From assembly GCF_021917145.1 (NCBI RefSeq), contig NC_061070.1, forward strand, positions 17,049,395 to 17,113,394: DNA of 64,000 bases, in the 5' to 3' direction. Shown here in pieces: positions 1 through 64,000 of the stretch (its first letter is position 1; every line of letters starts with the position of its first letter). The translations under genes were made by a program, and so were the position numbers. Under the pieces are notes generated by a model. The model made no database searches. It was not told where the DNA came from and saw only the letters and a list, made by a program, of their open reading frames with translations. The stretch is from Hypomesus transpacificus. Taxonomy: Eukaryota > Chordata > Actinopteri > Osmeriformes > Osmeridae.

Positions 1-1774
1 GATTTGCAAATGGGGATGAATACCATATGTCGACAAGAAGGACGGGAGATGTGCATCATTGGTCTGTCTTTCATAAAGAAAATAAATCATTATGTTCGAA
101 AACAAATGCAACGTTGAATACAACAACATGCATCATTTGATTAGCTAATTTACTTATGTCCCATCTCACTGAAGGTGCAGCAATCTCTACCCACGAACAA
201 TCTTAAATCATAAGATACCAGACACACAAGCAAAACAAACAACAACTAGACCCCCCCAAAAAATTGAACAGCAGGCACCTAACTGTCAGCCGGTCTGATC
301 ATTTGAGAGAGCCGGGAAAGCTAACGCAACAGTTCTAATGCCCCAGCCGAGAAACTTAATTTACCAATTTGCGGGAAGGCAAGATGGCAGGAAACAAGCC
401 AATTTGCCGCGTGTGCAGCACACAACAAACCCCAGCCTCACTCGCAGACTCATGAGGGGTAATTATCTCTAAAAAGGATGCCATTCTGTATTAAGATGAA
501 GACACATCAAAATGAGAGAGACAGCCTCATTACAAGTAATTATGAGGGAATTAGAAACATCATTTAACTAAACGAGCAAATAATGTCCAGGATATTGAAG
601 AAGCTGCCTGCACTTCTGCCGACCGCTGCAAGCCCCATTACAAAAATTGTAGGTCTTTAATAGAATAATGACAGGCTTTATCTTCCCAGGTTTTCTCTGA
701 GGGAGAGGGTCTTGGGGGGGAGGGGGGAGGTCGGGTAGGGCTTGAGGGGGGAAAGGAGGAGTCTCCATGAAACAACTGTTGCAGGGTTGAGCTCTTCTAA
801 GTCGCTCTTCAGCCTTCCAGATAATCTGCCTATTATCCACAGAGATACATAATGGACAACACAAAATTGTGCGCCCTATCCATTATGGAATGTTAAAGGT
901 AATTGTCAGATTTTTTATTTGAAAAAGGTATTGCTTAAATGACTTTATGTATTGCATTAAGTCCTTATGGCACCGTAAATTAAATAACTGAAGAATTACC
1001 TGGTAGCTCGCACAAACACTCTTCTTCGAAACGGCTTGCTTTACAATCTTTCATTTCTTATACTTATGTTCTGTCCATCTATTACGTTGTCAATGCCATT
1101 GTCAGGATGGCTGAATATTTCTGTCGGCAGGGTGGAGGCGGGGCCGGTAGAGAGGGGGCAAACAAGATTTCCCTTCAGCTCTTACATTTCCAGTTGATAT
1201 AAAACAGAATCATGAAAAATCACTTCTGTCCCAAGCTCTCCTTTTTAACCATTAGCCGATAAACACGAGCTGGTCAAGTCAGGCGGATGACAGGGCAGGA
1301 CTCCAGAACCTTGTTATGCTCTCCTCAAATTCATTTAAGGAGCAAAACAGGTATTGAGAGTTGTCTGGCTTAATGCATTGCGATCGCTTTTAAAACTCTT
1401 GTCTTGAGGCAGATCCATGGTTCTGTATCTTGTCATGGGGTTGTATTTCATAAACCCTCTTCTCCAATTTAGAAATACACACATCCCCACTGGAAATCCC
1501 ATTAATGAGAGCTGGGTTATTAAATTGTCTTGTTTATAAAGTAGACTTAAAAAATTGAAGATATATACTAAGAATGTTGTCAGGAAAACAAGAACATGCA
1601 CTTTGTGGTTTGTAGCGACTGTAACATTGTGAGGCAAAGAATAATATACACTGTTATGTGCTCATTCTGAGTAACATTCTATTGATGATTTAGAAGGTAA
1701 GTTATTGAAATAGTGTAAATTATTTCTTCTAGGCGATGAAAAGGGATCTAAGAAAGCTCTTGCATGTAATATTT

Positions 1775-1783
1775 CCTTCTCTT

Positions 1784-1841
<58 letters not shown>
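1775..1841. repeat. (CT)n microsatellite
   Basis: An almost uninterrupted CT run with a few CTTT variants at both ends. It generates only low-complexity open frames. Confidence 0.95.
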
Positions 1842-1843
<2 letters not shown>

Positions 1844-2309
1844 CATCTATTACCCACAATTTCTGGTATTCCCATCATAAATTATCCCCCAAAGTGAATT
1901 ACACTTGCTTTTCACTTTAGCAGGCAGCTACGATGAATCCTTAGGCACAACACATCATCTCAACAAATCTTCACCGCAAAACTAGCCTCTGTCTCTTTGC
2001 AGTTAAAACCACTTCAAATCATTTTCATTGCCCCGCTATTAAAATTTGTAATTCACAACTGTCATTTAGGAGAGACATGAGACAATCCCTCCACTCTCTT
2101 TCACCTCTCTCCATCCCTCTTTATCTCCTTCTCTGGCCCAGTAAATCAAACAACCCCAGGTGACAGGTGATGCAGATTTCCTACAAGTCAACGGTGCGCA
2201 AACATCCATCCATGATAGTGCTATGTAACCGTCAATCCTGATGACATCATGACCGCTACGGAACTAATAAACAGCTTCATTCACCGAAAGATTTGGCCCC
2301 TTTTCATGA

Positions 2310-2312
2310 ACG

Positions 2313-2346
<34 letters not shown>
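2310..2346. repeat. (CT)n microsatellite
   Basis: Short pure CT tract in the flank downstream of hmx2. Confidence 0.9.
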
Positions 2347-2349
<3 letters not shown>

Positions 2350-2709
2350 TTCTGCCTTTCCTATCCGTCACAAATTCATCCTTGTGCATCTCAACTCTCT
2401 GCTGGCATTGGAGACACCCATAAATCACTGCTGTTGTCTAACACCATCCATTTGCCCAGAACACAGGGTGGCTGTTGCAGAAATTGGGTCAGGTATAATC
2501 TGCAAGGCAACAGAGCCTCGCTAGTCCTGATGCTTCTGGGTAATGTAGCCATTAGCACAGAAAGAGAGAGCGTGAGGTGGAAGGAGAGAGAGCGAGAGGA
2601 GCGAGAAAGAATAAAAGGATGAGATACAGAGACAGAGGACTGTATGCTGTACAATGTGACATTCTAAGAAAACCTGGCAACTTACATTGTTTTATCATCC
2701 CCATCATCC

Positions 2710-2710
<1 letters not shown>

Positions 2711-2794
<84 letters not shown>
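2711..2794. repeat. (TG)n microsatellite
   Basis: Pure TG dinucleotide run of about 42 repeats, typical of fish genomes. Confidence 0.97.
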
Positions 2795-2797
<3 letters not shown>

Positions 2798-4308
2798 GTG
2801 TTTGTTGAATCTACTAATTCATTCATGTGAGTGAGTCAAATCCTACTAATTCCCCTTCACTTACAATATAGTTGACTAACAACTTTTTAGAGATTAGAGT
2901 AGATAAAGAGCATTATTTAGAAATACAGTTTGATTAAACGTATACTTATTGAACTAAAACTACAAACAAAATATGACATGAATATTAAGCAACATTTCAT
3001 AAAGTAGTTATGATTGTCACTTTATTTTTACTAAGAAAACATTTGCTGGCCTGTTAACACAGTAGCTGTAATTGATACGGTGCTAGGTTGAAAAGAAATG
3101 GCATGACAAAATGACACTGAGAGTCCTGAACTTTGACAATGGGGCTTCTTATTAGGTTTCCTCCTCCAAAGCTTCGTGCTTCAGTAGCTTATTCCTGACT
3201 TCAAATGACAGCACGTCCCGCCATGATTCTGATTGGCTCCAGAAAGTTTGCTTCCTGCTTTTAGACTTAGATGGTCTTTTTGTTAAGTCTGTTCCACCAT
3301 GACGGGCTACACTTTGGTTGATATACAAGTCAGTAAAATAAGCCTGAAGAGTGTATTATAGAATAGTATAGAGTATAGTAGTGTATAGAGTATAGTTTTA
3401 CACTGTATATGGTTTCTCCATATGTGAAAAAAGAGTTTGCCTGCCAGATTCATCTGTTATTTATGAAACATTTAAATAGCTATACTAATTGTCGTAATTA
3501 GTTATCATATTACATTATTAGGTTTAAACCACCCCTGATGCATTACACCCTTTCAACTCACAGCAATCATGGCTGACACTTGACTATATTTTAGTGTTCC
3601 CAAGGTCCCTAACATCTAAATGCTTACTATTTGACCAAAACAATATAATTTAGACCAAGACTGAAAGTTGGACAGGTCGGTCTATCGGCCTGGTTTCAAA
3701 ACAATATTTTTTAGAACAGTGTAGTGTTTTAGATGCAACGTAATTCTCCAGATGTCATATAAAAACGTATTAAGAACACTAGTAGTAGAATAAAGCATAC
3801 AATAACACCAAACCGACCAATGATATAGAAAATTTATTGAATGAGTTGGTTATTTTGGTATGTCTATATTACAATAAAAATAAAAAATCCCTCCAATGGA
3901 AGAATTAAGTTTGTACCTTTCCCACCATCATCTTAAGTAGGCCCAACATAACCGCATGAATTATGAATTTGCTTGCCATACTTTGAAAGCATAGAATAGT
4001 CTTTCCAATAACAGATATTTTGGCCTTGACCAATGTTAAATTGATTTTCTGTATTTAAAAGCCAAACGTAAATGTATATAGCAGGGACAGGATCATTAAT
4101 TAAGCAGGTAAAAAATCAGTATACACATGGTGTATTTCATACGGAGGGAAGCCTGTTATTTTCTGAATTGTTTAGCATGTTAGCTGCATAAGAAACATAT
4201 TTAACAACAAAAAGAATAAAGTGATATAATAGACTGTTTATGTCCTATAAGAATGCTTTGTATTGTGTAATAATGTATTATTTGTGAGGACAATTATCAC
4301 GAGCAGAG

Positions 4309-6067
4309 TCAATATTCAATCTTATTATAAAGATTGTACAATGGTAACGCTGGAAGGCTGCTCCCGGGGTAGTACAGAGGCGTTGGGAAAGCAATAGACC
4401 TTGGAACTGGTACCCGAAGCAGCGAGTTATCTCTGAAAACTAGCGGCATCCCCACAAGTGTTTGTGCGGAGGCATGTGCCATGTTTGCCGCCTCCAGTTC
4501 GGCCGAGAGCTGTCGCTTCCACTTGTTCCTGCGGTTCTGAAACCACGTCTTTACCTGAGTTTCAGTCAGTTGCAGACTGGATGCTAAGCAGGCGCGTTCG
4601 GAACTGCTCAAGTATCTTTTCATATCAAAGGTGGACTCGAGTTGGTACACTTGACTCCGCGAGAACACGGTACGAGTCTTCTTCTTGGCTGAATTACTTT
4701 GTTTGTCTGCCCCGTCTGCCTGTCTTTCTTCAGATATCGGTGACATTTGATTGCATGGTCTCTCTTGCTGCTCTTTGTAATCCTGCAACAGAGTCGGTCG
4801 CCGTGCAATCCCGTCATTGTTGGAAATAAGTCCTTTTGGTTTACCTGCATTTAAGAGATAAGTGGGAAAATATTACACCTCAAACAGCTGCTTCCACGAA
4901 CTGATCGCTGAATAGGCCTACGTCAACAGCATAACTGAGTGCTGACATGAACATGTGATTTATACGGTTATTAACCTGTAGCCTAAAGCAGAAAATACTA
5001 TCCGACACATGCACTGTCTCAGATGAAATTAAAATTATATTTAGAAACTACAGCCACTGCTGTAATAACACACAAAAAACGGGTTAAATAAAGACATTTC
5101 TGAAGCCTGAAATATTTCGCAATTAGGCCTATCTATTTTCACATTTGACTATTATATTGAACATTAGGTAGGCGTATTAGTCTATACAATGAGCTTTTAG
5201 AACACCCCAATTGAAGTTCCTAAATTGTTCGATAGCCTAGCCTACTCTGTACAAGAGTTCATTAAACGTGAACTTTGACTCATTCATCGACTGCTTAAGG
5301 GTTGTAAGTGCCTTTTAAATAAACAATTCAATATGACTATGCCTGGTGTACAATTTTAATTAAATCAGGCTACATTTAACGCTCAATTGACGATATGTAA
5401 GTGCTGCCATTGTGAAAACATAATCAATTAGAAGACTTGATCAAATGTGGAATGAGGTGAAAAACATCGCGTTGATTATTTTACCTTTTGCCTGTTCGGT
5501 AAGATAGGCTACATAAACACTTTAAGCAATACACTAAGTAAGATCATATAAGTAGGCTAGAGATTGGCTACCGCAACCAATGTACTTTCTTATTAAAAAA
5601 CGAATCGTTTAAATATCCAACGTTCTTTTTGAAATCCAAAAAATGCCTTAAATGTGTTGTTAACACTGTTATAATTATTAGGCTATCTTGTCATCTAATT
5701 TATCATGTGTTCAAGAGAAAGGAGACATATTTCATGGACAGCGATTACAGGCTAATGCCGAAACAGAGTTTTTTTTATCTACAGATATATTTTACTCACC
5801 TAAACATGAAAAATTTAGAGGTTGATGTTGGATGCATGGTTCGTTGTGGCCAGGGTCCGAGCAGAAACAGTCCGCAGAGTCTTCCCCGCCGCTGCATTCT
5901 TCCTCAGAGGACACGGACAGAGAGCGTCTACGCGGCAGGAGACCCTTGGTGCTTTCCTTAGACCCTGACCGAGGCGCGTCGGACGATGTGCCCAGGATCG
6001 ACTGAATAGTGAAACTGGAAATAGGGGTTGACGAGCACTTGCTTCCGCTGTTTTCTGTGTTACTCAT
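4309..6067 (-). CDS. hmx2: Homeobox transcription factor HMX2 (NKX5-2 type)
   Basis: Two coding exons. Exon 1 is 6067-5800 (ATG at 6067, donor GTGAGT at 5799) and exon 2 is 4844-4309 (acceptor TGCAG ending at 4845). The join is phase 1 and yields 267 residues, close to the roughly 273 of mammalian HMX2. The N-terminus has an eh1-like co-repressor motif (FTIQSILG, about residues 19-26), then [12 protein letters not shown], as in HMX2. The homeodomain spans about residues 143-202; its recognition helix reads [15 protein letters not shown], and the Thr distinguishes HMX2 from HMX3 (Ile). The C-terminus ends [12 protein letters not shown], a family hallmark. The family works in the nucleus, in inner ear, lateral line and hypothalamic development. 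It lies 3' of its tandem paralogue hmx3 on the same strand. A second acceptor near 4783 would break the frame and was not used. Confidence 0.96.
4845..5799 (-). other. hmx2 intron
   Basis: Single 955-bp phase-1 intron with GTGAGT donor and TGCAG acceptor on the minus strand. It is AT-rich, and no other feature is visible. Confidence 0.85.
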
Positions 6068-6301
6068 TCTCGATTCATAACAGTGAATATAGGTTCGATT
6101 TCAGATTGTATTTTATTCGGTTATCAATGCTGAAATTTACGCTTGCACCTGGGTAAAGGAATTGAGAAAAGTATATGTTTTTAGATAGCTTCTTTTTATG
6201 GGGATGGGGTTAGCGTTGTTTTTTCCTAGAGCTCAGGGAACATGAATGTATTCCTGCACTACTTCCACGCGCTCTGGACCAAAGGCAGCATTGTGGCGTT
6301 G

Positions 6302-6346
6302 CCTCATTTGCATGTAGGTAAGCTCCTCGTGGGCCAATCACACGCG
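6302..6346 (+). promoter_or_regulatory. CCAAT/octamer-like module upstream of hmx2
   Basis: Read on the plus strand: CCTCATTTGC (6302-6311), 22 bases, then CCAATCACACGCG (6334-6346). The same two blocks, with the same 22-base gap and one mismatch, occur on the minus strand at 13953-13909 upstream of hmx3. The module starts 235 bp upstream of the hmx2 ATG. The CCAAT block resembles an NF-Y site and the first block an octamer-type site; binding is inferred only. Confidence 0.5.
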
Positions 6347-8319
6347 CAAACTAAGCCCGGAAATTTCAAAGCCATGTCACGGCTCAATATAGGATGAGTG
6401 AAGCGAGTGTGTTAGTTTATTTTAGCATGAATATAAATTCAGAGACAAACAGGCAATGTGGCTAAGAAATTAGTATAAACAAAACATTATAGCACATTGT
6501 GTGTGTTTGTGTGTGTTTGTGTGAGTGCGTGTGTCATGATTCCATGAAACGTTGGTGTGTGTGTCATGATTCCATTAAACTTTGCTATATAGCCTACAGT
6601 ATGTTAATTAAACATTCATTAATTCAGGATTTTTATTGAATGATATTCTGCATGCATGCACAATTGTTAGCTGTTAACAGTTATAAATATAGCATAGAAT
6701 CGTTTTTTATAAAACCTTGATCCTCCTGGGTTGTAACTTATCATTGATGTAAATAACACGCTGTGTTATATTTATTCAAAACAACGCTCATATACAATCC
6801 CAGAATCTCCAACTTTAACAGACGGCCCCATCATTCTAAAAACGAATCTTCCTGTCTCTGAAAACGATTAGATATGTGAACTCTGTAATCAATAGATTCA
6901 CATCCGAACATAATCGTTGATAAATGCCAGATGACAGTTAATCTCGAGTAGGGTATACCAGTTGCAGGCTATCAGAGTCGTGTCATCTTGCAATGGCTGA
7001 ATTTGCTTGTCGTCGTTATCATCATCATTTGTCACTTTCACATAACTCAGCAAAACTGAGATATGTGTCTACGACCATCACACAGTGATGGAAATCCCTG
7101 TATTAAGTTTAGATGAATGACACATGCCAAACCTACTTTTTTTGCTATTTCTTAGGTTGATTCGAAGTAAAGTGATACAATATGCAAAGCAATTAGGTGT
7201 CAACAGATACGAACTGCACAATGATATAATGTAATGTATTATCATAAGCATCATGCAGTACTTTGCCTGTAGGCGAATAATAGAACTCCAGGCCTATCGT
7301 CTGCAGGGGCCTAAACTCTAGGAAATATAATAAACTCTTCCCATGTCCATTATATGCGATTAAGAATTAATTTGATAATTACTGAGCTAATCTCGCGCTG
7401 CCGCACGGAGTGGGGGCCATCTAATTGATTGACTAATTGATTGGAGGGTGGGGGCGCATCCCACCTCTGTCCCCCCTCCTCGCTCTCTCTCTCTCTCTGT
7501 GGTCATGTCTGGCTGGGCAGCTGCGGGGCTTGAGTTCGCGGTTCTAGCGCATTATCCCTTTTTACTGCTTTCTGAGACCCTAGACACATTATAAATGGTG
7601 AACTTTATCATCATGTCAGCGCCCGCACCTTCAACACTCAGTTAGATGATGACCCCTGCCTTTGACTCTGTTTTAAATATTGTTTGCATGGATTGTAGTA
7701 GGCTATTTATATGTGTTTGGGACATGAGTTTTTCAGCATCTGTTAGGCGCATATGCCCACTGAGATGACCATTTACAAGAGATATAGCCTATGATGTATG
7801 AGGACATAAGCTTGGATTTACGGTGGCTACACAAAACGCGTGAAATCTGCAGTAAATGGGTTGATTTTTATTGCTTTTGCCGTTTTTTTTTTATAAACAC
7901 TTTTTTAACAGTGGTGATGTATTTTTATACTTGTGCCTTCTGCAATGTTTAAGCTACATGACATTTCTGTCCAACATATATGAATATTCATAGGAGCAAC
8001 ATTAAAATTGGTTCTCCTCTGGCGCGAAAAACCAATTCGTGACTATGTATCCAGACTTTAGGCCTACGCCCAGGGATAGTAGGACTACAGGTCTAAGTTC
8101 GTGCTCTATCAAAAGAATAACTGTTGCATGGCATGCCTATCGCTATATAGAACACGATCTTTACCATAGGAAAAAGGTCTTAAAAGACACATGAAGTTCT
8201 GAGCAGCTTTGATCTAGGAATCAAGCTTCGATAAATATTAAACAAAGACCCTTACACGTGTTTATTATGATATATGGTGTGTCCAGCTCTAGAATAAGGA
8301 AATTACCAGAGAAAATGAT
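6347..8319. other. Proximal upstream region of hmx2
   Basis: No exon is seen. It is AT-rich, with homeodomain-type TAAT/ATTA clusters around 7370-7445, including repeated TAATTGATTG-like words. It is part of the non-coding interval between hmx2 and hmx3. Confidence 0.5.
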
Positions 8320-8474
8320 ATCAATAAATTTTCTAAGTATAAACGTTGATTATGTTTCGATTTTCATTCAAGGATCCAGGCTCCAGTCTTTTTTCTTTTT
8401 CCAATGCCTGTGTGTGTGTGTGTATGTGTGTGTGTGTGTGTATGTGTGTATATGTGTCTGTGTGTGTGGGAGGG

Positions 8475-8569
<95 letters not shown>

Positions 8570-8790
8570 GGTTTTTATAAGTGCTAGGCAGAAAGCGCGA
8601 GCCCTGGAGGTGTACGATTTATGTAATCTGAGTCTGGAAATGAATTGGGTAATTTATTGGAAAACAGAAAGTCAGGAAGATTGGATCAGTATAGCCCATC
8701 CAACGGCTCCTATCCATCAAGTTCCAATTAACAACCTAACCATTGAGTTTTAATGGCTTTCCAATCTACTGCCCTGATAGACTCATCAAT
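8320..8790. promoter_or_regulatory. Candidate enhancer, copy 1 of a duplicated pair
   Basis: Three blocks recur in the same order and orientation at 17709-18052. Block 1 (8320-8366) shares CAATAAATTTTCTAA and TTCGATTTT. Block 2 (8636-8700) shares GGAAATGAATTG and GTAATTTATTG. Block 3 (8751-8789) shares TAATGGCTTTCCAAT. No coding reading explains the match. This copy is about 2.25 kb upstream of the hmx2 ATG; blocks 1 and 2 are separated by a GT/GA microsatellite. The enhancer role is inferred from paralogous conservation beside paralogous genes. Confidence 0.7.
8409..8563. repeat. Compound (TG)n / (GA)n microsatellite
   Basis: Imperfect TG run (8409-8468) followed by a pure GA run (about 8477-8563). 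It sits between blocks 1 and 2 of candidate enhancer copy 1. Confidence 0.95.
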
Positions 8791-11700
8791 TCCTCGGGGA
8801 GAAATTAAGAAAATCGACCGCCCGTCGGCGTTTCGGTGTCATTCTTCACAGCAACTATATGTCAAATTAAAAACACAATTAAAATTTAAACTGTTCCAAT
8901 CAGACGGTGCCCCGCAACCTATGTTTCACTTAATAGAACTTTGATGAAAATCGGATGCTCACATTCAATCACAAAAGCAAATGGGATAGAAGAAAGAAGA
9001 TTTCTGTCTCAGAAGTGTCAGATATGTTGTGGGTACTGACTAACTGTGACCACACACTGCCAATTCAGCATGTGGGTCAACTAACAACATGACACCAGTG
9101 TGACTATAGGCCCACTTAGAAAATGTTTCTTACTTTCAACGATCGTTCAATCTCGTGTTGGCTCCAGAATATATTGCATTCTATAGCAGTATGTCAATTT
9201 TCAATTATATTCGATAATAGCCTGCATTGCCAAACATTAAATGTTCAAATCCAAGTATATTCTATTAGTGACAGAATATCTTCAAATGTGTGCATGCATT
9301 CGGAAAAGTTGTCTACTTTATTTGTCCCTCACGCACGTGAGCAGACAGATGCCCAGCAACAAGAGGGCTAAAATTACAAAAGCGGTTGGCCACTTGATCC
9401 GCGCGCGTATCCAAACTGGCACTATAGTAGGCCTATATGATGGGCTGTGCTTAAAATCAGCCACTCAACTTTCCATTTTAATGTAATACACTGAGCTGCC
9501 TGCGGCCACGTCCGTCATGTCCATACTTTATCTGATTTTTGCACTCGCCCCTTCTCCTTAACATAAAAATGTCGTACAAATGGAAATTATCGAGTGGTAA
9601 TTTTTTCAATTTATGCGCGCAAACCAAGGTCAAAAGCCTGGCCCTAACTGTCGGTGAACGCTGTCCTTATTTTAAACAATATTTTTCAGACATTTTTGGA
9701 TCAATACTTTCTGGGGGAAGAGCGCAATGACAATCTATTAATTGGCTTTAATGGGGCCATATTCAGTTTGCATGATATAATACGTCAATACGAGAGGGAA
9801 TATCAGACTATATTTGCATGTGTTGTCTGGTGCTTTGGTCGTCGTAGAAAGACCAGATGTTTTGTTTTCAACAACTTGTCATAGGCCCTAGACCAAAACA
9901 AAGTTAGCCTACTCTTTTTGCAGTTAAACTGGTTACAATGATTTACGCGAGAGTGCTTTGCGATATTGTTATAAAATGTAAATAGACTCAGCAAGGCTAT
10001 GTCTAAAGGTGAGCTTATTGGCTATACTTGACATTGAATGTAGGCTGCCTAAAGTGTCGTCGTAAAACACGTTGGCCGTTTTGCCAATGCGTTGCCAGTG
10101 CATGCGTAAATTGATAGTAAGAAATACACTTTTTTCAAGACAATGAACATTTCTATTTTAACAGGAACATTATGTGCATTAGTATTGAAAATAGTATATG
10201 GTGTATTTTACCTAGGCTGCTTGAAGTCTACTTCCACGTGCGTGGGCCTACTCCTTAAAACCTGACTGTGGTAAATGTAATAGCACAGTGTTGATAGGCA
10301 GAGTTCACCTAAGCGGAGTTGACTTGATGAGGAATACTGGTAATTTTCTAATAATAACGACATAAATTAGTATTTAGGTAGGTTCCGACAACTGAAGAAA
10401 AATCGGCACGGTGCATTAACTGTGTGACCGGTCAGATGCACCGAAAACATAAATAAAAACACTGCAAGGTAGTGTGTAAACTATGCTTGAACGCACCCAC
10501 ACGCGTGCTCTAACCCACGTGCAAGCACTATTACTTGCACGCGCACACACAAATGGTTAAGTGGCTGTCATACTCAACAGCAATTTCCTCCTTTGAATAC
10601 ATTACCTATAATTTTGGCAAGATGGTGGCAATTACGCATCTAATTGACCGAGCCATTTTTTATGTAAAACCACGTTTTAAAGTGTATAACAGACGGTTGA
10701 TTACGATGACACACCTGCTGAAGTTCTTCCCATACATCAAGAGTTTGATATCAAAATGAATGTATTTGTGTTTTCGTTTGAGTACATTTGGATAACTTCT
10801 GCTGACTACCGATTACATAGGCTACTAGCCTGAATATTCTAAAATACAAAACACATTTAAGTTTAAAACATCGTGGAAAGTTGCTTTTAAATGCTTAAAA
10901 TTATGTAGGCTGAATGTTAAACATATGATGTAAATGTAAACTGTAGCCCAATCAGGACTAAAGAAGCCAGCTTGATAAAAATGACTGAAGTCTGAGAAGA
11001 CAATCAAAGAGAGACAGGTAGCATAACGGGAAGACTACTGCTTGATATCCGGTCACGATAGTTCAGACGGTAAATGTTCCCCTGCTTTGGAAAAAAATCT
11101 TAATTATAGGCCTATATTGCAGTGACTGAATAAAAATGTCATGCAAATGTAAAGCGATACTTTTCAGATAAAGGAAATCATGTACAAATGTGTGTTATGA
11201 ATGAATATTTGGTAGCCAGATAAAATGGAAGTAACGCCACCTGCAAAACAATAGCTTCAAATAACCTGTGGCTTTTGAGAATGTGATGTAAGATGTACCC
11301 TAGAAGGTATGAAATAATCTCCATTTATTTCACATCAGATTTCAGCAACACAATATCAAAAAGGTTTTCTTTTTTACTGTACAAAGGAAGAGCACAAATG
11401 GATTGCTCTGTTCCTTAACTCGATTAAATATATTCATTTACATTTGTACACCACGTAATTGATTCAAACACAACGTGATATTTCAGATAAAGGTAGAGTG
11501 CTAACAAGTCAAATTGTCGACAAAATATAGGCCAAATGGGAATTAGTAGGCCTACAATAAACATAAAGCAGAATTTATATTGTACATAAATAGTGTATTC
11601 GATTGTCCCCTGTAAACGCGCTTCATGAAATTGAATCCTTAAACCAGTTCAATAGTTTGCCCAAGTGGCCTTGTTCATGTTCCAAAACAGCCAGAAAGGA

Positions 11701-12143
11701 GAAGGCTAGGACATAGGCTTATGCCAACTGTTAATTCACTGTACATTGTTTACAGTATTGCACATCAAAATGTCATTGTTCACATAAAAATAGCCTACAA
11801 ATCTGCTCCCGTTGTTGTAAATTATACTGCACTTTAATAAATTTGGTATTTTGCATGTTTTATCCTGAATCCGAGATAATTCTAGGAAAATAAAAACCAC
11901 GGCTATATTTACACTGATAACTGAAGGGTCACATAACAATAATAATATTATTACTAATAAAATGGCGTGTATGTTAAACATTGAACTTTGGAATTTATCA
12001 GAAATTCACCCCTTCCAAGACAGTCTCTCAGTCGTATTTTTTTATACAAAAATATGTCTTGTGTAGGCTATTTTAGAGACTGATTTTTGTAAAGTTTTTG
12101 TTGTTGTTGATGTTTGTTTAGTTTTTTTAACTGAGGTATTCTC
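8791..12143. other. Non-coding interval between hmx2 and hmx3
   Basis: No exon is supported. Open frames here are short, lack splice context and have no family resemblance. The interval would contain the 3' UTR of hmx3 (adjacent to 12143) and further regulatory DNA of hmx2. A run at 9540-9790 looks complex and may be conserved, but this is untested. Confidence 0.5.
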
Positions 12144-13388
12144 TCAGACTGGTCTGAGAAGCGGCACGGAGGTGACGATAGGGTGGGAGTAATAGACGGG
12201 GTGAGGGAATGTGAGGAGCGGCTGGCTCACAGGCACGTTGGACGCCGCGCTTCCAGTATCCGAGGCCGAGCTCTCGTGGTAGAGGATGGGCACTCGCACT
12301 ATCCTCTGTGCTGCAGCGTGGCTCAGGTTGGCAGCTTCCAGTTCAGCTGCCAGCTGCCTCTTCCATTTATTTCTCCTGTTCTGAAACCAAATTTTAACTT
12401 GGGTCTCTGTCAGGTGTAAAGAAGCAGCCAGGCCGGCCCTCTCGGAGCTGCTCAAGTAGCGTTTCATGTCAAAGGTGGACTCCAGCTGGAACACCTGACT
12501 CCTAGAGAAGACAGTGCGTGTTTTCTTCTTTCGACAAGGTTTCTTGTCCGCGCCGTCCTCGTTTTTCTTCCAGTCATCTACCCCACTTTCCCTCTTTGTT
12601 TCTTCTGAATCACTCTCCTCGAGAACGATCTCATCGCCGCTTTTGTTGTCATCGTCATCTTTAGCGTCTGGGTCGGATTTGAGCACCAGGTCTGGCGAGT
12701 CGCGGTCTGTGCCGGAGGTTGGAGAGGAGTCTCTCGCACTTGCTTTAGCCGCAACTAAAAGGAACAGGAAAAACATGTTATAAACGCGGCTATATATGTA
12801 ATTACAACAATGGACTACATTTTCCTTGATAGCATTGACCGTTCATAGGCTACTGTCATGGTAAACATATTAAAGTAAAATAAAATAAAAAGCACAGGCT
12901 TGTCTACTGTGGAGCATATTAAACATGGATACATTTCAAGATAACTTAATTTTATGAAAACTGGTGATCAAAGCATGACCCACACCATAAACCTGTAGCA
13001 TAATCAACTTAATTTCCACAAAATCAATATGGTACATGTTTCACCTACTGAAATCGAATTAATTAAACTTCCACTAGTTCCATGTGTGTATGACCTTACC
13101 TTCAGTCCTGTGTAGATGGTTGGACGCACTCAGCGTGTATGGATACCACCAAGCTGAAGCTCGCTCAAGGTAGTGTGCCGGTAGTGCAAACCTCTGTGTG
13201 GGTAACTCGAAGCGAGGAAAGTTCAATTCCCCGACGTGGGAGAAGGAAAAGCCACCTTCCAATGCCGTTTTTGTCGAGGCAAAAATAGGCTTGGGTTTAG
13301 ACGGTTTGCTATCACAGTTCAGCAAGTTTTTGATGAAGAAAGGGGAGTCTTTAGCTGTAGCGCACGTCTCTGGTGCCGTCTCGGGCAT
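12144..13388 (-). CDS. hmx3: Homeobox transcription factor HMX3 (NKX5-1 type)
   Basis: Two exons. Exon 1 is 13388-13100 (donor GTAAGG at 13099) and exon 2 is 12754-12144 (acceptor TTTTAG). The join is phase 1 and gives 299 residues. The start is taken at MPETAPE, matching the MPE start of the family; an in-frame upstream Met ten residues earlier is possible. Features are an eh1-like motif [10 protein letters not shown] (about 15-24), the HMX3-specific block [20 protein letters not shown] in exon 1, an acidic stretch, and a homeodomain at about 172-231 with [15 protein letters not shown]. The tail ends TSVPLLRPV, as in HMX3. It is a nuclear regulator of vestibular, lateral-line and neuronal fate. 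It lies upstream of hmx2 in tandem. Fish can carry more than one hmx3 copy, so an a/b suffix is not given. Confidence 0.96.
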
Positions 13389-13908
13389 GGCTGTGCGATG
13401 TTTGCGATCCGAATGCAAAGAAGTAAATATTCAGTCTTAACTCGCCAACAACAAAGCTTGCTCACAAACAGTCGCTGGTTTGGCTTTGACGTCTGTTAAT
13501 TTCCCTTCTCTCAGATATTTAATGCGCAATGTCTCCGTGGATAGGTGGCTGACGAGAACGTCAAAAAATAAATACACCTTGGTCAAATAGCTTACTCAGA
13601 AAGTAAATAGCCTATAGCTTATATGAATATTGCATCCCAGTCTTGTGTGTTCCTTGGTCAAAACGCAACCATGTCCACAGCGTCAGTCTGGCGCCGGATG
13701 CTAATGATGAAATAAAAATGTCATCCAAGTTAAATGCGGAAAGTATACGGCGATTGGGCACGTACAATGGCAAATGGGATTAAGGAAGAGATCGGAAGCG
13801 GAGAGAGAGAGAAACAGGCGAAAGAGAGAGGGAGATAGAGAGAGTGCGGGATGACAACGAAGTCCAACCTCTCTACACTTTGCGCTTTGGCTGTAGGCAG
13901 TAAATGCT

Positions 13909-13953
13909 CGCGTGTTATTGGTCTTATATAGTCCAATTAGGTAGCAAATGAGG
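13909..13953 (-). promoter_or_regulatory. CCAAT/octamer-like module and TATA-like box upstream of hmx3
   Basis: Read on the minus strand: CCTCATTTGC, 22 bases, CCAATAACACGCG. This is the same module as at 6302-6346 but in the opposite orientation relative to its gene. The 22-base spacer contains CTATATAAG (plus-strand 13923-13931) in the sense direction of hmx3, a good TATA-like box, which would imply a 5' UTR of roughly 500 bp. A (GA)-rich stretch lies between it and the ATG. Confidence 0.5.
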
Positions 13954-16325
13954 ACAGGGTTGTTAGCACAAAAGGAAAGGTTTGGGATAAGCGTCTATAG
14001 TGCCACAATGGGTAAACGACTCCCATCAAGCAGCTATAGTCTTGAATTAGGTCAATAAGCTGCAGTTTATTATTTCATAAACAACACATTTTTATTAGGC
14101 TATTAAAACAACTTTCAATGGTAAAATGACAATTATCAGTCAAATATAGTTGTCTTGGTTGTTATTGTTTTGATTTTTTAAACATATTTTTTTCTATAAA
14201 AGTTAAAAATAGTCAACTAAATTGTTGCTTAATTGAGTAGGAATAGCCGAGTATAGGTTACTTTCTTTATCTTACGATAAATAAACTTCCCTCACAGACT
14301 GTGCCAATGTGCCGAATATACTCTACATTGTAGACTAAATATAAAATGTGTGTTACCCATATTGTTTTTCCCACGATGGCCGATATTGCTTTCATGTTGC
14401 TATGCATGTTGGTTTAGTTCTGACCATGAATTAACATTTAGGGTCGGATATCGGGGGTTGAACAGAACTATGGTTTGCAACAACGAGGAAACACCGATTT
14501 AGTGTATCTTGAAAAAATATGCTTAGTTCGAATTCAAGGACATAGAGAGGATAGGCCTATCAGTTCCAAAGTATACATACTCATAAATTATTTTCTTTAA
14601 TTTGAATTTGAACACAATCAAATATTTTACTATAAGGAAGTCCAGTGTCGTACAGTGAGAGCCCCTCAAGTTCCCCGTGTGTCAACATGGTTTTCACATG
14701 CAAAACTTGAAAATTGTAAAATCTTGTTTTAATCCAGCCAAAAAAATGTTTAATCACTGCCCAAAGAACTAATTTAGTACTGTAATTAAAATGTGTCATC
14801 AATGACCAATTATAATCATATTTCATTGATTTTCAGAGCATGCCACTTTTATAATGTTCCTGGGTTGCACACGCATTCATTTTTTCCAAATCGATTTTGT
14901 TAATTCACTCCTCAGATTGAAGCCATTGTAAATGTGGTTTGTATATTCATTCATTGATATTAATTGATTTGTTAGTTCATGTCCAATGCTGGATGAATAA
15001 CGAGGAGACAGCGTCCTCTGTGGGTGATAAAAGCTAATTGCAAGTGTCTGAACTGCTTTCTTGCAGGAATTTAATGCTGCTGAAATAGGTTTAGATTGCC
15101 CCCAGATTAACATTCAATTCATTAGTAATTTTACATTGCCATCATTGTTTTCGTCATCATTCCATTTACATGCCATTAGACGAGATGACAATCTTATTTT
15201 TTACTTAGAGGAACACAGGTTACCGTCAACATGTCTATTAATGTAAAAAACGTCAGTGGACGGTATACATTACAGGCTAAAGGTAGCTGTATTGAGTGGC
15301 ATGGAGTTTTTCCATGTGCTTATGGTCTCACGAGGCCTCAAATATGCTAAAGCTACTTGAAGTAATTAACATGTTCATTTAGACCTGTGCTCAAGTGCTC
15401 ATATCCTGTGACGTAATTACCGTATTTAGTTTCTTGTTTATTATCGCAGGCATTATTATCCATGCGTGACGTTGTAAACATGTGCCTGCATGAACCCTAG
15501 TCTCCACATTTACTGTATTCCACTGGACTAAAAGTAGGCCATACATCCATAAAATATTTTATATGCTTGGACATAATATTTTAGCTGGGACAGAATATCC
15601 CTTATATCAAATACAAGTATTGAAAATATGGGTAGGTAATATCAGCATCTTAAAAACGTATGCAATTGATAAACATATAGCCTTGATTATAAAGACATGT
15701 TACAGCGGTCCCGTGCATAAACTGCAAGGTAATATTAATACGGGCTTCTTCGTGTACACTAAGTCTATTTCCCTCCTGTAGGCTACCCGTACTTTTATAT
15801 TATTTATTTCAAAGCGCCTAGATATTGATTATTTCACGAGGAAAATGACAAATGGCAGTGGGGAATGACACGGTCAGCAGGTTCTATTAGAGAAATGATA
15901 GTATTGCTCATGGTTTGTTAAAAGGTCCAGTTTAGATACTTTATAGGTTTACATCCATCATCGTCTAATGACCTATATGATGAAAAACACGAGGCTTGGT
16001 GACAACAGCCCTGTGCAGCAACTCTGATTTGTAATTGCTCCCATATTAAATATAGATTTTTGTTTTGATATCTTGTGAGAATTCCTTTCTGCGGGTCAAG
16101 ATTGTGATAAAAGACATAGATTTAATGGTGAAAGCACAGAGCGAAAAACAAACTTGAAAAAATGGACAGGTAAAAAAAAAATCTCAAAAATATCTGAGCC
16201 CTGTTGAGAGCTTTAGTCACTGAACATTTATAATAACCACACCTATAAAATAAAGGCCTTAGTGCCAGGTATTAGACCGACCTGAAATTTCTAATGCATG
16301 CAGGCTATGTTTTTGAGGAAATTAT

Positions 16326-16351
16326 AAATGTTCTTCATGTGAAGAACATTT
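16326..16351. other. Perfect 12-bp inverted repeat
   Basis: Arms AAATGTTCTTCA and TGAAGAACATTT flank a 2-base centre. It is a nearly perfect palindrome in non-coding DNA upstream of hmx3 and could be a dimeric factor site. No run of T follows, so it is not a terminator. Confidence 0.6.
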
Positions 16352-17708
16352 AACGATTGACCATCGTATAGGACTACGGTAATGCATGAGTCCGGTGGAA
16401 CCTGACCAGTCTGAACTCTTTCCACGTTTTAATGGTAATTTCCGTTTGAACGAACCATTAAACAACCGAAGGTCACTGCGATTGGCTGCATTTAAGTCTT
16501 GCATTTAACTTGTAAAAGAATAGGTGGCCCTTCGATGACCCGAGAAACCTTAATTGGGATTGTGCCGGTATTGATTGGTGAGTGGTCGGGCGAGGCCTGA
16601 GTTACAACCCAGTAAGAAGAAGGTGTCTGCCACTTTCATTTGCCCTCCTACGTCAAGACACAGCCAATAGGCGGATTAAGGGTCTCAATGTCATTCAGAA
16701 GGTTGGGAGATGATGTTGGCTCTGGAGTGGCAACACTCGGCACTCCCTGTTTGAGCAGGAAAATGCATAAGCCAAGGCTGTGTCTGCGAAGAAGACACGA
16801 TGGCAACAAATGTGAAAACGAATAGTCACAGCTAGGGCTGTTTGCGTGCGTCTCCGGTTGGTTTGAAATAAACCTACTTTGAGAGAAGAGAATGTGGATT
16901 AATGTCATTCAAACCAAACCCGCCTGAGCACCTATTACTGTTAGTGAGCGTCTGAGCTTCCACCGCAGGGAATACGAAGATGTGGGCATTTGAGATGGGT
17001 ATTTCTGTTTTTATACGTCTCACATTTTATATCTATACTTCTGTACCTTTTTAACTCCGTCTTTCCCATTATCGTTTCTCGGTAGAGATGATGACCGATA
17101 TGGAGTTTTGATGGACACTGTCAGAGCGATGTAGCCCTAATTCACCATTACGACCAACCTAGACAGAACCCTACAGGCTTCCAGTTTCCATATCAACTTC
17201 CTGCTTTGGAGAAACTGGACCGATTCGACACTGAGCCTGGGCATTTTATCCGCCTGCACCCAACCTGACTCGACATGTCATTACAACTGGGTAATCTGGT
17301 GCGGGCGACAGAAAGGTTCTCATCAGTGTCAGTCTGAGATATAGATATGGGCCGAGTAACAAATGGCCAAATGCACAGGCAGCAGAGCAGACCATCAATA
17401 AAGCAATTTCTAGTGTCATAACAGCTGCGCTTTTCCTAAAGCCAACCTTTCAAAAACTTTTCCCTCTGCAAATCGCTGCAGCCCCACCATTAGAGGCCTG
17501 CCTTGTGACTTTAATGGATTCCGTACAAATAATATTCCACCATAATGGAAAAGGTTGAAGTCACTGAAGACAGATGAAGTCATAAACACGTATAATTGAG
17601 AATCAAAGACCGATAAATTTTAAACTGCTATCCATTTTCTCTTTTTAGATGATGATCTATGCTGTGGTGGTGGCTGGAAAATGAAAGAGATTATGGGATA
17701 AAATTATA

Positions 17709-18052
17709 ACAATAAATTTTCTAAACATACACCTTGATTATGCTTCGATTTTTTGGAGGGGGGGGGGGTGAGGAGAAGGCTACGATTGCTGAAAGCTTGC
17801 TAGCTAAATGGCACTATAAAATAGGTCCCCTGCTCTTTTGCCTGCGGAACTCAGGCATGCCTGGAGCTGTGATTTTCTCCCTTTAAATGGGGAAATGAAT
17901 TGTGTAATTTATTGCAAACTCGAGCACAGTGAGATTAGATCAGCATATCCCATCAAAGGAACAACAATCAATCAGCTTCTAGTTAACAGCTTGAAACGCA
18001 TAAACCAGGGCACCTAATGGCTTTCCAATTTAACAGATTGATAGACTTATCC
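17709..18052. promoter_or_regulatory. Candidate enhancer, copy 2 of a duplicated pair
   Basis: Blocks 17709-17752, 17890-17954 and 18015-18050 match, in order and orientation, blocks at 8320-8366, 8636-8700 and 8751-8789. The first two blocks are closer here because the microsatellite of copy 1 is absent; only a short poly-G run sits near 17757. It lies about 4.3 kb upstream of the hmx3 ATG, as copy 1 lies upstream of hmx2. This suits a tandem duplication of gene plus enhancer. Confidence 0.7.
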
Positions 18053-19615
18053 GGTCTCAGTGGATGAATTAAAAAATCGGGTACTTCCACACGGGTACTG
18101 ACACTTTTGACAGAACATTTTACCCTCATATTGCTGTCTTACTGCCTATATTTAGTTTTTAATGTAGATAAAGAGTAACAAAGTTATATAGCCAACCAAC
18201 TTTATATCTCTCTATTGCTGAGAAAGCAAGTAGGCCTGTTCAGATGACGTGATAGTGGAAGTGTGTCAGATGTGTAGAATGGTTTCATTTTAATGACCTG
18301 ATTATCGCGGGTCATTTGGAAAATCTCGGGGAGCTATTCAAAGCCCCTTAACAATATCTAAATGTGACCCAGGCGACCTATTCAACCGAGTGAAAACGAA
18401 TAAAAAATACCCCTTTTCCAGCCCGTCTTTAGTCAGACCAATGACTATTTAATGAATTGATCTGAAAAACAGCTATAAGACCACCAAAGAGGTCTTGGGA
18501 AGTTATTTTCGAGTCCCTGTAACCAGTTTATACATATGCAGCTAAATGAAACCAGCAATATGTTTCCACGAGCAGAAAACAAATCTGTAATCCCCTATCA
18601 AAAGGAGCGACCACCACACTGAGATAGAAGTCCAGTGGTGCTGTATAGGCCCAGGTCTGCCCAGTCAGGCTTTGAAACAGAGAGCCACTGAAGCACTGAC
18701 TCAATGTCACCATGTTCTCGAGGCTAGATGCTGTGAGAGATTATCTCCCTGTGGCTCTACATAATTAAGGAGACGTTGGTATCAAGGATGTGATCCTGAG
18801 AGGGATGGGAAAGTGTTATCTTAGATTCGGACGATCAGAGGTAGCAAGCCCATTGTGGGGCTGAGACTGGAGTGGATCAGTCCACTCTGGAGTGGATGAG
18901 TCCCACTCACTAGAGCAGTGTCTCAGGTCACTTCCCTATCAACGGGCTGAGCCCTTACAGAACCAGTGGCCCGCAGTGAACATGTGACTGCCATACATAT
19001 CTTAAAAAGAAACAAGATCTTCTCATCGGCATGAACTAAATAGATGGTTGGGGTCAATTTCATCTAAACCTGGTCAGCGAAGGAAACAGAAGGAGAATCA
19101 CCTCATGACTTAGGAAGGGACAGTTACTGATTATCTATATATATATCAATCAGTCGACCAATGAAACTGCCCCACTATTGGTGAATCAACCAATCAGCAC
19201 CACAGTCCCTGTCTATGTCAGAGCAATAAAACCTGTAGACACTCAGCCAGAAATCCTCAGCACAAATATATGCCTCCGGTGACGGACAAATATTCCGGAA
19301 CAAGCTTTACCCTTTTTTTTCTATTGTGGCAGGAAATGAAGTTGACACACAATTGTGTTTACCTGACACTAACACTCATGTCATCACCGTGGATACAACT
19401 GCAGTACAAGAAGTACAACATCACCCAGCACACCACGCATGATTGCCCCCTCCTTGTGAAAGACAGTAATTGGTGTTTGTGTGCTCTCCTTCTCTTTCTC
19501 CTGTCGCTTTAAAGAGTGTGGTAAAGAGTGCTATCGCTGGCACCTGATTAGCATGTGTCCTCTGCCTCTTCCAGCAGCTGTCGGGACTGCCTAATGACAG
19601 GAAACTTGAGCAGAG

Positions 19616-19803
19616 ACACACATGCACACACACACGGGCACGCACACACACAGGCACACACATGCACACACACAGACACGGGCGCGCACACACAGGCACA
19701 CACACACAAGCACACACACATGCACACATGCACACACACACACACAGGCACACATACACACACACACACACACAGGCAGGCACACCTACACACACACACA
19801 TGC
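19616..19803. repeat. Imperfect (CA)n microsatellite
   Basis: CA-rich tract broken by CATG, GGCA and CGGG words. All six frames give low-complexity His/Thr or Cys/Val strings, which are not genes. Confidence 0.95.
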
Positions 19804-20642
19804 ACAGCTCTGCTGAAGTCATACATACCAGTACTTGTTCCTTTTCTGTCAATAGTGTGCTTCTTTTTTTGTAATTTTTCTCCTGTCTAAAGTAGGTATG
19901 CTATTATAGGCTTCTCTATTAAACAGTCAAAATGGAGCATTGATTATTTGTAAAAACATAAGTGCAAATCAAATCAACATAGCACGATAAAAGATGAGGG
20001 TTGCTTACCTGCACATACACAGGAAAATGGGAACAATTATTGACCAATTGATTTTCATGTGGGGGGCATTTATTTTCCCCCTTGAAAAGGCCTTGACTGT
20101 GGAACTCCCCCATTTCTCCACAGCACCATCACACCAACAACCACCACCGACTCCCTCCTGTGCCCTCAATCTCCCTGCACCCTCCCAGGAATTCATTTCT
20201 CAGCCTCTGGAATGCAACTTTTCCATCAGCACTGTTATATATTTGGCTTTCCATTTCACTTTAATAGGGACGGAATTGGCTACATATTCTTTTACAGCCC
20301 CCCGACACCATTAGAAAGCCTGTTGTCATTTGGATTATTTATGAAAAACTATTTCATGCTTACTTACATTTGCTTATTTCCCCCCAGTGCAACCTACAGC
20401 AGATTTGGTCCATTTCAAACGTCTTAAAGCCAGTTCTTTACGTGTGTAGGTCGCAACTCTCGATTGCGCCCGGGCTGAAATGCTGGTGTAGAGGGCCAAG
20501 CCATGGAGAAAAGGTGACAGATAGATTATGGGGATGCCATGTGAGGGAAGAGAGAATGGAGAGAAGGGGCCATTGCATGGTTAAAAGGACATGGATTCTA
20601 AGAGGTAGATGAACACGAAGAGCTACACAAGGTGGAAAATAG

Positions 20643-20836
20643 AGAGTCAAGTGGCTGAGCGGGTAGAGCATTGGGCTAGTAATCTGAAGGTTGCCAGTTC
20701 GATTCCCGGCCAGTACGATGACGTTGTGTCCTTGGGCAAGGCACTTCACCCTACTTGCCCCGGGGAGAATGTCCCTGTACTTACTGTAAGTCGCTCTGGA
20801 TAAGAGCGTCTGCTAAATGACTAAATGTAAATGTAA
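20643..20836 (+). mobile_element. tRNA-derived SINE with L2-type tail
   Basis: The 5' end is tRNA-like: GTGGCTGAGCGGGTAGAGCA resembles an A box and GGTTGCCAGTTCGATTCCC a B box. A short body follows, then the tail GATAAGAGCGTCTGCTAAATG with TAAATG repeats. The same family occurs at 38211-38410, 43190-43380 and 47386-48070. Confidence 0.85.
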
Positions 20837-22561
20837 AATATGAGACTGGGTAAAAGGGAAAGCTTGTAGAGGAACAGTTAAGAGGGTGCTTTCTAGAGGG
20901 CAGAAACATGGTAGATGTGGGTTGGGTCAAGGAATAAAAAATATATGCCATGACACCATAAGTTTTAACACACTGACAAGCAAACAGAGAAGGGTGTTAT
21001 GTTACCATGACAAATATAATAGTTTGGAATAGACACAGTAAGAAACATGCTAAGATAGCAGAGGAAGTTATACCATGGATTTATATTTTAGTCATAAAAC
21101 ATGCCATTTCCTTTGTCATCGTATGGTGTTTATGAGTGTCATTGAATGATTTTAAACCATTTCTATCGACTTTTCCAACAGTTAAAAAGGCAATTTTGTC
21201 ACGCAGCTCAAATTTAATCCATCAAAACTGCCTTACTTAAAGTTAATGGTATAGCCAGATAAAGCAGGTGACACACTCCTCAGCAGAATGACACATCCAT
21301 CCTTATAATCGCAAGCTTACTGTATACCCCCACCCCCCTCGCACACTCACGCACATACACACAGACACACTGTGTGCACATACACACAGACACACAAATA
21401 CACACACAAACTCTTTCCAGTGTTTGGCCTGTGTTTTATAAAGTGACCCTAATAAACTGCGGTGTGGCGCGGCAGGTTTGTCACTGTCACAGGTAAATGA
21501 TGTAATTAATGAGCGCAGAGGGGAGCGTATCAGGGCTGGGCTGGTACCTCTTAAACACCTCTCCAGCTGGCTGGGTTTGGGAAGGCCCAGCTGGACACAA
21601 CCACGGGATCGATGCAGGGTCAAGGGTCAGCCGACCCCCCTATTATGGTCTGTGCTGCTCTCGTTCTAACTAACGATGCCTGCAGGAGCCAGGACAGCGG
21701 TTGGGGATGGAGTTTGGAGTGGGTCCGAGCCTCGAATGAGGGCTTGGATCAGGCCTTGGTCTGGGGCCCTGGAATAGGTCAGTGGGCCTGGGTTGGGGCC
21801 TTGGTTCAGGGTTTGGCATGGAGATAGTGCTTAGGCCACAGCCAGAACAGGGAGGGTTTGTATGGTAATAATGTTGGACTGAAAGGAGGTCTTTAAAACG
21901 TTTTAATATACAAAAGGTACTGTGGTACAAATTGGACTCACATACTATATTTCCGATCTCAAACACAACATAGCTACAGGGGGAAGGCCCTTGGCTAGCG
22001 CTATGAGTCATTGGGTAGGATAGGACACAGAGCAGCAGGGGAACATGGGAAATCGTTCCTGGCCAGATTGGGTTTGATCAATACTCTCAAAGGGCACAGC
22101 CCTCATTAATCTAAAACTTCCCTCACATTAGGAACTCTGTCCGATTGAGACCACTCTATTCCGACTCAATGGCTGCTCCAATAGATCCATTTAGTTATCT
22201 AAAGCATTTAATCTAAAGTGCACATATATAGGATGTAACGTTTGTGGAATCTAAGAAGGAAAACATGCATTGTATGGGCCTGAGTACATTATAGCACTAA
22301 GCAAGCATGATTGGATCTGAGGCTCAATTAAGTTCTACTCAGGCGATTATTTATCACTTCAAAATAAGCAATAAATACAAATGAAACCTAGATCTCTCTG
22401 TAGAACCTATAATAACCGAAAAGTCAACTTCTTATTTGTTGTATTTGTCAGGTTTTATTTTTAATTGTTGTATGCTGAAGAATATCCCTGTCATAGACAA
22501 GCCTACGAGTGCATGGTTTGTGAAATCAACCCTGAAAAAGTAGACAAGTCTTCTTTGGTCT

Positions 22562-22680
22562 GAGCCGTGTGGTGGACATGTGGAGAGGTTCTGAGCCGTG
22601 TGGTGGACATGTGGAGAGGTTCTGAGCCGTGTGGTGGACATGTGGAGAGGTTCTGAGCCGTGTGGTGGACATGTGGAGAC
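22562..22680. repeat. 31-bp minisatellite, about four copies
   Basis: The unit begins GAGCCGTGTGGTGGACATGT; copies start at 22562, 22593, 22624 and 22655, nearly identical. It is non-coding. Confidence 0.92.
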
Positions 22681-25600
22681 AGCAGATCCCTGGTGCTTAA
22701 GGAAGTGCCATTGGACACACTATATTATCCTGCTATGGACAGGCTCATCTATTATGGGTCTTCTCGTGGACCGAGTGAAATGCTCGTATTAGGGCAACTG
22801 TGCGTTCAGAGGCATCATTCAGGACAATGAGCTATAGCCACAGAGTGACAAGCTAGAAAAATGCCCCCACTTTTCAGGCTGTACAAATGACGTTTGGCAA
22901 CGATAACTCACAATTGGACACTTCATTTCAAGTTGCTAGCGAGCCAGCCAGTCAAAACCTATTATACCATCTTCTTTATTTGTGGCCCGTGGTTTTGGTA
23001 GTCAGGCTCTCAAATAAATACTACTCAAATGCCACTTCAGTCAAAAATATTGGCCAATTCTTTCTGTACCTCGTCTGGGTCTGGATGGCAACCTGCTTCT
23101 GGAGGTATAAACCTTTAGGAGTCAGGTGGTCAGGCATCCATCATGACCAACAGCAGTATGGGCAATAGGATATATGCCAGTGACTAGAAGTGACCAGTAC
23201 AGTTCCCTTGAGGGCTCTTCACCAAAGCATGGTATTCAAATGAATTGATTACCAATCTATCATAGAAGAACTGCTTGCTCAAAGGTATAATCATTCTCCT
23301 ATGAAGAAGAGATGGGTTTGAATACCTTTAAAAATTGACAGTCATTCAAGAGTAATTGTATCGTTTGTCACTATACTGACAGGGTATTTCATTGTTTTCA
23401 ATATTTCAGCCCAGCGGAAAATGTGCCAGAGGAAACCCAGGCTGTCACGGCGTGTAAAAGGTGTGAATTCCTCTAAATGTGCTTTAATACGGTAATACGG
23501 AAGTCACAGGGACATTCCTACTTCCTAAGGTGACAGCAGCTTTATTGTGCATCGCGTCATAAAGTCACATCATCGCTGTTCCCCACTATTATTAAATTTA
23601 ACGTAGTGTGTGTGTGTGTACGTGTGTGTGTTTATGAGAGACTGAGTGTGTGTGACAGCCTGGTGTTTGTAAACAAACATGTTTAGAGATATAGTCTGGA
23701 TGGGGGGAAAATGTGCCCTCTGAATTTGCACAGTAGCTTCACAGTGTCTGAAGTTTAACATTTTTCTAAACTATTTTTTTTTCCTTCCAAAGCATGGGTA
23801 GTTTTGGTCAACCTTAGGTCAATAAAATGACTGTCCCCCAAGCTGGTCTATCTATCAAAAGATAAGAATTTGTCTTTGGAGGCCAGACTGAATTCATGAG
23901 AGACAGTTCTCTTTGGTTTGCCGGAAATTAATCAAGGAGATGAGGTTTTGGTGTGCCTATATCACATCTAATCTGTCCTTTGTGAAATCGTAGACGGCTC
24001 CAAACCTCACCAATCGAGAGCCACACAGTCTTTATGAGAAGCCACTTGTTCCCTGCATAATTGCGGGGTCTCATTGCTGAGTTAAATAGGAGACGGGGGT
24101 TGTCGGGATGGCTAGTCTTGTTTGCCCATGTAAAGTGTGATCCAGATAATAGCATTCTCATCAAAGGCGGCAATTACATTCATTACAGCGGTGCGAGGCG
24201 CGCCTGCAAGGAAATTAAGTGGTGCGGGGAAAGAAAAGCTTAATATATACCTCTATTATTCTCCTCCCCACCTCTCTGCTCTTTTTCAAATGAACCACGT
24301 GGAGCGGGGGGGGATCTCAAGAAAAGAAATAGTCTCAGAACAAGAAGAATAAATCCAGTCAAAGTCCCCCTTCACCTTGCTGCCACAGAGGCCGCTCTGG
24401 CTACAGTTACTATGGCTGCACTCTCAGGGATTAAAAAGCCTTTTCTCGGAGGCTGACATGCATGCAGCTTTAACACAACACCATAATATGACTGGAGTCT
24501 TTAGAAATGGCTTAAGGCCTTCTCTAAATTAAAACCCAATTTCTTTCAGGAGCAAGGAAATGGATTGTCTTATGTCCTGTAAAACCACAAACAGCTCATA
24601 AATCAAGCAGTTTAGAGGAGAGGGAACCATTTTCATTTAGGGCACTTAATTGTGAATTAAGGCAAGTGGATAACACTGTAATCTCCTCTAAAGCAGGTGT
24701 TTTTCTATCTGCCCGACTCCTTTCAGAAACATATATACTACGGAAGTGAAAATTAAAAGGTACACCGTTGAACATACTTTAGATAGAACCATACATTTAA
24801 AATGTTGAATAAATTGTATTAAGTACTTAGACTTGGAATCTTTCTAAAATACACATTTAGCCATTATTAAAGCAAACCTAAACATATATTTTAAATCTAT
24901 TTGTAAATTGATGATAATGTGTTAGATGCCTTGGAGTCATGCAATGCGGGCCCAACTTATGTTCCCCCACAACATTCAGATCATCAGAAAACAATAAACA
25001 CAAGGCCGTTATCATTTAATTCCCAGATGTTCCCGTCTAAATGTCAACTTGGGTTGAATGAGTTACCTCCTCTACAGCCTCATTAATACACACTGCCCTT
25101 TTACCACAGTGACCAATACATCCTGCAGTGTGTATATTATTCATGCCAAATGAGAGGACGTTGGCTTGGAAACGCCAGTATAGTGGACTCAGGCCTAGAA
25201 AATGTGTTGCCTCGTTGACTAGGCCTTGATTTAGCTTGTTTGTGTTTATTAACAGATATCTGGTGTAAACAATGAACATAACACAGGCTACTTATTCACT
25301 TAGACCACACTGGGTTTTGAAAGATTGGATACATGGAGCAGAGGGAACAGGTTTGATCAAATTTGCAGTTGAGTAAACCACAAAAACAAAAACTGTCATT
25401 CATCTTTTTCAACGGACAAATTATTGTCAGTGTGAGTAAATTATTTAAAAGGATCTGCCCCCATTGGAAACCTGAGCATAATTAAATTGCAATAAAATAA
25501 CATTAGTGTCGACAGGCCATTAGGAGGTGAAGTAATTGACTGTTCTCGCGGTTGTCGTTTCAGACAGTCAGGTCGGCTATCATGTCTTCCAGATACCAGG

Positions 25601-26879
25601 TACCTAATCCATGAGGTTTGTTTTGTCTGTGCTATCCAACTCAAACACTACATATCTGAGACTTGTTTAACTGTTGTTCATTTAACGTTAACTTCAATGT
25701 GGAATGATCAGTATTTTTGTTTAAATGTGGGTGCTCTGTCGATCAACGTCAAAAGCGAACGGACGGAGGCAAACGTGTTTCAACAACAGGACACGTATGC
25801 CACCCAGTGCCAAATATCGGGACTGTCTCTATAGTAGCTAATTTTCGTTTTCTCGTCAAATTAATGTCTAGAATGATTGTAGCATGTAGGCTACGTATGG
25901 TGTGTAACTACATTTTTCTCATCCAAACATATTAAGTCTACTCAAGCCTTTCTGACAAGTTGCTCACGTTGCAAAGGTCAGGCGGTTTCTATTACTTGTT
26001 GTAATTTTCTGGTTGCTTCCCAAGAAGTACGTAGGCCTACCATTGAAAATGGATACGATGGCTTCGCACAAACTAGTCATTTATCACTCTGTCTTTAATG
26101 CTCTTGCTTGAACGTTGACACAACAGAGGGAATGTGATCTTCTGTAAACTTATTAACCGTTCAATTATTGATTGTGATGAAACATGCATGAGTCAATTTA
26201 ACGCAATGCGTCAGCTCAAATAAGAATCTTCGTGTAATTGTGGGATTTAATTTGTGTTAGGCGTTTTCTAATTGTCTAATGCCATGCAGGGAATTTCGTT
26301 TTTCAGAAAATTACATTCTAGGTATAACATGTTGTTATCGAAGTTAGCCTACAGTTTTTTAATTGAAGGCCTGATTATTAAAATACTTTTTTTATTTATC
26401 TAGCTAGCCTACCTATTACTGTAAACTGAATTTTTCAAGTTACAACATCGACACTAATGAGCAATAACTTATCCTATAGGAACTGTTATTCGCGCTCCCA
26501 TTGCACCAAAGGCGGGACAGATTTCACTGATGGACTCAATGAACTTTAACCCCATGAACAGCTTCATTGTTGTGATTCTGGTAGACAAGCGCTTCTCTTA
26601 CACATTTAGACTGAACAGAGATAGCCAGTACGATAGAAACAATAGTATGACTTATTGCGGTCAAAGCTTGGTTATTAATATTAGGATTTTTTAAGGTGTC
26701 AACACAGTTTTTGTGGGCTACAAATGACGAAATGTCTTTAGGGGTAGATAGCTGGCTGACGCGTTAGCAACCACAGCAACCTGATGATGGGGAATGCTGC
26801 TTAGCCACAACGACTTTCAACGCCACCGACTTCACGCAATATTGTCCATCACTAGCGTCGTATGCCCGCTATGTCAGTC

Positions 26880-26934
26880 TAAAACATAGCTTACGCTTGT
26901 TACTTAGGGAAGCTTTCGCTGACGGTCTGAAAAT
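26880..26934 (+). other. Possible 5' non-coding exon end of ikzf5
   Basis: A good donor (AAAAT then GTAAGT) follows 26934, and a good acceptor (TTTATTTCAG) ends at 27090, just before the exon carrying the ikzf5 ATG. The exon start and promoter cannot be fixed from sequence. Confidence 0.35.
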
Positions 26935-27139
26935 GTAAGTTAACTCTTAGTGGATATTGTAACGTTAACTTGTATACTGTAACTAGCTCTAACTTCATAA
27001 TCAATCGGATCATGTTGTAATTAAAGCGATTTCTTATTCCAGCATTTGTAACTTCATGCTGACGCAGTCTATTGTATTCATTTATTTCAGTTGGAATATT
27101 GCACGGAAGGCCACCTGAAGCCGCCATTACAATATTCCA

Positions 27140-28668
27140 ATGGGTGAAGAAAAGCCAGACACTTTGGACTTCGTAAAGGATTTCCAGGAATATCTCAGCC
27201 AGCAAACTCAACATGTAAATATGATATCAGGATCTGTCAGTGGTGTCAAAGAAGCAGACGATCTTCCAGCAGGTAACAACTAAGCTACCTATTCATTTAC
27301 CCGTCAACAGACATGAGCTGATCATGTTGCTAGAGCTAGTTGACCCCGTTCAGTTAACACTGACCCTTTTCATCACCCATCAACAGAGAAGGCATTTAGT
27401 CTTGTATCCAACAATTCTTTGTGTTCTTTCATTCTGTGTCCAGACTGCAGTCAGAATGGTCTGGACCATCCATCTGTGGACATGGCACTGGAGGATGGTT
27501 CAGGCCTACTGGTAGACGGCTTTGAGCGGACCTACGATGGCAAACTCAAGTGTCGCTACTGTAACTACGCTACCAGAGGCACAGCCCGGCTCATCGAACA
27601 CATCCGCATTCACACCGGTGAGGCTTCCGGCAATGAGACCCTTGTCATATTTCTAATGATGTGTTTCCTTCCTCGTGTTTGTGATGCATGTTTTTACCTT
27701 CCGTAGGAGAGAAACCTCACCGATGCCACCTGTGCCCGTTTGCCTCGGCCTATGAGCGCCACCTGGAGGCCCACATGCGCTCCCACACGGGGGAGAAGCC
27801 CTACAAGTGCGAGCTGTGCTCCTTCCGCTGCAGCGACCGCAGCAACCTGTCCCACCACCGCCGCCGCCGTCACAAGCTGCTGCCCATGAAGGGCGCCCGC
27901 TCACTCTCCCACAAGAAGATGCTGAGCGTGCTCCAGAAGAAGACCGGCCTGGGCTACGGTCGCAGGCTCCTCATCAACTTCAGCCCCCCTTCCATGGTTG
28001 TGCACAAGGCTGAGAACATGAACGACTATTCCCACGAGATGCCTCGTCTGCGCCAAGAGGCCTACGACGACCAGGGAGGAGAGGGCGGGGAGAGCCGGTC
28101 CAGGGACGACTCCCACCATCATGACCTTATCATGGAAAACCCCCTTAACCAGCTGTCCACCCTGGCCGGCCAGCTGGCCAGTCTACCCTCAGAGACCCAC
28201 CAGGCCAAGACTCAGACCCCCATGTCCCCGGGGGCCGAGTCCTGCGTCGACGAGAAGCCTTTCCTCATCCAGCAGCATCACCCAGCCACGGCTCCCGCCG
28301 CTGTCGCCGTGGCAGCCAGTGCTGCTCACTCCTCCCCCATCACCCCAGAGCCCAGGCCTACTCCTCACAGCAACTGCAGCCCGGGGATGGGCCCCTGCAG
28401 CGAGCACAGTGGACGCACAAGCACCCCCAGCGTCACCAACAGCCAGCCCAGTACCCCGGCCCCGGGCCTGACCTCCCTGCAACAGGACCCCCAGATGCTG
28501 CACCACTGCCAGCACTGTGACATCTACTTCCCCGACAACATCCTCTACACCATCCACATGGGTTGCCACGGTTATGAGAACCCCTTCCAGTGCAACATCT
28601 GTGGTCACAGATGTAGGAGCAAGTATGACTTTGCTTGCCACTTTGCACGGGGTCAGCATAAGCAGTGA
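27140..28668 (+). CDS. ikzf5: Ikaros-family zinc finger protein 5 (Pegasus)
   Basis: Three coding exons, 27140-27272, 27444-27617 and 27707-28668, with phase-1 joins, encode 422 residues (mammalian IKZF5 about 420). The N-terminus MGEEKPDTLDFVKDFQEYL and the following NMISGSVSG are diagnostic of Pegasus. Three C2H2 fingers lie at about residues 81-101, 109-129 and 137-158, joined by TGEKP linkers, for DNA binding. Two C-terminal fingers (about 370-390 and 398-420, starting CQHCDIYF and CNICGHRC) form the dimerisation pair of the family. The middle is rich in Pro, Ser and Thr. It acts in the nucleus as a transcription factor, generally a repressor. It is divergent from hmx3, as in human. A 26-bp tandem triplication covers the stop codon. 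Confidence 0.96.
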
Positions 28669-28726
28669 TTGGCCGGGGTCAGCATAAGCAGTGATTGGCC
28701 AGGGCCAGCATAAGCAATGATTGGCC
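28649..28726 (+). repeat. Three tandem 26-bp copies spanning the ikzf5 stop codon
   Basis: Units 28649-28674, 28675-28700 and 28701-28726. The first encodes the last residues (GQHKQ) and the TGA; the next two lie in the 3' UTR and carry the same words with three substitutions in the third copy. Confidence 0.9.
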
Positions 28727-29870
28727 AGGGACTGCTAAAAAGATGGAAGAGCTTGGTTTTTATTTGATTCCATAATGGGGATTTTTGTATTTATTTATTG
28801 CTTTTAAACTTTATGAAATTGGCCTTGATGTAGCCTAGCCTTTACACGTTTTGTGGACGGACATTTTCTAAGACTGACTTAACATTTGTAGATTTCAAAA
28901 TGTATTTTTGTGTACATTTTAGAGTTCCCATGCTATGTATTTATTATTTTATAGCGATTAAGTGTAATAGAGATTTAAGATCTCACATAAATCAGTCAAT
29001 CATCACCATTCCATAAGTTCTTTGTCACCACTGCAAAGATTGTATTATTATATTTGTGATGTGATTGCACTTAAAAATTTTCGTAATTTCATAGTGCATA
29101 GAGGGCACTTTTCATTCAAATTTCCAACAGTGCCTCAGATAGAATCTGGTTTGGATAATTTATTCAAGGATATAAAAGGACATTATCAGACAGAGTACCA
29201 TGTCACTTTTATAAAGTCAATTTATCTTTATAAAAAAAAAGTGTATTTCTTTTTATAGAGGAGTAACTGTTGATTTGCAAAGGTCCCATACACAGTGCCC
29301 TCTGCAGAACCTTAGCAAGGAGGCCCACCTGTGGCTGTTACTGAGGGGAAGAGAGCTGCCTTCATATCATATCATCATCACAAGTTAGCCTAACGTGTCA
29401 GAAAGAGATCAGATCTTCTGTTCAGAATTGCCAAGTAGCACCAGAGATGCCATGTTTTAGCCTGACGTTAATCACCTTGAATTGCCTCAGTCGTGCCGTA
29501 GTATCAAGGCAGTGCATTACACTACCTGGTTCTCAATTCTTTACTGGATATTTACTGAGTGTTGTATTCTGAGTGGTCAGGTGTTGTATCCATAAAGGTG
29601 GACATATGCTGAAGGTGAAATAACCTACCTTAGCAGGATTGTTTTTTGTGTTGGATGCTGTCATGTTTGTTGCCTGGCAACAATGAGAACATAGCAACTG
29701 TTTCTGTCATCATGCTTAGATTAAAAACGATGTCTGATGATGAGTTTGTTGTCGTAGGTTTATAGACTTGCTTGGTGAATGTTTTAAGCGTTTTGGCGAT
29801 CACTTTCTATCCTACGGGATGACAATTATGTGAAGAAAAAAATAATCCTAATAAAGTGTTTTCTAACAGA
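28669..29870 (+). other. ikzf5 3' UTR with poly(A) signal
   Basis: AT-rich, no gene. The canonical AATAAA at 29850-29855 is the best end signal, giving a 3' UTR of about 1.2 kb. Confidence 0.6.
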
Positions 29871-30047
29871 AATTCCTGTTGTCTTTTCAAGTTTGCAGTT
29901 ACTCCTTTTTAGAGGCATCCTTGTGCAACTAACAAGTTAACACTTCAGCAGTAGCCTACTCTAATTACCTCAGTATCCTTGCCATTTAACTGGTGTAGAG
30001 TTCGCAAACATACAGAATACCTGAATTCAACAGTCTTTTGAGGATGC

Positions 30048-30053
30048 TTTTAT
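30048..30053 (-). terminator. Poly(A) signal of the CUZD1-like gene
   Basis: AATAAA on the minus strand, about 95 bp beyond the stop codon at 30146. It faces the ikzf5 signal at 29850, so the two transcripts converge with about 190 bp between signals. Confidence 0.5.
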
Positions 30054-30145
30054 TGATTTTTCAGAAATAAATGGTTATAGTGTAAGTATCAAATGTTACT
30101 GAGTTAGATGTGCTTCTGATTACAGGAGTTGGTTCACAGGTTTAC

Positions 30146-33100
30146 TCAGGCCTTCACCTCATCCTTGACCTCTGGTTGAGGAAGTTCTCCTTCCTTCTCA
30201 AGGTCTGAAAATGGCAGAAAAATGAACATGTACTGTCTTTTATGTAGTACTTGAGCTAAATTTTTGTTTCATTTTTATCGCTGTCATCATGAACCACAAT
30301 CATAACCTTCTCCATGGGTTTACTCAACTTGGCTTGGACTAAAACTTAGACAACAAAGACATGACACGAGAATAAAAATACACGTGTTGTGTTGTGCAAT
30401 GACTTCGTAACCACCAGACGGGGTACTACAATGCTGATACGTTTAGTAAAATGCTGTATGCAGAAGAAGAGTGAAGTAAAGAGACAACTGAAGCTGCACA
30501 CATTTCTTGATTGCCGAGTCTACTTTTTCAATGCTACAATACCACAACATGCAAGAATGAATCTTTTGTCAATGAATGAATCTTTCATATGATTCAGTGA
30601 GCACCAGTCTGCTGACCTTGACGTTGGATGGGGCCCAGCACCAAGGTGTGGCTGTCGTGGTTGGAGCCCAGGGCCCTGGCCTTGCGGGAGGAGCAGCCTC
30701 GCCGACAGCGGGAGTTGTAGTCCGAGGCCTGACAGATGATGACCTTGCACTGCAGGTATACAAACTCGTGGGTTCGCAAGAATTTGAAGGCCTTGAAGGT
30801 GAAGCGGGCGTAGCTGTGATTGCCTGAGAGGTAGGGACGGTAGGTGTTGTCCCTTGGACATCTGTGGGGACATTGAAGGGCACATGCTACTTTTGAGTCC
30901 CTCAGATTCAATAAATGTATGGTTGTGGAGGTATAAATGTTTATATTAAAGTAATCGAACCAACCATGAGTGAAAGAGGGCTCAAACACAATTTTTACTT
31001 CTTACCTACATGAAAAGGTATCATAAAGTGTACTTTAACATATGAAGCTAGTGTTTCTTACCCGTTGCGGACCAGGTCATAAGACCTGGTTTGGAAGTCG
31101 TGAGGTGAGGGCGAGGCCACGCAGGTGTCCAGGAACAGCACCAGACTGCTGTCGCTCCTCCTCAGACTCACCTGGACATACAGGTCCTGGTTGAGCTTGA
31201 CCTTGAAGGGGACCTCTGTCACCTGGTTGTAGAAGTTACTGGAATGGTAGAAGGCCATGGTGCCGTTGAACCTGCCCGATCCTGTGATGGAGCTGTTGGA
31301 AACCTCGTTGGCTTGGTACATATTCTGGACCATGATGTCCTTCTCCATGTGACACTCCACGTTCAGTTTGAATTGCGACTGACGCGAGATCTCACCCGAG
31401 TTAGACGGGGTTGCACGGAGGGCGTTGGTGTACACCACTCTCTCATTCACAAACTGTCAGAGTGAACGTGAAAGGAGGATGAGGGAAAGGAGAAGAGACA
31501 AGCTTGATGGAAACTATAGTCTACACAACACTAATCTACTTGTCATACATCTCATAACCGCATCTTGCAGCAGATCTATTGTGCACAGTGTTAAGATATG
31601 TTGGATTCATTATCTAATAAATCATGGCACTCAGGGTCTGACTTTGAGCAATGTGAAATTCTGTGGTAACCACTGGCCTCTGGCATGAGTTGCTTACCTT
31701 TCTTACGGTTCCACAGGTGTTGATGGGGAAGCTGAACACCACTTGATAGCTGGAGACTGAAGGGCGGCAGTGTTGGTCATTCAGGTACAGGTTGTATCCA
31801 TCATAACCCAAAGAGTTCAGGTAGGATCTGGAGACCACTATATTCATGATGTCCGAAGAGCAGTCCACCCGTCCTGACAAACGACAGCACAAAACATCCT
31901 GTTCGTCTTCCCCATTCAGAAGAAGTAATTCTTGCAGAATCGGAATGTCCACCTCCCTCTACAGCAGATAACCTTCACACACGCTTATCCACAAGGCCAG
32001 GAAGAGAGACACTGTTTCTACCGCTCAGTCACCCATGACGAGTCTTCTATGGAATCCAACCCCTAGCCTTTCTATCTTACAGAAGACTCACATACATTAA
32101 CATAAAGACGCCAAGCTGGTCAGAGAAATGTGCTTCTTCCAAGCCTTCCCTGTCCAGGTTACCTGTGCTTGCTGGCAAAGAGCTGCTGAACTGAGCCTGA
32201 AAGCCACGGCTGACCACGGATCGGTCGGAGCGGAAGACAACCGTCAAGTAGCTGGAGGAAGAGTGGAAGGCATCCAGCGTGGTGTTCCCGCCGGAGCACA
32301 ACTTCCCCAGTGGTCGGGAATTAACAGATGGACCATCGTACACGGCGACGTAGTCACAGTTACAGCAGTTCTCCAACCTGTGTAAAAAAACGAATGTCAT
32401 TTAGGGGTCTTTAGCAGCAGGTCCCTGACACGGCTGAGAAGAGCGACCTGGGCTGCGTTTCCGGATAGCGATGGATCGTAACTAACGATCAAAAAACGAA
32501 ACCATCAATATTTCTTACGTGTTTCCCAAACATGCTTGTAGGTTAATCTATGCGCTTTCAAGAGCTACAAATTTTCAAGAGACACTTTAGCTACGATGTC
32601 TTTGGGAACGGCCAGTAAAACTAAGATTCGTCCTACAATGGATTCTACGATCAACTTTGGCTGATGCTTTTGGGAAATGCAGCCCTGGTCTGCAATCTAT
32701 GTGAGCTGCAGTCTTAGAGTAAATGGTTCTATAAAGAACCAAAAAGGGTTCTATCGCTTGCTTCATAAGGGAAATGGTTCTTTGCTCCAAAATGTAAAAC
32801 CCTACGGTTCTATATTGAACCCCAAAGAACCCTTATTTTTTAAAGTGTGTGATCGAGTATGACACTCACTCCAGCGAGGTGAATGATAGGTAGACCCTTT
32901 GTCCAGCAGGGACCGATAGCTGCCACACACAGTTAGCGTTGTCATGGTAATAGCCAGGGTAGTAAGGGCTGGTGAAGGACCCAGAGCCATACAGGTTCTC
33001 TCCACAAGGCAAGTGAGGCGCTAGAGCGAGGAAAGGACAACATGAGAAAAGGAAATGTCAACACGTCAGATCTTCAAGAGTCAGTTGGGGATGTCAGGTA

Positions 33101-36100
33101 ATTAATGAAAAGTTAATTTTACTGAGAATTGTCCATACCTGCTGTTGTGTATGGGCCGTTGGTGCCCATTGGACAGTAAGCTGAAGGAGAAAAATGGGAA
33201 TTACATTTAATGATAATAATAATAATTTATGTGGTCATCTATGAAATGTTCAGTCACCCTGGACTACTTCAAGTAGTATACAGCATACATTTTTAAAGGC
33301 TTTTATTAGAACAAAAGTTGCCATTATTTGTGTAGTTCTGCATAATAAAATGTTCACATTTGTACATTATAAGTTGAGAAAGCACAAACTTTCACCCATT
33401 GTCTCTAAAATTACTGTAATGGTGCACAGTCAGTCACAGCTGAAAACACTTACAGCTGTAGTCATAGCAGCAGTTGCCATAGCGTTGACAGGAACTACTG
33501 CAGGAACAGCTTCCAAGATTCGAGCCACAGTTATACCGACAGGATCTCTGAGCTGGAAACATAAAGCAGATGCCTCATTAGGACAAAATTATCCTGTCCT
33601 ATATGGTGTTGGCAACTGCTTAATAAACAGTACCAACAACCAAACAAAAACACTGATTTAGGTAAACATGTTTCTTTTGAATATGCCTTAAATAACTGCA
33701 AAAATTATGAGTTATAGATATAGCCGCCACAAATATACCTGTAGTCGGAGCATCTTGTGTTGTACTTGCACAGTAATCTATAGAAGACAGACATATCCTT
33801 AAATGTCCTTTACATTGTAAAACAGGTGACCAACGATTGTAATTGGTAACATTGTAAATTGAGAAAGGACACACAGTCACCCATTGTTGCTAACATGACT
33901 GAGATGGTGTTAAGTCAGTCACTGAGCTGAATAACTTACAGCTGTAGTCATGGCAGCAGTTGCCATAGTATTGACAGGAACTGCTGCAGGAACAGCTTCC
34001 AAGATTCGAGCCACAATTATACCGACAGGATCTCTGAGCTGGAAACATAAAGCAGATGCCTCATTAGGACAAAATTATCCTGTCCTATATGGTGTTGGCA
34101 ACTGCTTAATAAACAGTACCAACAACCAAACAAAAACACTGATTTAGGTAAACATGTTTCTTTTGAATATGCCTTAAATAACTGCAAAAATTATGAGTTA
34201 TAGATATAGCCGCCACAAATATACCTGTAGTCGGAGCATCTTGTGTTGTACTTGCACAGTAATCTATAGAAGACAGACATATCCTTAAATGTCCTTTACA
34301 TTGTAAAACAGGTGACCAACGATTGTAATTGGTAACATTGTAAATTGAGAAAGGACACACAGTCACCCATTGTTGCTAACATGACTGAGATGGTGTTAAG
34401 TCAGTCACTGAGCTGAATAACTTACAGCTGTAGTCATGGCAGCAGTTGCCATAGTATTGACAGGAACTGCTGCAGGAACAGCTTCCAAGATTCGAGCCAC
34501 AGTTATACCGACAGGATCGCTGAGCTGGAAACATAAAGCAGGTGCCTCATTACATTACATTTACATTTATGCATTTAGCAGACGCCTTTATCCGAAGCGA
34601 CTTCCAAGAGAAACCTTTACAAAAGAGCATAGGTCACTGATCATAACAACGAGATAGTCCCAAACATTGCAAGCAGCCAAAACAAGAAGCATACATTGTG
34701 AAAAAACTAAACAGGACAAAATTATCCTGTCCTCCAAGGTGTTGGCAACTGCTACAAAAAAAACACTGATTTGGGTAAACATGGTTTCTTTTGAATGTGC
34801 AAAAACTAAAGTACTTAAATAACAACAGTTATAGACGCAGCAGCCAAGGATCAGAAGCAACCACTTTTGACTGCATACATTTATTCCCCCCCCCCGTGTA
34901 AAATCAACTGTGGCTGTCACACAAGATGGTTTGCAGGGGGTTTTACCTTGAGATGTTTCATATGTGCCCTCTGCTGTTGGGGTTACTGCTGTTGTGCCCT
35001 CACAGTATTCTAAGAAAGGTAAATTATTCGCATGGTGCAACGGATTAGAACAAACGAGAGACACTACTAAAGTAACACAACACCCCCAATGTAAACGCAG
35101 ATTGTAAGATCTTCACATACCATAGTAGCTATGGCAACAGTTTCCATAGTACCGGCAGTTGTAATGGCAGGAGCAGTGTCCAACATTGTAACCACAGTTG
35201 TACCTGCAGAGATCTTGGTGGAAAGGACACACACACACGTTGAGAGGTCTTCACACTTAACGGCTAAACTAACACACATAATTTATAATAGTTTAGTCGG
35301 TGAATCGAAAGGAGTATTAAACAGATTTATTGAAATACCATAATAGTACAGTATATACTAGTATAGTACAATATGGGCCTATGAACGTCAATGGTTTTCA
35401 TTCCTTCTCTGTTAAGCAGGTTAACCTACCTCTGTCAGCAGTTGTGTCCATAGGCCAATGAGTGGGCTCCATAGTAGTCTCCAAAGCAGTGGTTGTTTCA
35501 GGTTGCGGGGACCCACCTGGACAGTGGTCTAAACACACACGAAAATTGAACCTTTACCATTAAAAAATGGGAAGCATCCACAAGGTAAAAGTTTTATCAA
35601 TAAATGAGGCAAAGGGATGAACGCCTGGGCATTCTTGGTTCTTACTTCGATAGTCCTGGCAACAGTTGCCGTTGTATTCACAGAGGTATGAACATGAACA
35701 GTTCCCCATCTGATGGCCACAGTTATATCTACAGGATCCTTCAGCTACATGTAAACATGAACAGATGTAATCAACCATTGGATGTTGCTTCTAAAACATG
35801 CTGTTATTTCTTCAAGAGTAAACCGCCTGTAGACAGTATTCTGTTAACAGTGTTCACTATCGTGTGAAGAGTTATATAAGGGAACGTATTCATAAATTCC
35901 CTGTCTGCCATATCAAAATGCAGAAAATACAATACACTATGGAGATCCAAGACACGGATAGTTAGGTGAGGGGCTGGTGTGTTCCCCTCAACTGCAGTGA
36001 CTTACCCACTAACTGGTATTCAGCCTGAAAGCCTTGGTGGTTTTGAGATCCATCACTTTGGAACTTCACGGTCATATTTGCTCCAGTGGAGTGGAAGGAG

Positions 36101-37062
36101 GAGGACTGTCTGTCACACAGCTTCCCCAGCAGTCGGCCTCTGGTCGAGGAGCCGTCGTAGACAGAGATGGCATCGTACTGGCAGTTGGAGCTTTTTTCAA
36201 GACTGAGAGCAGAGACAGGGAGGATGGAGAGGAATGGTCAGATTTCCTCGCTTGTTTGCTAACTATCTGTCACATATGTAATGCGTCTGACTGTATTATT
36301 TAATGGATTCATCGTTTTCATCGGAAAGTTGAATATAAGTGGGAGGAGCCAGCTTTACCTTCTGTCAATAAAAGGAGACGTTATCAGTGTGTGAATGGAA
36401 GCCTGCTTATACCTGACGAAGGGGAAATCCAGTTGAATAACTTGATTTCCTCCAGATGTCTGGATGTACCACACACAGTATGCATTGTTGGGGTAGTTGC
36501 CTGGGTAGTTGGGGCTGTTAAACTTTCCTCTTGACCCTAACAGGGAGCCACCACACTGGGCATAGGCTAAAAAGAAGGAGAGGATACAATATTTAGAACA
36601 AGTTGTTGCCTCAGTCACCATGATTCCTTCTAAACAGGCACCTTTGAGGGCATATATCAAATGTCCTAGGTAGCTAAACAGTGCATATGTCAAGACGGAC
36701 ATCTTTGTTAGGATTGCCTCATGACAGTCGATTATTTCTGTCTTTTGGATGAATTGTTCAACAAATCAACGGTCCTGAAAACACAAAATAACGTGTCTCT
36801 AGTCATTGCATCTTCCTTACTGCTGGTTCTATACCATGGATCTGGTGTGGTCCATTGACCTAAAAAAACAGATTAAGAGTTAATGTCAATGAGCAGAATC
36901 TCAACATAAATGTTTGTCAGAGGCACATTGATGGCTGCAAATCAGAAGTCAGTTTATTCTTAAGAAACAGACATCAATTCAAAACATAACGTAGATGTCT
37001 GTAATCTTACCTTGAGCTGCACTTATGAGTAGCAGAGAACAAGCTACAAAAAGTGTTGCCAT
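30146..37062 (-). CDS. Secreted CUB / somatomedin-B-like / zona pellucida protein (CUZD1/DMBT1-like)
   Basis: Twenty exons join in phase to 816 residues: 37062-37011, 36859-36821, 36566-36413, 36202-36006, 35744-35646, 35528-35430, 35213-35121, 35009-34947, 34524-34426, 34263-34225, 34038-33940, 33777-33739, 33552-33454, 33180-33139, 33020-32870, 32377-32163, 31873-31698, 31453-31062, 30861-30617 and 30204-30146. Order: signal peptide (1-17), CUB1 (about 35-145), five eight-cysteine modules (152-183, 216-247, 270-301, 316-347, 362-393) with Thr-rich linkers, CUB2 (410-526), ZP domain (about 530-790). Each module fits C-x3-C-x6-C-x-C-x3-C-x5-C-C-x6-C, the somatomedin B pattern. Basic CRRG and SRKAR motifs follow the ZP domain and could be furin sites. 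No membrane segment is seen. CUB-CUB-ZP content and synteny suggest CUZD1; the extra modules are unusual. ZP domains polymerise into extracellular filaments. Confidence 0.88.
32451..32684. mobile_element. Candidate MITE in an intron of the CUZD1-like gene
   Basis: GGCTGCGTTTCC at the left end and GGAAATGCAGCC at the right end form 12-bp terminal inverted repeats with one mismatch. There is no coding capacity and the target-site duplication is unclear. It lies between the two exons of CUB2. Confidence 0.5.
32709..32850. mobile_element. Candidate short repetitive element rich in GGTTCTTT words
   Basis: Contains AATGGTTCTATAAAGAACC, AAAGGGTTCT and CCCAAAGAACCC in both orientations, giving a folded, repeat-derived look typical of small fish DNA elements. 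The ends are not clear. Confidence 0.35.
33454..34550. repeat. Tandem 486-bp duplication of a somatomedin-B exon plus linker exon
   Basis: Exons at 33454-33552, 33940-34038 and 34426-34524 are offset by 486 and 486 bp. The intronic sequence between them, including the 39-bp linker exons 33739-33777 and 34225-34263, appears almost identical between copies, indicating recent duplication or gene conversion. The third copy's continuation is interrupted by an insertion at about 34553. Confidence 0.93.
34553..34712. mobile_element. Short interspersed element with L2-like end
   Basis: Begins with ATTTACATTTATGCATTTAG and GCAGACGCC words, then an unrelated body. It splits a sequence (TGCCTCATTA then AGGACAAAATTATCC) that is continuous in the other 486-bp copies, so the boundaries are fairly firm. 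Confidence 0.7.
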
Positions 37063-37105
37063 GTTTCACCGATGGTCCGATTGTGTCAGTCCAACATTAC
37101 AGGGG

Positions 37106-37113
37106 TTTAAATA
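37106..37113 (-). promoter_or_regulatory. TATA box of the CUZD1-like gene
   Basis: TATTTAAA on the minus strand, 44-51 bp upstream of the ATG. This spacing implies a start site near 37080 and a very short 5' UTR, common for genes encoding abundant secreted proteins. Confidence 0.6.
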
Positions 37114-39240
37114 CCCAACGGATGGCTTGAAACTTCCTTAAAGCACCAATAAAATTGCATCTCAAATCATGTCCCAAATTCTTTATGACGACTGCGTGGG
37201 AAAGTGTACACATGGGCCTGTGGTCATAAAGTATTTTATTCAGATAACGATGAGGATGTCACATCCAGCAAAAGTCGAGCATCTCATAAACCTTAACTTC
37301 CAACAAATGACAAGAACATTAAAGACATACACTTGAATTACCAAAAGGAAGAGTAATCAACCTGCATATGAAAATGTGCCGGTATGGCTACATCTGGTAC
37401 ATTAGCATGATGGACCCAAGCACTCGTGTTGAAGATTCACTTATTCTTCTTATGTAAAATAAACATGAAGAGGAGAAACTCAACAAGTGGGCAAAAGTGC
37501 TAAATCAGCAGGCTTGTGAAAACACCTTTCCCGCTCTCTATCCGTGTATACTTGCAGTTGAAAAATTGAATTGGTTCCATGCCCCAGTACAAACCAGTAG
37601 GCTACATGGTAAATGTGTATTTATAAAAGGACATTATTTGTTAAATGCATAACCTATAATTAATTCAAAACTGCTTCTGTCGAAATAATGAATATTGTGA
37701 CCAAACTTTGGTTTTGTTTCTATAGACAACACTTATCTTCATCTGGGCGATTTCCTTAAAATGCAACCCCATGCTGAGATGAATGAATACCTAAACACTG
37801 TCACATCTTTCAAAGGCTATGAGTTTTGCCAAATATAATATGCATATACATTTGTTTACATCAGATATGTCAAGTGTTTGTGACAGAGTGAGCCCGGATC
37901 CTAAACTGTGTAGCTGCACATGGTGTATTCTGTTGACCCAAGTGCCTTAAGAGGATTTTCCTTATTATGTGCAAGTGTGCAATTCTCTCGAGGCTGTAAA
38001 GCAAGCACCTGTTGAGTTTACGTCCTTTTCCCAAGACAGAATGTCAGATCAGAGTCACTACCGTTTAAGAGACCGGTTTAGCATTTCTGTCTGCTAGTTC
38101 TGGTTTAAAGTAGTAAGTGTTAATCCATTCACTTCTACTTAATTGAAAATAGGCTATTCCTTCACTCTGCACGTTACACTTGCAGACGTTCGATGTCCAG
38201 TGACTCGGTGTACATTTACATTTAGTCATTTTAGCAGACGCTCTTATCCAGAGCGACTTACAGTAACTACAGGGACATTCCCCCCGAGGCAAGTAGGGTG
38301 TAGTGGTGCCTTGCCCAAGGACACAACGTCATTTGGCAAGGCCGGGAATCGAACTGGCGACCTTCAGATTACCAGCCCGATTCCCTCACCATTCAGTCAC
38401 CTGACTCCCCCCGGTGTAGTTCTACTATATCCCGTGTAATAATACAATTCTGTATCGGCAGATTTGGGGTTCGGTTGTGATATGGCGGGAATATTAGCAT
38501 CCCAGTGTTACTGCAGTTTACTTCCAAAGCAGGCATTCACAACCTTTTCGCGGCCACTTACTACATTGCTTAAATATTTTTGCGGCCCCCCCAAACCAAA
38601 CTTCAACAGAGTACCCGCCTACTTGGAAGTCAACGCTTTTCAATGAGGCGAGGCCAGATTCTCTGTACAAATGAAATGTACGAGAGTCTGGTTAGGACAA
38701 GGCTACTGTGGCCCCCCTGAACTGACTGAATTAATTTCTTCTTCTTGTAGTCATCATGAACTGAGGAAGGGACATTGCAGCCTTTTTTGCCCCAGTAAAT
38801 AAAAAGGTTAGAGAAACATATCAAGGTATTGAGAGAGCTGAGGAGCTGGAAGAGGGAGAGCCAGAGCCGTTTGTATGATTTTAATGTAAAGCAAAATTTT
38901 AGTTTAATGTAATGTTTAAATATAATTTGTTTCCGTTTTTAAATGTGCCTCTCTGATTAAACACTGGTCCCCCTTGGCCCCCCAGTAAAATTAGTCTAGA
39001 ACCGCCACTGGTCCTTGAATTTAGGTATGCCTCTTTTCTCATTCCGAAACCAGTTCTAGAAGTTGTTTTTCGTCCTGGAAGACCTTAATTTGCATACAGT
39101 ATAAAGTTAGTTTAGCTAACCATTAAAATTTAAATCAAGGCGCCTGCCTTTGACGGCCAAGTTTAGAATGGATCGATATCTCGACTAAAAATTGTGTACA
39201 ACTGAATTATACCACTAGATGGGGCAAAAAGCATTACTGC
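37114..39240. other. Intergenic region between the CUZD1-like gene and plekha1
   Basis: No exon is seen. It contains one SINE (38211-38410) and otherwise ordinary AT-rich DNA. The promoters of the two genes are divergent here. Confidence 0.5.
38211..38410 (-). mobile_element. tRNA-derived SINE with L2-type tail
   Basis: Same family as 20643-20836 but inverted: the tail (ACATTTACATTTAGTCATTT) is at the left and the tRNA-like head at the right. Confidence 0.83.
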
Positions 39241-39356
39241 GCTGTAAAGAACAGCAGCCCGTGCAGCAGTGATGGTCTGTTCCGAGTCAGCGTCACACTT
39301 GACTGTTCTCTCGAACAAGCTCACCACATTTACCGGCAGAAGTCTAGTGTGAGTGG
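39240..39356 (+). other. Possible first non-coding exon of plekha1
   Basis: GC-richer segment ending in a strong GTAAGT donor at 39357, 2.6 kb upstream of the plekha1 ATG exon. The family usually has a non-coding first exon; the exact start is not visible. Confidence 0.3.
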
Positions 39357-41766
39357 GTAAGTAGCTGCCTGTGTTGATGCTAATTCAGTGTAAATTGTAA
39401 TACTGTTTTACCAGCTAGCTTGTCGTGTTGGTTTAATTAAGTGACGTACGCAATAGCTAGCCCTGCAACACGAATTGTTTTGGATTTAACTCTTTCAAGT
39501 GATGCTATCTAGCTAACTAGCTACTGTATGTTATTTTTCTTCAACAAGGCCGGTTAGGTTCGGATAAAGTGTTGACCACACTCACAGTTAACGAGTTAGA
39601 GATGGATAGAATTCAAAATATAAACGAAGGCTAAACTCTGTCTCCTGTCGGATAGCTTAGCTATTAGCCCGAATGTATATGCATCTGTGCTCAGGTAGGA
39701 CAAGTCAGTCACCTTTCTTGAATGAATGCTATCGGAGTCACCGCCGGGTGGCCCGGGATAATTTCACGGAATACTTTTCTGCTCTACTCGATTGCTTGAT
39801 TTGTTCATTATTCTACTCTAACTATTTAGACAGTGTAGCCTCTTTCATCCTGTTTTTTACACAGCCAAGATGAACTAGTCTGGCCATACCATCCATGTCC
39901 ATATACAACGCTAACTAGCTGCCAGAACTTCATTACTGTAATTATTGCTAGTTTGCTCATTTTTAATCGAGAGGTTATCCATTTTCTAATGGTCTGACGT
40001 GCATTGGTTTGTGTAGGAGGACGTGGTCCTTTTTTCAAAACGTGTTAGGAGAAGTTCCTCTAACAGACCCTTCATTGTCACCAAATACTCATTTGAATCT
40101 AGGACGTATTTAAATAAAGCCACACTAGGAAGACGCTAACTGATTCCCTAGTCATATTCAAATGCAATTCAACTAGAAAAAAATTCTAGCCAACCTGCTT
40201 CGATCGTTATGGTGTTGCTTGATTGCAACAAAAGTTAGCCTGAGGTTTTAATGGGTGAGTGTTGAGGTGGGGGTCTATTAAGTGTCCATCTTTTCAGCAG
40301 AAGCATGACCAAACTTGTGAGATGCAGAATATTTGTCAGTATCTCCTAATCTACACAACGTTTATCTTGAAAACATGCCAGCTAAACATCAGTTATCCCC
40401 TAATTCGCACACAGTCGCTAATTGCAGTCCTTGTTGACTGCAGGACATGAATGTAATGTGAAACACAGTGTTGAGTGGTCATGAAAGACAAGGGACGTGG
40501 CAAGGAAAGACGATTAGAGATATTTCGACAAAGAATCCTATCAGATAAACAGAGGCAGCTAAGCTGTATTTACGCTGTTGTGATAGAAGACACATTGTCT
40601 CTCTATTGTCAAGGAGTCGGTTGGCAACCAGCAAGATGTAAGACATCACGAGGATAGCGCCGGACCCTGGCAACATGAGTAGCTGTTCTGGCTTTCTGGT
40701 CAAAGAGCAGACATACTTCTCATGCATTCTCATCTCACATCTAATGCATTTTAGTTATGTTTTCTATCTAGGGAAGCATCAGTCAGACCAGTCCATCTGT
40801 CACCATACCCCACCCCACCTCACAGAACCTCTCTACTAGACACCGCACCACCATGTGTCAGCTGTCATTCATTTTCTACCATTCTGAAGTCTCACTCGTC
40901 TAGTTGTTTACCCCTCTCCCCACTCTCCCACTCTTTCTTTGCCTTGGGGCTGTTTTATGGACGACCATTTGGTTGGTAGGAGAGGAGACAAAGGCCTCTC
41001 TCACCCGAGTCGCTATGGAGACCCACATGTCTGAGTGATCCAGGACTCGGCCGTAGGCAGTGGTCAGCTATAGCATCTCCTCCCACTCGGTCTGCCTTGA
41101 CACTGTCTTAATAGAGAGTGAGAGAGTGTGTGTGTGTGTGTCTATGAACGTGAGAGTGTGTGTGTGAATGTGTGTGTGAATGTGAGAGTGTGTGGGGTCA
41201 CGGGGCGTCTCTGCCTGTCATAGGGGGTGTGTCCAGACAATGTGTGGGTTAGCCTTGACGTCACCCCTAGATTCAGCATACAACAAGCAGAGCTTGTGTC
41301 TAAACTGCTCCTTGTCTGCTCACATATGGCTCATTGTCATCCATGCTTAAGGACGGAGGAGAGAGAGAGAGGGGGGGTTAGGGTGTGAGGTGAGGCCTGT
41401 GCTCTTAATCATTCACTATCTCCGAAACCACCCTTACTGAACAGGAAGGCCGGAGGCGTTGAGTTCAGCTGGCTGGCTGAGGTGAAGTTAAAGATTAGCC
41501 AGTGACCCCACCCAGGCCCAGCTCCGGAGGGTGTGTGGTACTGTACACTGCTGGCTGGTGACCTGAAGGTGAAGGGTGTTCCTCAACCATGAATGTGTCA
41601 CTTGAGTTATTTTCAGTTAACTGTGTAGGAGGGAGAGGAGGAGGAGGGGGAAAAAGAGAGAGAGAGAGAGAGGGGGTGGGGGGGGGGGGGCAAAGAGCAT
41701 GAGCCTGGCAGACGAGGCCAAGGGTGTGGTGGGGGTAGGGGCAAAATGAAACAAAGGATTGAGTGA

Positions 41767-51804
<10,038 letters not shown>

Positions 51805-53190
51805 CCTTTGACCTCATCCTCTGGTTACGGGAGGGGACTGTAGTAGACGTTAGCGTTAGCGAACAGGCTAGCTGGTTCTGGTGTACTTTCAGATAGGGAT
51901 TTTAATGGAACAGAACAGGAAGATGGCTTACGACTGCGTACACCTTGTGCAGTTTAAATGAATACTGGCTGTTCCATGCGACGGGTCACTGTAACGGTGT
52001 GTGTGAGAGAGGACTGGCACTGTACAGAAATATGCACCAAAGACGTCGCCCGGTTTACCAGTCCCTCCCACTGCACCCCTTTCAAACCTATTTATTTACT
52101 TGTATGGTTGAGACTGTCAAAGTTCCAGGGCTGAAATCAGCTTGTCCGTGTGACATAAAATAAGATTCAGGAAAGAGCTTCATTAGAACCTGTCACACGG
52201 TGATTTTCTGCCAAGTCGGTATACATCATGGCAGCTTGTAGACAATATTTCCTCGTCTAATTTGACTAATTCAACCTAGCCTATTGCCACTTATTTCCTG
52301 TTCTAACATCACTAATCTATGTGTATTTAACACTTTCTGTATTTGTGGGATATTTGACCAAATGTGTTGGAGCCACTTATGTCCAGTGTAACTGGAAGGG
52401 GTAACCAGTGGTCACTCTGAGATGACCAGTGTCTTCTGGTCGTGGTACCAGAAGATGTGCAGCCTTAAGCAAGGTCTTCTTCGTTTGCCAAACTTTTGAG
52501 GGTACTTTGATGGATCCCGCCACATGGTTTCCATGGTTACGGTTTCCAGTGACTGACTGTTTAGAGACGTGAGGATGGATTCACTAGTATGAATGGAGCT
52601 GGGTGGCTTGAGGAAAGGCCGGAAGGAGATTCTGACCTGCAGTCAGGTTAGGACCGGTTAGGACTGGTAAGGACCGGTTAGGACCGGTCAGGTCAGGGCC
52701 GAGGCTTTTTCAAGCAGCTGTAAGCAGGTTGTGAGGATCATGTAGAGATGTTGTTTAGTAACATAAGACCTTGTAAGAATTTGTATTTTTATCTGCATGT
52801 TGCCAATTCACTAATAATTGACCCTGGTGCCTCTGTGGAACAGGGACTGAAATGTATGTTTGACAAATCTGGAAATTATGAGGATGTAATCTTTTTGTAA
52901 GCTGTTTTGTTTTTTGTTTTTTTTTGCCAAGTTTTTTTGTATATTAATTGTTAAGCTTTTAGATGTTTACTTTCAAAGTCCCCTGTGCCTGTTCCTCCAG
53001 ATAGGTTGGGTTATTCCTGCAGTAGGCAACTGTTCTTCATGTCTATTGAGAGCCTCGTTGTAGTTCTACTAGGTGAGATCGCCTTTTAAAAAGTGCCTGC
53101 ATCAATTCTATCCAAATAACAAAGCAATTTTAACCCTTTCATTTGTCTTATGTAATTGTGATTATGTCACTATTTATTAAATGGATGACT
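51805..53190 (+). other. plekha1 3' UTR
   Basis: Unique-looking AT-rich sequence after the stop. ATTAAA near 53177-53182 is a candidate poly(A) signal, giving a UTR of about 1.4 kb. Confidence 0.45.
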
Positions 53191-53205
53191 TGGAACCAAA
53201 GGCCT

Positions 53206-54050
53206 GTGTAGTCGGTGAATCGAAAGGCCAGAGACGCTTGGTGTTCGTCCCTGGCTTGGGAACCACAATTCACCTTAGGTTAGATTCTCAGGAAGATAAT
53301 TGACTCGTTAATATCTGACTCCAATTTTAAGACACGTGCACAAGTGCGTTACCTGTAACCTCGAGCGCTAAACAGTTAATGACATGAAACTCTGACGTAG
53401 GTAAAAATCGTCTGCTTGATCAGAGCACCGACCCTAAAGTATGCGTGTTCACTAAACAGTCGTTTATCTCTACTATAATATAGATTTAACCATAGTCGAC
53501 CTAGTAGGATATGTAATCGATCACTCAGAGGCCCCGGTAAATTCCTTCGGAGCGTGGAGATCCACTGTAAGTGACTCAGAAGCCTTAAGTTAAAACCTAC
53601 TCAAAAGTCTATGTTTATAATCAGTTAGCCGCATCAACCAGACAAGATCTAAGTTTTCACCGCCGTAGCCTGATAGATACGTTTCAAAGAGAACAAGTAA
53701 CGTCAAAATGCACAATAATAGTTTATTATCTAAATAGTAAGATAATCAATACAATGATAATGAAATATCAAATACAAAACATACCTTCAGAGCAATGGTT
53801 AACAAAGGTATGTCACAATGAAGACTAGGCGCCTAACGCACCAGAGCTGTATCGTAAACAAAACTCGAAGTGATTGGTAACACTTCTTCCTATATACACC
53901 CAAACCTGACTAAAATGGGGACACCGGTCACATGACTGAAAAGTAGTCTAAACGCATACAAATTCAAATTGGATCATTAATCAAGGCTACAGTAGACCAA
54001 GTGGTTCCCTTGCAAGACAGGGGAATATGTTAAACACATGTTGGTCTGCT
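53206..54050 (-). mobile_element. Probable solo LTR
   Basis: Read on the minus strand the segment has a TATA-like box (GTGTATATAGG near 53890), then about 180 bp on an AATAAA signal (in ATAATAAACTATT), and ends GACTACA at 53206; this U3-R-U5-like layout suggests an LTR. No gag or pol is present. The word TAGTCGGTGAATCGAAAGG also occurs at 35294, suggesting a dispersed family. The outer end and target-site duplication are uncertain. Confidence 0.4.
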
Positions 54051-56180
54051 GTAGGCACAAACTCTGTAAACCCTGTACATGTACATGTTACAGTATTAAA
54101 ATTATTACAAACATGTAATACATAAAGTAAGATACAAAAGCATATCAAACATGACATTAAAAGCTGTTTAGAACCTTATTTTCAAGAACACAACTTTTAA
54201 TGATAATTTCAGAGTCTTCCTCTGTCCATCTTCCTCTTCAACTGTTGAGACCACCTCTCCAGAGGTGTGTCATTAAGGTGTGATGGTCATTTTAGCATTA
54301 ATGCAAATCAACAACTGTCCCAGACAAGTGTCTGGGTGACCAGTGACAAAGGGGCTGCCAAAACAGCCCTACACCTGGTTAATTACTTTTAATTCTGTGG
54401 CAACTGTATTAATTTGAATAACGCTAATGCGCATAGGAACATTTTTAAATGATATCATACAGATGACTTGGATTATTGTGTTTTTGTTGTAACTTTATCA
54501 GCTTTTTGTTTTTATTTAGAGGTTGTGATACATTAGTAAATGTGGCTGGTGAAGAAGTGAAACTTCTTTCCAACTTCATGGTCAATGGAAGACCACACTG
54601 CCCTCTAGTGGCGAGACAGCGTCTTACCCGCAGGGTAGACCACACTTCATCCTGTTTTTGTTTAACACCCAGCCAGTCAGCTGGACCCTCTGAGCTGGGT
54701 GGGGTGGTCCTGTGAGGATCCCCTTTTGGGACCATGTACTTAAAGTCTCCAGCTCTTTCATTTGTGAGTTGGGTTTACCTCAGCGCTGTCAGTGACCTGT
54801 CCAGGATGAACGATGCTCAGCGGAGCATGGGCGGACGATGATGTCATAGGACGGAGAGACGTCATGGTTACATAAATGGTCAACAAACATACAAACTCAA
54901 CATGTAGACGGTCTTTGGGGTCTCGTAAGAGAGAGGAGAGGCTGAGAGCACTCCCTGCGCTTGTTTCTGACAGTAGTTCTGCTTTTATTAGCGTGAGGGA
55001 GATGAATTTGGTTTTACGCTCATAAAGTGGACCACTTTAGGTGGGCTCTAGAGCAACACATGTTCAGCCTAAATACACACGTTGATCGTGGTCGTTTTAG
55101 TAAAGTTTTCATGAGAACGCTGTTTTAGTCGTGTCGGTTGATCAAGTTCGAGGAGAGGGTTCCCTCCAAATATGGATGAGAGAAATGTATAAGGCCATTG
55201 TATTGTTCCTTAACTCAACCCACATTTACCTTTTCCATTGAACTGTTTTAATGCCACTTGGTAAGGTAAAAAGAAAAAAAAATCCCCCAAACTGGTTAGA
55301 TTTACAACGTACGTGAACAAAGTGATCCTTTATTCTTGAATCTGCACCCCGCTGTGTTCATATTCAACACCACAGGGGGCCAAGCCCTCACCCAGGCCTG
55401 GCTTGAGAAGTGGTCTGACCATCTCTTTAAAGCTACATACTCATTAGAATACCCCTTGGCCCCTAACCAATCGTGAGAGCGCTTTATGACGCAGATTCAT
55501 TGGTTCTCTGTTTACAGGATGTTTAACAGCTCACCACAGGCATGTATGCATACAAAGATTTGTTGTTTTGGTAAAAACCCATAACTGGTCATGGCAGTAA
55601 CTTTGACTTTTCACTGTTTCTCTGTGCAGTAGGTGTGAGTTGTTCTGAAGCTAGCTTTGTTTGTGCACATTTGTTCCACAAAAGGGCACAATTCGATTTA
55701 CAGTAGACCACAAATAAGAAACTAATATTCATTCATTTACTTTGGGTAAATTAAGTTTAATTCCTAACCACATGGTTTATTTACTGGTTGCTTACTGTTT
55801 GGTAAGTTTCTAACCACACATTTGGCTTTGGTGTCTTGAACAGAGCAATATATTGCTCTATTACTCAATACAATTAATGAGCTGTATCCATTGTTGGGTT
55901 GGCAGGATTGTCTGCACCAAGCGTGACTAAGTCATCAAAGAATCAGCTACAATTCATTTATATAATGCCACGTATACAATACATCAGTACAAGGATTTAG
56001 AAGAAAACATTTTACCGTTTAAATCCGAATGTAGGCTTATCTTTTGGATTATTATCGATAATAAGTAGTGGATTATGATAAAACACTATGATTAAATGTT
56101 TTAGACAAGCCTACATAGCCTACTATATTATACTATACTGTACGCTGACCAACAAATTGAGTGGAAATAACTACAGCAAA
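54051..56180. other. Intergenic region between plekha1 and htra1
   Basis: No exon or recognised element; AT-rich unique-looking DNA. Confidence 0.5.
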
Positions 56181-56194
56181 GCTCCCCCTTTTAT

Positions 56195-56440
56195 GGGACG
56201 TCACGCACATACACCAATCACAAAGCGTGGTGTTATTGTCTAGAAAGTGTGCCGGGTCATGTGGAATTGAGTAGGCTTTCATGAATGCAGTGCCAGCAAA
56301 AAAACGCCAAGTCGCGTATTGGTGCGCAGTGAAAGTTGAGCTTTCCTAAAACCCTCTAGCTGAAGAGACTGCCCTGCCGAAACCACTCAGTCTCCTTATC
56401 CCAAATCACTGTAGCCTCCGCGGACTTTTAAAGGACATTT
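56195..56440 (+). promoter_or_regulatory. htra1 promoter region
   Basis: A CRE-like GACGTCAC at about 56198-56205 and a CCAAT box at 56213-56217 lie about 275 bp upstream of the ATG. No convincing TATA box is seen. The factor assignments are inferences from motif shape. Confidence 0.35.
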
Positions 56441-56487
56441 AATTGTTTAGCCAAGAGCTTAACAGTGGTTGTACTTTAGATATCATC

Positions 56488-56947
56488 ATGTTTTGGCCAC
56501 TATTGTGCGTAAATGTTTTCCTGTTATCCGTCCCTGTACACGCTCAGATCTCTAATAGGTACGCTATTGGCTGTCCCAGTCGCTGTGACAAGTCGATGTG
56601 TCCCCGTATGCCAACGGATTGCTCAGCAGGACAAGTTCTCGACCACTGTAACTGCTGCCAGGTGTGTGCGTCCGGGGAAGACGAAGCGTGTGGCGGCAAT
56701 GGCAAACTCGGCGACCCGGTGTGCGGAGAGGGCTTGGAATGCTCGGTGTCCGGTGGTGTGGCATATTCAGCCACGGTCAGGAGGAGAGGCAAGAGTGGCA
56801 TTTGTGTCTGCAAAAGTACCGATCCAGTTTGCGGCAGCGACGGGGTGTCCTACCGTAACATCTGCGAGCTCAAACGGGTCAGCAAGCGGGCGCAAAAACT
56901 CCAGCAGCCACCTGTTCTGTTTATTCAGCGGGGAGCATGCGGAAAAG
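56488..56947 (+). CDS. htra1: Serine protease HTRA1, exon 1 only
   Basis: The ATG at 56488 starts a signal peptide (MFWPLLCVNVFLLSVPVHAQ). An IGFBP-type module follows (about residues 30-110; CPSRCDKSMCPRMP, NCCQVCASGEDEACGG, CGEGLECS), then a Kazal-like module (about 112-153; CVCKSTDPVCGSDGVSY). The donor GTAACT at 56948 leaves phase 1 after GACGK. Only 153 residues plus one base are present. The trypsin-like protease and PDZ domains, with the catalytic His-Asp-Ser, must be in exons right of the window; none was found before the tandem array. HTRA1 is secreted and degrades extracellular matrix and TGF-beta pathway proteins. Fish may have two htra1 copies, so no suffix is given. Confidence 0.94.
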
Positions 56948-58041
56948 GTAACTTGCCTGGTTCTATCGTACCGTCATCCTCTGTGGTCACGTTAGAGACA
57001 GTTTTATAGTAACTGACGAATGTTGTTCCAATGACCAATTGTCCGAATTACAATGTGGACTTTGCGTCGCTTACTCATTGCCGTCGATAGTTCCTGTAAG
57101 ACTGTATAGTGAATGGGGTCAGAAAACATGTGTGGATGCAGCTGCAGTCATGGAGGTAACAGTCGCCTATTCATGGTGCAACAAACAGCAAGTGGCCTTT
57201 GACAATAAAACAATGGCATCCATTGAAATCAGTGTCTGTCTGTGTAATGTACCCATGCATACAAATATGCTCACAGATTATTGATAACTCTCCGTAGAGA
57301 ATGGCTCAGTTCAGCTGAACCCAACTAACTCTGTGTTTTTTCTGTATCAGGCTGTAGAATGAGACTAATCACTAGGTTACAGTCAGCATAACACTTAGAG
57401 ATTAGCCCTGACATGCCTGCAGTCGTATGCATATTTGATGCTTGATTACTGCAATCACATTCACCACACATTTTCCCTGACGTGTCTGTGTTGAGGAGTG
57501 ATTGTGAACAGACTCCTGGTACAGCAGACACTGTCAGAGCCTGGCCAGCAGCCTGGACTCCTGCTGTCACAAACCAGCAGGACTTTAGATGAACCACACG
57601 GTGTCTTCATCTCCTTCATGTTTTCTCTTGTAAAATTCCTCAATGTCCGATGTTAAGGTTGATGAATAAGATGCTGTTCTGGTCCCATCTAACCACTGAA
57701 TTCTTAGATAATGGTATCAGAGTGAATACTCTCGATTAAGGGATTTGTTTCTCTAAGTCTGTTACAGTGCTGATGGTTACAGAAGTCTGTTACAGTGCTG
57801 ATGGTTACAGAAAACTCACAGGTGATGAGAGATCAAAGGAGATCCTGTTCAACTTTGTGTGTGTAGGTGTGTGTGTGTAAGGGTGTATGTGTGGCGAGGG
57901 GGACATGAGTGTGTGGGTGTGTGTATTAGTGTGTGTAGGGAGGGGTGTGTGGGGAGGAGTGTGTGTGGGCCCCATCTGTTGAGCACCACACCCCAGCACC
58001 TGCAGCTTGATGGACGGAATGCTCCCCTTGGCAATGAACCC

Positions 58042-58130
<89 letters not shown>

Positions 58131-59928
58131 CTCAGTCACCCTTTCTCTCCCCCCTCTCTCCATCCTTTCCTCTCCTCTCACTCTTTCCACTTCTCTATCT
58201 CTCTCTCTTGCCCCCTCTCTCCAACATGAGTAAACACTACTTTTGGCAGCGCTCTGTAGGACTGTCTCCTCGGTGATTGACGGCAGAGATGCAGTCACTC
58301 CGCTCTCCTCATCAGCCCCTGTCAGCCGAGCCTCAGATGGGAGAGCAGGACTGTGTGAGCAGGACTGTGTGCCAAGCTACATGAGGTCCCCTCACCAGAG
58401 CGAGAGAGCCCCCCCCCCCCCCCCCCCCCCCCTCAGGCAGCGAGTCTGGACCCCGGCTTCTCTCAAAGAAAACACACAAAATTACACTTTGCATGATGTC
58501 ACTTGCATCTGGTTTCTGAAGTTGTTGATTAGGCAAGTTGTTTAAGTTGGAACAGGATGTAGGTCGAATCCTACTCGTGTGTTTTCTTAAATAACTCACT
58601 TTGTCACCGATAGGCATATAAGGACTCCAGAAACAAGTTGAGATTTAGAGGTGTTTTTAAAAGCATAGACTGAGTGAATACATGTGTTGATTTAAGGACT
58701 TGGTTTGAATGTAAACCATCACACCTCAACAAATGGCAACACAATGTATGACTATGAGGAGTGATTCTGTGACTTTACATTGGCAACCCCTGACGGTGTT
58801 TAGATGGGAAAGTGCAAATCCTGTAACTGTTCCTGGTGTGAGTGCTGATTAGACACATTTCACTCCAGCCATAGTCCCTGCCTCGTCAGTCTTGCCTTTA
58901 CCGTGAACAGTCCAAACATGTTCCCACATTTCCTCCTCCCCTCGCTTTCCCATCCTCCCCAGATTTCCACCAGGAACACAGAATGGGACAACTGTTTGTC
59001 TACATGGGCATCTCTTTCCTTACTTGGCAGAGAGAAAGGGATTCTGGGATGTTTTGCTCGCGGTGTGTCGGAGATTGTGTAAGATCCACAACATCCTCAG
59101 CTGTGACCTGACTAAAAGAAAATGAGACGGAGAGAGAGAGAGAGAGAGAGAGACAGATGGAAAGGGAGCAGCCTTGATGTAACCCTAACCCTCTGTAGGA
59201 AGGGAAGCTTCCACATAGAGAAACTCATAAAGCAGCCGTGTCAATACAGGCAGGCAGTCTGGGGCTGGTCTAGGACCTGCAGGGTGTGTCAGTGTGTGTG
59301 TGTGCTCATGTGCATTACTGTGTGTGTGTGTGTGAGTATGTCAGCAGGGTATGTTATGGGTCGAGGCATGATGCCTTGTGCTTGTGTTTAAAGCAGCTTG
59401 TGGTTTCAGTGGGTCCCTTGCTTGTTTCCCATGGCCTGCCTCTCTCCTGCTTCTGCTAGGGCATGCCTTCTCCCTCTCTTCCCAGGGTCAGAGTCATCAA
59501 AAGACCATATATCTCAGTTTAACTGTCTGTCAGGCCAAGTTTGTATGTGTCTGTGTGTGAGAGTCAGAGAAAAAACTGAGAGCTTGAGGCTTACTAAAGT
59601 ATTTTATGTGACTATGCCATACGCTCAACAACTGGCAGTGGTTCAAAAAGACAAGCATCGTCCATGAGATATGACCTGTAGCTTAGTGCTCTCACTACTT
59701 TATGAAAGCACCTAGACGTGACACACACCAGCTTTCATGACAGAAATAGCTAACAGTTAATAAAGTAAAATCTTTACAAAGACATTCCAACGATTCTCCA
59801 TATGCTATGGTTGAGGTAGGTTTTTCCTCTTCTTACGACAGCTGTTTTTGAGTTTGTCAGATGACTTGATTCCACCAGTCTCCCATTGCGGTCCTCACGC
59901 CCAGGATTACGTTTGTCATCAGAGAGCA
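56948..59928 (+). other. htra1 intron 1, repeat-poor part
   Basis: No exon is recognised. It has a short TG-rich tract (57855-57970), a CT tract (58051-58127), a poly(C) run (58412-58432) and a GA tract (59126-59152). Otherwise it is unremarkable. Confidence 0.6.
58051..58127. repeat. (CT)n microsatellite after a poly(C) run
   Basis: Pure CT tract preceded by a C run at about 58039-58052. Confidence 0.95.
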
Positions 59929-62900
59929 ACCTGCCTCGCTCTGGAGACTTCCAGAACCTCAGCCACACCATAACCTGCCTCGCTATGGAGACTTCCAGAA
60001 CCTCAGCCACACCATAACCTGCTCTGCTCTGGAGACTTCCAGAACCTCAGCCACACCATAACCTGCCTCCCTCTGGAGACTTCCAGAACCTCAGCCACAC
60101 CATAACCTGCCTCGCTCTGGAGACTTCCAGAACCTCAGCCACACCATAACCTGCCTCGCTCTGGAGACTTCCAGAACCTCAGCCACACCAAAACCTGCTC
60201 TGGAGACTTCCAGAACCTCAGCCACACCATAACCTGCCTCGCTCTGGAGACTTCCAGAACCTCAGCCACACCATAACCTGCCTCGCTCTGGAGACTTCCA
60301 GAACCTCAGCCACACCATAACCTGCCTCGCTCTGGAGACTTCCAGAACCTCAGCCACACCAAAACCTGCTCTGGAGACTTCCAGAACCTCAGCCACACCA
60401 TAACCTGCCTCGCTCTGGAGACTTCCAGAACCTCAGCCACACCATAACCTGCTCTGCTCTGGAGACTTCCAGAACCTCAGCCACACCATAACCTGCTCTG
60501 GAGACTTCCAGAACCTCAGCCACACCATAACCTGCTCTGGAGACTTCCAGAACCTCAGCCACACCATAACCTGCCTCCCTCTGGAGATTTCCAGAACCTC
60601 AGCCACACCATAACCCGCTCTGGAGACTTCCAGAACCTCAGCCACACCATAACCTGCTCTGCTCTGGAGACTTCCAGAACCTCAGCCACACCATAACCTG
60701 CCTCCCTCTGAAGACTTCCAGAACCTCAGCCACACCATAACCTGCCTCGTTCTGGAGACTTCCAGAACCTCAGCCACACCATAACCTGCTCTGGAGATTT
60801 CCAGAACCTCAGCCACGCCATAACCTGCTCTGCTCTGGAGAATTCCAGAACCTCAGCCACACCGTAACCTGCTCTGCTCTGGAGACTTCCAGAACCTCAG
60901 CCACACCATAACCTGCTCTGGAGACTTCCAGAACCTCAGCCACACCGTAACCTGCTCTGCTCAGGAGACTTCCAGAACCTCAGCCACACCGTAACCTGCT
61001 CTGCTCAGGAGACTTCCAGAACCTCAGCCACACCGTAACCTGCTCTGCTCTGGAGACTTCCAGAACCTCAGCCAAACCATAACCTGCCTCGCTCTGGAGA
61101 CTTCCAGAACCTCAGCCACACCATAACCTGCCTCGCTATGGAGACTTCCAGAACCTCAGCCACACCATAACCTGCTCTGCTCTGGGGACTTCCAGAACCT
61201 CAGCCACACCATAACCTGCCTCCCTCTGGAGACTTCCAGAACCTCAGCCACACCATAACCTGCCTCGCTCTGGAGACTTCCAGAACCTCAGCCACACCAT
61301 AACCTGCCTCGTTCTGGAGACTTCCAGAACCTCAGCCACACCATAACCTGCCTCCCTCTGGAGACTTCCAGAACCTCAGCCACACCATAACCTGCCTCGC
61401 TCTGGAGACTTCCAGAACCTCAGCCACACCATAACCTGCTCTGCTCTGGAGACTTCCAGAACCTCAGCCACACCATAACCTGCCTCCCTCTGGAGACTTC
61501 CAGAACCTCAGCCACACCATAACCTGCCTCGCTCTGGAGATTTCCAGAACCTCAGCCACACCATAACCCGCTCTGGAGACTTCCAGAACCTCAGCCACAC
61601 CATAACCTGCTCTGCTCTGGAGACTTCCAGAACCTCAGCCACACCATAACCTGCCTCCCTCTGGAGACTTCCAGAACCTCAGCCACACCATAACCTGCCT
61701 CGCTCTGGAGACTTCCAGAACCTCAGCCACACCATAACCTGCCTCGCTCTGGAGACTTCCATAACCTCAGTCACACCAAAACCTGCTCTGGAGACTTCCA
61801 GAACCTCAGCCACACCATAACCTGCCTCCCTCTGGAGACTTCCAGAACCTCAGCCACACCATAACCTGCCTCGCTCTGGAGACTTCCAGAACCTCAGCCA
61901 CACCATAACCTGCTCTGCTCTGGAGACTTCCAGAGCCTCAGCCACACCATAACCTGCTCTGGAGACTTCCAGAACCTCAGCCACACCATAACCTACTCTG
62001 GAGACTTCCAGAACCTCAGCCACACCATAACCTGCCTCGCTCTGGAGATTTCCAGAACCTCAGCCACACCATAACCCGCTCTGGAGACTTCCAGAACCTC
62101 AGCCACACCATAACCTGCTCTGCTCTGGAGACTTCCAGAACCTCAGCCACACCATAACCTGCCTCGCTCTGGAGACTTCCAGAACCTCAGCCATACCATA
62201 ACCTGCCTCGTTCTGGAGACTTCCAGAACCTCAGCCACACCATAACCTGCTCTGCTCTGGAGATTTCCAGAACCTCAGCCACGCCATAACCTGCTCTGCT
62301 CTGGAGAATTCCAGAACCTCAGCCACACCGTAACCTGCTCTGCTCTGGAGACTTCCAGAACCTCAGCCACACCGTAACCTGCTCTGCTCTGCAGACTTCC
62401 AGAACCTCAGCCACACCATAACCTGCCTCGCTCTGGAGACTTCCAGAACCTCAGCCACACCATAACCTGCCTCGCTATGGAGACTTCCAGAACCTCAGCC
62501 ACACCATAACCTGCTCTGCTCTGGAGACTTCCAGAACCTCAGCCACACCATAACCTGCCTCCCTCTGGAGACTTCCAGAACCTCAGCCACACCATAACCT
62601 GCCTCGCTCTGGAGACTTCCAGAACCTCAGCCACACCATAACCTGCCTCGTTCTGGAGACTTCCAGAACCTCAGCCACACCATAAACTGCCTCCCTCTGG
62701 AGACTTCCAGAACCTCAGCCACACCATAACCTGCTCTGCTCTGGAGATTTCCAGAACCTCAGCCACGCCATAACCTGCTCTGCTCTGGAGAATTCCAGAA
62801 CCTCAGCCACACCGTAACCTGCTCTGCTCTGGAGACTTCCAGAACCTCAGCCACACCGTAACCTGCTCTGCTCTGCAGACTTCCAGAACCTCAGCCACAC

Positions 62901-64000
62901 CATAACCTGCCTCGCTCTGGAGACTTCCAGAACCTCAGCCACACCATAACCTGCCTCGCTATGGAGACTTCCAGAACCTCAGCCACACCATAACCTGCTC
63001 TGCTCTGGAGACTTCCAGAACCTCAGCCACACCATAACCTGCCTCCCTCTGGAGACTTCCAGAACCTCAGCCACACCATAACCTGCCTCGCTCTGGAGAC
63101 TTCCAGAACCTCAGCCACACCATAACCTGCCTCGTTCTGGAGACTTCCAGAACCTCAGCCACACCATAAACTGCCTCGTTCTGGAGACTTCCAGAACCTC
63201 AGCCACACCATAACCTGCCTCGCTCTGGAGACTTCCAGAACCTCAGCCACACCATAACCTGCCTCACTCTGGAGACTTCCAGAACCTCAGCCACACCAAA
63301 ACCTGCTCTGGAGACTTCCAGAACCTCAGCCACACCATAACCTGCCTCCCTCTGGAGACTTCCAGAACCTCAGCCACACCATAACCTGCCTCGCTCTGGA
63401 GACTTCCAGAACCTCAGCCACACCATAACCTGCTCTGCTCTGGAGACTTCCAGAACCTCAGCCACACCGTAACCTGCTCTGCTCTGGAGACTTCCAGAAC
63501 CTCAGCCACACCATAACCTGCTCTGGAGACTTCCAGAACCTCAGCCACACCATAACCTTCCTCGCTCTGGAGATTTCCAGAACCTCAGCCACACCATAAC
63601 CCGCTCTGGAGACTTCCAGAACCTCAGCCACACCATAACCTGCTCTGCTCTGGAGACTTCCAGAACCTCAGCCACACCATAACCTGCCTCCCTCTGGAGA
63701 CTTCCAGAACCTCAGCCACACCATAACCTGCCTCGTTCTGGAGACTTCCAGAACCTCAGCCACACCATAATCTGCTCTGCTCTGGAGAATTCCAGAACCT
63801 CAGCCACGCCATAACCTGCTCTGCTCTGGAGAATTCCAGAACCTCAGCCACACCGTAACCTGCTCTGCTCTGGAGACTTCCAGAACCTCAGCCACACCGT
63901 AACCTGCTCTGCTCAGGAGACTTCCAGAACCTCAGCCACACCGTAACCTGCTCTGCTCAGGAGACTTCCAGAACCTCAGCCACACCGTAACCTGCTCTGC
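59929..64000. repeat. 39/44-bp tandem array in htra1 intron 1, running off the window
   Basis: More than 90 units. The constant part is GGAGACTTCCAGAACCTCAG then CCACACCATAACCTGC; a variable part (CTCGCT, CTCCCT, TCTGCT, or absent) makes units 44 or 39 bp. A higher-order block of 484 bp (11 units) is duplicated: AGATTTCCAG at 62261 and 62745, CATAAACTGC at 62681 and 63165. Units differ in length by 5 bp and the frames are not sustained, so the array is non-coding. Confidence 0.97.

What the first reader, a model, noticed from the sequence alone, without database searches (positions are those of the whole stretch)
8320..18052. Paralogous non-coding element pair upstream of hmx2 and hmx3
Three blocks at 8320-8366, 8636-8700 and 8751-8789 reappear in the same order and orientation at 17709-17752, 17890-17954 and 18015-18050. 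Nothing else in the surrounding non-coding DNA matches this way. Each copy sits 2-4 kb upstream of one of two tandem paralogues, as expected if an ancestral Hmx gene and its enhancer duplicated together and both enhancers were kept. I recall published work on a tandem-duplicated enhancer pair at vertebrate Hmx loci; these may be its fish counterparts. The shared words (TAATTTATTG, CAATAAATTTTCTAA, TAATGGCTTTCCAAT) carry homeodomain-type cores.
Basis: partly seen in the sequence, partly recalled or inferred. Interest (0 to 1): 0.8.

Follow-up and report, generated by a model that had tools for sequence, protein, structure and literature searches.

The report
Duplicated hmx2/hmx3 enhancer pair
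Two matching stretches of non-coding DNA beside a fish's hmx2 and hmx3 genes are most likely surviving twins of an ancient duplicated switch for these genes, a kind of element already described at vertebrate Hmx loci.

Summary
Two collinear, same-strand non-coding segments match: E1 (about 8184-8817, between hmx3 and hmx2) and E2 (about 17567-18080, upstream of hmx3). The best local score is 71; the highest in 40 dinucleotide shuffles is 39. The reversed-sequence control gives at best E=0.86, against 1.2e-11. Fourfold-degenerate sites of hmx2/hmx3 exon 2 are saturated (10 of 34 identical, 8.5 expected), so such similarity points to selection on both copies. Zebrafish CNE III lies 3199 bp past the hmx3a stop (E1: 3327 bp) and drives spinal-cord expression, not ear or lateral line (PMC10683209). 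The Nature 2022 Hmx paper that I recall as describing a tandemly duplicated enhancer pair is not held here. The ear/lateral-line guess is thus contradicted by E1's positional counterpart and unsupported for E2. Orthology rests on position only, since no other vertebrate sequence could be aligned; enhancer function is inferred.

The parts
8184..8817 (.). E1: paralogous non-coding element between hmx3 (3') and hmx2 (5'); positional counterpart of zebrafish CNE III
   Evidence: blastn and local alignment to E2; position compared with PMC10683209 section 8
17567..18080 (.). E2: paralogous non-coding element 4.2-4.7 kb upstream of hmx3; perhaps the counterpart of zebrafish CNE I or CNE II (cannot tell which)
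   Evidence: blastn and local alignment to E1; distances; zebrafish positions
8184..8243 (+). E1 block 0 (new), pairs with 17567-17625
   Evidence: local score 31, null maximum 29, 0 of 1000 shuffles reach it
17567..17625 (+). E2 block 0 (new)
8296..8364 (+). E1 block 1, holds CAATAAATTTTCTAA and TTGATTATG
   Evidence: 56 of 69 identical to 17684-17752; 0 of 1000 shuffles reach it
17684..17752 (+). E2 block 1
8636..8733 (+). E1 block 2, holds GGAAATGAATTGNGTAATTTATTG
   Evidence: pairs with 17891-17988, E 1.8e-9; 0 of 1000 shuffles reach it; the 24-base core has two matches in the window at up to 3 mismatches
17891..17988 (+). E2 block 2
8751..8787 (+). E1 block 3, holds TAATGGCTTTCCAAT (CCAAT box) and TGATAGACT
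   Evidence: 29 of 37 identical to 18015-18051; 0 of 1000 shuffles reach it; word found twice in the window at up to 2 mismatches
18015..18051 (+). E2 block 3
8268..8275 (+). PBX-HOX-type word TGATNNAT in E1, in register with 17653-17660 of E2
17653..17660 (+). PBX-HOX-type word in E2, in register with 8268-8275
8712..8719 (-). PBX-HOX-type word in E1, in register with 17967-17974 of E2
17967..17974 (-). PBX-HOX-type word in E2, in register with 8712-8719
4309..6067 (-). hmx2 gene, coding exons about 6067-5800 and 4844-4309 (splice sites read by eye)
   Evidence: homeodomain, Pfam E 1.3e-21; ORFs; ATG and exon edges; hmx name recalled
12144..13388 (-). hmx3 gene, coding exons about 13388-13100 and 12754-12144 (splice sites read by eye)
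   Evidence: homeodomain, Pfam E 3e-22; 84 of 138 aligned positions identical to hmx2; hmx name recalled

Best explanation
E1 and E2 are paralogous transcriptional enhancers. An ancestral Hmx gene with one 5' enhancer was duplicated in tandem, giving hmx3 (with E2 upstream) and hmx2 (with E1 upstream, in the hmx3-hmx2 interval). Both copies have since been held by selection while their spacers diverged; E1 carries a large GT/GA microsatellite between blocks 1 and 2. SHOWN HERE: the similarity, its statistical strength, the collinearity, and retention beyond saturated synonymous divergence of the two genes. INFERRED: that they are enhancers, from location, from lack of coding or RNA-family signal, and from the spinal-cord activity of the zebrafish element at E1's position. 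INFERRED and less certain: that each works as a multi-site platform binding homeodomain, PBX-HOX and CCAAT-binding factors and acting on the hmx genes in cis, with E1 serving spinal-cord interneuron expression.
For: Alignment statistics and controls. hmx2/hmx3 exon 2: 34 fourfold-degenerate sites at identical amino acids, 10 identical, 8.5 expected from composition, so synonymous sites are saturated while non-coding blocks keep 56 of 69, 26 of 28 and 29 of 37 positions. No Rfam match in either element at gathering thresholds (whole window; its three matches are UnaL2 LINE ends elsewhere). In-register PBX-HOX-type words, 2 of 2 in each copy. Zebrafish: CNE I and II 5' of hmx3a and CNE III between hmx3a and hmx2, found by comparison with human, mouse, chicken and Xenopus sequence; CNE III drives spinal-cord expression (PMC10683209 section 8; [quoted passage not shown] A CONDOR element named hmx2.9713, chosen for a conserved PBX-HOX motif, drives hindbrain and spinal-cord expression in zebrafish (PMC4489388 passages). 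A mammalian CNE lies about 4 kb 5' of the Hmx2 start codon in a bat (PMC4302572 passage).
Against: No sequence of any other fish or vertebrate could be aligned, so orthology with zebrafish CNE III rests on position only, and the published primers found no convincing match in the window. E1's distance to the hmx2 ATG (2117 bp) differs from zebrafish (3297 bp), and E2's distance to the hmx3 ATG (4179-4692 bp) fits neither CNE I (6193) nor CNE II (2886). CNE I and CNE II gave only weak ectopic F0 expression, which argues against E2 being a strong stand-alone enhancer in fish. The MEIS/PREP word CTGTCA that makes PBX-HOX sites predictive is absent from both elements; the only one found within 100 bp of either is at 18108, outside E2. 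In that study only 7 of 29 elements picked for PBX-HOX alone were hindbrain enhancers. Motif matches were not tested against shuffles. Joint duplication of gene and element is assumed, not dated.
Confidence: 0.85

Rival explanations
1. Chance similarity of AT-rich non-coding DNA.
For: Block 3 alone is only E 0.02; the words are AT-rich; a stray 15-base match to block 1 exists at 3826-3840.
Against: Score 71 against a maximum of 39 in 40 shuffles; three to four collinear same-strand blocks; nothing like it in the reversed control or in three overlapping stretches of the rest of the window.
Confidence: 0.01
2. A dispersed repeat or transposon end that landed twice by chance near the two genes.
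For: Genome-wide copy number could not be checked. The window does carry repeated elements (UnaL2-type LINE ends).
Against: Only two full copies found in 64 kb; blocks conserved with diverged spacers; matching position and orientation relative to two paralogous genes; no Rfam match there.
Confidence: 0.03
3. A recent local segmental duplication (or gene conversion) of non-functional DNA rather than an ancient, selected pair.
For: Same order and strand; no outgroup sequence was at hand to date it.
Against: Only discrete blocks match well; the block 1-2 gap and the 3' flank match weakly or not at all (39 of 1000 and 89 of 1000 shuffles reach the observed scores), and the adjoining genes are saturated at fourfold sites. 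A recent copy would match throughout.
Confidence: 0.03
4. The shared blocks are unannotated exons or a non-coding RNA rather than enhancers.
For: Conservation alone does not tell enhancer from RNA; Frith and Ni raise RNA function as a possibility for ancient segments in general (PMC10735318 section 4).
Against: The three frames of 100 aa or more that overlap E1 all run through the microsatellite and none overlaps E2; no RNA family match; the zebrafish element at E1's position works as an enhancer on a minimal promoter.
Confidence: 0.06

Closest known systems
Vertebrate Hmx tandemly duplicated enhancer pair (Papadogiannis et al. 2022, Nature 605:701; paper not held, content recalled, citations seen)
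   Same: Two paralogous non-coding elements at tandem Hmx genes, one upstream of Hmx3 and one between Hmx3 and Hmx2 (positions recalled).
   Different: That work, as I recall, tested reporters in lamprey and Ciona.
Zebrafish hmx3a/hmx2 CNE I, II and III (PMC10683209 section 8)
   Same: E1 lies where CNE III lies (3327 against 3199 bp past the hmx3 stop); E2 lies upstream of hmx3 as do CNE I and CNE II.
   Different: Zebrafish has two elements upstream of hmx3a (6193 and 2886 bp from the start codon); only one copy of the shared blocks is found upstream here, at 4179-4692 bp. In the section and passages read I saw no mention of paralogy between the elements.
Hmx enhancer conserved from vertebrates to sea anemone (Royo et al. 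2011, not held; Frith and Ni 2023, PMC10735318 section 4 and passages)
   Same: An HMX3 enhancer 20 kb from BUB3 in human; E2's position upstream of hmx3 is compatible (human gene spacing recalled).
   Different: Sequence not compared; the text read does not say which boxes the Hmx segment carries.
CONDOR HMX2/3 elements, e.g. CRCNE00009716 and hmx2.9713 (PMC4302572 and PMC4489388 passages)
   Same: Conserved elements near HMX2/HMX3; CRCNE00009716 lies about 4 kb 5' of Hmx2 in a bat; hmx2.9713 has a PBX-HOX motif and drives hindbrain and spinal-cord expression.
   Different: Sequences not in the text read, so identity with E1 or E2 is not shown.

Membership tests
Vertebrate Hmx tandemly duplicated enhancer pair | Two non-coding elements similar to each other at one Hmx locus | tested here: met
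Vertebrate Hmx tandemly duplicated enhancer pair | Tandem Hmx paralogues on one strand with one element 5' of each | tested here: met
   (hmx names recalled)
Vertebrate Hmx tandemly duplicated enhancer pair | Both copies under purifying selection | tested here: met
   Blocks 78-93% identical while fourfold sites of the genes are saturated, 10 of 34 against 8.5 expected; assumes gene and element duplicated together
Vertebrate Hmx tandemly duplicated enhancer pair | Sequence homology to the published lamprey and gnathostome elements | not testable with these tools
   Paper not held; no vertebrate genomes among the collections; one pattern scanned in bacterial/archaeal and in viral contigs gave 0, as expected
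Vertebrate Hmx tandemly duplicated enhancer pair | Enhancer activity of each copy | not testable with these tools
   Zebrafish positional counterpart of E1 active in spinal cord; CNE I and II only ectopic in F0
Zebrafish CNE III orthologue (E1) | Position between hmx3 stop and hmx2 start | tested here: met
   3327 and 2117 bp here against 3199 and 3297 bp in zebrafish
Zebrafish CNE III orthologue (E1) | Sequence match to CNE III | tested here: inconclusive
   Only the two 20-base primers were available; no convincing match
PBX-HOX/MEIS hindbrain enhancer syntax (PMC4489388) | TGATNNAT sites | tested here: met
   Two in each copy, in register; conservation in other species not tested
PBX-HOX/MEIS hindbrain enhancer syntax (PMC4489388) | CTGTCA within 100 bp of a PBX-HOX site | tested here: not met
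   None in 8084-8917; in 17467-18180 only one, at 18108, about 130 bp from 17974

The most novel reading that the evidence does not exclude
E1 and E2 both descend from the Hmx enhancer reported as shared with sea anemones, and the two copies have divided its inputs: a common core (blocks 1-3, CCAAT box, in-register PBX-HOX words) with a Hmx-type CAATTAA word only in E1 (8725-8731) and plus-strand TCF/LEF-type ATCAAAG words only in E2 (17602, 17952; E1 has one such word on the minus strand, at 8207, not in register). E1 would then sustain spinal-cord expression by autoregulation, while E2 is a context-dependent partner that is silent alone.
Probability: 0.15. Interest if true: 0.5.

Novelty: already known. 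Interest (0 to 1): 0.25.

Why it matters
It is a further view of a known vertebrate regulatory duplication: two enhancer copies retained beside two tandem paralogues long after synonymous sites saturated. If E1 is the counterpart of zebrafish CNE III, what the two copies still share (four blocks, about 260 bases in all, with two PBX-HOX-type words and a CCAAT box) points to the functional core of that 919 bp amplicon, which is directly testable. Beyond that it is expected biology for this locus.

Tried and rejected
Chance similarity: rejected by shuffles and the reversed control. Coding or RNA-family explanation: no support. A third copy at 3826-3840 (inverted, 15 bases): E 0.076-0.12, no flanking match by eye, treated as chance. 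A weak pair 11129-11146/13711-13728 (E 0.25): not significant. Zebrafish primers as proxies for CNE I-III: best 13-15 of 20 positions for each of six primers in 6001-27300, none placing an amplicon; a 9-base match at 17494 next to E2 is at chance level by my own estimate. NCBIfam gave nothing for the two Hmx proteins, as expected for a bacterial library; of 110 PDB matches for hmx3 the 60 shown are homeodomain chains, none named Hmx, so the hmx2/hmx3 names rest on recalled sequence features and locus context. A literature search for three core words found 0 papers with the two long ones and 6 with the third, none with Hmx in the listed title or abstract start. A printed statement that zebrafish CNE III is paralogous to CNE I or II was not seen in the listings or the passages read, but the key Nature and PNAS papers are not held, so no novelty is claimed. 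I did not look for acadsb or bub3 in the window.
Full report
THE OBSERVATION. blastn of the hmx3-hmx2 interval (6110-12143) against the region upstream of hmx3 (13431-27340), with microsatellites masked, gives these as its top three hits (8184-8360/17567-17748, E 1.2e-11; 8636-8733/17891-17988, E 1.8e-9; 8751-8787/18015-18051, E 0.020), and nothing else below E 0.25. The best local score between nearly the same two regions is 71, against at most 39 in 40 dinucleotide-preserving shuffles. Reversing one sequence gives at best E 0.86 (run with either side reversed, which is one control in two equivalent forms), and three partly overlapping stretches of the rest of the window give at best E 0.25, 0.25 and 0.86.

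The similarity runs further 5': 8184-8243 matches 17567-17625, and 0 of 1000 shuffles reach its score (31, highest null 29). Weaker collinear stubs lie in the block 1-2 gap (39 of 1000 shuffles reach it), in the tail of block 2 (17 of 1000) and just after block 3 (23 of 1000); the 100-400 bases after block 3 show nothing (89 of 1000). I therefore place E1 at about 8184-8817 and E2 at about 17567-18080. E1 has a large GT/GA microsatellite between blocks 1 and 2; E2 has instead a short G-run.

SURROUNDINGS. Both genes lie on the minus strand. hmx2: ATG at 6067, stop at 4309; hmx3: ATG at 13388, stop at 12144. Both encode a homeodomain (Pfam E 1.3e-21 and 3e-22), and 84 of 138 aligned positions are identical. 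The names hmx2 and hmx3 rest on recalled sequence features; no database here names them. Further right lie a C2H2 zinc-finger gene at 27.3-28.7 kb (I recall it as ikzf5), a PH-domain gene matching the PLEKHA-type structure 1v5p (E 2.9e-24), and an HTRA1-like gene (PDB 3tjq, E 6.6e-38). I recall this as the neighbourhood of human 10q26. E1 starts 2117 bp upstream of the hmx2 ATG and ends 3327 bp past the hmx3 stop; E2 lies 4179-4692 bp upstream of the hmx3 ATG.

AGE AND SELECTION. In the aligned exon 2 of hmx2 and hmx3 (129 aligned residues, 84 identical) there are 34 fourfold-degenerate sites at identical amino acids; 10 are identical and 8.5 would be expected from base composition alone. Silent sites are thus saturated. 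Non-coding blocks that keep 56 of 69, 26 of 28 and 29 of 37 positions are then not neutral remnants of the same duplication, so both copies have been under purifying selection. This assumes that element and gene duplicated together; a later separate copy of the element is not formally excluded without outgroups.

CONTENTS. A scan with recalled consensus words finds TAAT cores in both, a CCAAT box and a WGATAR word in block 3 of both, and CAATAAA words in blocks 1 and 2 of both. TGATNNAT, the PBX-HOX word given in PMC4489388, occurs twice in each element and in register both times: 8268/17653 and 8712/17967; the window average is 0.67 per kb (43 in 64 kb). The partner word CTGTCA is in neither element (one at 18108, just outside E2; none within 100 bp of E1). 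None of these motif matches was tested against shuffles, and shared motifs are partly expected from homology. A Hmx-type CAATTAA (recalled consensus) is only in E1 (8725-8731), and plus-strand ATCAAAG words only in E2 (17602, 17952; E1 has one on the other strand at 8207).

WHAT IS KNOWN. Zebrafish hmx3a/hmx2 has three conserved non-coding elements found by comparison with human, mouse, chicken and Xenopus: CNE I 6193 bp and CNE II 2886 bp upstream of the hmx3a start, and CNE III 3199 bp past the hmx3a stop and 3297 bp upstream of the hmx2 start (PMC10683209, section 8 read whole). CNE III drives spinal-cord expression like endogenous hmx3a but not ear or lateral line; CNE I and II gave only weak ectopic expression in injected embryos. 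E1 sits where CNE III sits. E2 sits upstream of hmx3 but matches neither CNE I nor CNE II in distance, and the published primers did not settle it. A CONDOR element hmx2.9713, selected for a conserved PBX-HOX motif, drove hindbrain and spinal-cord expression; only 7 of 29 such elements were hindbrain enhancers (PMC4489388 passages). An element lies about 4 kb 5' of Hmx2 in a bat genome (PMC4302572 passages). HMX3 and HMX2 are named among the human transcription-factor genes with the highest density of human-fugu conserved elements (PMC2148067 passage). Papadogiannis et al. 2022, which I recall as reporting a 'tandemly duplicated enhancer pair' regulating Hmx in the stem-vertebrate lineage, is not held; papers citing it were seen in passages. 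An Hmx enhancer shared with sea anemone was reported by Royo et al. 2011 (not held), as told by Frith and Ni 2023 (PMC10735318, section 4 read whole, plus passages), who speak of an HMX3 enhancer 20 kb from BUB3 (author names of PMC10735318 are recalled).

MECHANISM. The best reading is that E1 and E2 are paralogous enhancers kept after a gene-plus-enhancer tandem duplication. PMC7768253 notes that the adjacency of Hmx2 and Hmx3 suggests tandem duplication (passage). E1 most likely serves spinal-cord interneuron expression, by analogy of position with CNE III. E2's role is less clear: the zebrafish upstream elements were inactive alone, so it may act only together with E1 or at stages not tested.

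LIMITS. No other vertebrate sequence could be aligned, the window's own genome could not be searched, and the species is not identified. One pattern scanned in bacterial/archaeal and in viral contigs returned 0, as expected. Orthology with zebrafish CNE III and with the published pair is therefore positional and inferential.

VERDICT. A real, well-made observation of an already described vertebrate feature, most likely in one more fish. Interest 0.25.

Noticed in passing
window 3826-3840, minus strand: A lone inverted 15-base match to block 1 about 470 bp past the hmx2 stop; E 0.076-0.12, so perhaps chance, perhaps a decayed relic.
   Followed up: partly
window 11129-11146 and 13711-13728: A 17-of-18 match between a site 3' of hmx3 and one about 320 bp upstream of the hmx3 ATG; E 0.25.
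   Followed up: no
window 20773-20826, 38220-38274, 43200-43253: Three UnaL2-type LINE 3' ends (Rfam RF00436), part of a repeat family matching at 84-85% over 168-196 bases.
   Followed up: no
window 33448-34552: A unit with 486-bp spacing repeated in tandem (starts 33448, 33934, 34420; 95-96% identical over 133 nt, first two 98% over 300 nt) near what look like CUB-domain exons (recalled as DMBT1-like).
   Followed up: no
window 27341-57009: Gene order zinc-finger gene (recalled as ikzf5), CUB-type genes (recalled), PLEKHA-like, HTRA1-like to the right of hmx3; I recall the same neighbours at human 10q26.
   Followed up: partly
window 8410-8575: A GT-rich stretch followed by a long GA microsatellite lies inside E1, between conserved blocks 1 and 2, and is absent from E2; the spacer length between the blocks is thus not held constant.
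   Followed up: no
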